A DNA stretch of 64,000 nt. It comes from Crambe crambe (taxonomy: Eukaryota > Porifera > Demospongiae > Poecilosclerida > Crambeidae). A program made the position numbers and the translations under genes. Shown piece after piece: positions 1-64,000 of the stretch (positions within the stretch are counted from its first letter, which is position 1; every line of letters starts with the position of its first letter). The stretch lies in contig OZ004590.1 of NCBI GenBank assembly GCA_963924555.1, forward strand, positions 5,696,001-5,760,000. Direction: 5' to 3'. Below the pieces are notes generated by a model. That model was not told the origin of the DNA and did no database searches. It saw only the letters and a program-made list of their open reading frames with translations.

Positions 1-78
1 CAATTGAGTGGGGTTTGTTGCATGCTTTGATGGTTGTGGGTTCCCTTACTTATAGCCGACATATTCCTTTCATATTAG

Positions 79-1183
79 TCCATCACTGACTCGTGAGGTC
101 AGGGGAGGGAATGCTGGACTTCTCCGCTGTGGCAAGGGAACCACATGGGAAGGGGGACAGAGAGAACCAGCCATAGCATGGTGGCCAGGAAAGATAAATC
201 CAGGAAAAACTCTAGAAGTAAGGGAAAGAGAACTAGCTATGATTAATAATTTCTTCTGTATGCAGTTGGCAGCGACAGTAGATATCTTTCCCACAGTGAT
301 GAAACTAGCTGGAGCAAACTTGCCAAATGTCACATTGGATGGAGTGGATATGGCACCAATTCTCTTTGATAACGCTCAAGTAAATTATCTGAACTAAACT
401 GAGTGAGAATTATCATCATCTCCCATCAATTTTCCCCCCACTTGCTGATTACAGAGCAACCGAGATTTCTACTTCTATTATCCCAAAAATCCGGCACCAG
501 ACGATGGATTGTTTGCAGTGAGATGGAAGCAGTACAAAGCACATTTCTTCTCTGAAGGGTAGCTAGCTAGGGCATTAGTACCCAGCTAGTTGACGTGTCT
601 TTGATATAGCTAGCATAGCCCTACAATAACATGATAACTTTTTGGACCCCTTAGCCAGCTATTATAAAGGTACATGTAGCTATATAACATTTAGCTAGCT
701 ATGTGACTAAACACTTCCCTAGGAGTCACTGTGACAATACATATCCGGATGAAGTCTGCAGGGGCAACTACACCAAGCGTGCATTAGATCCACCACTTCT
801 GTTTGATCTCCATCACGATCCTGGCGAAATCTACTCACTTGATACCAAGATGTCGCAGTATGCTGCCATACTCAAGAAGATTAGTGATGTGAGTGGAGTA
901 TAACAATTGCCTAGTTATACTAACATAGTTATACTAGTTATTGTCTAGTTATACTAACTAGTTATACTAACTAAGCCTTGGCAATTATTGCACATACATT
1001 ATGTAGATGAAATCCGACTTCGATAAAAAGATGGTTTGGGGGAATAGTGAGATTGGGAAAGGTGGTTCAAATGCTGTGGAGCCTTGTGCCAAGCCAGGAT
1101 GTTCACCATTCCCTACCTGCTGTGCTACTAATAATGCTATGATGTCCAATTTGAAGACATGGTCATTCAAAGAGAAGGACTAA
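79..1183 (+). CDS. ARSA: Arylsulfatase A-like sulfatase, 3' part
   Basis: Lysosomal-type sulfatase; arylsulfatase A hydrolyses sulfate esters such as cerebroside sulfate. Only the C-terminal half is present, so the formylglycine active-site motif lies upstream of the window. Exons: about 79-217, 266-379, 455-558, 723-888, 1007-1183, all GT-AG and in phase. Seen: [20 protein letters not shown], then [21 protein letters not shown], then KAHFF, PPLLFDL and DPGE, and finally a Cys-rich tail ([13 protein letters not shown]). The order and spacing match vertebrate ARSA, including its Cys-rich C-terminus, which separates it from GALNS and ARSB. Expected to be secretory/lysosomal. The first exon's acceptor (near 78) is the least certain border. 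Stop TAA at 1181-1183. Confidence 0.88.
903..975. repeat. AT-rich short direct repeats in the last sulfatase intron
   Basis: About five imperfect copies of a 13-base unit resembling tagttatactaac; each is nearly self-complementary. It lies wholly inside the last intron of the arylsulfatase gene. Confidence 0.6.
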
Positions 1184-1410
1184 ACACAAAAGGCTAAGCA
1201 TAATTTTTTTTTTTTTAAGTATGAATTTCTGGTAGATCCGGCCTAGCGCCTACATGCATGTCGTCAGAATTAGTTTTCTGGGCATGCGCAATGATCATAT
1301 GACTAGCTAGGTTGGCGGACTACTTTAATCCATTTGTTTTTGCGGTTGGCCTGGGTAGCCCATAGTTGACGGACCATTTGACTCACGAGTGACGGACAAA
1401 GACAAGGACC

Positions 1411-3584
1411 ATGATCCAGCCTGCGTTATATAGCTCGGTCCAGTATTCGCAGTCCTTTGAGTCCCACCTATGTAAGGCAGAAAGCTGGGAGAAAATCGAT
1501 CAGCCACGACCTTTTTATCAAAACCCACCGTGCACTAATTTGAGATCTGGTAAGCGCCTTCGAGATAAATTCCGGAGTGAGTATTTGGACTTGAAGGAAA
1601 GATGCCTTGCCCGGTACGATATATGCAAGGGAAAAGGCTGTCAGTGCAGCACCATTTATCACAATCATTTCTTTTGGAGCAAAGGAGTTGTGTTATCTTT
1701 GATCATGAACGTTCTTTTCTCCACAGCCATGCATGGAGCTAATGCCAAACTCCTGAGACTCATTTTCGGTTCAGACTACGAACTCTTGCATATGGTAATT
1801 ATTATATATGCAGCCCTGCAAATACTCTTTCCCCTTGCTGGCTATATTGCAGATACCCACATAAGTAGATATGCTGTGATCCAATTCAGCTTGTGGTCTG
1901 CGTGGATTAGTTTTGCTGCTCTTGGATTGGTTATTTCACTCGATACGTATGATGGCTTCCATTCAATCAACCGCTACTTTGTGATGCCAATGATATTTAT
2001 ATTTATCTTATGCATGTTTCATGGCGAATGTTATCCCTTTGGGATTAGACCAGCTGCAAGGAGCTTCACATATTCATTACAACTCCTTTTTCTACTGGTG
2101 GTATTGGACATTCAGCTTGGGAAGGATCATTGTCACAATTCCTCAGTACTGCTCAGAGAAGATCGAAATAGGTATATTAATTCAAGCAGGAATCAGTTTG
2201 TTGTGCATAACAGTTGCTCTAATCCTAGATGCACTTTTAAAGCACTGGTTGGTAATTGAACCTTGCTGTAACAAGCAAGGGAATCCCATCACACAGATTT
2301 TGAGGATTGCTCGATGCATCATCAAGCGGCCGTCGTGCCAGCACATTCCCAGCACTGTGAGACACGAGATCGATCTCTCCAAGTGCAGCAGATTGGATCT
2401 TGCCAAGAAGCGGTATGGAGGAAAATACGAGACAGAATATGTTGAAGATGTTCGGACATTCCTAAGTATGTTGCCCGTTCTTGTATCAATTGGATTCTTA
2501 GTGTTTTCAACTTCTGTGGTAAGTTTATATTATCACTTTTTGGGATGAGTTGTCTTAGTCTAATCAGCGAGATTGATTGCTAAGATTAGCCAGGCATTAT
2601 AGTTTCATAATGTGCAAGTACACATAAAAGGTTCTTCCACTTTCACTTTTATTCTACCTCAATAACGTATGAATTTGATTCTATCATTCCACAGATTTTC
2701 ACTTTTATTCTACCTCAATAGCCATTATGAATTTGACTCTATCACTCCACAGATTTTCGGTACCATACATCTAGTGCAAGGTCACATGGAAGATGACCTG
2801 CCTCAGATATCCACCTACTGGCAGAGTTGCACCTTTGAGATTTCCACTCTCAGTGCTATAAATGCCATCCTCCTGCTGGCATTGATCCCAGTACTCGACC
2901 TCTTGATGGTTCCACTGCTGAGGCATGCAATGATCCATCCCAGCATCCTAAAGCGCCTAGGGGTGGGTGGAATCTGCACACTCTTGGGTATGCTAAGTTT
3001 ACTGACGCTTGAGGGGTTAGGAGATCGCTCTTTCAGTGGAGGAAGCAACACCTGCATGTTTGGCGAAGACACATCTCAAGAAAGCAATGGGATGAGTGGA
3101 TACTGGTTGATACTGCCAATGGTGTTGGTGACACTAGCACAAATAATGATTTATATCCCCAGTAAGTTCCAATTTAGCATAAGTTTTTATGTACTTTCAC
3201 GTGTGAGAGCACCTTCAGAAACTTTGTGATATCCTTTAATTTTGCAATGCAGGTTTTGAATTCATAAGTGCACAAGCCCCATACAACATGAGGGGACTAC
3301 TCATAGGCATCTTCCTCTCGCTTGGAACCCTTTTCTCTCTCATGTCAGGCCTTGTTCAATACCTCTTTTCTTGGAAAAAGATCAAAGCATACCCTTTTCA
3401 TCCTTTCACTGGCTACTCATGCACTTTCTGGTTCTTTGTCATAACTTCCAGCCTGACTGCCATCGGTGTGTGCCTCTACATGGTGATAGCATGCAAGTAT
3501 AAAAGACGGAAAAGAGACGATACATTCAACCAAGTTGGAATGATTGAAGAATACTTTTCGTCTGAAGGATTCCACTGGGATTAA
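1411..3584 (+). CDS. POT/SLC15-family peptide transporter-like protein, one apparent frameshift
   Basis: Multi-pass membrane protein resembling the proton-coupled oligopeptide transporter (SLC15/POT) family, which moves di/tripeptides or histidine with protons; nearest by eye to SLC15A3/A4. Exons: 1411-2518, 2753-3161, 3253-3584. Seen: a cytosolic Cys-rich N-terminus, helices around AGYIADTHISRYAVIQFSLW, PLGLDQLQG followed by SFFYWWYWTFSLG (compare the family's FG-DQ and FFNWFYWSINLG), and a C-terminal FEFISAQAPYNMRGLLIG (compare FEF-YAQSP--MKGLL). The first exon is open in frame 1 to about 2020 and continues in frame 2 from about 2021; no intron fits there, so one base appears lost. It may be a sequencing error or a real lesion. 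Substrate is not inferable. The canonical ExxER proton-coupling motif was not evident. Confidence 0.75.
2641..2756 (+). repeat. Tandem duplication of a 3' splice site (about 58 bp, two copies)
   Basis: The block from 'cacttttattctacctcaat' through the acceptor 'ccacag|attttc' occurs twice, ending at about 2694 and 2752. The second copy is the in-phase acceptor of the transporter's second exon. Use of the upstream copy would meet a stop (tag near 2719) within nine codons. Confidence 0.85.
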
Positions 3585-4219
3585 TTTGTACATCAGTAGA
3601 CAGTAGCATAGAATAAGTGTCATGTATTTCTACATTGACTATAAATAGCTAGCTAGTCACAAAATTTGTTTTGTGTTCTTTTTCTTTTTTTTCTTTCTTT
3701 TTTTAAAAAATGTTCTTTTTTTTCTTTTTTTTTTAATACTAAGTTTTCAATGCAGGTAGGCATCAAGCTATGGTCAGCCTTACAGCTAAGTTAATAATGG
3801 ATGCATTGCGCTGGATCTGTACAATAGCAAAATTAAAATACTATACATGAAGGCAGGCCTCTAAAAATTAATTATTCAAAGCAGATGGCAGTGCTATGCC
3901 ATGTTGAACAGATAGTCCTCCCACATCACTCCATTGATGAAGAACAAAAGAGGTACAGATGTCAGTCCATTATGGATAAGTGCAATCACCCATGTAGTTA
4001 TCACCCACAACCACTGCAAGCTCTATTTGGTCTACCAAATTTTAGCCCATAGCATGCTCCCTGGCAGGTGTCCACACACAATCATGTGATGTAAATGTCT
4101 CTATTGCTGTTCGCATGAAAATACCATGAAAGAAATACAAATTCTCAAGCACTGTCTTCCAGATGATGCGCTCATGTGTCTGCATGTTGAGTTGGTGTCA
4201 AATATGTTTGCCTATTGTT
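3585..4219. other. Convergent intergenic region, with a possible orphan minus-strand exon pair
   Basis: Between the transporter 3' end and the CCDC97 3' end. T-rich runs fill 3660-3740. On the minus strand, about 4170-4030 and 4018-3896 read as two short open segments, each preceded by a plausible acceptor; the second ends WEDYLFNMA-stop after a hydrophobic stretch, like a last transmembrane helix. No family was recognised and no start was found, so it may be a gene remnant or chance. Confidence 0.35.
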
Positions 4220-5239
4220 TCACTTGTGCCTGCCTGGTTCTTTGCTCTCGTTTGTAGCATCCACCTGCATCTGGTTATTGCAAATGTCAGTTTCATCCAC
4301 ATCACACCATGAAGGCTCCTCTTGATCAAAGTATTCATCCTGGTCATCCTTTTCTCTCATGTACAGAGAGTCGTATCTTTCATCAGAATCTACTTTGGTG
4401 TAATCAAAGTCCACCTCCTTCCCATCAATGAAGCGAGCTTGCATGGTAGCTAAGAACTCTTGGCGTAGCATGCTCTTTTCTCTTTCTGCAACTTCAGGAT
4501 CTGAGCTGAGCAACATTGCAGCTGTTCCTCTATTGCTATCGGTCTCATCTTCTTCACTATCATCTTCATTGCTTGACGAGTCAAACTCTTCATCTTGGCC
4601 CATTTCTGTCATTTGCTGGTATTCCAATAATGCTGCTCTCCTATCCAGTCCCATCTTCTTCAAAATCATCGAAGATAAAGTCATATCCGACACATTTCCA
4701 TCCATTTTGGCCTTTTCATCATCAGTCATGAATTGTCCTATGTAATACTCAAACAACAAAGGGTCTCTTTCCCGCATTTCTTCTTCAGAAAAGTAAGAAG
4801 ACTCTTCCATTAGTTGTTTGAGGTATTCGTAACGTCTATTCTTCACTTTCTTCATGGCAGTTTTTTGAGACTGCATGTACTTCTTTCGGAGTTCCTTAAC
4901 CCTGAAACCAACTTCGAAGTCTCTCTCTGTCAGGCCGTCAAAGTACATTAAATCAGCTTCATCCAAGCACTTTCCAAAACGCATCAGGAAAGCACCAGGC
5001 TTTGTGTGTAAAATGGAATAAAGCACTTTACACTTTTCTGTATGACTAAGATCAGGTTCTCCTCTCTGTTGGCTCTGTATGATACACCCAGTGGCGATAA
5101 TCTTCTCAAACATTACCAGTTCCATGTCTGAGAAATTAGTGACGACAGGAGGGACTGCAGGTGAAGGTGTGACATTAAGTGGGGACAATTCAGATTGTGA
5201 GGGAATGGAAGGTGTGCCATTTGTGAGTGCTTCAGCCAT
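4220..5239 (-). CDS. CCDC97: CCDC97 homologue
   Basis: Single-exon 339-residue nuclear protein. CCDC97 has been linked to the SF3b part of the U2 snRNP. Seen: a low-complexity Ser/Pro-rich N-terminus (1-35); the conserved core with FLMRFGKCLDEADLMYFDGL near residues 85-105; a charged helical stretch (RRYEYLKQLMEESSYFSEEEM); the FEYYIGQFMTDDEK segment near 165; an acidic linker rich in Glu/Asp/Ser near 220-240; and a final EFLATMQARFIDGKEVDFDY segment before an acidic tail. Length matches the human protein (about 340). The ATG at 5239 is the first in frame after the promoter. It is divergent from SDHAF1, with only 87 bp between start codons. Intronless form is unusual among its neighbours, apart from SDHAF1. 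Confidence 0.88.
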   Translation of the reverse strand: MAEALTNGTPSIPSQSELSPLNVTPSPAVPPVVTNFSDMELVMFEKIIATGCIIQSQQRGEPDLSHTEKCKVLYSILHTKPGAFLMRFGKCLDEADLMYFDGLTERDFEVGFRVKELRKKYMQSQKTAMKKVKNRRYEYLKQLMEESSYFSEEEMRERDPLLFEYYIGQFMTDDEKAKMDGNVSDMTLSSMILKKMGLDRRAALLEYQQMTEMGQDEEFDSSSNEDDSEEDETDSNRGTAAMLLSSDPEVAEREKSMLRQEFLATMQARFIDGKEVDFDYTKVDSDERYDSLYMREKDDQDEYFDQEEPSWCDVDETDICNNQMQVDATNESKEPGRHK

Positions 5240-5326
5240 GTTAATCTGCTAGAGCTTAGATTAATGACGTCATAATTGTGTCTGTTGAACTTTGACCTCA
5301 GCAGATGACATCTAAAGTGGACTGAA
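5240..5326. promoter_or_regulatory. Bidirectional CCDC97/SDHAF1 promoter with a palindromic CRE
   Basis: Only 87 bp separate the two divergent start codons. It contains the full ATF/CREB palindrome TGACGTCA at 5265-5272. No TATA box was evident. Confidence 0.65.
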
Positions 5327-5557
5327 ATGGCAGCGAGACGGAGCCAGCTTCAGAGAGAGGTCTTGAAGTTATACAGACTCTTTATGGAAGCCTGCCGGGA
5401 TAAACCAAAACAGACAAAGCTTATCGTCCAGAGCGAATTCAAGAAGAACGCAAAAATAAAGAGAACTGACACTATAATGATAGATTACTTATTGAGAAGA
5501 GGGAGAAAGCAGTTGAAAACCTTGCAGCACTCTGATGGGATAAGAACGATTACTTAG
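5327..5557 (+). CDS. SDHAF1: Succinate dehydrogenase assembly factor 1 (LYR protein)
   Basis: Small mitochondrial LYR-motif protein, 76 residues, single exon. SDHAF1 helps insert iron-sulfur clusters into the SDHB subunit of complex II and recruits the HSC20 co-chaperone system through its LYR motif. Seen: LQREVLKLYRLFMEA (LYR at residues 16-18), VQSEFKKNA, and IDYLLRRGRKQLKTL (compare IEYLYRRGRRQLQLL in human SDHAF1). Length is that of the family (about 80-115, short forms common). The start at 5327 is the first ATG after the promoter and places the LYR motif at its usual distance. It is divergent from CCDC97 and lies 130 bp upstream of SARS2, another mitochondrial gene on the same strand. 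Confidence 0.92.
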   Translation: MAARRSQLQREVLKLYRLFMEACRDKPKQTKLIVQSEFKKNAKIKRTDTIMIDYLLRRGRKQLKTLQHSDGIRTIT

Positions 5558-5687
5558 TTAGTGACATGATTTTCAATTTTTCTCTTGATTTTCGCTAAAT
5601 TGATTTAGCGCGTGCGTGTCGATCCTTTACCCAACTGTTGGTTAATAATTGGTTGGTAAAGGGTTGGTGTGAGACTACTTGGAAAGT

Positions 5688-7805
5688 ATGCTTCAAGTGA
5701 TACAATTCACTAGAAAGTGTGTAGGAAAACTAAGCCTGTCGAGGATTACTATTCTGAATGGCATCCACACTTCTGCCATTGCAAAGTTGGATATGGATCA
5801 GGAAGATACTTCTGAACTTTCATTACAAATATCAGACAACATACTTTATACAGGACTGCGCTATTTAAAATACGATAAGGAAAAACTGAAGAGTAACTTT
5901 GAAAAAAGAAGAGTTAGTATCAAGTATGACGATTTGGTAAGATAAGAGGTTTTTCGTGTGATTACCCTGTACCCGATGTTTCTCCTAAATCACGTGATGA
6001 CCCTGTACCTGATATACCAATAAATCACGACGATCCTTTACCCGTTTCACCTTTTAGGTAGAAGATGCAGACAAATACAAAGAATGCCTGGAAAGTATTA
6101 ACAACATGAGAAGGGAATTGAATCTTATACAGAGACAGATAACAAAAGATGAAGCCTATGTAAGTATTACTAATTTTTAGTAAAGAATTTAAGAAAATTC
6201 CTCTTTTTTTTTTTTAGCACGAAAAGAAATTGCCAGAGCAAAATTCCAATGATAATATCCATAAAAGAAAGGGCATGAAACAGTTGTTGCAAAATCTTGA
6301 GGTACATAGCTCGTCTTAATCCTCCACGGAGGGATTCATTGTTTGAAATGTGTAGGAAAGAAATCATGAACTGAAGAAGAAGTTAATACTTAAGATATCC
6401 GAAATCCCCAACTTTACTCACCCAGACGTAGTACGTTTGAATTGTGGTTCTGGACTGTAATAGTTAGTGTGTTCTATTCTGTTCCCTCCAGCTGGTTGGA
6501 GGGTATGAGAGTTGTCAAGAAGTTCACAGACATGGAGAGAAACCTGGTGAGTGAATCTGTATAATTTTTCATGAATTCACACTGCCACCATCTCCTCTTT
6601 CTGATTGCAGAGTTTTCTTTCCCAACTCTGGACCACATGCAGCTGAGCAAGAAACTGGGCAATATCATCGACTTTGAGTAATTCAATTACGTAACATAAT
6701 GTTGGCCAAGTAGCAGTGGAACCCTTTTATTATTAGGACAACCTCGATGATCTTATAATCAGGACAACCTGACCAGGCTTACCTTTATTATCAGGACGAC
6801 CTCTATAATCAGGATGACCTTTATAATCAGGACAACTTCTATTATCAGGACGACCTCTATGATCAGGATGACCTTTATAATCAGGCTTATCTTTATTATC
6901 AGGACGACCTCTATAATCAGGATGACCTTTATAATCAGGACAATGTTCCTCCATAATTAGGACAGTTCTCTGTGCCCCACTGCAGCAAGTACACATACCT
7001 AGGACACAATTATTATTGTCCACACACATTGAAAGAAACCACTGTAATATTGAGGTGCTTTCCCTGTCCCTCCTCATATTCATATTTACAGCACTGGAAA
7101 CATTGCAGCAGGTAAGAACTTCTATTATCTGAAAGGAGCAGCTGCTCTCTTGGAATTGGCACTCATTCAGTATTCAATGCAAAAGGCCATTTCCAAGGTA
7201 CAGGATTACTAGTATATCTGCTGCTAGTATACCATAGTAATCTGACTAGTAATCTGACTTACTAGCAAGTTTCTATGGTGACAGAGTGTTTCATGCAGTG
7301 TTATTTTCTTCCAGGGCTATCACCCTGTCATGACTCCAGACTTGATCAAGAGTGCCTTGTTTGTAAGTAGCTAATTTACCCAGGGGCACCATTTAGTTAA
7401 TGTGTATCAGTTGAAGTTGAGCCATGAATCTAATCTCAACCTTTTAATGAAGTAGATGAAGCCATGTGTTTGCCCCAGGTTGGGTGTGGCTTCAAACCCA
7501 GAGGTGATGTTTCACAGGCATACAGACTGTACCATAAGAATGGACTCTGTCTCACGGGCACTTCTGAACTACCATTGGCAGGTGATCTACAGAGAGTAAA
7601 ACCAATTGAGAATGTATCACTTTCCTGTATTTCAGGAATGTTTATAGAGAAGAGTTTGGCACTGAAGAAACTTCCAATGAGGTTTGATACTTTATTATGC
7701 ATGCATGCTCACTGACTCTCTGTCTTGTGTGCCACTCCTCCCACTCTATAGATTCGTGGCATTTGGAAGGTGCTTCAGGGCCGAACCAGGTGAAGGAATT
7801 GCTAT

Positions 7806-7856
<51 letters not shown>

Positions 7857-9261
7857 ACACACAGGTTAGGGTTTTCATTTAGGAGTAAATTCTGGTTCTC
7901 TAGCCATAATACATGCTTATTTTTTCACCATGAGATGGTTACTCCATCCCCCCCCCCCCTTACCACCTCCGAAGCTGTGACTCACTTTATGCTGGCCACT
8001 GTATGTAGGTGGATATGGGCAGGTTCAACGTGGGCTCTACAGGGTCCACCAGTTCAGTAAGGTGGAGCTCTTCTCCTTCACTGCCAATCAGACCGGTACA
8101 GAGAGCGAAGAAATGTTGCAGGAGATTCTCAGTATACAGAAGGAGATAGCAGAGGAGCTGGGCTACCACTATAGGTATGCTCTGTCACATACGTAATCTA
8201 TATCCTGTGGTGTGTCTAAATTTTTCAAGTCTTTACTTCTCCCTTCTTCTCCTCCTCCCCCTCCTCTCTTCTCTCCTCCTCCTCCCCCTCCTCCCTTCTC
8301 CTCCTCCTCCCCTCCTCCCTTCTCCTCCTCCTCCCCCTCCTCTCTTCTCTCCTCCTCCTCCCCCTCCTCCCCCTCCTCCCTTCTCCTCCTCCTCCCCCTC
8401 TCTTCTCTCCCCCTCCTCCCCCTCCTCCCCCTCCTCCCTTCTCCTCCTCCTCCCCCTCCTCTCTTCTCTCCTCCTCCTCCCCCTCCTCTCTTCCCTCCCC
8501 CTCCTCCCCCTCCTCCCCCTCCTCCCTTCTCCTCCTCCTCCCCCTCCTCTCTTCTCTCCCCCTCCTCCCCCTCCTCCCCCTCCTCCCTTCTCCTCCTCCT
8601 CCCCCTCCCTCGTCTTGTCCCAACAAAGAATCCTTGAAATGGCAACAGAGGAATTGGGAGCTCCTGCATACCACAAATACGATCTGGAAGCATGGATGCC
8701 TGGAAGGGACAGTTATGGTGAAGTCTCCAGTGCCTCCAACTGCACAGACTTCCAAAGCCAACGTCTGAGGACCACCTATCATAATCCAGCCCGAAACGCT
8801 GACCCAAGTCAACCTGTTTCAAAATATCCCCATACAGTAAGCCAATAGCCATGTTATCAGAGGGTACGAGCCTTATTATCCACCTCTCTCCTCCTCCTCC
8901 TCTTTCCTTCATCTCTCCCTCGTCTCCACCCTTGCTCCTCCTCCTCCTCCATTAGGTAAATGGAACAGCATGTGCCATTCCACGAACAATCATTGCGCTA
9001 CTGGAGAACCATCAGCAAGAGGTACATACATAACTGCAAGCACTAGCCTTGCTCCTGGGCCAAGGGTGGGACACTTATTATGATAAGGGACAAAGACTAG
9101 GCCCTTGGACGAGGGTTATATAGTAATATTATTATTATGCGTAATTCTTAATGCTGAAGGACGGGAGTGTTGTCTTGCCCGAGGTTTTGCACCCATTCTT
9201 GCCACAAGATTGCTGGCATATTAAGCCGACTCCTCCCACCCGTGAGAGGAGTAGCAGCTAA
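5688..9261 (+). CDS. SARS2: Seryl-tRNA synthetase, mitochondrial type
   Basis: Class II aminoacyl-tRNA synthetase charging mitochondrial tRNA-Ser; about 504 residues (human SARS2 518). Exons, all joining in phase: 5688-5936, 6058-6159, 6218-6301, 6356-6430, 6492-6546, 6611-6677, 7092-7197, 7315-7362, 7479-7581, 7636-7681, 7752-7789, 8009-8174, 8629-8836, 8956-9021, 9160-9261. The N-terminal ~33 residues are basic and Ser/Thr-rich, as in a mitochondrial presequence; the first ATG is 5688 (a TTG lies upstream in frame). A charged tRNA-binding helical arm follows. Catalytic signatures seen: [29 protein letters not shown], motif 2 [10 protein letters not shown]...[34 protein letters not shown], and motif 3 [17 protein letters not shown]. 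Several introns carry microsatellites. Confidence 0.93.
6733..6955. repeat. Minisatellite in SARS2 intron 6
   Basis: About ten tandem copies of a roughly 18-20 base unit resembling aggacgacctctataatc / aggatgacctttataatc. Wholly intronic; the open frame on the minus strand is a by-product of the repeat. Confidence 0.8.
7810..7862. repeat. (CA)n microsatellite in SARS2 intron 11
   Basis: About 25 CA dinucleotides directly after the exon ending at 7789; a C-run follows near 7950-7960. Confidence 0.9.
8232..8612. repeat. 380-bp polypyrimidine (CTCCTCC-type) minisatellite in SARS2 intron 12
   Basis: An almost pure C/T tract on the + strand made of cctcctccccctcctc-like units with interspersed ttctctc. 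It runs to within about 20 bp of the exon at 8629. Long open frames on both strands here are repeat artefacts. Such mirror-symmetric purine/pyrimidine tracts can form triplex DNA (general knowledge). Confidence 0.9.
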
Positions 9262-9439
9262 ATGATTGAAGGGAAAACCTGCCGATACCACATCATTAAG
9301 ATTTTTTTAATTTTTAAATATAATAAATCATACAGATTTTTATTATACATCATGAAAGATGGTTGTCTGGCAACAAAAAATAATAATGTGAACAATTTTA
9401 TGTATGAATTGAAGGGGAAACATAAGTAATTTACAATGG

Positions 9440-9510
9440 GCACATACATACATACATACATACATACATACATACATACACACATACATACATACATACA
9501 TACATACATG
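9440..9510. repeat. (CATA)n microsatellite between SARS2 and PLEKHH
   Basis: About 16 tetranucleotide units, interrupted once (cacacata). It lies in the short convergent interval between the SARS2 stop (9261) and the PLEKHH stop (9537). Confidence 0.9.
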
Positions 9511-9536
9511 ATAGCGTGTTTTTATTGTGGCATGAT

Positions 9537-12500
9537 TCATTTTTTGTTCTGAGTATCAAGTTCGATATAACTTGCAATCAAAAAAGTTGCTTCACAGATC
9601 TGGAAATGGGAAATGGGGAATGTGGTAACCAATCAAGTTTAACTAAAGCACGAAAAATATCAAAGTTAGGTTGATAAAAATAGGTACCAGGTACAGTAAG
9701 TATGCTCAGAGCTCTCTTTTATGGGTGCAGCTATTCTAAGGTGGGCTCTAATCATACATTACCTTGTGTTTAGGCATAGCAAACATGAGTTTCTCCACTA
9801 TATTTCCATGGCCAGTCAGCAGCTGCTGTTGTTGTTGTTGCTGCTGCTGCCATTGGGGGGTCCTCTGTCCAGTGGTCGGACTATTCTTGGAGATGACCAC
9901 CAACATGAAGTAGTGGTCGCCGTTGCCTCCGAAGGTGGAGATTTCACTGTAGCTGTAGCTGCTCAGGACTCTCATTGAGGCCCGTTCAAGGAGGGAGACG
10001 CCTTTCTCACTCACTGTCAACCAGATAGCCCGTCTGGGGTTGCAGTCTGAAGCATATTCCTGTACAGACAAAAATCGTTTATGGGTCTGGTCCAATAAGT
10101 GCATTAGCCTTGCATGTGCATGTGCACTACTTGCATGTGTAAGTAGTAGATACCAGGCTCTTATTTTCAATACAAGACCTGGGGAACGAGACTAATGGGC
10201 CTGCATGCAAAGAGTTAGGCTTGATGCTGGTGATGGGAACAAGCTAAGTGGACACCATGAAAATCTTTTTCCCCCCCATCCAGACATTGAACAAACTCAC
10301 CTCAGCTTGGAAAGCAGTGCTTCCATAGTGACTCCACTCCTGTGCTATGGCGATGTACTTCCTTGCACACTCCTCCTTGCTCTGCCCAACAAACTTCTTC
10401 CAGTTTTCCGCTAGTTTCCGCTGGAGGAAACTCATATCATGATCCAGTGCGAGGTGAGTCAGTCTCCAGGGACAAAATCGCAAAACAGCTTCCTGGGTGA
10501 TCTCTTCGGAGGTGGCCCCCTGTTCCCAGTCTCCGTGCTCCATCTGTGTCAGCATAGCAGCCATTAGTAAGGCAGTGTCTTGGGAGGTCACTGGGTACTC
10601 TCCCGTGTGAACGCTCTTGCTGATCTGATAGGCCAAGAGGATAGCTTCTTTGTCAGTCTCTGATCCAATGTGGCTTTGTACGAAAACTCTGCATGGGTGT
10701 GGGGGGAAGAGGTTACATAAAATTGTTAGCTCTAGAGGCTTTGGAAAGTATATCAATGAACATTCACACACAGTATAGTATTATTATGATACTGGAAAGC
10801 AATGTTGATTGTTATTCCTTACAGAAATGGACTGAGTTAGTCATCACTGTAAGTCTTACATAATGGCAGCAGAGAGATACTGTGACTGCATTTAGATAGT
10901 TATGCCGTGATGATGTGTGCGTAGACTAACTATTTTTAGTGAACTCCATAAATAAACCTTCTAGAGCATGATTCTATTTCAATGTATGCGATAAAGTGTG
11001 TCTGTATGCAATAAAGCTACACTGGGTATGTGTGTATATCATTGCATGCACTTGCATCTTGGATTTTGTAGGAGGAAATTTGCATGGTTAGAAGAAAAAA
11101 CGCTTGCTCTTTCTCAGAACTGGAACCAGCTCATTTGTAGTGGTACGGCCATAGCTACCATCTGGGGTCTGGGGAAAGCCCTCCAGTAAAAAATTGATTC
11201 AATTTTCAATCTGGTATGATCTAGGCAGTGCCATGTACTAACTTATAAGTCATTGTTATTATTGCATACACACACAAAACATAATTTTAAAAAAACTCTG
11301 AAAGCTGGTATGCCACACCAGCTGTAGCAGTGCCTCCAGTCATGTTTCTATAAGTACTCCCATCCCTGGAATTAATTACCATGTCTCTAATCTGATGGGG
11401 AACTATTCCTTACCTTCTCTTGTATGTGATTAGTATGCTTCTTTGGTTCTTAACAGTCTTGACTGTATCGTGGTCCATCAGGATTTGGTCATTCAACTCT
11501 TCCAGAGCAGAGGACCACGTGGACATGACATCTACCACTTTGCTATTGGGAAAGGGACAGCAACAAGTCGCGTCGTCCACCCCCGGCCAGTCACACATGA
11601 TGGCAAAACCAGTTTGGTTGGTGTCGGGCAGGCCTATCTGCTTATTGATAGTGGAGGCTAAATTTCTGATGAAAGTGAAAGGAGTAAACTCCACATCCTA
11701 TCAGGGATAATTGAAGTATTATTGAATTGGTAGTAACCATGGTGCCCACCAGAATTAGCCGTCAGGATTTGGGGGGGGGGCCTTGCCCCCACTTAAAACC
11801 CCGATTTTTCATGTATCAACAAAATTAAAGAAAGGAGTCATTTCATGGAGACCATCCTCTCTTGCTTTGGCATAGAGAGAAGTGTCTGTATACAGCCACA
11901 TACTATATTGAAGACACTTACAATGTTTGTTCCATCACTCAGATACACAGGAACTACCAGAGTGAAGTCCAACTTGGTTTGCGACTCGGCAAACTTGCTG
12001 AGGATGTAGACGAGTTCGATACTGGAAGGTTTGCACTGCCGCTGACCCTGTTCCTGTGAGGTGGCGATAGCTTGCTGACAGAACCTTGCGAACCCTGCAA
12101 GGATGGGGCTGGAGGAATTCAAATGTCGATTGATAAACTTTGACAGGTACCACAAAAATTTTGGCTTGATCGGAAGGAAAGAGGTTATCATGAGGGAGAG
12201 AAGAAGCCAGCCCTGTGCAAGAAGGAGAACAAAAGTCTATTAGATGTGCTTCAAATCACCATTACATATATTATATATTGGGATTAAAAGTGCCTGCCCC
12301 TAATAATTATAGCAATATGAATCAGCATTTCCTCTCCTTGACAACCAATGTATGACGGCTATCAGTTGGTGAATTCAAAACCAACAGAGGGCAGGTGGTC
12401 AGTAATAATAATCTCTTGTCAGTTTACTATAAAATTTCAGGCACCTGGGCATGAAGCAATCTCCACCACTGGCTATATTACTGTCGATCATGTGATGATT

Positions 12501-15500
12501 ATGTGATCTGCTCATATAATATCATGTGATCTGCTGGCACCTGGTAATTATATGACTTGCTTTTTATGATCACATGATCTGTTGGTCTGATCATGTGATC
12601 TGCTGATATAATCATGTGATGCATATTGCACTACTCTAGCTCACCTGGATGACCTGATTGGTGAGAGCTGCGTGACCTGAGATCTGTCTGATGACCTGAC
12701 AATACAACTCGTCCTGAAGGGGTAAGTGCTTGAGGCAAGTCCCGATGATGTGCTGGGCGGAGCAGATGTGGTAGCTGAGGTCATTTAGGGTCAATGTTGT
12801 GGTGAGGAACAACTGAACACTCTGGAAGAGTCGTTTGGCTCTGTCGTTGAGGGAGGAGGAGGGAAGGGATGTGAGGGCGTGTTGGAGGGGACCTGTGGTG
12901 TGGTTGAGAATTGGGTGTTTCCATCGGTGGTCCTCTGTTGAGGGGTTGCCCTTCTCTTCCTGCATAATCTCAGAGATGAGTTTCTCCATTTTTGTGAGCA
13001 TAAGGTCCTGTCCGCCAGACTGGGTGGCACTGAGATGATAGTACCAAGATTCCTGCACCATCAGGGGGATAAGCAACAACATGCTCATTGAAAGTTAATA
13101 CTGCACGTGTACAGCATTATACAAAGAATTGTGGGCTCGTGGGCAAGCGTGAAACTTCCTTGCTTGATCTAACCTGGTGGCAAGTGGTAAAAGTAGAGGC
13201 TGAGCCTACCTTGTCTTCTTGCGTTTCCGGGTGTATTTCGGTCATTCCAGTGGAGTCTTGAATGGTGAAGAGAACGGACTTGAGGTTGGAGTGAGAACTG
13301 CTGCTATCCAGGAGGATGCTGTCCCTTTTCTTCCTCACCACACTCTGTGCCACGCTGATCCGACGAATAGGCTGCAAGCAAAGTTAGAGATTGTAAAGCT
13401 AACCAATGCTCGGTTGGTTACAAGTTGGAGATTGTAGCTAAAGCTAATCAATGCTTGGTTGGTTACAAGTGTTCTTTCTTCATGTGGCAGGCAGCTCTCT
13501 TGTGGTCACATGACTCCTCTTATGGTCATATGACTCCTCTCTTGTGGTCACATGACTCCTTAATAAATACTTCTACCGTATGGTCGGATATTTCGCTATT
13601 GCCAGATTTAAAATTGCATGAAAACTTATTGGTAGTTGATACCCCTACATCGCAACCACAGCAACGAACGAATGAACAAACAAACAAACAAACAAATAAA
13701 CAAACAAACCTCTGATTTAGGATCCACACACATATCCAAGTTGTCCTCGTTGAGAGCACACCACACCCTTTGACACTGGCCATTTTGATTCTATTAAGCA
13801 TTGGGAGTGTATCTTCTGAATGGTGGATATTGCAACAGACAGACATACGTACCACATGTGCCCATCCAGAGACACTGGCTCCTTTTTTTTTCAGAGGGCT
13901 CCTCGTTCTCTCTTGACACTTGTGCATCTGCATAGCAGCTTCAATTGCTAAGAATAACCACAATGAGACATAATCATTAGCAGTATCAGAGAGTGCGGTA
14001 GAGACTCTCTATGTAGGGTTAGTCTGGAATGGGCGTGGCTTCTCTCATTAGAACAATAGAAACTAGACTCTCTGTATCTCTTCTATACATACAATAGCCA
14101 CTGCACCACTGCAAACAGGGCATGGGGTGATTTCACAAAGTGCGTATTAATGATATAAATAATGTACTCTTCATGAAATGAAACAATTCCTGTCAGCTTC
14201 AATTGCATAATTGTGAGGGTGACTACCATAGAGGATTTTTTTTTTTTGACTTTACGGTTTTGAAAAATCTACTGCCACACTGATCAAAAATCACCTGCAC
14301 AATTCCTACCTTTTAGCCACTCATTGCATTCCTGTTCTGACTTGCAGACCAGGTGGTAAGTCTTCTTTGACGTCGCCAAGCAGAAAGTATCTGGTGAGGA
14401 GGTTTTGGTGAGTTTGCACCAACTGTCCAAATTGATGATCCCCTTGAGTGTTTTCCTGTTGGGTTTGTAGTACTTCAGCTCCGAGCCCTTCAGCACAAAC
14501 CATCGTCGGTTCCAATTCTTCAACTTCAGATCCATTTTCCTCAAGAAACCAGACTTTTCAAGGCTCTGTATACAAAAGAATATTAAATTGACAGTTCTAA
14601 TAGGCAGTAGTGAAGGAGCAGTCTAGGGGATCAAGTGAATGCAGAGACATTAGTGTGAAAATTTCGTGGGGTATAATATTTTACAATATATCCCACCTAA
14701 TACATTTACTCCCATAGAGAAAAGTGCTCTTACTGTCATAAATTCCCTCCCTTAGGGTAAAGTGCGTTTATGACTCATAAACGCACTGTTCCCCAGGCTA
14801 TGAATAACAACAGTTTTAGGTTTTCTGAAGCTGATTTTCGGAAGATGATAATAATGAAGATAACCTGAGATAATGATCAGATAACATTGCCATTAACTAG
14901 TTATTACTAACTAAAGAGTCTATTTCTGTCTCTGTATTATGTTGGTAGTTTATAGCTGACTGACTGTTGGAAGAAGATGAATTGATTATGAAGATAAATG
15001 ACATTGTCATTAACTATTACTAAAGAATCTATTTCTGTCTCTGGGTGATTGTTGGAAAATGAAGAAGTCATCTGGTACTGGGTCACAAGGAAACTTCATA
15101 GCTATTTCCCACTGGAAGAAATTATTGTCTAAGGCACATTTGGTATTTGTTCAGTATTTTTTGGCGTCATACCTTCCGCTAGCTTAGCTAGTTCGCAAAA
15201 ATAAAACGTGGGTGGAGGAACTCGTTAATAGCTGGGTGTGGTGGGCATGGGAGGAGTTCGAGTTGAGCCTCGTAGTCGTCGTAGTCTTCGCAAATGGGCT
15301 TGAGAGCACGAGGTTCTATAGAGTTGGCGTCTGAATAACCGCACATCCCAGGACAGGGAGAAGCCATGGCAGGAGTTTTCGTTTTGTTTCGTAACTAAGG
15401 GGTAGCTAGCTAACTAAAACTACAGACCGACCAATGAAATCGTGCGCCCTGGGGATATATAACAGTTAGAACACGGTAGTCCTGGTGATTATGGCCAAAT

Positions 15501-18500
15501 AAACACCAGACTACCGTGTTCTAACTATTACATAATTGAAGTATGAATTGAACCAAATCCACGAAAATTTATTTAACCCCAACCCATTATACGATATTTC
15601 GTACATGGAAGACCTTTCTTACTTCTTTGATTATAGGTAGCGTGTTGCTGCGAGGTGGCAAAGTGGTGGGACTGATGTCTTGTGCTTCCATGAACGACTC
15701 CAGGAGAGGATCACTTCCCGAACCACTTCCCTGCTCAGAGAGTATGCTCGGAGAGACTCTTGGGATTTCTGCAGAAAGGGTCTGTCTTCTTGGAGGGAGA
15801 GGCATGGTGGTGCTGCTGCTGCTACAGTTTGGTACTGGACTGGAACTGTCTGAGATTGATTGGGATCCAGCGTTGTTTTCTGGAATCAGGAATCGGGATC
15901 CTGAGTTTGTTGTGGAGATGAACCTTCCTAAGGAGTAGAGGTGGTCGTTGGGTTCATGCTCGGAGAGAACATGTTCATCTTGTGACTGGTTGGGACTCTC
16001 GTTGGAGAGCGGAATAAGCTGCATACGACGACCATCCTAGACCAATTACATAAAATAAAATAAAAAGAAAAAAAGAGACATCAAGACAGTATAATAATAT
16101 TGATCAGTTGGCTAGCCTGGATCAGTGGTGGTTATACGTCAAATACCTAGATGTCTTACATAACATTTTAAGTCTCACTTACATTCTTGATGGTTGTATA
16201 CAAGGGTAGCGGTCCAATCTGCATGAATAAAATTAATGAATACTAAAAGCGGCACCACACAGTGTAATATTACTTGCTTACTCCAGGTATGTTCAAGTTT
16301 TTATTCCTGGTCAAGCTTTGTTTGGGGTCTACAGAGCCCTTCTTTGTGGGGCGGGGTGGAAGAGTGGGTGGACTTTGCATTTGTCTTGCTGGAATGTCCT
16401 TTAGTGCTGCATAAAGACTTTCGTGGTTGGATTGGGGTATCCTCTTCACATTAACGTTCGACCGAGCAGTTGCAGATGAAATGTACCGAGATCGCTCATC
16501 AGAGCCGAGGGGAACAGACGCTGAGGGGTGGACTGAGGTGTGTCCAACAGACCTGTGAGGAAGAAATTGAAGTCCCCTATTTGTACCAAGAGCAGGTAGG
16601 TCCGAAAGAAAGTCAGTGGTTTTGTAATCGCTAATTTCAGCGTAGATTTCCTCAGTGTTTTCCCCAGCAACTACTACAGTTTTCTCCAGATCTAGCTTAG
16701 TGGACTCTAACGCTTGAAGTAACGAATCACTCACGGTATCATAACTATTCTCTCCTTTCCTCTTCTGACCTTCAACGAAATCATCCTCAAAATCACCCCA
16801 GCCTGAACTTGCATCTGTGGAATATCCTGAATAGCAGCTGCTGTCAGCTGCTTCGATATTACGTTTCCAACGCTCCACGTTACCCAAAACGTTGAGAGAG
16901 GGATTTTTGCTCTTCGGCGTGTGCATAATAGAGGTAGGGAGACTTGAAGCTACTGCACATGGTTCAACGTGCACGTCAGGTTTGTTTTCATGTGTGTTTG
17001 ATTTACTTGTTATTGATTGGACACTGGAAAGAGTGAGGTAAGTACTGCTCAGCACCGTTCCAAGTCTTCTCTGATTACGATCCTGAACCTGCTTTTCCTC
17101 GATATTCTCACAATAACCCTCCAATTCTTTTGGATCTAGATACGTGCACCCGTAGGGATCCTCCTCCTCCTCCTCTTCGCCAATCACTTCCTCAGATGGA
17201 GTCGTGACTTGATTCAGAAGAGGAAGACTTCCAGATAAAGTGTTCCCATCATCCAGACCTAGCCTCTTCCACAGAATGTGCTCGAAAGGCTTGGAATAGT
17301 CCTTACTTCCACCTGTGTTATCATCAGAGTCGCAGCAAACGCCAGCCAATGTGTAGCCTGATACCTGTGCTTGGATGTCTGGAGATCTTGATCCACTTTG
17401 GTTTGGTGATGTGACTGACATGTTTGTCTTATCATCCAGTGATCTTGATCTGACTTTGAACTTTCGATCTTCATTCTTATTTCTTGGTGTCTGGTACAGA
17501 GTCGAGAGCGGAACGGAACTTGTGGATTTGTGGTGGTACCAAACTGGACGTTTGGTGAGAATTGGTGAGGATTTTTTGATGGTGCTATTTTTATCAGGAG
17601 ACATGGCACTCCTGTCCTTCTGCCTCAGGAGTATCGGATCGTGAATGGCAGGTTCAGATATGTACCGAGATCGTCTCATTGGTGGGATGAACTGCACAAA
17701 ATCATCGGATGAATCCGTATCATAATCAACTCCACCTGCCATAGAATACTGTCCCAGTTCCTTGGAAGAACTTGACCTCGTGCGCTGTTTAGTGCCACTA
17801 TGACCCTGTTTGCGTGGAGATTGCGGCTGCTTCGGTGTCGTCCCGTTACCAGTAGAGTCACACTTGGGGTTCATCAATATCCCTGAGAGACTGATAAAGT
17901 GATCGGAAGAAGAATCTGACAATTTGTAAAGATGGGATAGAATAGTATTATTTGGAGGGTACGTGTGAGGCTCTTCTGTAGGATTCGAAATGGACGTTTG
18001 AGATTCAGACATTTGACCGTCCATCGATAGAATGGAGGGCTTTTCATCAGATCTTTGAACATTCATGTCTATGTATGACGTTTGGGATTCAGATCTCTGG
18101 TTTGTATACGATAAAATGGAAGTCTGAGATCCTTCCTTATTTGCCATGGATTTCTGTCGAGGTGGAATGGGAGGTGGTGTTTGCTGTTCATCTTCATCTC
18201 TGTCTAGAAGTTCGTCGTCTGTTGGAGCATTCATTCCCTGCTCACTGAGCATGTTCATTAGGGACTGGAGGCAGGACTTGCGAGTGAGAGGAGAAAGGAG
18301 TGCAAGTTTCTCTGTTTCTGTGTTTCCGAAAACAGGAATGGGAAGTGCGGATGGGTTGCAGTTGGAGTAGATTTGGGTGGATGATGATGCTTGATGATTC
18401 AAGGTGGAATTTATGACATCCACTGCCAATAGGAAGTCACTCTTTGAGATCACTACATAAAACAGATATGGTTTACATTTATGAAAATTGATTAGAAATG

Positions 18501-20466
18501 ATGGAAAACCTATTTGCACTTGTCTTACTTGTGCATGGTGCAGTGGTGAGGGGGCGGGGCTATGGTAAAGTTAAGAGCATGGAATTTTAAGTTTCTTACA
18601 CAAGCAGCAGCAAAGGAGAATGAGGAGCAGTAATGTATTAGCACTGGTTATGAAAACCATGCCCATTAATTATGACGATTGTGTAGCGGAAATATCCAAA
18701 TGAATATCCTGACTCCCAGATTTCTGGCATGCACATTCGCAAACAGTGGATAGCTGCCAGGCTTTCTTTTTTCCCCCACCTCCCCAAAAGGGAAATAGGA
18801 GGCTGGACACAATACAATAGTGCTGCTCACCATTGGTTCTATATTCCAGGATGCATCTCCTCAATGAGTCAAGAGCAAGCTGCAAATCTCCTTCATTTCT
18901 CTTCATCTGAAAAAAAAAAAGAGAGTGAAGTTTAACAAAGTTGCACAGTGTTGTTGCAAGCCTCAATACTTAAAATAGCTGTGACATTATTCATGACATG
19001 TGCTATATGGATGACTACCCTATATAGAAATCCCTTTCACCTTGTCCACTTCCTTTGTCATTGCTGACCTGATCCTACTCAACTTTCTGTGGAACCTTGT
19101 CATGTTTTTCTCGCCAGTTGAGTTGATCTCCCTAAGAGAGTCGAGCTGTTTCTTGAGAGTTTCTATGGTCTCTTTGTACTCCGCAATACGAGCATGTAGA
19201 CCATTTGCTTCCAAATTGAGGTGAGTAGCCTGAAAAAAAGGAAAAAAAAAGAAAGGAAGTACAGGGTTTTGCAATATCTTTGCAACAAGACAAAAGAGCT
19301 CAGAGTGTGTTCCTTATAAGGAAACATGGCTAGTTCTTCTGCAAAACTCTGTAATGTAATTATTATTACGGTTCTACTCTAGTAGTCAATGATCCAGCAT
19401 CTGATTACACATTCCATACATGCATACATGCACTGTTAATATATTATACACAGCTATCAAAACACACACAAGGTTCCAAATAATTATGATGTCTTCACTT
19501 GTGGTCCAGCATTTCTCTTTCTAAGCATTTTGATGTTACATACTATACGCAATGGTATAATACAAACAAAAACATACCCACATGCTTGCTTATCAAACTC
19601 ATTTCAATTTGAATTCTTGGTAATGCTTATGTACACAACTAGCTCTACCACCTGTCTACACTTCCCTTTTCATGAACAAGCAAATACCTGCATTGGCATT
19701 CATTGCACCTTACATGCAGCTAATTGGCACTATTTCTGAAATAGTATTATGTTGACACTGTCTGTGAGTAGATTGTTATGTTTCTAATGGTAACTGCAGG
19801 CAATTATAGTAGCTATTCAATCAATAGGAATAAGATGCTTTAGTACAAGACACAGTTATTAATTAAGAGGACCATAAAATTTGATACTCTTGATGATAAT
19901 CTTTCTCTGATTAGTACTGTACAGCAGGCTGTTTGTGTCAAGTGGTCAACACTGAAACTGTTAGGAGAAAGCACTAAAAAGCTAATGATTCTGAATCAAA
20001 ACAAGTCTGTAGTTAGTTAATAGCTCTCTAGTAATTAATGGCTGCATGGTATGGTATTCCGAAGCCACTTATGTCAGACTGACCTCCATTTCAGCAGATA
20101 CTGCTCTCAATTCAAGTTCCTCTTGTTTCTGCCTGTAGTCTTCAAGCTGCAAAGGATACTTTACGTAAATGTAACCCTGCACTCTGATATTGTTTAGATA
20201 ATAATGACTATTGATTGACTTGGGTATTTCCAATACACTGGCCTAGAGAGCCGGCACTGCTTACTATTTATATAGCTAGACTAGTCATGTATGTTCTATA
20301 TGCCACCAGAGCAGCTAGTACTGTTTACGCTAGCTTAGCTACAGACAGGTAGGTAAATCAAGCCCACTTTTATCCAAGAAAGATTTCTTGCTGGATTCTG
20401 AAAGTATTCCTTTCCTTGATAATCGCGGGCGCATTGTTTTCTTTCGTCCAAACGGCAGCTCTCCAT
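9537..20466 (-). CDS. PLEKHH: PLEKHH-type protein: coiled coil, two PH, MyTH4 and FERM domains
   Basis: Cortical cytoskeleton/membrane adaptor of the PLEKHH1/2 family; about 1,790 residues if complete. Exons 5' to 3', all in phase: 20466-20368 (tentative), 20146-20084, 19229-19041, 18906-18831, 18452-16282, 16218-16183, 16036-15623, 14565-14310, 13947-13853, 13790-13710, 13371-13210, 13052-12645, 12212-11922, 11697-11414, 10688-10301, 10059-9763, 9599-9537. Order seen: N-terminal coiled coil (about 35-175), a long disordered Ser/Pro-rich region with PPPIPPR and TLPPRP motifs, PH1 (LKNWNRRWFVLKGSELKYYK), a second, split PH, MyTH4 (GWLLLSLMITSFLPIKPKF), and FERM ending ATFLIASYIE. A Gln run lies in the FERM F3 lobe. 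Last exon found by phase plus the F3 helix. First exon is the weakest call. Divergent from RAD51B. Confidence 0.88.
12485..12625. repeat. Degenerate 'atcatgtgatctgct' repeats in a PLEKHH intron
   Basis: About six imperfect copies with CATGTG/CACATG cores in the intron between exons 12645-13052 and 11922-12212. A similar 'gtcacatgactcctct' triplet repeat lies at 13502-13560. Confidence 0.55.
13676..13709. repeat. (CAAA)n microsatellite abutting a PLEKHH donor
   Basis: About eight CAAA units; on the minus strand the repeat itself supplies the splice donor (GAG|GTTTGT) of the exon 13710-13790. Confidence 0.8.
15465..15525. repeat. Short inverted repeat (hairpin) in a PLEKHH intron
   Basis: Left arm 15465-15487 and right arm 15504-15525 are reverse complements except for one extra C; the loop is about 16 bases. 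The arms begin gttagaacacggtagtc. Confidence 0.8.
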
Positions 20467-20608
20467 TTCCGCGAGCGAGCACTAGCAACAGAGCTTTAGT
20501 AGTAAGTTAGCTACAATTTTATCACAAACTTGATTGCGAAGTTCTTCCGTACGCGCGCGCATGTGTAGTAATACACGGGAAATCCCCATTCTCTACCACA
20601 TGCTCATA
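20467..20608. promoter_or_regulatory. Divergent PLEKHH/RAD51B promoter region
   Basis: About 142 bp between the tentative PLEKHH ATG and the RAD51B ATG, locally CpG-richer than its surroundings (gcgagcgagc, acgcgcgcgc). No clear TATA box. Confidence 0.45.
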
Positions 20609-23600
20609 ATGGCCCACAAGAAATTGAGCAGGATAAAATCCCTCTCAACTGACCTTGCTGCCAAACTGAGGCTTAAGAATATCTACACTTGCAAGGTTGA
20701 CTGCGTATTCAGATAGTGAGTGGGTAATTCAGTGATGTCACATCTTTTTTTTTCTCCCTTAGGACTTAATATGTCAAAATCCATTGGAGTTGATGGATAT
20801 TCTTGATATCACCTATCCTCAAGTCCTAGCTATTTTGTCAACTGTGTCTGAAGCCTGTGCTCCATCAAAAAAGAATGTGAGTTCAGGCACCAATCCATCA
20901 CAGCTGTCTTCGCATCATGGGTAGGTGAAATTTTGAGGTGTTAATTATTTTTTGGGAAAATTCCATTCCAAGAAGCAAGCTTGCCGATAACACATTGTCA
21001 TTTATTTCTCACCTCTTCCCGCCCTCGGGCAGGTTCCCTGTTTATGAAACCAGCAGGTACCAGTTACCGACTTGGGGGTTTAGCTAGTACACTGCAGCTC
21101 TTAAACACACCATTTTGCTATTAATAACGGATTCTTGTTTTCACCTGCTCAGGTGCTTGACTTGTTCCAGGAAACTGCATGTGATGACAAGAAAATGCTT
21201 TCAACTTCCATATCACACCTGGACCTTCAGCTGAAGGGAGGCCTCCCTGCTTCTACCCTCACTGAAGTAATTGTATACTTGTAAAACATGGCTAAATCTT
21301 CATGGATTATGATTTATTAAAGACACCTTTTTTTTTCTTTTTTCAAAAGGACAACACATACTAAATAGAAAAATGGTATTACATTTCAGAGAGAAAAAAA
21401 ATGGTGTCCTACTAACCTCACTGAACTAACCCCACTGTTTTCTTAGCAATGGCTGAGAACTAGAAGATGGCATATAATTTTTGGCTCGTAGTAAGTATTA
21501 AATATGGAAGAATGCTTGTAAGAGCAAAAATATAATGCACTTAATATGTAGTATGTAATTTTTTCACTGATCGTGCAGCTGTTAGGTTCTATTTAACCAC
21601 TCAGACATGGGTTCTAAAATAAGCCATTTCACAAGAACGCCATTTTCCCCTATAAATGCCTCTATTACTAGTAATGAGTTTTGGTTTCAACTGAACCATG
21701 CCAACTGCAGGTTATTTTAAGCACCTTACAAACTTGATCTGTAAACCCAAACAGGTGTGGATAGCCACAGCTCGCCGATGATATAGGTCCAATCCCTGTA
21801 AGTGAGTATCTGAGGTGTTGAAACAAGCTAGATTATCTTTTTGGATTCCATCTCAGGCAGAATCACTTTCCCAGTTAATATCTGCAGCATAGTCTGGCTC
21901 AAATTTACTAGCATGAATGTACAGTGTGGCCAGTTTATTTTTGATTCTGACTTCCATTTTCTATTCCATTCCAGATATCAGGGCCACCAGGATGTGGGAA
22001 GACTCAGTTTTGCATCATGCTTAGTGTCCTCTCTGCCCTACCTGTCACTGCAGGTGGGCGTGGCTCTCCGGTGGTCTACATTGATACTGAAGGTGCTTTC
22101 TCAGCAGAAAGGTAAAGTATAGCATAGACTGTCCGATAACTTAGCAGTATGTTGTTTTTTTTGTTTTGTTTTTTCTAAGTGTGTTATACTGTCATGTGAA
22201 GGTGCAAAGTTTAGCATAATACTTTCGTGTATAAAGAAAACTTTCCATGCACTATAGACACTAGGCCCATGCCTTCACCATTCAAGAGATCGGGGAACAA
22301 TGAACATTGGACACAGGATATGTCAACTATTTCAACCCAAACCTTAAAGGATGTTGTAGTCCTTCCAAGAGCATGGAGCAATACTCTTGTTCATTTAATT
22401 AGAAGTGAAGAGTTGAGTCCTTTTTTTAAGCTGTGATATGACCCTATTGGGACTTAGACCAAGATGAAGCCATAAAGGAGCTCTGGTTTGTATCTAGTCT
22501 CAATAAGCACTTTAATCTCCGTAGCTTGAGTTGGTAGTAAATGGAGATGATGAAAAAAGGAGTAAATGAAGAAAGCTTAAAAAGGATTGACTGACCACTC
22601 TAAACCCTGTAGCTCTAGCTTGGTAATAAGGAGATGATGAAAACCTCAAAAGGTGTTTACAACAGCGTCCTTTTGATTACATCTAATGAGGATATAAAAT
22701 GTGTGGTGAAACCTGTCAAGTGTATGATTTTGTAGTGCATGTGTCCGTTTTGCCAGACACATTATGAAAGGTTAGAATTGAAAGAAATCTCCCATCTTCC
22801 TGAAGGTTGCTATAATGTTTGACTAGACAGTCTGTCCTGGCATATTCCCTTCCTCATCTTGCACACAATAACATACTGAAAGGTGATACTTATTAGAGAC
22901 TTTACCAAATGCTATTGACCAAACAGATTATTAATGACTATACAGACTTATTGAGATGGCCAGCTGTCGTCTTCAGTCATTCTTGGGTCCTCAGATGAGC
23001 AATCCTGACTCTCGAAATGATACCATTGAGAACTGGCTTGACCAGCTGGCCAGAAATGTGCTTATCTTCAAGCGAATGACTTGCAGAGATCTCCTGGAGT
23101 GCTTGGAGAAACTTGAATTGGTGATTACCAGTAGCAGTGCAGGTCTAGTAGTGGTTGACTCCATCGCTTCCCTGGTGAGGAAGGAGTTTGATGCCTCTTC
23201 TAAGAGAGGGGTGATTGAGAGAACGTCGCTACTCCTACAACAAGCCACTAGGCTCAAGTTAGCCCATTAATTGTGTGTGTGACTTCAAAAGGAAGCCACA
23301 TATAATTAATTTTATCCCATTTTCAAAAAAAGTTTAGCTTCCCCTTCTCCCAAGTTTAACTCACTTTCGTCACTCTTATGGATAACCGTCCAGAATCTAT
23401 TAATTATACGCCATAAAAGTGCATGTCCCATACCAGTTGTGTAAATCATAAAACAAATGTACTGGTGCATGTTATCATAAGCAATGGAAGTGCACTGATA
23501 GAAACTTCACTTTGTTCTTAGATATTTGGCAGAATCTTTTGGTATACAAGTGAGTACATTTTTTAAATTTTTAATTTGGACCTTGGTATGCGTGTAATCT

Positions 23601-24065
23601 GTGTCTAGGTAGTAGTGACCAATCAAATTGTAACACAGCTGCCCAAAGACGGACAGGAACCCAATGGAGTGGATGGAGACAAAAGCATCGTGACGTCTGC
23701 TCTTGGTAATTCCTGGTATCACACCGTTAACACCAGACTCTTCCTGGATTACAACCCGTGCCTGAGACAAGGAAGAGAAGTGAGAAGAAACTGAACTTTG
23801 TAAGTTGGTTGGCAGGCAGACTAGTATGCATAGCTACAATTGAGTCTGAATCTACCAACCAACTTGCAATGATAGTGGCCTATTTCTGGTATTGGTGTAC
23901 ACATGACTATAAGACAGACATTGTTGTTTTTTTTTGTTTTTTGTTTTTTTGCAGTTGACAGTGATTAAAAGTCCACTGTGTGGGAGGTGCAGTTTTTCAG
24001 TTATAATTGAAGGAATTGGATTCACAACTGCCAATCTTTTGGCTACAGGTACTGTATCCTGGTGA
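20609..24065 (+). CDS. RAD51B: RAD51 paralogue RAD51B
   Basis: RecA-fold ATPase of the BCDX2 complex (RAD51B-C-D-XRCC2) that supports RAD51 filament formation in homologous recombination; about 357 residues (human about 350-384). Exons in phase: 20609-20695, 20763-20876, 21153-21266, 21975-22111, 22946-23257, 23522-23549, 23609-23779, 23955-24065. Seen: N-terminal HhH-like domain (CQNPLELMDILDITYPQV, then SEACAP), Walker A GPPGCGKTQ near residues 108-116, VVYIDTEGAFSAER, Walker B LVVVDS near 218-223 followed by IASLVRKEFD (human VASVVRKEFD), VTNQI, LGNSWYHTVNTRL and a C-terminal IKSPL. The donor at 23780 (gaa|gtgaga) keeps the last exon in frame. The first donor (gttgac) is weak. An in-frame ATG also lies at 20600. 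Extra spliceable exons after 24065 cannot be excluded. Confidence 0.92.
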
Positions 24066-25065
24066 TTCAATATAGAATTCAATAATGGGGCTACATAATA
24101 ATTATCTGTGCTATTATGTTAGCATCTTTCCATCTGTTAATGTTTCCACAGAATCTGATGAGCTCAAGAGGAAAAAGCAAGCTGGCACAGGTAGCACTAC
24201 CCTTCACAGACAGGAAGATTGCTTCCACACAGCCTTCCACAGAGGTAAGGGTGTCATAGGGTACCCCCCTAGTGATTGTTTAATAACATAATATTATGAA
24301 GTGTTATCCTCTGTAAACAGGATTTCCTCTGGAATTCCCAGGACAATGAGAAGTATGATCATACTTCTAGTAAGAAATTACTCACCTCTTGTTATTATAA
24401 AGTAATTTGTATCAAATGAATTGAGTAAATCTACAATGCAATACTGTTCTTATACTCAGAGTTGGTGTACTTAAGTATGCCTGAGCCGTGATGCATATAT
24501 ACGACAGACACGTGGATCCTCCTTTAAACGATTGTCCAGTTCCATGTACTTCTTTGGAGCTATCTGCTTATGTCTGTAGTTGAGTACATAACACAGTATT
24601 ATTATTACACAGGCTCAGAGTTTACTTTTTGGGTGGATATAATTGGATTATTGCGTCTGAATTATTTATTCAGTGGCATCAGTGCACAATTAGGCAGAAT
24701 ATCAGATTCTCCCACACATAACACTGCTAATGGCTACTATGCATGTCCAAGCTTGAAAGTGTGAGAGATGAGATACTTCCACTTATGAAAAGGTGCTTGG
24801 CTTATCTACTTTCAGATCCCATGTTACTACCTGTAGTTGTTTCCTCAACAGCCACATGTGAGTACTTTAGTCAACACCTTGTCTGACTACTAACTTCCCA
24901 CAGGAGACTTCCCTACCACTCTATTAGTCTGTCACTGAAACTTATCAATGCGAATAGGAGCCGGGAACTTTTGTTTGACCTTTTTTCTTTAATAGACAAC
25001 CTCTTCAAAAAGGATTGGTCTTACTGGGTGGGGAAACAGCTGATTTCAAACAATGCTGTCTCTAA
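24066..25065. other. Convergent intergenic region (RAD51B / DRC7 3' ends)
   Basis: One possible spliced extension of RAD51B (24153-24244, flanked by an acceptor and by gtaagg) is present but shows no family resemblance. No RNA gene or mobile element was recognised. Confidence 0.4.
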
Positions 25066-28000
25066 TTAGTGGTCACATGAAACAGAGTCATGTTGGACTT
25101 GTAGGCCACCTACACTGATACAGAGCACATACCTATTAAGTCTCTGTTCCAGGATGTGTATGGTGAACATGGTATCATTGCAAAATGTGACATAATCTGC
25201 CTCTTCTTCTTTGGTAAGGGAGCCTTGTTTGGACTTGTACCAGGCTTGTTTCTTTTGTAATTTCTCGGTCTCGTATTCAAACCTCGACTGGATGATGTTG
25301 GCCATGTCCACAAGTCGACCCCGGAGGTCTTTTAGACAATCCTATGGAAAGAAAAGTGAGATCCCTATTTGATGAAACAAAAGTACACTTTTAAAAAAGC
25401 TTAATTTCTCTTTTATGTACTTTGTTAATTTCACCTATGTACCTGCTAAACTATTATAGAAATTATTACCTCCATAACTTCTTTCATCTGCTCCAAACTG
25501 AGCACAGGAGGATCGCCAATACGAGCCAAGTAAGGGGCCAAGTAGTCTTTCTCTTTCTCTTTTCTTATCCTCTCCTCCTCGGCCATCTTGAGTTCCAGCT
25601 CTTGTCGGTGTCTGCGGGCAGTTTCATTACGAACCACATCATACACCGACACAGTCAGTTCAAAGTTCAACTCCTCGTCGGTTCTGGCATTCAAAATCGC
25701 TTCATTCTGTAGTAAAATGATCATTTTTTCCAATCATGAATTCACACAATTGGCATGCAAATAATATCATCAGTAAAATAGCGGCAACAATAATAAAAGG
25801 TGCTCACAAAAATGAAATTCATCATACCTCTTCCTCAGACTCTCTTATTTTGAAGATGCAGTCCTCACGAGCTTGCACCAGTGATTCAAGTTGTTGAAAT
25901 AGATGCAAATTCTTAGGCTCCTTCATGTACGGATCTACTTGGTAAGTGGTTATGTCATCAGGGTTCAGTGTCAGCAGGACAGCTTGCTCAGGGTTCATGG
26001 GAGGGGTTATTAGGTCTCTGTGGGAAGCAGTGATCCTCCCTTCTTCCAACTGGTACGCCACTTTAATCAGATTCTCAGGCAGCAGAAAAGTTCTCTCTGC
26101 GATGTCCTGATTTGGGGGTATGGCAGGATTGGGGAGAAACTTTTCAACCACTTTGACAATGTTCTTGGGCTTGGTGCTACCACCTGATGGCTCATATTTT
26201 TTGGGAATTTTTTCATAAATGACCTGACGATAGCAGAGGAAGTCGGGGCGATCAACAAAGTGTTCTACCATTTCCGTAGGGGTTAGCTGACGTTTCACTA
26301 AACCATCCACTCGAGCACTGGAAGGAAAAGTTATTATTATTTTTTGATATCTGGATTAGATCAGTTATGTAGATAAGGGGATACAATTTCTTCAATCAAA
26401 ACTTATTCTGGGAAGAGGTGATTGGAATCTATAACCCCCTCAGCTAATAAGCCACAAGGTTACACAACCATGATAGGAATCAAGCTAATAGAGGGCCCAC
26501 CTCAAATTTTATTCTAAGAAACTCACTGAGAATAGAATTCCATAGTTCTATGGCCAGCTCTCAGAGGGTTTGAGCCATAGTGAATGTGAGCTATAATTGT
26601 GCATCGACATTAAAGGGTACATTAATTAACACAGCTAATGTATGTTCCCATTACATTTGAGTGATCTCTGTCTTCCAGGTTTGAAGGATTCTTGGACCTC
26701 CCCAGAATTCATCTTCTCCACCCTGCTTGTCAACAGGTCCTTACGGTGCTGGAACAAGTGTCTCATTTCTGACTTAATGGTCCCTGGACACAAAATGAAC
26801 ACAAGGTGTTATTGATAAGGGATTTTTGATATCAGCCTTTATTCAACATGTTTTCATAACGAGCAATGAAATCAGAATAGCCCTGCTGATAGCATTTAGC
26901 TACATGGATGCCACTACTTCGTTAATTAGAGAGCAATTCCCACTATGTCCTTCAAATGATTGACTCACCAGGGAAATATTCATGGGGTATAATTTTTGTG
27001 GATTTCATGGTCTTTAATTATATCTTGAAAACTTATATGATTCACTGTGAAAATCCCCACATAAATTTCCCAGTATACGTAAATTAATGAGTGGGAGTGA
27101 AGTACTGTATTCAATTAATGGTTATCATGGAAACCACTTATCTAGGCAACAGAATGTGTTTACAATGGAGATTCTGAAAGTATTCCATTTGAGGAAGAGT
27201 ATTATTCATCGTATCATATCTTTGTGTACTAACTGGCTGTGTCACTGAACACTGTGAGTTTATTGACCAAGCCATCTTCGTTGAGATATTCCGCAAACTT
27301 CTCCAACTTGGCCCGATAGTATAAAATGGTCTTGCTACCTTTAGGACAGCGGGTTTCCAGGTCTGGGAAGTAAGAGATATAGGAAATGTTTACTACTGTA
27401 CTTATAAGCCCACACACTAATTTCCCCTAGCTTCCTGCTTGATGACCACCCATACACGACTCACCTTTTGGAGATATTTCTATGGGAAGAACCCAAGAAG
27501 GGGGCAACTGGAAGTCCTCCTTTATATTCTCTGGCTAAAAAATAATAATGCACCAATAATAACTTGGCCATGCCAAAATAACCCTCGTCCTAATATTAAT
27601 TTTCCTTCGATTTACCTCTGTGAAAGACTCCTCACTCTCCATCATTTCTATTGGCGGGGCTTCCCCAGGAAGCACCAGCAGAGCTCTCTCCACATTGGGA
27701 AAGAAAAATTCCCACTTGGCAGCATCTCCCAAGTCATATACCATATCCTGTAGTCAGGGTGAGAGGCATTTTTGATCCACAATAGAGCTAGAGTATTGAC
27801 CAAATTTCTTTTTCTGCCATCTTTTTACACTCCTAATGAGTTCATTTATCTTTGATGTGGTCATTTAATAAAGCACAAAAATATAAAATCCTTTGTATGT
27901 ACCTGAATGCCATCGGAGCAGTCTTGCATATTGACCCAGTAATTCTTGTGATTCCAGAGGAGTTCAATGCCATGGTATTCTTTCCAGTTTATGGGGTGTG

Positions 28001-29338
28001 TCTCTCCAGTGGTGGGCTCTATGAAGAAGTTCTGCGTTACTTCTCTCTTCCCCATCAGGACTAGCACCCAGCAGTGCACTCGCAGACCAAGCAACTCATC
28101 AGTGGGAGGAGCTTCTAATTCCTATTATGAAACTTGCTTATCAAGATTCCTATATCATAGTGGGTGGTAATAGGATATCTTCGATGATGAACCTTTACCA
28201 CTTTTATGGGCTTTATCTGAGGGAACCCTCAAAAAAATGCTCTCACAGAGGACATGCACTATCTGGTGTTCTTACTGCAATCCTAGCTTCTTCCTCTTCT
28301 TTTGCTTTCTGCTCCTCTTTCAGAATCTTAGCTTGCTCTTTAGCTCTCTGTCTCCTGTCAAACTTTGAGGATAGATCTCTTGGAGGTCGGGCAGTGTACC
28401 GATTTTTTTTAGTCCCACTCCTCCTCTCTTTGATCTACCACGAAATCATTAAATCAACTCGTAAAAATGAACTACACCTTGACATGTTCATCATTACCTC
28501 AGGTTTTTCTTGGAGTAGTGGACAGGGCTTTCGACTGAGGTCTAAGAGGCAGACATCTCGACTGGCATAGCCACACACACAGAAAGCATCGTAACCAACT
28601 CCTATCAGCAGAGAAGTAAGGAGGACTGCATAGTCAAAACAGTTCCCTGTCTGTTCTTCCAGCACCAATGTAGGAGAGACCAAAGTGGTGGGCTACAGTC
28701 AGGGGTCGGAGAACAAACAGAGATGGCATTATTAACAGAAAAACAGCCAAATTGTGTCTTATTAATAACTTGATCACTCTCCTTACCACTTCATTGGGAA
28801 TCTTGAGTGGCTCGTAGGTGAGGTAGTCTGCAACAAATGAGGCACAGCTATCATACTCATAAAGCTCCTTGTACTGGAGATAAGTTGGCCTCATGGTGGT
28901 GCAGATAAATTTCTATAGCAGAGCAGAGAATGACTACTATGTATTCAAAAAAAATGATTGCTAATTTTCGTAGTAAGTTTCTATTCTACTATATAATGTA
29001 ATCCAGTTATAGGTAATGTAGGTAAGTATGGATGTCCAGGGTAGAGATACTTACTGGGATGTTGTGCTCATTGAGAGGAGTGAGAAGCAGGGGTTTCCTG
29101 TCAGAATAAAGCTGTCGAAACTGGCGCTGAAAGTTCTCAGCATATCGCAATAGAACTCTCTCTTTCTTGTTATTAGAAGTATATGATTCAGGAACATCCT
29201 TGGGAGGCATGGGAGGTCTGCATTGATGAAAGCAAGAGTTATTGGGCCAGTTAGTGTATTTTCTTCTACTTACATGTCTCCATCTTGTGATGGCATTGAA
29301 ACAGTGATATCATCTAGAACACTTTCTAGTTCTTCCAT
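25066..29338 (-). CDS. DRC7: Dynein regulatory complex subunit 7 (CCDC135)
   Basis: Axonemal protein of the nexin-dynein regulatory complex, which tunes motility of cilia and flagella. Exons 5' to 3': 29338-29274, 29217-29055, 28912-28787, 28692-28498, 28434-28276, 28121-27903, 27747-27616, 27534-27465, 27362-27234, 26783-26655, 26317-25828, 25706-25470, 25341-about 25066. Seen: LLRYAENFQRQFRQLYSDRK, a transglutaminase-like segment with TGNCFDYAVLLTSLLIGVGY and GYASRDVCLLDLSR, a basic coiled coil (KEEQKAKEEEEA), WVLVLMGKREV with FFIEPTTG, HLFQHRKDLL, RVDGLVKRQLTP and a helical C-terminus. Length (about 870) matches human DRC7. Two uncertainties: exons 26783-26655 and 26317-25828 join one base out of phase with canonical splice sites, and the last few residues are unsettled (a donor at 25132 could lead to another exon). 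An X-box lies 68 bp upstream of the ATG. Confidence 0.9.
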
Positions 29339-29564
29339 ACTGATACACACTATGATTGATCAGCAAGCCCTTGACCTGGAAATTTAATGCTGATGATGCA
29401 TCCATGTTGCTTAGCAACAATGAATCACACGCGCGGGCAGTATACCACGTGGCTATCGCATGACGAAGTTGTTGTCATGTGACCACCATAGAAGGTGGAG
29501 CTGAGCTTAGCTGGAAACTAAAAACTGTTACAGCAGTTCTCCAATTTTCATTCCAAACTTTGCA
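29339..29564. promoter_or_regulatory. Divergent DRC7/iRhom promoter region
   Basis: 226 bp between start codons. It holds an X-box at 29406-29418, a CACGTG E-box near 29447-29452 and a short GC-rich patch (acgcgcgggc). Confidence 0.55.
29406..29418. promoter_or_regulatory. X-box (RFX-type site) of the ciliary gene DRC7
   Basis: GTTGCTTAGCAAC is a 13-bp inverted repeat with a one-base spacer that fits the RFX X-box consensus RYYNYY-N-RRNRAC. It is 68 bp upstream of the DRC7 start. RFX factors control ciliary genes across animals. Confidence 0.7.
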
Positions 29565-32500
29565 ATGGCTCAAGGCCGAATAGCAGAAAGTGAGCTCAGC
29601 AACGGGACCATTGCTCCAAGCGCACCACCTCCTCGTTTCGATGGCAGCTCAGCCTCTGGGTCGCCTCCAGGCTACGATGCCGTTCTTGCCAATGACCCGG
29701 AGGCTAGACGAATGGCTACTGAATTCCGGGGCAGAGGCTTCACTGAATCGCTTGCACATGCAGGTATTAAAGCCGAAGGAATAAATGTAGTACTTTCTCA
29801 AGTTTCTGATTATCACCTTGCCAAATGTTTGTTCCAATTTTGTTTTTCTAGGAGCTTCTGTTGGTAGGTTTTTTGGGATCCATGATGATGAGTTGCAGGG
29901 ATGGAATCGTGCAGGCACCCTTCCACCCAATCGCAGAGCACTTGGCTACAATGTCATTGCACAGAGTGATAATAGTGTCCCGGTCTTGATTACACCTCCC
30001 GATTCTCCTCCTCAACAGTCCCCCACCCCTCAAAGACGAAGAAGATTTGGAAGACTCAGGGACACTTTAGGAGGACGAAGAAGAGATCCAACAAGAGAAG
30101 AAGTGATGAAAACTTTGCCAAAGTTCTGGCCAGTGATGACAATACTAATAGCCCTTGTGGAAATTGGACTGCTCATAGCTACCATCATTACTGGTGGATT
30201 AGCCCCCATAAAGATCGCTCCAGAGACCATCACTGAAACCATTGTTGGTTTCAATAACGAAAGTACTCTCACAACCAAGGAAATTGTGCCCAATTTCTTC
30301 ATAGGGACTTCCAAAGCAGTGCTGGTCCACACGGGGGCCATGTATGCTCCAGTAGGTTTGAGTAGCAGAATTAGAGAAATATTTAGAAGGGTGGCCCTAG
30401 CCCTAGCCCTAGCCCTAACTCTAACCCTAGCCCTAGGGCACCAGAAATGCCCAATTTGGACTTCAGGGAGTCTGGTTCCATTGGTATGCACTTTGAACTT
30501 CTTTCAAGTTGTGGAGCATAACGTATATGGTGATTATTAGTACTTAGTACACTACAGAGCATAATGACAAGGTGGTATCCCATTACGACACACAAGTTGC
30601 CAATTTTGATTCACCTATTCAAATAATAGCTTGAGAGAATGTGATATTTTGAAGTGATTAAAGTGGTTTGTGTTGTGTTTCAAATTTTCAGTGTATTCGG
30701 GAGAATGTGGAGTTCCAAGTTCAAGCTGCAAAGGACAGAGTCGAAGAGAATAACCTTCGCTGCTGTCTCTCTGATCCACACAAGGAGTGTGGAATGCTGC
30801 CTCAACAAACGTAAGCACACTAGAGTCACCTGAATAGGCCTTTCAAAAAAAGGAACCTTGGAACCTCTTTCCTAATACCATATAGATACAAATCGTCAGT
30901 AATGACACAGTTGTTGCCCAAGTCTTAGACCTCTAAAAGATATCACTTGAAAAAAAAAATCTTTATGGCAATGTCTTCTAATTAAAGACACAGTTGGCTA
31001 ATTAATTAGAGGCATGCTTTATGTATAAGCACAGTTGATAACTTATTATAAGGTCACCCTTCTAATTGAGAGTCCTAATGATGGTGTCTGAAATAGAGTA
31101 CCATTTCCCCCTTACAATAAGAAGTGCTGCTCCATTTCATTTGTCTGAGAAAGACCAGTCTTTCATGAAGAGAAGAAGTGCTAATTACGTGATCCTTTTC
31201 AGTGTCTTTGCTAAGAAATATAAAGCATTAACACATACTGTACGTAGGCTCAAAAAGCACCATTAAAATACCACAGTTATTAGTCCAGTATTACCGTCTG
31301 CTATAATCCCTACATAAGTACTTCACAGCTTTTATTTTTGAACATTTCTACACAGTCATTAGCTGCTTGAATGCAAGTCATTTGTGATGGCTTACGTTCT
31401 AATGGACATAATGTGTCCATTTGGTTATGTTGATAATGGACCAGTTGCACAAAGAAAAGAGAATGAGGCGACAAATCTCGGAGCATGTAGTCCTTCTTGT
31501 TTTCTGAGCATAATTTTCTTCTTTCTTCTCTGTCCTTTAACATTGTACGTGCATCTGATTCAGTTCTACATGTGTTCAGTTTTTTTTATGCAGTGAATGT
31601 ACGTACAGGTACAAATTATTTTTTTTCAAGCTAGAAAGGGAGTTTTTAATTCATCCCCTTGTGTTGCATGTAGCTTCCTGTCAATATCTATCTATTCATC
31701 CATTCTCTCTTCATCTTTTAATCTATGCTTAAGTAGTTCTGATGGAAAGGGGTTTTAGTTAATGGAAAGGGTTTGTTGTTCATAATCCTCTTTCTTCTTT
31801 CCTTTTTTAGCTGTGTTAATTTCTATGGGCAGGTGCTTGGGGGAGCCAGCCGCTGTCGATCAGAGATGAACATGACAGATGTCTGTTTGGGCGGGGTCAC
31901 CCTTCACCCCTGTTGCGTAGGCCTCTTGGGACAGTGCATAGTCACTACGGAACAAAATTGCACCTTCCAAGATGGCTACTGGCATCCTGATAAAGTCCTG
32001 TGTAGTGAAGTGGGCACCGAGTGCTTCAACGATATTTGCGAGTTTTCATGGATCAGGAAGACTATTGGAGAGGTTCCTAGTCAGGGGATGCGGTTCTTCT
32101 CTGCAATGTTTCTTTATGACGGGGTCATCACGTTGGTGATCATAGGTGTCTTTAAGCTTTACAACAGCTGGACTGTCGAAAGGAGAATAGGGTGAGACAC
32201 GTATTACTAGTAATTAAAGGGTGATCCTCTTTCATTATTCAGCTAGAGAATAGAAATAGAATTCCACCTGAACTAAAATTTCTACCAGGTACTCTCAGTT
32301 TGTTGACAGTTGAGGGTAGATGTTTTAGTCAAAGTTTACTTTGATGACTGACAATAATATTTTCTGCCTTTCGAAACTTTTTTTCCCTGCAAAGTAGAAA
32401 GCGTGAATAACGTTTGATTTCTACCCTCGAGTGCCAGTGGCAACTTCTCATCCCAAAAGTGTCAAACCTTAGAGGCTCTGCTGATCAATAGCTGCCATAT

Positions 32501-33719
32501 TGGGCCCAATAAATCCTGAATAGAACTCCTTATTCATAGGAGACCAAAGTCATGAATATTTTGGAAGCACTGCAGGTTTCAATAGGGCCTAGGGGGTGTG
32601 GTACATGTGTAGTCACATGATGTGAACAGGGCAGGTTCCATTTGGTTCTACTGTTACTAATTTTAATGACTATAGAATGTTATTGTAATACACTATAGAT
32701 GGCTGAGAGTCGTATGCATCTACACACTCTCTGGCATTGGTGGCTTCATGCTAAGTGGCCTCTTCGATCCTACAAGTGTATCGGTGAGTAGTACATTCCA
32801 TCCTAATCTTTATCCTGTCATATCTTAGTTCCCCTGAAATGAACAAAGCTGTGCACGGTAATATGCTATTGTATTGTAGCACGTCCCATCCTAATCTTTA
32901 GCCTATATAATCTGTAACCTATTCACTTTGTTCCCCTGAAATGCAATAGATAGAAATGTAGCTATTTTGAATTAAATCATCTTTCCAAAATCATGCTTGC
33001 TTTGCTGTTGAGACTTGCCCTGCTATGTATACAGGTTGGTGGTACTGGTGGACTCTTTGGGTTGCTGGGAGTTTCACTCGTGGAAGTGCTCCAGGGGTGG
33101 AAATGGGTGCGCAGGCCCTGCATTGAGCTCATCAAAATCCTCGTGTTGGTTGTCATCCTACTCTGTAAGCATATTCCCAAGATGCAAAACCTGTAAAGAA
33201 TCTAAGGATACTGGTGCCACATTGATGTATGCCAGCCAATACTGAATGGCATTCAGTAGAGCAGTGTTCACATACCACATACCAGATCATAATTGTTATG
33301 CAATACTCAAGGAGACACCTGAATGACATATTCCACACACACCCTCTTTCTCTCTTTCACACGCACACACACACACTCCTACAGTTCTTGGGACACTGCC
33401 CTACATCGATAACTTCACACAGATTGGCGGTTTTGTCTTTGGTGTGTTGGCTTCGTTCATCTTCGTTCCTTACATCACCATCGGCAAGTGGGACCGCCTG
33501 AAAAAACTCTGTCTCCTCTCCATCACTATCCCGATAATCCTAGCCCTCTTCCTCTTTGGATTCGTGCTATTCTACAACCTCCCCAACCCGAACTTCTGTC
33601 CACACTGCAGCTACATCAACTGCATACCCTACACGAGCACCTTCTGTGAAGACTTTATCGGCAACATTCTCCCATTCATTCCATCCATTTCATCCACTGT
33701 GGATAAGTGGACTCTCTGA
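29565..33719 (+). CDS. RHBDF: iRhom-type inactive rhomboid
   Basis: Polytopic ER/Golgi pseudoprotease; in vertebrates iRhoms bind and traffic ADAM17/TACE and steer EGF-ligand clients. About 582 residues. Exons in phase: 29565-29763, 29852-30351, 30692-30810, 31811-32191, 32699-32783, 33035-33164, 33385-33719. Seen: a disordered Pro-rich cytosolic N-terminus, TM1 (about 165-190), a large Cys-rich luminal iRhom homology domain (CIRENVEFQ, NNLRCCLSDPHKECG, GVTLHPCCVGLLGQC), then rhomboid helices with GGTGGLFGLLG and LPYIDNFTQIGGFVFGVL. The rhomboid catalytic GxSG serine is Thr (near residue 432), and the later catalytic His is Gln (DNFTQ, near 484), where vertebrate iRhoms keep His. A C-terminal CIPYTSTFCE matches the iRhom tail. 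The N-terminus is shorter than in vertebrate iRhoms (about 850 residues). Confidence 0.9.
30393..30437. repeat. Telomere-like (CCCTAG/CCCTAA)n tract in iRhom intron 2
   Basis: About eight hexamers, mostly ccctag with one ctaact and one ctaacc variant, starting 40 bp after the donor at 30352. It is interstitial, not a chromosome end. Confidence 0.85.
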
Positions 33720-34307
33720 TCTACGTCCCTTTGTCACAAAATCTCGTGTTGTGTGTGTTACATGTTTGCAATTGCTTTATGTACTTAATAATCATTAATT
33801 GGTGTGTGTTTTGAGCACATGTTGATCAAAAGTTCTGATATAAACCTTGTACAATGATGCTTATTACATACTGAAGAACCTCTCGTATAATGGATTGACA
33901 CACTACCTTAGCTAGAGGCCCTTTTGTCCTTCATAGAGAGGTTGTCCTCTTTTGGAGGTGTCTTTGTTTAGAGTCTATATAGCAGCAGTACTCTCCTTCA
34001 TTGAGGTTTTGTCTTTATTTGGAGTGTCATTAATTGGAGATTCCAATGTACAAGGAGCCAGGATGTATATAGAATCAACTTTTCAAGATGGACTCCATTA
34101 CCAAGACCTTTAATACTTCCCATTGCATATTGTATTATTTTCACCCCCTTGTAATGTAATGAGGGGTAGCCCCTCTAATCAGGACACTATATATATATGT
34201 AATGTAGCTACAATCAGTTCCAGCACTGCTAAAACACAAATTTATTAATCTGCCAAAAGAATGCTATAATATATTGTTCATTAAGTGCTATGATGTGTAA
34301 AAAAAGA
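33720..34307. other. Convergent intergenic region (iRhom / SH2 adaptor 3' ends)
   Basis: AT-rich, with several near-copies of 'gaggttgtc(c/t)tct...ggag' between 33930 and 34030. No gene or RNA was recognised. Confidence 0.5.
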
Positions 34308-35484
34308 TTATTTTCTTCTAATGATGCTTTTCTTTTTCTTTAAGGTTCCAGTTCTTTTGGTGTTCATAGGTCCACACTTGACAATCGCCTCCACGTTAGT
34401 TGGACTGGATACCATCAGTTCGTTACTGGTGGACCAATCCCATCCACTGCTACTGTCAGTGCTGCTGGCACTTCCAGGAAAAAGTAGGGACTGTGAGGAG
34501 GTGATAGGAATCTCTGGGGTTGCTCTGGCAATGGATTCTTGAGGAGATGACACTTGGGGGGATGTTTGAGATTGAGAAGGAGAAGGAGGAGGAGTTGCTG
34601 TGTCTGTGAAGGACGAGCTCTCTTGATTGGATGCTGTGGTTGGTGGGTTACCAGCGACAGGATGACCAAATGAGGAGACATTGGAGATAGAATGTGGTTC
34701 TGGGTTTTCTTGGGAGATTTGAGGAGACAACAGAACATCATCTTTTGGTGTGATCTGTTTCACGTGACTTGCTTCATGATTAGAATTCTCATCCACAGGT
34801 ACAACACTGCTCTCTGCAGTCTCAATCACTTTTGGGATCTTTTCTTCTTCCTCTTCCTGTGAAGATGAAGATGACGGTGTCCTTGATTCGCTCTGCTCTT
34901 CTGCTTTCAAATCAACAAGATCTTGAAATGAATCTTTATCTGACGAAATCTGTGAAGAGACGTACGGCAGTGATTCCTTCTTATCTTCCTCCACTGATTC
35001 CTCTGTGATTTCGTTGTCTTCCGGCAATTTTTCACCTTTCTCTTTTGCAGCCACTACTCCAGGATGAGTAGACATGGGAGGAGGAGGTGGCATATTTTCT
35101 ACCAGCGCTTCATCTTCTCTTTCCTCCATGGAAATCTCTGGGGTTTTGGGCTTATAACGTCTTTGAGGTACTGGTGGCGATGCTTCAATAGGTGTGGTTG
35201 ATGGGAGAGTTAGTGATTTGGGAGTAACAGTAGGAGACTGTTCAGGAGTAGAAAGAAAGTTTCTCCTTCTATAGAGCTCTTGTGAGTTTGTAGGAGAGGG
35301 TGCGTTAGGAGATGATGCCATTTTTGGAGGCAATGGAGGTTTTTTATCAGGTTCTGTAATTTGCTCTAGCTGAGCTTGAGAATTCGGCTTACTTGGGGGT
35401 GTGGTGCGTCGTGGAACAGGAGGAGGTGGTCTTGTAATGACTTTTTTCCCTTCATAAGTGTCCTCTTTGTCTTCATCTTCACTG

Positions 35485-35519
<35 letters not shown>

Positions 35520-37251
35520 TCTACCCTGTATCTTCCTCTCAATGATAAGTCTGTTCCTTTTAATGGAGGGAAGACGTTTCAGCTCCTTCATCTGTGCTGC
35601 TCTGGAGTTTCGTCTGATGATTGCACCAGGGCTGCTGGGGGCTAAATTCGTTCCAACTACTTGTAGTGAGTTGGATGAAGGATGAGTCCCTTTTGGAGTT
35701 GTCGAGGCTTCATTTAGAGTCAAATCCATTGATACCTCATCTTTGTGGAATTGGGTTTCTTTGAATAATATAGTCTCCCTTTGACAAGAACTTCCACTTT
35801 CAATGGATTCTAAAGCATATGATGATGATTGTGATCCAGTATTAACCAGTTCCTCAGGCTGATCAGAAATGCTGTCCTTAAAAATCTTGGGTAACACAAT
35901 TTGTACTGATTTAACTTCACTGGGTGCTTCAAAATCATCAGAAGCTTTAGTAATATTAGAAGTTTGGATGAGATCTGTATGATCAACTTCTTTATTCCAG
36001 GCTGGTCCCAGTCGTGGGGAATTGGTGGATTCAGAATCGCGTGGGGCAACAATTTCTCCACTGAAATTGACTTCATGATTATCCTGGCTGGTCCTCGGGT
36101 GCCTAGCAGCAATGGAGCTGACTCGGGGAGTTGAAGGTGATGGAGCCAGCTTTATGCGAAGACTCATTGATTTAGGAGATTCTGATTCAGACAAGATTGG
36201 TCCATCCTATAATAATGATAATATGGGAAAATCTCTCATACTTCATTTAAGGATTAGAGCTGAGACTTACTGATTTTTCTAGATAAACCTGCTGTAGTCT
36301 GTTTTCGGTATAGAAATCGATGATATCCGGAATGCTTGGGAAAGTGTATTTATTGAAAATACACTCATTTGCCGACAGAATTTTGATGTCATAGTGCCAA
36401 ATTTCTTGCCCTAAACTGTAAAAAATTGAGAAGTAAAATATCTTTTGGGATGAGAAAGACGAATTGTCCCTCCCGTCATTGCTTCACTCTTCGGGGGGGG
36501 GGGGGGGGACTAATTAGAAATGGAATTCATACTACAATGGCCATGTTAATTGATGATACTCTTCACCTCATCCAACACCACATTGTAGCCTATTAACAAG
36601 TGAAGTAACTACCCATTAACACCACAGAGAACCTTGCATGTAAGTGTTACATGGGCACCAATGTCAAGGCAAAAAGAGAAAGCTCTTGGCTACACGTAGC
36701 TAGCTTGTTGATATTGATACCGTAAACAGCTATGAAGTCCTTGGCAGCCTTAAGCTTCAACCTAATCTCCTGAGTTATTAATTTCCTTATTCATCATTGG
36801 CTACAGCTAGGGTTTTTATCGTTACACACGTCATAATTAGCCTTACTTTAGAGAGAGAACAAAGTCAGCATCTGGAAGTAGGCTTTCCCTCACCAGAAAT
36901 CCACCTATCACTCCTCTCTTTATAAGAATCTCCTCAGTTTTCCTCTCACTGATGGGACCAGCATACCAACTAGTGAATATTTCAGTTATACATAATGACA
37001 AAGGCTTATAGCTAGCTACTTGAACTAGCTAGCTAGCATGTCTTACTTTTCTTCTTCAAGTCTGAGTCCTGGTCTAGAGTAAGGAGTAGGAGAAGGATTC
37101 GTCATTATAGCTATTAAACTAGCTAAGGTTATTTGATAATAGGTTTCCACACCTTTCTCTGGCTCGGTGAAGGGGGAGGGGCTGATCGGGTCTTGCAGTC
37201 ACATTCCAATTCCAGGTGCTGCGCGATTCGATTCTGAGCCACCCCGGGCAT
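34308..37251 (-). CDS. SH2-domain adaptor with long proline-rich tail
   Basis: Probable phosphotyrosine adaptor of about 778 residues; family not recognised. Exons 5' to 3', in phase: 37251-37153 (tentative first), 37117-37047, 36969-36847, 36415-36271, 36206-34308. The SH2 domain (about residues 58-140) reads WYAGPISERKTEEIL, GGFLVRES (FLVRES pocket with the phosphotyrosine-binding Arg), WHYDIKI and FPSIPDIIDFYTENRL. The remainder is one 1.9-kb exon encoding a disordered tail with SH3-ligand-like motifs (PPPVPRR, KKPPLPPK, PPVPQRRYK), a 12-residue Asp run near the middle, and a basic end (KRTGTLKKKKSIIRRK). An alternative first ATG exists at 37265 in another frame. No enzymatic domain is visible. 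It lies divergently from the K2P genes. Confidence 0.75.
35484..35520. repeat. Coding trinucleotide repeat (Asp tract)
   Basis: About 12 'tca' units on + (GAT/Asp codons on -) inside the large exon of the SH2 adaptor; the pure codon usage marks it as repeat-derived. Confidence 0.85.
36491..36509. repeat. Poly-G run in an SH2-adaptor intron
   Basis: About 18 consecutive G on +, between exons 36271-36415 and 36847-36969. Length is likely error-prone in assembly. Confidence 0.8.
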
Positions 37252-37521
37252 TGGGCTTCCACCATAGAACCCCCAATCCATCACTTCCTCCAAAAGTAAG
37301 TAGCGCTATGCTGGCACAGATTTTCTGATTGACTAGGTGACTAGCTAGCTCAGTTAATTAGCTAATACCTGAAGCAATATGAATATATTTATCCAAGACA
37401 TAGCTCATCATCATATTGAAGCATGAGAGAAGTAAAGATGTTAGTATCCAATGTATATCTATTGAAAAAATGTATATACCTATGTCATACCCATAGAAGG
37501 TGATCAAGAGTGTCCGAGAAG

Positions 37522-39144
37522 ATGAGTGAAGGAGGTGATGGGTCGATAAAGACAAGTGAAGATAGTGACAGAGTGTCCAAGTCTGAAGAACTATCTGCTA
37601 GCACTTCAAATGGTTGTTTCTGCTGTAAGATAACATCACACAACACGAGTGAAGAAGGTGATAAAAAATCATCAAAGTCCGATACAGCATCCATCAACAC
37701 AGACGTCTTGATTCCCGTCAGCTGTTTCTGCTGCAAGAAGGCATCGTGCAAGAGACTATGCTGCAGTTATAACAGCTATTGCTGTTTGCTCATTTTGTTC
37801 GTTTTGGTCTTGTCCTACCAACTTGTGGGAGGAGCTCTATTCTCCGCAGTGGAGAAACCAAACGAGGACAGGTCCATTCGAGAAGCCCAAGTGACCAGAA
37901 ATAACGCAGTGGCTGACTTGGAGATGGAAGTGGCTAGTTTTGTCGACAGGATGGCGAATTTGACCAATTTGATGAGGGAGGAACTTGAAAATTCAACAAG
38001 GGATATCGTCAGCCTGGCTCACAGGGTGTCAGAAACCAATCGAATTATTCCGGCAGAGATAAATCCAATTTGGGACTATGCTTCAGCCGTTTTCTTCACA
38101 TCGACTAATTGTAATGAACCAACACTCAATATTTGTGTTACAACCTTTTTGGATCAGAGAATACGATAGCATGGATTGCCCCATTGAGAAGGATGTAGCT
38201 CTAGACTAGCTCTAGACTAGCAGTGTCAAAAGCCAGATAAAAATGAACCCTCACCCCTGGCACTCTCTTATTCCATTCTTTTCTTGTTCTCTTTTTCATT
38301 CCATTCCTCCTTCTCCTTTTCATTCCATTCCTTGTTCTCTTTTTCATTCCATTCCTCATTCTCCTTTTCATTCCATTCCTCGTTCTCCTTTCATTCCATT
38401 CTCATTTCATTCCATTCCTTGTTCTCTTTTTCATTCCATTCCTCATTCTCCTTTTCATTCCATTCCTCGTTCTCCTTTTCATTCCATTCCTCGTTCTCTT
38501 TTTCATTCCATTCCTTGTTCTCTTTTTTCGTTCTACCTCCATTCACTTTCAGGTTATGGGACCATAGCACCTGTTACCTCTGCTGGCCAGATCCTTTTCA
38601 TCTTCTATGCCCTCATAGGCATCCCCTTGGCCCTGGTGTTCCTCACTCAAATTGGCAGCATCACAAACAAGTGGATTAAACGTCTTCTGAGACCTGCTAA
38701 ATGTCGTTGGGGGTTTGCAATCTCGGAAGCAATTGGAGCGTTTATACTCTTATTCACAGCCTTAATCTTCATATCGATACCTGCTGCTGTATATAATGCT
38801 ACAGAAGACTGAACTTTCCAACAAAGTGTGTACTTCACAGTTGTCACCCTAACTACCGTTGGTTTCGGAGACTTTGTTCCTTCTCTAATATTGCTGCAAT
38901 GACCACTTATTCTGGTCTCCTCACAGCTCTCTGGCTGTGGGTTGGATTGGTTGTGGTTGCTGCATTGATTTCAAACTCTCAGAATCTGATCAACCACTCC
39001 GGGGAGTGGTGCCACTCTTGCTGTGGACCAAAAAACAAAGTGGATATTGAGAGTGAGAACCATGAATTGACTCAAGTTACAACTGACATGAGTAAAGATA
39101 ACACTCAAACTCAGAACTCAGACGATTGGAAGGGAGGCGGGTGA
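37522..39144 (+). pseudogene. Two-pore (K2P) potassium channel pseudogene, upstream tandem copy
   Basis: Close paralogue of the intact channel at 39881. Exon 1 is 37522-38110 and exon 2 starts at 38553. Lesions, compared with the intact copy: (1) the end of exon 1, which should encode the VVTTIG half of the first selectivity filter, instead reads STN before a gtaatg donor, so splicing would give TNCYG with residues deleted; (2) TGG for the Trp between M3 and P2 is TGA at 38810-38812; (3) about 80 bases later, after GFGDFVPSL, the frame shifts before resuming ALWLWVGLVVVAALIS. The N-terminal Cys-rich motif (CFCCKKASCKRLCC) and M1 are intact and an extra CFCCK motif lies upstream. A GTG precedes the first ATG in frame. 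Lesions could in principle be assembly errors, but three independent ones argue for decay. Confidence 0.8.
38272..38533. repeat. 'ttcattccattcctcgttctcctt' minisatellite in the K2P pseudogene intron
   Basis: About ten copies of a roughly 24-25 base pyrimidine-rich unit fill the intron. Open frames through it are repeat artefacts. Confidence 0.85.
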
Positions 39145-39372
39145 TGGGGTAGATACTGATGGAGTAGACACAGGTGACACCGATAGGGGGTAGGTGACAC
39201 TGATAGGGTAGGTGACACCAATGGGGTAGGCGACACCAATGGGGTACATGGTAATGAGGTACATGATGTAGGCGACACCAATGGGGTACATGGTAATGAG
39301 GTACATGATGTAGGTAATACCAATGGGGTAGGTAATGAAGGGATAGATGGGGAACACAATAACAATGGGGCT
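39125..39372. repeat. Minisatellite grown from the K2P C-terminal coding tail
   Basis: Units such as 'ggtgacaccaatggggta' and 'catggtaatgaggtacatga' follow the pseudogene's last open frame. The intact paralogue ends with a two-unit version of the same repeat inside its coding sequence (GVGNTNGVG). Confidence 0.75.
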
Positions 39373-39880
39373 AGCGAACTGACAGTATTGGAAATGGTTC
39401 CACTTTCTTCGAATTCTCACTCTTTTCCTGCTGGCTCTGCTGGCACATATTTTTGTGTTTGTGCTATTTTAATATTGTACATGACAGCTAGCTCCATTGC
39501 CATGCGCGCGCGTTCGATCAGTGTGCCACACCTATGCATAATTATGGTGTTAAAATTCTAGAGAAAGAAAACCATTTTGATATAGAAGGAGTACTACTTC
39601 GATAAAAGTAAGTCGTAGGCTTTAGTACCGAGTGATTCGTCCGTAGCGGGCGTAGGTGGGCGGAATGGGGGGGCAGTGCACCCTTCACCATCAAAAATAA
39701 ACAGCACCTCATCTCAAATCAACAGTAGTGAAGTGACAGTATATTTTTAGTTCTAGCCGTATGTGGCCGAATATTTGTATTGAAATGTAAGCCTATAGAC
39801 TACAACCATAGCTAGAACCCATAGAACATAATCCATAAATCTATCATGCCACACCCCTCTTTACAGATCTCCAACCAAAG
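39373..39880. other. Spacer between the tandem K2P copies
   Basis: No gene recognised. A CpG-rich patch (gccatgcgcgcgcgttcg) lies near 39499. It presumably carries the promoter of the downstream channel gene; an untranslated first exon ending before the acceptor at about 39866 is possible. Confidence 0.4.
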
Positions 39881-41507
39881 ATGAGCAAAGACAGTGATAC
39901 AGTTTCCACCAACACAGACACCTCAACTCCTGTCAGCTGTTTCTGCTGCAAGAAGGCATCATGCAAGAGGTTATGCTGCGGTTTCAACAGCTATTGGCGC
40001 TTGTTAATATTGTTTATTTCGGTTGCCATCTATTTATTCGTGGGAGGAGCTCTCTTTACTGCATTGGAGAAACCAAATGAGACCAGGTCCATCAAAGAAG
40101 CCCAAGTTGCCAGAAACAGTGCCATAACTGACTTAGAGATGCAGGTGGCTAGCTTTGTCAATTTGCTTGTGAATGCGACCAATCTGTCCAGGGAGGAAGC
40201 AGAGAATTTGACCAGAACTGTAGTCAGCCTGTCACAAAGGGTCTCGGAAGCTAATCAAACGATTCCAGCAGAGATCAATCCCATTTGGGATTTTTCTTCG
40301 GCTGTTTTCTTTGCATCCACTGTTGTAACAACTATAGGTAAGTTAACCAAGTCACAATACACTTGAGAATTTTTATCATTGCATATTATGCTATCATGTC
40401 GGAGTACATTATATGTATCCCACAGTCTATGAATATTGTTGTAACCACATTCCACAATTATTGTTGAAACAACCACTTGTGCCATAGATGGTAAGCACTC
40501 CTTAGATTCTAATTCTCCAGCCATGCATTCATGGCATGCACGATTGTTGCTTTTTATGTTATCTCATAAGCATATTCCACAGTGTTGTTGAAACAACCAC
40601 TTGTGCCATAGACATAAACTATGGTAAGCACTCCTTAGATTCTCCAGCCATGCATTCATGGCATGTTGTCTTTATGTTGTCTTAAAATCTGTACATCAAC
40701 AGATAAAATGGGAAGATGAGGAAATGTTATTTTAAAGAGAAGGTGCCCCCCTGCTACAATATTCTCATGCATTGGACCCTGGGGTCTAGACTCCACCCCA
40801 ATCACATACTTTCATGACCTCATTCTTTGTTCCCCTCCCTTTCAGGTTACGGGACCATAGCACCTGTTACCTCTGGCGGCCAGACCTTCTTCATCTTCTA
40901 TGCCCTCATAGGCATCCCCCTAGCCCTCATATTCCTCGCTCAAATCGGCAGCATCATAGACAAGTGGGTGGAGCGTGCTCTGAGCCCTGTCAAACGCCGT
41001 TGGGGGGCTACTGTCTCACGTGCAGCTGGTGTGCTCATACTCGTACTTGTGGCATTAATCTTCTTCATATTGATACCTGCTACTATATATGATTCCATTG
41101 AGGAATGGGACTACCGCCAAAGTGTATACTTCACAATTGTGACCCTAACTACTGTTGGTTTCGGTGACTTCGTGCCTGCCCTTTCAGGTGTGGCCACAAC
41201 AACCCCCGGCATTGCTTTGTATAAGCTCATCACAGCTGCCTGGCTCTGGATCGGACTGGCTATCGTTGCTGCACTGATTTCCGAGTCTCAGAATCTGATC
41301 GAGTCCGTTGGGAAGTGGTGTCGCACCCACCGTTGCTGCAAACTGAAGAATAAAATGGAGATTCAGCCAGATGAGAACGAATTGACGAAAGTAGCAGCCA
41401 AGAAGGAGGAGAACACTCAAGATGAAGCAGAACATACTTCTAGTGGGATAGAGGGTAATGGGGTAGGTAACACCAATGGGGTAGGTTCCAATGGGACTAA
41501 CGCATAA
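39881..41507 (+). CDS. KCNK: Two-pore domain (K2P) potassium channel
   Basis: Plasma-membrane background K+ channel, 372 residues, two exons (39881-40337, 40846-41507). Topology seen: a Cys-rich cytosolic N-terminus (CFCCKKASCKRLCC), M1 (LLILFISVAIYLFVGGALF), a long extracellular cap with EAQVARN and predicted N-glycosylation sites, pore 1 with TIGYG (residues 151-155), M2 (FFIFYALIGIPLALIFL), M3, pore 2 with TVGFG (255-259), M4 (AAWLWIGLAIVAALIS), then a charged tail ending in a short Gly/Asn/Thr repeat. The intron splits the codon of the first Gly of the GYG filter, the classic conserved intron position in K2P genes. The subfamily cannot be assigned by eye. Its tandem neighbour upstream is decayed. 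Confidence 0.93.
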
Positions 41508-41637
41508 ACAACACGAAAGAGAGTGTTATGAATTACATAATTTTTTAAGTGCAGCTGTCAAGAATTAGAGTGTTTAAAGTTATTTATTTTTTTCTTATGA
41601 GTTTTGAATTTTCCTTTTGACTTCAAGTTTGATTCTG

Positions 41638-43768
41638 TCATGGGATTGATAATAATGACATATAACTATCATCATTAAATTTTTGCAAAGAAGACTCACC
41701 ACTGACGGTTTCCATTGCTTTCCAAACATCATCTTCCTCTTCTTCGTCTTCACCTTCACTCTCTGCTCGTGTTCTACTCACACCTTGTTTCCTCATTGAC
41801 ACCTCTTCCATGATAACATTGTCCTTGAAATGATAAGGGACTATACAACACACCTAAACAGATCATGCATTACTCCATACTTTTAATGATGTTCCACTGA
41901 ATAAGAGACAACTTGGCAGCAGCTTCAGGTACACCTAAATCAGAAATTTTGGGGGGAAGACTACTTTTTATGCTAAGGTTGTAAGGTACATGATACTAAC
42001 CCTATGTAACAGTCTGAAAGTTGTAAGGTACATGATACTAACCCGTCTGAAGGTTGTAAGGTACATGATACTAACCCGTCTGAAGGTTGTAAGGTATGCT
42101 CTACCTTGTGCAGCAGTTTTGGAGGTTGTAAGGTGTAAACTCGCAAGTATCTGTCCAAACTGCAGGAGGCCAATAGAGTGTTTCCCTCGTTATCTTGACA
42201 ACACTGCACACTTTTGACCCCGCCCAAACAGCCTTTGTAGTGGTTAATGACTCGACCTGCACAGAATCATAATCACAATCTTATACAGGCAGTTCATGGG
42301 GTCCTTTCTGGCTAAGATATCTGTAGGACCTCTGACCCCTTTTGGCCCATAGTTACTTTAATGCGTAAGAAAGCTCAACTGTTCCATTTATGCAATGGAT
42401 TGATCTATTGGTCAACACTATACCCATTTAAATGGCATGATCCAATTTCACTGAGTGGGAGTGCTTCGTTTCTATGGACTACATCATCATTACTAGGGTT
42501 ACCAGTTCTCAAATCGCATCTTGATATTTCTCCTATGCTGTCCCCCACGACAAATGACCTTCAAATAGAAATTCAAAGTAAATGAGCCTTCTATTGACTT
42601 TCTTTCTGATGATTATCAGTTAAATTTCTATGGACTAACCTCCCATCTTCCATAGTGGTGAGAGCAGTGAACGGATGTTCTCCAAACTCCACACTGAATA
42701 CCGGTCTTCTCTGAACTCGTGTGTCGTACAGCCTCACCTACATAATCACACACTTCACATAGCAACAACTTCATGTACTTCATATTACTTGGTGGTATCC
42801 AGTAGCAACAGCCAGTGTAGGCTGTGGACCACTGCCCGAGACGTAGCCTATTGCCGATACCCACACGGGGACACGCAGGTCTAACTTATCATTTTTAACC
42901 TACAAAATCAAATTCTTAGCTCAACATTAGCAAATATATCTGTGGTTGCCATGAAAACGAACTATGATGTTAAAAGACTTGTGGTATTGTAGAAATGATT
43001 ACATTTTTAGCCTGGAAAATCGGTGACTCTGTGTTATTTCCATCCCAGACTTTGAGTTCGTTTTCCCGTCCTCCGGTGGCCACTTGGAGCATGGTATCAG
43101 GACTGGGCACCATGACGGACACGCTGTTCCTCACATTGCAGTAAGTCTAATGAATATAAACACAAGCATAACACATGAATATGATGTCACTGCACTACAT
43201 CACTGAAGTACTAATTACCTTTTCTGCATCTGGAGGCCAGAAACATAAATCTCCTCTATCAGTACACGTGATCATCGTCCTTGAAATCATTCATGTGAAT
43301 ACATGGATGCTACTATTGATTTATGTCATCAAATCTAGAGGAGAGCTTCTATTTTGATTGACATGGGGATATCTTTCCATAGCACTCTCTAAAAACTCTT
43401 AAAAGGCAGTGTTGTGGGGGACAGTTCCACCACACAATGTAAACTCACTCTTCATGCTTTCCTAGACCAATGAAGACCCCTTCTCCACCAGTACAGTCAC
43501 ATTCAGCCTCAAATACCCTCTGACTGCAGCTAAATCTCTGAACCAGTCCATTCTTCAGGCCACAGTAAAGGATATCTCCCTGAGCACCATGCTCCCAACA
43601 CATTGCACACACTTCTTGCGTTCTGTCAGCCATTTCCATGGACTTGCAGTAGTTTGTAACCTCTCTCTTGGCCAGGGAGACTCCTTTCAATATCCCTAGG
43701 GCTGTCCCCACCCATACATCAACAGGCTTCATTCCTCCAGTCTCTTTTCTTTCCATGTCTTCTGCCAT
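41638..43768 (-). CDS. WDR74: WDR74 (yeast Nsa1) homologue
   Basis: Nucleolar seven-bladed WD-repeat protein; Nsa1/WDR74 acts in 60S pre-ribosome maturation and is released by the AAA ATPase NVL/Rix7. Predicted 385 residues, the same as the human protein. Exons 5' to 3', in phase: 43768-43449, 43279-43219, 43146-43003, 42899-42789, 42737-42640, 42558-42503, 42256-42105, 41853-41638. Seen: WVGTALGILKGV near the N-terminus, TGGRENELKVWD, DLRVPVWV, VRLYDTRVQRRPVFSVEFGE, SFVVGDSIGEI, CDLRTGRVINHYKG and ASCSLDRYLRVY (human ASCGLDR-LR), then an acidic C-terminus. The short 42558-42503 exon was found by phase and by the VVG blade. It is divergent from FCF1 with 162 bp between start codons. Confidence 0.92.
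41985..42100. repeat. Tandem 31-34-bp repeat in the last WDR74 intron
   Basis: Three to four copies of a unit containing 'aaggtacatgatactaaccc' followed by gtctgaaggttgt. The last copy degenerates at the donor of the exon starting at 42105. Confidence 0.85.
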
Positions 43769-43930
43769 TACATAAGCTTACCACGTGGACTATGCCACAC
43801 CTTTCTTACTAGGGTGTGGTTATAGGGTGTGGCCAGCTTCATATAAACCCACCCACGTGGCCCACTGTACTTCAGCTGCAAGAATTCTATCTCTGCTGTA
43901 CCAACTTAAGAGAGAGCTAGGACCTTGAAA
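43769..43930. promoter_or_regulatory. Divergent WDR74/FCF1 promoter with two CACGTG E-boxes
   Basis: CACGTG occurs at 43792-43797 and 43854-43859, each within the longer palindrome CCACGTGG. Myc/Max-type factors bind CACGTG and drive ribosome-biogenesis genes. Both flanking genes are ribosome-biogenesis factors. Confidence 0.7.
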
Positions 43931-44891
43931 ATGGTGAGTGTGTGCTAGTGAGTTCTTTGGCTGCCATATTTTATGTGTTTGTGACAGCCAAAGTCCAAGA
44001 AAACGAGGAAATTTGCTGTCATGAAGAGAATGATATCAGCAAAAGATGCAAGGATGTGAGTCTGCAAGAATAACTGCATTCAGTTAGGATGTTAGTTACT
44101 TATGAAATGAATGGGTGTGGTATTCATGTGTAGAAAGAAAAACCAGGAGAAGGCAGAATTGAAGATGAAGGAAGACGAAGCAAAGAAAGTGAAGCGTGTG
44201 TAAGTCTTGTACAGCCACATACTTATTATCTCTGACTGTTGGCCTGTCATATCTCTAATAGCCTTCAGCCATTACTCTATGTCTGTATTCTCCAGGCCCC
44301 AGGTTCCATCCAGCCTTTTTTTCCAGTACAACGACCAACTGGGTCCTCCTTATCATGTCTTAGTGGACACCAATTTCATCAACTTCTCCATCCAGCACAA
44401 ACTGGACATAATTCAGAGCATGATGGACTGCCTCTCTGCCAAATGTCAGTAAAATTAGCTGCATCTTCATTGTGACAATCGAGGGTAGAGATTGAACTTT
44501 ATTCACGCTTTCTACTTTTGAAAAAAAAGTTTGAAAGGCAGAAAATTTTATTGTAAAGCATAAGTAAACTTTGACTAAAACGTGAATAACATTTGATTTC
44601 TACCCTAGCTGTGCTCAAGTATATGATTCAATTAATGCCACAGTTAAAGGTTTATAGCTTCTGTGTAAGGAAACCAGTTCCCATTCACATAGTGGGGATA
44701 TACTGTCACATCAACCTATGTCACTGTTAGGTACTCCATGTATCACTGACTGTGTCACTGGTGAGTTGGAGAAACTGGGGTCAAAGTTCAGGGTGGCCCA
44801 GCGTATTGCTAAAGATCCTCGTTTTGAGAGACTTCCATGTACCCACAAAGGGACTTATGCTGACGACTGTCTGGTCAACAGAGTCACACAG
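43931..44891 (+). CDS. FCF1: FCF1 rRNA-processing PIN-domain protein, C-terminus missing
   Basis: Nucleolar SSU-processome factor (Fcf1/Utp24 family), the PIN endonuclease implicated in early pre-rRNA cleavages for 18S rRNA. Exons in phase: 43931-43933 (only the ATG), 43988-44055, 44134-44199, 44296-44444, 44731-44891. Seen: [40 protein letters not shown] (PIN acidic residue), [36 protein letters not shown] and [15 protein letters not shown], all close to human FCF1. About 149 of the usual ~198 residues are present. The last segment (normally YIVATVDRDLKRR and onward, with a PIN acidic residue) was not found between 44892 and the next gene. Without splicing at 44892 the frame stays open to a tag at 45102-45104, adding unrelated residues. 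It is either a truncated gene, a distant exon or a misassembly. Confidence 0.88.
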
Positions 44892-45324
44892 GTATCAGTA
44901 AAAATAGGTAGTGGAGGGAGATGGTATCAGTCAGATTTCTCCTTAGCAATAGCATGCTCCATTATTATGGTGGCTGGATCAAACGTATGGAGTATAAATG
45001 ATAATATCAATGAAGGAGTAAGGGATCAGGGTTCTCCCCAAAGGGTGTTAGAGAGGTGCAACACCACTCTGAAGGGGCCCTGGGAGATGTGTCCTCTCAG
45101 CTAGTGGATGACAAATACCGCATAATATATCATTGAAAATTAGAACCTAAAATTTGTATCAAAATACGAATAATATCACGTGGAGATGTAAACTATAGGG
45201 ACGAATGCATGTATGGTATTGGTATTGGTGTTTTTCAGTGCTGGTATTACAAGAAGTATTGGCTTAAGTATAAATGTGAATCCAATTGGAATACATAATT
45301 TTTATGGAGTGTACACAAATCAAA
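44892..45324. other. FCF1 3' flank / start of kinase array
   Basis: Should hold the last FCF1 exon but no resemblance to it was seen. AT-rich from 45120. The next coding sequence is Kelch unit A on the opposite strand. Confidence 0.5.
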
Positions 45325-48109
45325 CTAATGGCTAATCAATGCTATATCAGTATTCTTTGTCCGTTTATCTCCAACAACCATCATTTCTCTATCATTGATC
45401 ATTGTACTGGTGCATCGATGCCGTGGGCGTGGTAAACCCCCAACTTTCAGCCACTTTCCAGTTTCAGGTTGGTAGACTTGAATGGCATTGGTATCCCCCC
45501 AGCCACCCAATGCAAGCAGAGACCCACTGATGGATAGTGGAGTAGAGAGGGTAACATCTAGTTCAGATATCTCCTTCCAGATCTGTTTGTCTCTCTTACT
45601 AGAACTCTTTGGGTTGAGCAGAGATATGAGAGTTAGGAGGGACACATTGAATGCCTTCTTAGTAACAGCATCATTAATAAACCCACCCAAGAAATAACAT
45701 GTGTCACCCACTATGGCTGCCTTCATCTCACCCCATCCCACTGGGAGTAAAGGTGCAGTAGACCACTGTTTATTGCTGGTGTTCATGACCTCAACAGATG
45801 TTAAATAGTCCTCCTTTTCAGAATAGCCTCCAGCCACAACTAACCACTCTTTGTATATTACAGCAGAGCAGGAATAACGTGCTGTGGGCATATCAGGATA
45901 GGGATGCACCCATTCCTTGCTTGCAGCTCTCCATGCACCCAGTACCTTGCTATCAGCTCCATTCACTTCTGCTCCACCCACTAACACTAGTTGGTTGTGG
46001 ATCACTACCATACCAAAGTAGCATGTTTTATATGGTGGCAATGTGGCCCATTTCTCCAAGTGAATGTCATATACCATGACTTTGAATTCATTGTCATCAC
46101 CAGTATCTCCACCTCCAACATACATCATCCCCTGCATCACTACAGCCTGCATAGGACCTTCCATCCCAAATGGCATATCTGGACCACGCCTCCACTTTAA
46201 CTGGAGTGGGAATTTGAGTTTGAGGGGTACCTGTGAAATCAGGTGTTAATTACTGATGATGACCACCACTTAGTGTCTGACCTTTCCTTCCTGTTGCTGT
46301 TCCTGCCACCTCCTCAGTTCCTCCGTTAGTCTGCTGATCTCAGCATCTTTAGATTGCAGTTCCTCCCTCAGTCGAGACTCTCTTGACTCCAAGTCTGCAC
46401 GTAACTCCTATGAAGGAAGGTTATCAAATTCATGCAAAGTAAATTAATTTCGGTTGTGTGCACTAATTGGAATATCTCCAAGCTTAAGTGATCTACATGA
46501 GTTGGTATCTCACCTCTAGCTGCCTAATATCTTTCTGCTGCTGCTGAAATTGTCTCTCTTTAGCTTCCACTTCACTATGAAGCTGCCGGATTAGACCATC
46601 TTTAGTAGTAATTTCCCTGTTTTTTGTTTCCATTTCTTGCTGAGTTTGTCTCTCTCTCACCACAGCAGCCTGTAGTGTGCAATGAAATGATCGTTCCATT
46701 GTTGAAAAAATTAGGTATATATACTCACTTCTAATCCAGCCTGATATCTCTGTGATTCAACACATAGTCTCTGTGATTCAGCCTGGTGTCTCTGTGATTC
46801 AGCCTGATGTCTCTGTGATTCAGACTGGTGTCTCTGTGATTCAGACTGGTATCTCTGTGATTCAGCTTGCAGCCTTTCCAGATCTGCTTGATATCTTTCC
46901 TACATGACGAAGAATAATGATGGCATGTTATCAGGTTATCAGGTTTACAAGTACCTCTTGTCGAGTCAGTTCCTCTATCCTTCTGCCTTTCATCTTCAAA
47001 TCTTTGGCCAGCTTCACTCTTGCAATATCCAACTTAACTATACTGGCACCATACTCTCCTTCCACCTCCACCGTTATCCTCTGGAGTCTGTCCAGCACCT
47101 CATCAGTGGCTGGCCTTTCAGCTGGGACATTATGCAGACACTGCTCAACCAGCTGGACTAGAGCAGGGTGATGCCAGCAAATCTTATTTTCCAGCAATTC
47201 AATGTACTCTCCACGACGTTCTAGCTCAGTCCTTGCTTGGATGACTTGAGGATTGTCAGGACTGAAGAAAGTGCTCTGGAGAAGGTCACCTGGGAATGTC
47301 TGAAAGAGACCGTACTGGTGCCATTTTTAGCATCACAGTAGTGTAGAGTACTAACCTGTGTCATGGTGTAGAGGGCAAGGTGGCCAAAGGAGAAGATGTC
47401 GAGGGATGGTCCATAGCGGTGAGTCTCTCCCAGAGCTTCTGGTGGCATGTACACTAGCGTCCCTGGCAATTTTGAGAGTGTTCTGGCCATCTGACCTGGT
47501 CTCATGTCAACGATGCGTGAGTTGCCCATGTCAGTGATTTTGGCCACCAGAGAGGAGGTAAGGAGGACATTCTTGGCAGTCAGGTCCCTGTGTATGACTG
47601 GAGGTGTCCTCTTGTGGAGGTAGACCAGTCCACTGGCCACATCCTCCAGGACAGAGCGCTTGAGAGAGAGAGGGAGGCCAGGCATGTGTTCCAACAGGTC
47701 ATCCAGACTTGTCTCCAGTCGTTCCATCACCAGTAGAGGTAGTTGAGTCCCTGGGAGGAAGCACAGACCCAGGAACAGGGTGATGTTAGGGTGACGGAGG
47801 CTGGACATCAACTGGCACTCCTGCTCATACTTTTGGACAAGCTCAGGCACTCCTTGATTGCCAGCATCTATGAGAGCTTCATGAATCTTCTTGCCAGCAC
47901 AGATGAGATGGTGGCACTTTACCTGTTGAAGAGTAGATCTCACTAACATGCATTCAAATCTATTTCACTATACTGACCTCTTCCACTGAACCATAAGAAC
48001 CTGATCCCAGAACATTTCCAGTTGGAGTGACATCAGTCAGCATAAACTGCTGTAGGTGACGGTTGTTCCTGAAGGCCTGAGCCACACCATGTCTTCTCAA
48101 GAATGCCAT
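45325..48109 (-). CDS. Kinase-coiled coil-Kelch protein, unit A
   Basis: Predicted 800-residue cytosolic protein; no named family recognised. Exons 5' to 3': 48109-47978, 47922-47356, 47299-46955, 46899-46729, 46669-46514, 46407-46282, 46230-45325; every length is a multiple of three (all introns phase 0). Kinase domain: glycine loop GSGSYGSV (35-42), Lys in CAGKKIHE (55-56), helix C EQECQLM, HRDLTAKN (155-162), DMG instead of DFG (175-177), YMPPEAL. By eye it is closest to TKL/tyrosine-like kinases. Catalytic Lys, HRD Asp and the DMG Asp are kept, so activity is plausible. Then come a coiled coil with six or more ESQRHQA-like heptads and further charged coil exons. A C-terminal Kelch propeller follows (LVLVGGAE, EWLVVAGGYSE, SLLALGG), with repeated GG doublets. 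Kelch blades usually bind protein partners. Confidence 0.85.
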
Positions 48110-48270
48110 GATCAAAACAGAACTTCAAAAAGTAGGTGTGTCACATAATGAGATTCATAGTACAAAATACAGGTCTTTGGGTGTGTCCCATAAATGAGAT
48201 CCATTATGGTGGCTTGCATGTGGCATGAACATGACTGTGTGACACTTCCTTCATGAACACATAAGTTTCT

Positions 48271-48482
48271 GTGAGTTATATGCAATGTCAAGAATGTAGT
48301 TATAGAGACTATCAGTACACACTACGTAGACGACAATTTCATAGCTGCTATGGAAAATGCAAAGCATTGTGGGGCGAGCTCAGTTTACCCAAGATCATGT
48401 TAGGACAGATGTACGATGATGATATTCAGTACATTTATATATTTGCATATGAGGTTGTTTATAACACTATGTGAACCATATA
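48271..48482. repeat. Array-associated repeat module, copy 1
   Basis: Begins 'caatgtcaagaatgtagtta' and runs to 'tagaacaatgg'. The same module recurs at 48735-48930, in part at 50696-50825, and, split by an insertion, at 55885-55999 plus 56604-56790. This copy is the most diverged. Confidence 0.7.
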
Positions 48483-48565
48483 GAACAATGGTTTATCACA
48501 TGAATGCACTATGCGGGGGTTATACTAGCCTCGATCCCAGGCATTAGAGAGGAAGGCCTGGGTTA

Positions 48566-48712
48566 TACTACAGTGGATTGCTGTAATCTTGCAACAGAAC
48601 ACCAAACCAAAATTTACATAGCCTCGCCCAACTCTATTAAAAGCCACTTTGAAAGGAGAAATTTTGGTTTGGTGTTCTGGTGCAAGATTACTGCAATCCA
48701 TTGTAACACTTC
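48566..48712. repeat. Hairpin element with ~46-bp inverted arms
   Basis: The arm ending '...aacaccaaaccaaaattt' at 48566-48612 is matched in reverse complement by 48659-48712 (starting aaattttggtttggtgttct), with about three mismatches. It looks like a foldback MITE or its relic. The right arm recurs near 55838-55870. Confidence 0.75.
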
Positions 48713-48734
48713 CTTCATTCCTATTTACAATGTC

Positions 48735-48945
48735 AAGAATGTAGTCCTTCATTCCTATTTACAATGTCAAGAATGTAGTTATGGAGACTATCAGCACACA
48801 CTAGACCACAATTTAATAGCTACTAGGGAAATGCAAAGCATCGTGGGGCAAGCGCGCATGCTCAGTTCACCTAAGGTTATCACAGAAATAAACTACAATG
48901 TTAGGACCAATATACGACAATATATATATATATATATATATATAT
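48735..48945. repeat. Array-associated repeat module, copy 2 (uninterrupted site)
   Basis: Same module as at 48271, followed by a (TA)n run at 48921-48945. Around 'catgctcagtt' (about 48858) it is continuous, whereas the copy at 55.9 kb is interrupted there by a TIR element. Confidence 0.75.
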
Positions 48946-48947
48946 GT

Positions 48948-49056
48948 AATAGTTATTAACCAAGCGCTAGGTTTGTAGTCGAATTATAAGCACGAGGCCC
49001 GAGGGGCGAGTGCTTATAATTCACTACAAACCGCACGCGCGCGGTTAATAACTATT
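48948..49056. repeat. Palindromic element, about 109 bp
   Basis: Outer arms aatagttattaacc / ggttaataactatt and inner arms 48970-48993 / 49010-49032 (ggtttgtag...ataagcac and its complement), around a GC-rich centre (gaggcccgaggggcgag). Resembles a small foldback MITE. Confidence 0.8.
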
Positions 49057-49662
49057 TTATAGCCCGCGCGAGTGTACTACGCATGCTCAGTGCTTCTGTT
49101 TCTATAGCGATGCAGCTACTTTTTGGCTGCTTACAAGAATATGGCCATCCCACTTCAACGTCGTGATTCGTATGGTACCGAACTATCTTTCACTCTATAA
49201 CCCACCCACTCACTGTGTTGCCCACGTAAGGTAGGGGCACAGCGTCATAATTATGGTTGGACGCTGAATGGCAAGTAGGGCAGCTAGTGCAGAATACCAG
49301 CCACGCTGTTACACAGCTCGCAAGTTCTGCCTTTTATGCTGGCTACTCTATGAAAAGCTTGTTGGGTTTGAAATGGGGAATGTGGTCAATGAATATCATT
49401 ATAGCGTGCGCACCGTGTTCAATGAATAATATTAAAATTCTTTTCTGAGAGTAGTTAGTATAAGGACAGAACTCTATACTGTCACATACTCACCTTTCAG
49501 TCTAATCACAACTCCTTAAAAGTACAATATCAACTTTGCAGAATCTATATCTAACTTTTCCCTGTAAACACCACCCCAGGCTACAATTACATGCACTGTA
49601 TCACATTTATAAATCCATGTAAATCGGTCCGTTACCATGGCAACGGGCTATAAATATATATA

Positions 49663-49940
49663 TAAGTAAAAAAGCATTTCGTGAAATGAAAAAAGATGTA
49701 GGGATGACCACTGCTCAAAAAAGTAAGGAAACAAGAAGGATGGAATCTTTGTTCTGTATATCCAGCCAACAATCCCTACATATACGTACATTACTGCACT
49801 ATAATCTGTAGCTACACGTATATGTAGGGATTGTTGGCTGGATATACAGAACAAAGATTCCATCCTTCTTGTTTCCTTACTTTTTTGAGCAGTGGTCATC
49901 CCTACATCTTTTTTCATTTCACGAAATGCTTTTTTACTTA
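49663..49940. repeat. Perfect 125-bp inverted repeat with 28-bp spacer
   Basis: Left arm 49663-49787 and right arm 49816-49940 are exact reverse complements when compared base by base. Arms start taagtaaaaaagcatttcgt. No protein is credible inside. Either a very young foldback element or a palindrome-type assembly artefact. Confidence 0.9.
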
Positions 49941-50812
49941 CTTGTTCCTGGTCTTTTTTCCCTCTCTTTTATGGTTTTAGCTATGTATAAAGTTCATTCT
50001 TCTATGTGTATGCAGGGACAGATGAAAGAAGAGTAGTTCTCCGATAGCATACCAGCCCAATCAACGAGTCAAGGTGTTGTGTCATGTCTTACTTGGAGGT
50101 CGAAGATGCTGAAATAGTCTACCGTGGTGAATCTAAATCCCCGAGTCGATACAGTAGTCTATCATCATTATCTAGAGCATAGATAATGTATACTAAGCTA
50201 GTTAGCTAGCTAGCTAGAGACAGCTGAGTAATAATTATTATAATTTCGAATAATTGGATATCAAATACATGCGCATGCGTATTATAGAAAAGATGGCTTC
50301 CTAATATTGAATTAGTCAAGTGCTGTGCTCCTTACTGTCTCCTTTTTCATCGACTCTTTCGAGGATCAACGAGTGCAGCTGGTAGAATTTGGAGTGGATT
50401 TATCCAGAAATCATAGCTGTAGCTTGAGTGGTTCGAGAGATATGGTTATCTAAGAAGAATAACGATAACAATAGAGAAGAAGAAGAATCCAGCGATTTAC
50501 CTGCTTGCCGTATTTCTGAAACGGTAAGCTCCTTGGTCCTGAAACTTGGTCTGCACATTGTAGTAGGCTCTAGTAGGCTGGATAATCATTCACAGTAGCT
50601 TTTGTTAGGTCTAAGTGGGGGAACTAGAATTTCACTTTAGTATTAGTCTATAGGCGGCGCGCGTGGCCGTCCGAGTCATCCCTACATAGAGAGTGCTACC
50701 GCACTCTCTGATTATCAGTACATATTTATACATCTGCATATGAAGGTGAAAGGTCATCCTCACTAGTGTGGGGCTATATATATAACTTGTTTTATAACAC
50801 ACATTATGTGAA
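49941..50812. other. Intergenic region between units A and B
   Basis: No gene recognised. Contains a short hairpin (agagagtgctaccgcactct) at about 50686-50708 and, from about 50696, the 3'-flank module shared with unit C. Confidence 0.5.
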
Positions 50813-53653
50813 CTATATAAAACAATGGTTTAAACTAAATGCTATGTCTGTTTTGTTTGTCCATTTTGAATTTTCTATCCCTCCAGCCACTAGTATTTCT
50901 CTATCAGTTATCATGGCACTGGTAATCCGATGTCGAGGAGAAGGTATTTCTCCAACTTTCAGCCATTTCCCAGTCTCGGGTTGGTAGAGTTGGATAGCAC
51001 TTGTGGACTTAACACCCTCCACTCCTCCCAGTGCAAGGAGACACCCATTAACGGAGAGTGGAGTGGACTGGATGACTTGTAGACCGGATATCTCTTTCCA
51101 GATCTGTTTTGTTTTCTTGCTTGAAGCTTCTTGGTTGAGTTGCGATAGGAGAGCTGGGAGGGACACACTGTACACTGTGTCACTATTAGTCCCACCCATG
51201 AGGTACCACGTATCACCCACAATGGCCGACTTCATTTCACTCCATCCCACTGGCATGGGAGATGCTGTGTACCATTTTTTATTGTTGATGTTCATGACTT
51301 CGACAGAAAGTTGATACGTCCCATACTCTGAGTAGCCTCCAGCCACAACTAGCCATTCTTTATAAACCACTGCAGAACAGGAATCGTGTCCTCTTGGCAT
51401 ATCGGGATAGGGATGTACCCATTCCTTGCTTGCAGCTCTCCATACACCCAGCATCTTGCTTCCACGATTACCTCCCACTAACACGAGTTGGTTTTTGATC
51501 TCCGTCATAGAAAATTTAGTCGTTCGATATGATGTCAACCTTGTCCATCTTGCTAAATGAGTGTCATATCCCATGACATAACTGGACAGTCCTCCCCCGA
51601 CATACATTATCCCTTGCACCACTACTGACTGTACGTAATTGCTCATCCCAAGTGGCATATCTGGACCATGCCTCCATCTTAACTGAAGAGGGGGTTCGAG
51701 TTTGAGGGGTACCTGTGGAATGAGTTGTATAATTACTGATGATGACCACCACTTAGTGTCTGACCTTTCCTGTCCCCTCCTGTTGCTGTTCCTGCCACCT
51801 CCTCAGTTCCTCTGTTAGTCTGCTGATCTCAGCATCTTTAGATTGCAGTTCCTCCCTCAGTTGAGACTCTCTTGACTCCAAATCTGCACGTAACTCCTAC
51901 AGTTATATATGCATGTAAGGTTGTGAATAATGTCCTCCTTGGTGATTATCTGACCTTGATTCCATCCTGAACCTGCTGAAGTTGACTCTCTTTAACTTCC
52001 ATTTCACTCTGTAACTGCCAGATTTGACCGTTTTTAATAACAATTTCCCTATTTTTAGCCAGGATTTTTTCTTGATTTCGTCTCTCTTTCTCCTGTATCC
52101 ATGCAGTGGATGCATTTCTGATAGTTTTATAATTCCCAATACTTACTTCTAATTCTTTATTTTCCACTTCTAATTCTTCCTGTTGCCTCTCCAATTCAAC
52201 TTGCCGCCATTCCAATTCAGTTTGTTTTCTTTCCACCTCAGCTTGCTGCCGTTCCAACTCAGCTTCCTGCCTCTCCATTTCGGCTCTGCGTCTTTCTAAC
52301 TCATCTTGCTGCTTTTGCAGCTCAGCTCTCTGTAGTGTGTGCTGCCTTTCTTGTTCCATTCTGTGTCTTTCCAATTCAGTATACTGCCTATCCAATTCTA
52401 CTTGCTGTCTTTCCTGGAAGAAGAAGAAAAAGAAGAAGAAGAATGATTTAGCTATCAATTCAGCAGTAAAACCCTTCTTATAGTGTACCTGTTGTTGAGT
52501 CAATTCTTCTATCTTTCTGTCTTTCTTTCTCATGTCTCTAGCAAACCTAACTCTTGCAATGTCTAACTCAATCACACTGGGACCATACTCTCCTTCCACC
52601 TCCACCTTCATCCTCTGGAGTCTGTCCAGCACCTCATCAGTGGTTGGCCTTTGAGTTGGAACATTATGCAGACACTGCTTGACCAGCTGGACTAGAGCAG
52701 GGTGGTACCAGCCAACTTGATTTTCCAGCGATTCAATGTACTCTCCACGACGTTCCAGCTCAGTCCTTGCTTGGATGACTTGAAGATTGTCAGGAGTGAA
52801 GAAAGTGCTCTGGAGAAGATTACCTGGGAATTTCTAAGTTTTATGCAGAATGCCATTTATATTTTGTATGGCAAGTAATGGCATGATTTTACTGACCTGT
52901 GTTATGGTGTAGAGGGCAAGGTGGCCAAAGGAGAAGATGTCTAGGGATGGTCCATAGCGATGAGTCTCTCCCAGAGCTTCTGGTGGCATGTACACTAGTG
53001 TCCCTGGCAATTTGGAGAGTGTCCTAGCCATCTGACCTGGTCTCATGTCAATGATGCGTGAGTTGCCCATGTCAGTGATCTTGGCCACCAGAGAGGAGGT
53101 GAGGAGGACGTTCTTGGCAGTCAGGTCCCTGTGGATGACTGGAGGTGTCCTCTTGTGGAGGTAGACCAGTCCACTGGCTATATCCTTTAGGAAGGAGCGC
53201 TTCACAGAGAGAGGAAGGCCAGGCATGTGTTCCAATAGGTCATCCAGACTTGTCTCCAGTCGCTCCATCACCAGTAGAGGCAACTGAGTCCCTGGAAGGA
53301 AACACAGGCCCAGGAACAGGGTGATGTTAGGATGACGGAGGCTGGACATCAACTGACACTCCTGCTCATACTTATGGACAAGTTCATCTGCTCCTTCATT
53401 GTCAACTTCTATGAGAGCTTCATGAATCTTCTTGCCAGCACAGATGAGTTGCTGGTGCTTCACCTGTAGACAGTAAATTGAGTCACTAACAGGCTACTAA
53501 CTATCACTAAGAGAAACTGACCTCTTCCACTGAACCATATGAGCCTGTTCCAAGAATCTTACCAGTTGGAGTGACATCAGTCAGCACAAACTGTTGTAAG
53601 TGATGGTTGTCTCTAAAGACACGAGTCACACTGTGTCCTCTTAAGAGTTCCAT
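50813..53653 (-). CDS. Kinase-coiled coil-Kelch protein, unit B
   Basis: Complete paralogue of unit A, predicted 826 residues. Exons 5' to 3': 53653-53522, 53463-52897, 52833-52489, 52413-52147, 52092-51955, 51896-51765, 51712-50813; all multiples of three. Kinase exon 2 is 567 bp, exactly as in A, C and D. Motifs: GTGSYGSV, CAGKKIHEALI, HRDLTAKN, DMG, YMPPEAL. The first coil exon differs from A: a long ELERQQAEVERKQTELEW-type repeat replaces A's ESQRHQ heptads. Kelch blades are intact (LVLVGG, WLVVAGGYSE, WYLMGG, CLLALGG, ILVAGG), ending with a stop at 50813-50815. The intron before the coil is a GAA-rich run. Nearly identical to unit C, so the duplication is recent. Confidence 0.85.
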
Positions 53654-53744
53654 GATACAAGTAAAATGTAATTAACATGTCATGTGTAATATGAGACATT
53701 ATCAGTTGTCTTAAGTGATTATAACCAATTAATCAATCTTGGTA
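53654..53744. promoter_or_regulatory. Presumed promoter interval of unit B
   Basis: About 90 bp between the unit B start codon and the minisatellite; the homologous interval upstream of unit C is similar. No defined motif was seen. Confidence 0.3.
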
Positions 53745-54255
53745 TGCACCCTCACAGTGAAACCTTGGTATGTACCCCTAGAGTGAAATTTTGTATGTAC
53801 CCCCAGAGTGAAACCTTGGTATGTATCCCCAGAATGAAACCTTGGTATGTACTCCTAGAGTGAAATTTCCCACAGTGAAACCTCCTAGAGTGAAATTTTG
53901 GTGTGTACCCCACAGTGAAACCTTGGTATGTACCCCCAGAGTGAAACCTTGGTATGTGCCCCCTGAGTGAAACCTTGGTATGCACCCCCAGAGTGAAACC
54001 TTGGTATGTACCCCCAGAGTGAAACCTTGGTACGTGCCCCCTGAGTGAAACCTTGGTATGCACCCCCAGAGTGAAACCTTGGTATGTACCCCTAGAGTGA
54101 AATTTCCCACAGTGAAACCTCCTAGAGTGAAATTTTGGTGTGCACCCCACAGTGAAACCTTGGTATGTACTCCCAGAGTGAAAACTTGGTATGTGCCCCC
54201 AGAGTGAAACCTTAAGTATGCACCCCCAGAATGAAACCTTGGTAAGTACTCCCAT

Positions 54256-54291
<36 letters not shown>

Positions 54292-54395
54292 AGAGTGAAA
54301 CCTTGGTATGTACCCCTAGAGTGAAATTTTGGTATGTATCCCCAGAGTGAAACCTAGATTTGTTTCACTCTGGGGGTACATACCTGTATGCACAT
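53745..54395. repeat. 26-bp minisatellite upstream of unit B, with poly-C
   Basis: About 22 copies of a unit like 'ccttggtatgtacccccaga' + gtgaaa, with variants, plus a C-run of roughly 36 at 54257-54291. The minus-strand open frames (GVHTKVSL-type repeats) are translation of the satellite, not a gene. A shorter array of the same unit lies upstream of unit C. Confidence 0.92.
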
Positions 54396-54573
54396 GCATA
54401 ATCATAGCCCATTATCAAATAATACATGTGAAGATGTAGCTATGTGATACATAAAGGGATAAATCAGTGTATGGTGGTACATGTTAGTGTTTTCCAGTGT
54501 TATAAGAAGTAACTATATAGGCTATGCGACCATGTACTGTGCAATGAAAATAGTATGGAATGTACAAATCGAA

Positions 54574-55402
54574 CTAATAGCTGATCAATGCTGTATCAAT
54601 TTTCTTTATCCAATTAAAATCTTTGCGTCCTCCAATCACCATCATTTCTCTATCATTGATCATTGCACAAGTGCAGTTACATCGTGGGTGTGATGGATCT
54701 CCAACTTTCAGCCACTTCCCAGTTTCAAATTGTAGTTGAGTCTTTACCAGCCTTCTTACCACCCAATGCAAGCAGAGACCCACTGATGGAGAGTGGAGTG
54801 GAGTAGATATCATCTAGTTCAGATATCTCCTTCCAGATTGGTTCGTCTCTCTTGCTAGAAATCATTGGGTTGAGCAGAGATATGAGAGCTGGGAGAGACA
54901 CACTGAATACCTTCTTAGTAGTGCCTCTTAATATAAGCCCACCCATATAGTAACACGTATCACCCACTATGGCTGTCTTCATCTCGGCCCATCCCACTGG
55001 CAGTGGAGGTGCAGTAGACCATTGTTTATTGCTGGTGTTCCTGACCTCAACAGATGTTGAATAGTTCCCCTTTTCAAGATAACCTCCAGCCACAACTAAC
55101 CATTCTTTGTATATTACAGCAGAACAGGAACAACATGCTGTGGGCATATCAGGATAGGGATGCACCCATTCCTTGCTTGCAGCTCTCCATGCACCAAGTA
55201 CCTTGCTTTTAGCTCCACCCACTTTCCTTTCATTCCACCCACTAACACTAGTTGGTTGTTGATCACTGTCATACCAAAGTAGCATGTGGTAATGTGGCCC
55301 ATTCCCCTGAGTGAATGTCATATACCATTAGTTTGTATCTATTGTATTTACCTCTGCTTGCTGCCGTTCCAACTCAGCTTCCTGCCTCTCCATTTTGGCT
55401 CT
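54574..55402 (-). pseudogene. Relic of a kinase-coil-Kelch unit (coil exon fragment plus Kelch)
   Basis: Minus strand: 55402-55352 matches part of the B/C-type coil exon (MERQEAELERQQAE), followed within about 30 bp by unit A-like Kelch sequence (KEWVHPYPDMPTA, EWLVVAGGYLE, LLALGG). The Kelch frame breaks near 54745, where the FETGKWLKVG blade continues in a different frame to a stop at 54574. No kinase exon is present between it and unit C. Confidence 0.8.
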
Positions 55403-55880
55403 CATTAAGTGACGTATTTTGTTAAATCGTGTCATAAAGTTCTAGCTGGCCAGTATTACTTAATATTAGAGGGAGGTGGCCAAGGCAGTACGAGACCATG
55501 CCCCCCATCGCTCATGACGTCAAAACGGTGGATTCTTCCTGCTATCGTGGACCGTCAGCAAGTGTAAGAAATAGTAGATAAATAGGCCAAAAGCAATTTT
55601 GTCAGAGGGATTCTCGAAATAATGAGCCATACTGATGTTACTCGCAGAGTTGTGTACCGTCAAGCACCCTAGTTTGAGGTTATCTGCGGCTCCTGCCTTC
55701 TCTGTTCAAGCTATTCACTATCCCTCCGGTGTAAATTTCAAGTATCATGTAGTAGAGCCTCACAAACCTGCATGTAACATGCAGTGTGGCATGTCCTTAA
55801 TTGCACTGAGACACTCTAAAGCCTTTTTGGACAATGGTGTTCTGGTGCAAGATTACTACAATCCATTGTAACACTTCCTT
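55403..55880. other. Intergenic between the Kelch relic and the module copy
   Basis: No gene recognised. A plus-strand open frame (55635-55871) has no family resemblance and ends in the hairpin-arm repeat. Confidence 0.4.
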
Positions 55881-55884
55881 CATT

Positions 55885-55999
55885 CCTATTTACAATGTCA
55901 AGAATGTAGTTATGGAGACTATCAGCACACACTAGACCACAATTTAATAGTTACTAGGGAAATGCAAAGCATCGTGGGGCAATCGCACATGCTCAGTTA
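55885..55999. repeat. Array-associated repeat module, copy 3 left part
   Basis: Nearly identical to 48752-48866, then interrupted at 56000 by the TIR element and resumed at about 56606. Confidence 0.75.
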
Positions 56000-56603
56000 G
56001 CCTCATACCCAGGCCTGCTTTTTTTGCGGGGCGGTGGAAAAGCGAAGGACCTGGTATAAGTTGCATGCGCATGCGCTTAATTAGACACGAAATAATATGT
56101 AAAATTTCGTCCATGATGAATATGTAATCATAAAAACGTATGTAGCACGTGCGCATTCAATCAGTGCAGCCTAGCTAGCTAGCTAGATCTGGCTCCAGAC
56201 CTTATCCACATCAGTGAAAATAAACTAAGACGCAACAAGAATAGCACTATCCCTCTCAAGTCAAGCTTATGGTCAAAAACAAAAGATAAGACACGATACT
56301 TTGATAGCAGCGACTCTTCTCGTCTAACCAGTTGGTAGCGACACAAACAAATAACTTCTTTCATGAACAGCTTGCACAGAACGCTTCTGGGAGTGAGGTG
56401 AGTTGAATCTAGTCGCAAAAAGACAGAACAGTCTAGAGCTAGCTCGACGATGATGTAATGTTTATTACGATTGTGTAACGGACGTGCCTGCAAGTATAGC
56501 GAGTCCCCCCTAAATGGGGGGATGGAGTGCATGTGCATGCAGCTTATACCAGGCCCTTCGCTTTTCCACCGCCCCGCAAAAAAAGCGGGCCTGGGTACGA
56601 GGC
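56000..56603. mobile_element. Non-autonomous TIR DNA element (about 604 bp)
   Basis: Terminal inverted repeats of about 74 bp at 56000-56073 and 56530-56603 (starting gcctcatacccaggcc / gcctcgtacccaggcc in complement), five mismatches. Flanking direct repeat 'atgctcagtt' on both sides suggests a 9-10-bp target-site duplication. No transposase. The length of the duplication would suit a Mutator-like source, but this is only inference. Confidence 0.8.
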
Positions 56604-56772
56604 CAATGCTCAGTTTACCCAAGGTCATCACAGAAATAAACTACAATGTTAGGACCAATATACGACAATATATATCAGTACATATTTATACATCTGCATA
56701 TGAGGGTGAAAGGTCATCCTCACTAGTGTGGGGCTATATATATAACTTGTTTTATAACACACATTATGTGAA

Positions 56773-59253
56773 CTATATAAAACAATGGTTTAAACTAAAT
56801 GCTATGTCTGTTTTGTTTGTCCATTTTGAATTTTCTATCCCTCCAGCCACTAGTATTTCTCTATCAGTTATCATGGCACTGGTAATCCGATGTCGAGGAG
56901 AAGGTAACTCTCCAACTTTCAGCCACCTCCCAGTGCAAGGACACACCCATTAACGGAGAGTGGAGTGGACTGGGTGACTTGTAGACTGGGTATCTCTTTC
57001 CAGATCTGTTTTATTTTCTTGCTTGAAGCTTCTTGGTTGAGTTGCAATAGGAGAGCTGGGAGGGACACACTGTACACTGTATCACTATTGGTCCCACCCA
57101 TGAGGTACCACGTATCACCCACAATGGCCGACTTCATTTCACTCCATCCCACTGGCATGGGAGATGCTGTGTACCATTTTTTATTGTTAATGTTCATGAC
57201 TTCGACAGAAAGTTGATAAGTCCTGTACTCTGAGTAGCCTCCAGCCACAACTATCATCCCAAGTGGCCTATCTGGACCACACCTCCATCTTAACTGGAGA
57301 GGGGGTTTGAGTTTGAGGGGTACCTGTGGAATGAGTTGTATAATTACTGATGATGACCACCACTTAGTGTCTGACTTTTTCCTGCCCCCTCCTGTTGCTG
57401 TTCCTGCCACCTCCTCAGTTCCTCTGTTAGTCTGCTGATCTCAGCATCTTTAGATTGCAGTTCCTCCCTCAGTCGAGACTCTCTTGACTCTAAGTCTGCA
57501 TGTAACTCCTACAGTTATATATGCATGCAAGGTTGTGAATAATGTCTTCCTGGGTGACTATCTGACCTTGATTCCATCCTGAACCTGCTGAAGTTGACTC
57601 TCTTTAACTTCCACTTCACTCTGTAACTGCCAGATTTGACTGTTTTTAATAACGATTTCCCTATTTTTAGCTATGATTTTTTCTTGATTTCGTCTCTCTT
57701 TCTCCTGTATATCCAGTGGATGCATTTCTGATAGTTTTATAATTCCCAATACTTACTTCTAATTCTTTATTTTCCACTTCTAATTCTTCCTGTTGCCTCT
57801 CCAATTCAACTTGCCGCCATTCCAATTCAGTTTGTTTTCTTTCCACCTCAGCTTGCTGCCATTCCAACTCAGCTTCCTGCTTCTCCATTTCGGCTCTGCG
57901 TCTTTCCAACTCGTCTTGCTGCCTTTGCAGCTCAGCTCTGTGTAGTGTGTGCTGCCTTTCTTGTTCCATTCTGTGTCTTTCCAATTCAGTATATTGCCTA
58001 TCCAATTCTACTCGCTGCCTTTCCTGGAAGAAGAAGAAAAAGAAGAAGAAGAATGATTTAGCTATCAATTCAGCAGTAAAACCCTTCTTATAGTGTACCT
58101 GTTGTTGAGTCAATTCCTCTATCTTTCTGTCTTTCTTTCTCATGTCTCTAGCAAACTTAACTCTTGCAATGTCTAACTCAATCATACTGGGACCATACTC
58201 TCCTTCCACCTCCACCTTCATCCTCTGGAGTCTGTCCAGCACCTCATCAGTGGTTGGCCTTTCAGCTGGGACATTATGCAGACACTGCTTGACCAGCTGG
58301 ACTAGAGCAGGGTGGTGCCAGCCAACTTGATTTTCCAGCAATTCAACGTACTCCCCACGACGTTGTAGTTCAGTCCTTGCTTGGATGACTTGAAGATTGT
58401 CAGGACTGAAGAAAGTGCTCTGGAGAAGATTACCTGGGAATTTCTAAGTTTTATACAGAATGCTAGTATGGCAAGTAATGGCATGATTTTACTAACCTGT
58501 GTTATGGTGTAGAGGGCAAGGTGGCCAAAGGAGAAGATGTCAAGGGATGGTCCGTAGCGGTGAGTCTCTCCCAGAGCTTCTGGTGGCATGTACACTAGCG
58601 TCCCTGGGAATTTTGTGAGTGTCCTAGCCATCTGACCTGGTCTCATGTCAATGATGCGTGAGTTGCCCATGTCAGTGATCTTGGCCACCAGAGAGGAGGT
58701 AAGGAGGATGTTCTTGGCAGTCAAGTCCCTGTGTATGACTGGAGGTGTCCTCTTGTGGAGGTAGACCAGTCCACTGGCTACGTCCTCCAGGAAGGAGCGC
58801 TTCACAGAGAGAGGAAGGCCAGGCATGTGTTCCAGCAGGTCATCAAGACTCGTCTCCAGTCGTTCCATCACCAGTAGAGGCAGTTGTGTTCCTGGGAGGA
58901 AGCACAGGCCCAGGAACAGGGTGATGTTAGGGTGACGGAGGCTGGACATCAACTGGCACTCCTGCTCATACTTATGGACAAGTTCATCTGCTCCTTCATT
59001 GTCAACTTCTATGAGAGCTTCGTGAATCTTCTTGCCAGCACAGATGAGTTGCTGGTGCTTCACCTGTAGACAGTAAATTGAGTCACTAACAGGCTACTAA
59101 CTATCACTAAGAGAAACTGACCTCTTCCACTGAACCATATGAGCCTGTTCCAAGAATCTTACCAGTTGGAGTGACATCAGTCAGCACAAACTGTTGTAAG
59201 TGATGGTTATCTCTAAAGACACTAGTCATACTGTGTCCTCTTAAGAGTTCCAT
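56773..59253 (-). pseudogene. Kinase-coiled coil protein with broken Kelch part, unit C
   Basis: Paralogue nearly identical to unit B. Exons 5' to 3': 59253-59122, 59063-58497, 58443-58099, 58023-57757, 57704-57567, 57508-57376, 57323-56773. Kinase and coil exons are open with the motifs seen in B (GTGSYGSV, HRDLTAKN, DMG). The last coil exon is 133 bp against 132 in B, so the Kelch exon is entered out of frame and meets a stop within about 20 codons. The Kelch exon also has two internal deletions: after RPLGM it jumps to VVAGGYSE (losing two blades), and after VLALGG it loses the blade before WLKVGE. It may still yield a kinase-coil protein, so 'pseudogene' applies to the Kelch half. Confidence 0.75.
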
Positions 59254-59357
59254 GATAAAACTAAGGAGCAGTTCAGATGTCATGTGTAATATGAGATTAC
59301 CAATTAGCTAATAGTTGTCTTAAGTGGTTATGATAATTTGTAACCAATCAATCAATC

Positions 59358-59492
59358 TTGGTATGTACCCCCAGAGTGAAACCTTGGTAAGTACCCCCAG
59401 AGTGAAACCCTGGTATGTACCCCCACAGTGAAACCTTGGTAAGTACCCCCAGAGTGAAACCTTGGTATGTATCCCCCACAGTGAAATCTAAG
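59358..59492. repeat. 26-bp minisatellite upstream of unit C
   Basis: Five to six copies of the same ccttggtatgtacccccagagtgaaa-type unit as at 53745, at the same position relative to the start codon, so it was duplicated together with the gene. Confidence 0.88.
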
Positions 59493-60612
59493 GTATTATA
59501 TATAAGTCTCGTTATACAGGGTGGTCTCATTAATTTCACTGCAGGTACACACACAATCTACGCTAAGACCGCGGTAATTGAGTGAACACTTCCTGTTTAT
59601 ATTTCTACAATGAAACATGGCGCGGCACATGTAGCTTATATGCCCATCATGAAAACAATTATAACTCCAGTTCTAATTCATCTTTGCTTATATAATTATA
59701 AAATAAGAGAGAATAATGTTTATTGTTTCTTCTGGGTCTCTTACTTCCGCTGGTACTTCAAAACTGGACCAAGAGAGGGTAAGTAAACATGAGTGAAAAT
59801 TCTTGATGTTGCCCACTTCAGTTGACTGAACAACCTGATGCGAACTATAGCAGGTCCTCCATTTCTTGACAGCAAGTGCCAGAAGCTCTTCTGTTCATAA
59901 TATCACCACATCCACTCAGTTTCTGCTTTTTCCTCAGAGATACAAGGGGTCAAAAATGGCTGAAAATGGCCAGGTTTCAGCGATCAGTAGCAGCCACGAA
60001 GGATATATCTAAGGTTAAGTAAAGTAGTCTAAGTGTAAATCAACTCTCTAGTAGTAGTGATAAGAAGTTTTAGCTCCCTAGAACTGGAGGCTGAAAGTTT
60101 ATGACTCTTCTAACAGAGCCATTCTCTCTACCTACTGATCTTTGACTGACTGAACAAGTTGATGTGAATGACCTCACCACTCTATTTTTAGAATTTAAGT
60201 TAAGTTACATCATTGAACAATAACTCAGGATAGTTTTTTTCTTCGTGGACCTTTACCCTGTCAAGATACTTCACCAGGTAAGAGCTGATTTAGGTCCTCC
60301 ATTAGCATTCGCACACAAATAAATGAGTGGGCGTTCCAATTATTTGCGCACGGCTCCATTAGTATGCTTGCCTAAATATTTTGCCGCAGTTGAATTATAA
60401 TTATATTCATGGCTTGTTAGAGCAATTAATTGTACATGCCAAGATCACCCAAACTGGTGGGTCTTAGTGTAGACTGCACATTATACAGGGTCTACATGGG
60501 TCATAGTAAAAAAAGTGTATCTTGGAAGAATTAAATGATGTAGAAATGGCATTTTTTCACACAATGTTTTATTGCTAGTAATACAAACTCTATACTAATG
60601 AGTAAGTAACTA
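59493..60612. other. Intergenic between units C and D
   Basis: AT-rich; no open frame, RNA gene or mobile element recognised. Confidence 0.5.
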
Positions 60613-61858
60613 CTATTTGAGTGAGCCTATATCAGTTCTGTTTATCAATACTCCTCCTTTGGTCCCTCCAAGTAGCAGTACTCTCCTGTCTGAAATCATT
60701 GTAGCAATGCAGTCAAATCGTGGCGAGGGCAGCTCTCCGACTTTCAGCCAAGTCTTAGTGTCCTGTTGATAGAGTTGAATCGAACTGGTACATTCGCTGT
60801 CACGCCCACCGCCAATTGCAAATAGAGACTCGCTAATTACGAGGGGAGCAGATCGGGTGGTTCCTGGTCCCATTAGCTCATTCCAGACCTGTCCATTATC
60901 TGACCTCCTTGGATTGAGAAGCTGAGATAGGAGAGCTGGAAGGAATACAGTGTACATCTTATCAGTGTGACTGACTGTATAACCGCCCATGAGGTACCAC
61001 ATGTCTCCGATAGTAGCTGTCTTCATATCACTCCACCCCCTTGGCATTGGAGGTGCAGTGTGCCACTGTTGATTTCTTGTGTTCAAGATGTCGATAGACA
61101 TTTGATATTGATCAGCTTCAGAGTAGCCTCCAGCTACTATTAACCATTCTTTATAAGAAACCGCGGAGCAGGAGTGACGTGGCGTGGGTAGATTCGGATA
61201 GGGGTGGATCCATTCCCTGTATTGAGCTCTCCACACTCCCAATGCACTGCTTTTGCAAAAAAGTTCTACTCCACCAACTAACAATAGTTGTCCATTGATG
61301 GATGTCATCGCAAACTTGTGTGCTTTATATGGAGGCAACTTGGTCCACTTCCCCGAGGGAATGTCGTATTCCATGACTAATTGTTTGTTCTTGTTGCTGT
61401 CGGAATTCCCACCTCCGACATAAACTTTTCCCTCCACCACCACCGACTGCACATAGCCGCCCATCTTCACTGGCATGTCTGGACCACGCTTCCACCTCAA
61501 CTGGAGGGGGAATTTGAGTACGAAGGGAACCTATAATTGCACAATGCATTCATTGTTGAAGCATGATTCCTGTGTTCATAAAACTACGAAATGCACAAAT
61601 CCTCTCCCCCCCCCCCCCCCCCCCCCGAAAATTTCTCACAATGCAATTACCTGTCCCTCTTGTATAAGTTCCGTCCACCTCCTCAATTTTCCCCTCAATA
61701 TGCTGAGCTCGGCTTCTTTAGCCTGCACTTCCACCCGTACTTGTTCCAAGCTAGTACACAATTCCTGCAGGAATAGACACAGTATTTCACGAAATTGTTA
61801 ATAGTATGTAAATCACACACGATGGTTGTGGCTAGTACAGTAGCTATGATGTCATGTT

Positions 61859-61906
<48 letters not shown>

Positions 61907-64000
61907 GACCTACTTGCTATGTAGCAATTGAAAAACCAAAATTGAAGTGCCAAAATTCCTGACCTTCACAAATAACTGTGTGAAGTTGCTAGCCAAGGTA
62001 TCGATTTCACAGAAAAGACAAAGTTCTCTATGCTTAATTACACTTTACTCTGTGGCATGCAGTTATAATAACAGTCTGGAGCTTTCCTCAAGGGTAGGTG
62101 TCCGAAATTAAATTCTTATTCTAATGAGTAATGGACACTGACTGCATGCAGGGACTTTGCCCTGGATAGCCATAAAATGTGTGGGTGTTTCGTGAGGAGT
62201 AGTTAGTCATCACTCAGAGTCTGTTTTGCAATTAAGCCTGCTCTATATAAGTCCTGTAATAGATTGGTGACACCCTGTTAAACAAGCTTCGTGAATAAAC
62301 ATGAAATGTGTTAGCAGATTTGATTAATTGTATTGCATGTCTACAGTTTACCTTCATAAAAAGTGTTTGGCAAATGAGATTTATGTTACCTCGGTTTGAA
62401 TTTGTGCTGCATTTTGGTGTTGAAGTTGTTCATTCTTCTCTGAGATTTCGCTCTGTAAATGCACAAGTTGCCTCTCACTGGCCTCCACCTCACTTTGCAG
62501 CTGCCTGAGTTGTCTGTCTCTACCTTCCACCTCATGCTGTAACTGCTGGAGTTGACTATCCTTTGCTTGAACCTCACTCTGATGCCGCCTGAGTTGTGTT
62601 TCCTTGGTCTCCACCTCTCTCTGTAGCTGTTGGATTTGATGATCTTTATTGAGAATTTCCTTGGCTTTGATCTCAATTTCTTCTGTTTTCTTGGTCTCCA
62701 TCTCTCTCTGTAGCTGTTGGATTTGACGATCTTTATCGAGAATTTCCTTGCCTTTGTTCTCAATTTCTTCTTGATATCGTCTATCCCTTACCTGTAAAGG
62801 TGTATATGAAATACTCACTCCACTCTCTTCTAACTGTCTTATTTGTGTGTCTTATCTTATCCCCATGCATTATTATGAAATACTCACTCCACTCTCTTCT
62901 AACTGTCTTGTCATTTCTTCCAATTGAACTCTGTTCCTTTCCAATCGAGTTTGGTGCCTATTCTGTTGATAAGAGATACAAGAGCATTATGTCTATCGAT
63001 CTTGGAAAGAATTTGCCTTACTTGTTCTTCCCTCATTCTTGCTATCGTATCATCTTTCATTTCCATTTCTTTGGCCAGTCGAAGTGTGGAAAAATCAATT
63101 TTTACTAAGCAGCTGCCATATTTTCCCTTAATTTGCTCCCTCATCCTCTGGAGTCTGTCCAGCACATCATCAGTGGTCGGCCGTTTAGCTGGAGCATTAT
63201 GCAGACACTCCTTGACCAGCTGGACTAGAGCAGGATACCCTGTACCTACTTGATGCTCCAGTATTTCTATATATTCCCCACGACGTTCAAGCTCAGATCT
63301 TGCAGCAAGAGTTTCTCGAGGATTATCAAAATTATCAGGAGTCACAAAAGTACTATGGAGAAGTTTATCTGGGGATTTCTGATGAAGCAACACTTGTATC
63401 ATTCTTTGTTTACAAAATTTGCATTGTGCTCACCTGTGTTATGGTGTAGAGGGCAAGGTGACCAAATGAGAAAATGTCAAGGGCTAGTCCATAGCGATGA
63501 GTTTCATCTATAGCTTCTGGTGGCATGTACTGTAACGTCCCTGGGTATTTTGAGAATGTCCTGGCCATCTGACCAGGTCTCATGTCAGTGATGCGAGAAT
63601 TACCCATGTCAGTGATCTTGGCCACCAGAGAGGAGGTAAGGAGGACGTTCTTGGCAGTCAGGTCCCTGTGTATGACTGGAGGTGTCCTCTTGTGGAGGTA
63701 GACCAGTCCACTGGCCACGTCCTCCAGGACAGAGTGCTTGAGGGAGAGAGGGAGGCCAGGCATGTGCTCAAGCAGGTAATCAAGGTTAGTCTCTAGTCGT
63801 TCCATCACCAGTAGAGGCAGTTTAGTCCCTGGGAGGAAGCACAGGCCCAGAAATTGGGTGATATTGGGATGGTGGAGGCTGGACATTAACTGGCACTCTT
63901 GCTCATATTTTTGGACAAGTTTAGGCACTCCTTGATTGCCAGGATCAATGAGAGTTTCATGAATCTTCTTGCCAGCACAGATGAGATGCCGGTACTTCAC
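60613..64000 (-). CDS. Kinase-coiled coil-Kelch protein, unit D (5' exon outside window)
   Basis: Fourth paralogue, more diverged. Exons 5' to 3': 64000-63434 (567-bp kinase exon whose first base is the last base of the window), 63378-63022, 62962-62888, 62791-62390, 61764-61651, 61530-60613; all multiples of three. The glycine-loop exon lies beyond the window. Seen: CAGKKIHETLI, HRDLTAKN, DMG, YMPPEAI, a C-lobe ending KRPTTDDVLDRLQRM, a distinct coil built of repeated 'IQQLQREVETKE/ QLQSEVEA' heptads, and intact Kelch blades (LLLVGGVE, EWLIVAGGYSE, WYLMGGY, SLFAIGGG, VLLLGG), with stop at 60613-60615. Intact by eye, so D is likely functional. The coil is its own type, distinct from A and B. 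Confidence 0.83.
61602..61626. repeat. Poly-C run in a unit D intron
   Basis: About 22-25 consecutive C between exons 61530 and 61651; length probably unreliable. Confidence 0.85.
61857..61905. repeat. (TTG)n microsatellite in a unit D intron
   Basis: About 15 gtt/ttg units in the intron between exons 61651-61764 and 62390-62791. Confidence 0.9.
62805..62909 (-). repeat. Duplicated exon-end/donor segment in unit D
   Basis: A 36-bp block (tatgaaatactcactccact...aactgtctt) occurs at 62805-62840 and 62874-62909. On the minus strand each copy is the end of a coil exon (RQLEESG) plus its gtgagt donor, so one copy may be an alternative or dead splice site. Confidence 0.8.

Follow-up and report, generated by a model that had tools for sequence, protein, structure and literature searches.

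Kinase, coiled coil and Kelch propeller in one predicted protein: a tandem gene family of the demosponge Crambe crambe with a variable Kelch face

The window analysed here, a stretch of 64,000 nucleotides from the sponge Crambe crambe, raises the question of whether the kinase domains, coiled coils and Kelch propellers that follow one another in an array at its end belong to the same proteins, and what such proteins would use a propeller for.

The array and its gene product

Using the exons of copy D as tblastn queries, we identified four copies (A, B, C and D), all on the minus strand, together with one Kelch-only relic, and the matches to exons 1, 2, 3 and 7 are collinear and same-strand in all four copies, with E-values of 2.6e-111 or lower for exon 2 (Table 1). 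The domain scan of the window copies was done exon by exon: Pfam matched the kinase in all three kinase exons scanned (copies D, C and A; PF00069 at 8.6e-27 for the copy D exon 2 reading frame) and Kelch repeats in the Kelch stretch of each of D, C, A and the relic (four of four scanned), with no family match on the other three stretches, from exon 3 and the coil. The first-pass annotation had proposed four paralogues plus a relic, and this array is real, with order and strand kept; its description needs correcting in that exon 1 of copy A lies outside the window and the Kelch exon of copy B is damaged, domain residues ~23-129 being missing and a second frame break following further on. One more Kelch exon was found outside the window (L009:3732-4640), beyond an astacin gene, and the 40 kb examined around it hold no match to the copy D kinase exon.

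Table 1 Features of the array by copy; coil exons of copies C and A were assigned by eye.
Feature	Position	Strand	Content or basis
Copy D exon 1	47978..48109	-	start codon, kinase N-terminus, glycine loop GSGSYGSV; GT donor, phase 0
Copy D exon 2	47356..47922	-	kinase domain: AGKK lysine, HRDLTAKN, DMG, PPE
Copy D exon 3	46955..47299	-	end of kinase C-lobe, start of helical linker; no Pfam match of its own
Copy D exon 4	46729..46899	-	coil, heptad pattern; 21-base tandem repeat, 6.1 copies
Copy D exon 5	46514..46669	-	coiled coil
Copy D exon 6	46282..46407	-	coiled coil
Copy D exon 7	45325..46230	-	six-bladed Kelch propeller, stop codon
Copy C	50813..53653	-	kinase, coil, Kelch in open frames
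Copy C exon 1	53653-53522	-	tblastn with copy D exons
Copy C exon 2	53463-52897	-	tblastn with copy D exons
Copy C exon 3	about 52833-52489	-	tblastn with copy D exons
Copy C heptad-length repeat	52190-52327		coil region
Copy C Kelch exon	51712-50813	-	Pfam, tblastn
Kelch-only relic	54577..55352	-	broken frames, no kinase exon; Pfam, tblastn
Copy B	56797..59253	-	kinase and coil open, Kelch damaged
Copy B exons 1-3	59253-58099	-	open frames, as is the coil
Copy B heptad-length repeat	57800-57937		coil region
Copy A	60613..64000	-	kinase, coil, Kelch in open frames; exon 1 beyond window
Copy A exon 1	C13:5760056-5760187	-	56-187 bases past window end
Copy A exon 2	64000-63434	-	Pfam, tblastn
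Copy A exon 3	about 63378-63020	-	tblastn with copy D exons
Copy A 87-base coil repeat	62597-62771		
Copy A Kelch exon	61530-60613	-	Pfam, tblastn

Copy D (48109-45325, minus) was modelled as seven phase-0 exons encoding 800 residues with a kinase, a coiled coil and a Kelch propeller that is six-bladed in the predicted structure (pLDDT 92). Each of its six introns is phase 0 and bounded by GT-AG, splicing leaves a stop-free frame from kinase to Kelch, and the Kelch exon begins at an acceptor that keeps the phase of exon 6. Moreover, four relatives elsewhere in the genome carry kinase, coil and Kelch in a single uninterrupted frame of 692-772 residues and, because these encode all parts, we conclude that the three form one protein; the single polypeptide in the order kinase-coil-Kelch, as first annotated, is thereby borne out. 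That kinase and Kelch are separate alternating genes, duplicated as a unit, is highly improbable, since the intronless relatives and the in-phase, stop-free exon structure of copy D speak against it, although six of the first 68 Kelch matches have no kinase match nearby and the exon joins of the window copies are known from DNA alone.

A domain scan of the four single-frame relatives (E 0.001) returned only kinase and Kelch/propeller families, and BTB, BACK, the NACHT and NB-ARC NTPases, Death, CARD and ankyrin had no match in any of them. The full-length predicted structure of one relative has a mean pLDDT of 62.8 with an unusable kinase N-lobe, and its model shows a 60-residue helix of mixed confidence followed by a well-modelled propeller. 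The hydropathy maximum of copy D (Kyte-Doolittle, one copy) sits in the kinase core with no peak at the N-terminus, which, for copy D alone, suggests the absence of a signal peptide or transmembrane segment and agrees with the cytosolic location assumed at first.

Family size and the kinase end

Genome-wide, a Kelch match lies downstream of 80 of the 150 kinase matches listed. Among the 67 best-scoring kinase matches, 63 have a same-strand Kelch match no more than 3 kb downstream, compared with none that has one within 6 kb on the opposite strand, and because of this strand contrast and the exon 2 E-values chance pairing is not in question. With these 80 pairs among the listed matches, and dozens of genes in tandem, the large tandem expansion anticipated by the annotation is supported. 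A clear module exchange was observed in one case, in which the coil-Kelch half of L027 is near-identical to that of L020 but the kinase halves of the pair are not. A bacterial or viral origin is disfavoured by host-type introns, the tandem expansion and the chromosomal setting; a search of plasmid sequences gave 53 records, all below 60% identity, and the three displayed are distant bacterial kinases.

Every one of the 20 kinases in the C13 set has the glycine loop, beta-3 Lys, alpha-C Glu, HRD, D-x-G and P-P-E. This set comprises 19 on C13, copies A-D included, and L033, a member of the C12 set as well. In the C12 set, the exon 2 motifs (Lys, HRD, DMG, PPE) occur in 13 of 13 kinase exons, exon 1 motifs being read in L033 alone. 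In these two sets DMG takes the place of DFG. Judged by these motifs, which are intact, the proteins are predicted to be active kinases. The 60 best of 1942 matched solved sequences include TNNI3K, IRAK4, RIPK2, CTR1, Roco4, EGFR (the best), TYK2 and WNK, a mixture of TK, TKL and WNK relatives as obtained by sequence matching. The animal TKL kinases among them (IRAK4, RIPK2 and TNNI3K) differ from the sponge family, which has Kelch and, in the four relatives, none of the Death, CARD or ankyrin matches.

Opposite constraint at the two gene ends

In the cluster C13:2.23-2.46 Mb, 14 close copies were compared. By pairwise counts, which are not mutually independent, kinase exon 2 has a dS of 0.097 and an omega of 0.11, and the Kelch exon a dS of 0.108 and an omega of 0.89; the codon model gave 0.13 and 1.15, respectively (fitted values), and tree-based omega is disturbed by exchange between copies. 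The two ends of these 14 genes have similar synonymous divergence and opposite constraint. Within the Kelch exon, omega is 1.55 in the top-face loops versus 0.44 elsewhere, a contrast matched in 1 of 300 label rotations, and 23 of the 25 hypervariable sites (at least four residues) fall in DA or BC loops, with variable sites at equivalent positions across all six blades. Identity between the blades within copy D is only 11-22%, and the shared register was therefore not copied from blade to blade.

At 18 positions (the third and second residue before strand a and the third after strand b, in each of six blades), which were picked after viewing C13 and for which C12 is the only independent set, C13 omega reaches 3.55 (95% range 1.74-12.4, bootstrap over sites only, 13 copies). 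Removing L023, whose exon 3 frame is broken, leaves the C13 result unchanged (12 copies; top 1.62, 18 positions 3.49, rest 0.42, codon model 1.20). When window copies D, C and A were added together with L030 and L031, top-face omega dropped to 1.00.

Cluster C12 repeats the C13 pattern more weakly, with an omega of 0.13 for the kinase (13 exons) and 0.83 for Kelch (15 exons), 1.06 in the top face versus 0.33 in the rest (contrast matched in 1 of 296 rotations), and DA or BC loops holding 31 of 36 hypervariable sites. With ranges from a site bootstrap, omega is 1.03 (0.76-1.42) for the top face and 1.27 (0.65-2.43) for the 18 positions, and because both ranges span 1, positive selection in C12 is inseparable from relaxed constraint. 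Together, the opposite omegas and the loop placement, strong in C13 and weaker here, support the idea that the Kelch face diversifies and the kinase does not. Both are clusters of kinase-linked Kelch exons, and the face pattern measured in them may not be special to kinase linkage.

A putative recognition face

We regard it as fairly probable that the family consists of cytosolic receptor kinases with a diversifying Kelch recognition face, joined to the kinase by the coil. The propeller would be the recognition module, its top face of six DA and six BC loops binding a ligand. In KEAP1 the DA/BC loops form the target-binding face (PMC4668279; PMC12266349 also concerns KEAP1), and in KLHL20 each of the six DA loops and five of the BC loops contact a DAPK1 peptide (PMC6720452). 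The coil of heptad-length repeats may hold a dimer or larger assembly, and ligand binding would bring kinase domains together for trans-phosphorylation, whereupon the phosphorylated kinases would signal via one conserved pathway; we propose that the kinase stays constant while the face varies because all copies use this pathway. Tandem duplication, exchange of coil-Kelch halves and selection on the face could then give new specificities. The ligand might be microbial, parasitic or conspecific, its microbial or allogeneic nature being a guess, and in our reading a fast change of the face from copy to copy is what would be expected of receptors for self/non-self or microbe detection.

More tentatively, the family might represent a demosponge germline repertoire of ~80 or more cytosolic receptor kinases that use the six-fold Kelch face as an antigen-binding surface, an animal counterpart of fungal propeller allorecognition in which coil-Kelch swaps and selection at ~18 symmetric positions yield specificities. 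We are not aware of any animal Kelch propeller for which a role as a diversifying recognition surface has been described. The topic touched is how sponges discriminate self from non-self and handle the dense microbial communities in their tissue, and a constant kinase end together with ~18 mapped variable surface positions offers direct experimental handles, namely bait domains for ligand fishing, polymorphism markers and, in the kinase, an entry point for tracing the pathway.

We consider it rather improbable that the face instead picks endogenous proteins, so that the family would be substrate-specifying kinases whose paralogues neofunctionalise without non-self recognition. The Kelch faces of KEAP1 and KLHL20 do select endogenous targets, and a conserved kinase with a divergent recruiter is compatible with this; however, a face omega above 1 among many near-equal recent copies, combined with the exchange of halves, would in our argument fit an open-ended arms race or frequency-dependent selection better than a fixed range of substrates. 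Even less probable is relaxed constraint, under which the kinase half is what counts and carries a Kelch passenger in decay, in a family evolving by birth and death. Strands and bottom loops remain constrained in both clusters (omega 0.18-0.51), all 14 C13 copies keep open Kelch frames, as do 15 of the 16 C12 copies read (17 listed), and decay would not single out one set of three positions across six blades, even though the Kelch frames of copy B and the relic are broken, internal stops are flagged in some other Kelch matches and the C12 face omega is about 1.

For diversifying receptor kinases, the logic of the family appears, in our reading, closest to that of the fungal HNWD allorecognition proteins. 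HNWD proteins carry a NACHT domain, and the four single-frame relatives differ from them and from propeller STAND proteins in showing no NACHT or NB-ARC match. In both groups a propeller is fused to a signalling module within a family of paralogues that exchange pieces. There, a few surface residues per repeat of the WD-repeat propeller (HET-D/HET-E) are under diversifying selection (PMC1805685), and selection of this kind at repeated face positions is found in C13, with C12 omega not clearly above 1. HNWD proteins have WD repeats and no kinase, whereas Kelch and kinase are combined here, and single repeats are exchanged there, in contrast to the one exchange seen here, of a whole coil-Kelch half, and to the poorly matching blades of copy D. 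The BTB-Kelch proteins (KLHL: KEAP1, KLHL20, KLHL12) share the six-bladed Kelch propeller, but the sponge family has a kinase in place of BTB/BACK, to which the four single-frame relatives show no match, and a face that is hypervariable between paralogues.

In the open-access literature, as far as its accessible passages go, we found no description of kinase-Kelch proteins in sponges or kinomes. A 'large TK-expansion' is reported for Amphimedon queenslandica in a paper with no mention of Kelch (PMC3777111). Further sources describe Kelch-motif and kinase genes that respond, as separate genes, to microbial patterns in two sponges (PMC6208332), differences between niches in Mycale grandis that involve, among other domain families, those of the Kelch-type propeller and the kinase (PMC11000336), a trypanosomatid table in which one kinase, assigned to a 'unique' class, bears Kelch (PMC1266030), and GPCR-TKL fusions, described without Kelch (PMC12716839).

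A separate observation concerns the sponge itself. Silicatein-like active sites, with Ser replacing Cys, were seen in two of the five papain-family stretches read, which supports a sponge origin of the DNA, and a Ser-for-Cys active site of silicatein type is a mark of demosponges.

Array architecture and continuity of the reading frame

The window array runs along the minus strand from 45325 to 64000 and comprises four genes, copies A to D, plus one relic. Copy D, the full spliced model, is complete, with exon lengths all multiples of three, introns all GT-AG and a product of 800 residues; its exons 1-3 encode the kinase, 4-6 the coil (read by eye in A, B and C) and 7 the Kelch propeller. Based on tblastn with the D exons and on Pfam, the tandem array of four same-strand genes and a relic described in the first-pass annotation stands, as does the order in C, A and D, with exon 1, 2, 3 and 7 matches in C and A (exon 1 of A falling just beyond the window), except that copy B combines exon 1-3 matches with a broken Kelch; the relic (54577-55352) gave a Kelch match only. 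The copy D coil has hydrophobic residues in a heptad pattern, and copies D, C and B each have a coil exon with a 21-base tandem repeat whose unit equals one heptad. A 26-base minisatellite lies directly upstream of copies C and B (53738-54254, also as a 237-base unit, and 59357-59486).

Coordinates of copy D exons and of the main clusters among the best 67 kinase matches (C-numbers, contigs of the same genome)
Feature	Position	Strand	Remark
Copy D exon 1	48109-47978	minus	
Copy D exon 2	47922-47356	minus	frame contains Pfam kinase match
Copy D exon 3	47299-46955	minus	
Copy D exon 4	46899-46729	minus	
Copy D exon 5	46669-46514	minus	
Copy D exon 6	46407-46282	minus	
Copy D exon 7	46230-45325	minus	frame contains Pfam Kelch repeats
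Kinase-match cluster	C13:2.19-2.46 Mb		15 of best 67
Kinase-match cluster	C12:0.71-0.82 Mb		15 of best 67
Kinase-match cluster	C9:8.25-8.35 Mb		10 of best 67
Kinase-match cluster	C9:0.13-0.21 Mb		6 of best 67
Kinase-match cluster	window		4 of best 67

The window copies have introns, and the earlier proposal that kinase and Kelch share one polypeptide gains support from intronless relatives at two loci. C5:9.124-9.132 Mb carries three such genes in a row, measuring 698, 692 and 764 residues between stops, and C15:4.486-4.489 Mb a single one of 772 residues; by Pfam, all four hold kinase and Kelch repeats in one open frame. In the one modelled, a long helix is predicted between the two domains with mixed confidence.

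A clustered genome-wide family

Searching the 143-Mb genome with the kinase exon of copy C and the Kelch exon of copy D returned at least 151 and at least 129 matches, respectively. Among 150 kinase matches listed, 80 have a downstream same-strand Kelch match within 9 kb, one with an intervening kinase, and for none does a Kelch match lie on the other strand at up to 6 kb. Pairing within 3 kb downstream characterizes 63 of the 67 best-scoring kinase matches (74-100% identity) and 10 of the 83 lower-scoring ones, while three of the best 67 lack a Kelch match within 9 kb and six of the first 68 Kelch matches lack a kinase match. The genome-wide paralogue count called for by the first-pass annotation amounts to at least 80 kinase matches with Kelch downstream, and the 67 best-scoring kinase matches fall in clusters. 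Two adjoining copies at C18:6.126-6.134 Mb, with equal match scores in both exons, probably arose by very recent duplication.

Kinase and Kelch ends under opposite selection

The two ends of the gene are under opposite selection. All 14 copies analysed at C13:2.23-2.46 Mb have open frames in exons 1, 2 and 7, and 13 of them in exon 3 too; median synonymous divergence is alike in the Kelch exon (0.108) and kinase exon 2 (0.097). For exons 1, 2 and 3 and Kelch, respectively, the replacement/synonymous ratio of means (91 pairs each) is 0.37, 0.11, 0.41 and 0.89, with codon-model omega (replacement/synonymous rate ratio) of 0.13, 0.40 and 1.15 for exons 2 and 3 and Kelch. The C12 cluster gave 0.13 over 13 kinase exons and 0.83 over 15 Kelch exons, kinase L061 and Kelch L036 (one stop each) being left out. 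In the exception, L023, exon 3 aligns in two frames (L023:6381-6717) and exons 1, 2 and 7 are open, indicating either recent pseudogenization or a misassembly.

DA and BC loops form a pocket on one propeller face in KEAP1 (PMC4668279), and in KLHL20 a DAPK1 peptide contacts every one of the six DA loops and all but one of the six BC loops (PMC6720452). The sponge copies vary in these same loops, whereas the remainder of their Kelch is far more constant. The kinase exons retain the Lys, HRD, DMG and PPE motifs in 20/20 copies of the C13 set and 13/13 of the C12 set (L033 counted in both), and copy D should act in the cytosol, since hydropathy suggests no signal peptide or membrane helix in it. 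Beyond these motifs and this predicted location, we infer a mechanism in which the Kelch face would bind ligand, the coil would serve assembly and the constant kinase would give output. Recruitment of endogenous substrates, the main rival, would employ the same face, but is judged less likely because the face is still changing among recent, otherwise similar copies.

One case shows exchange between copies. L027 and L020, ~113 kb apart, show 4 differences in 2,353 aligned bases, a stretch that starts near the exon 3 end and runs to the stop, leaving out non-coding insertions/deletions of several hundred bases, whereas the L027 kinase half is closer to L018 (exon 2 difference 0.5% versus 2.5%), so a recognition half was transferred onto a different kinase half. 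Blades of one protein are mutually just 11-22% identical and are therefore not exchanged one at a time, unlike the repeats of HNWD genes (PMC1805685). The component parts are familiar, and a fungal system provides a precedent for the logic; a search of open-access literature yielded no animal kinase that bears a hypervariable Kelch face.

Other genes nearby and elsewhere in the genome

An additional kinase expansion, apparently of a different type, occupies C16:5.42-6.05 Mb, with at least 24 PF07714 matches in one stretch, many of which sit in long open reading frames that reach 879 residues. C6:8.39-8.67 Mb holds a cluster of 19 Kelch matches, 29-32% like copy D; upstream of one (L032:411-1340), the 3.6 kb available in the single 5-kb stretch read contain no match to the copy D kinase exon. 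An astacin metalloprotease frame (PF01400; L009:2124-2903, plus strand) separates copy A from an additional Kelch exon (L009:3732-4640), and two almost identical long frames ~4 kb apart (L009:6932-8209 and L010:670-2172, the latter without a Pfam match) are probably a recent tandem duplication. Within the window, ion-channel-type frames at 37504-41504 (plus strand; Ion_trans_2 in 40818-41504), with two cysteine-rich stretches that resemble each other (37504-38166 and 39839-40363), suggest tandem channel genes. Finally, two of five papain-family stretches carry Ser for the catalytic Cys (CGSSYAF, CGASYAF), the replacement typical of silicateins, which makes a demosponge host very probable, and three the usual CGSCWAF; the Ser-bearing exons (L064, L065; C15:0.865-0.878 Mb) lie amid clustered PF00112 matches.
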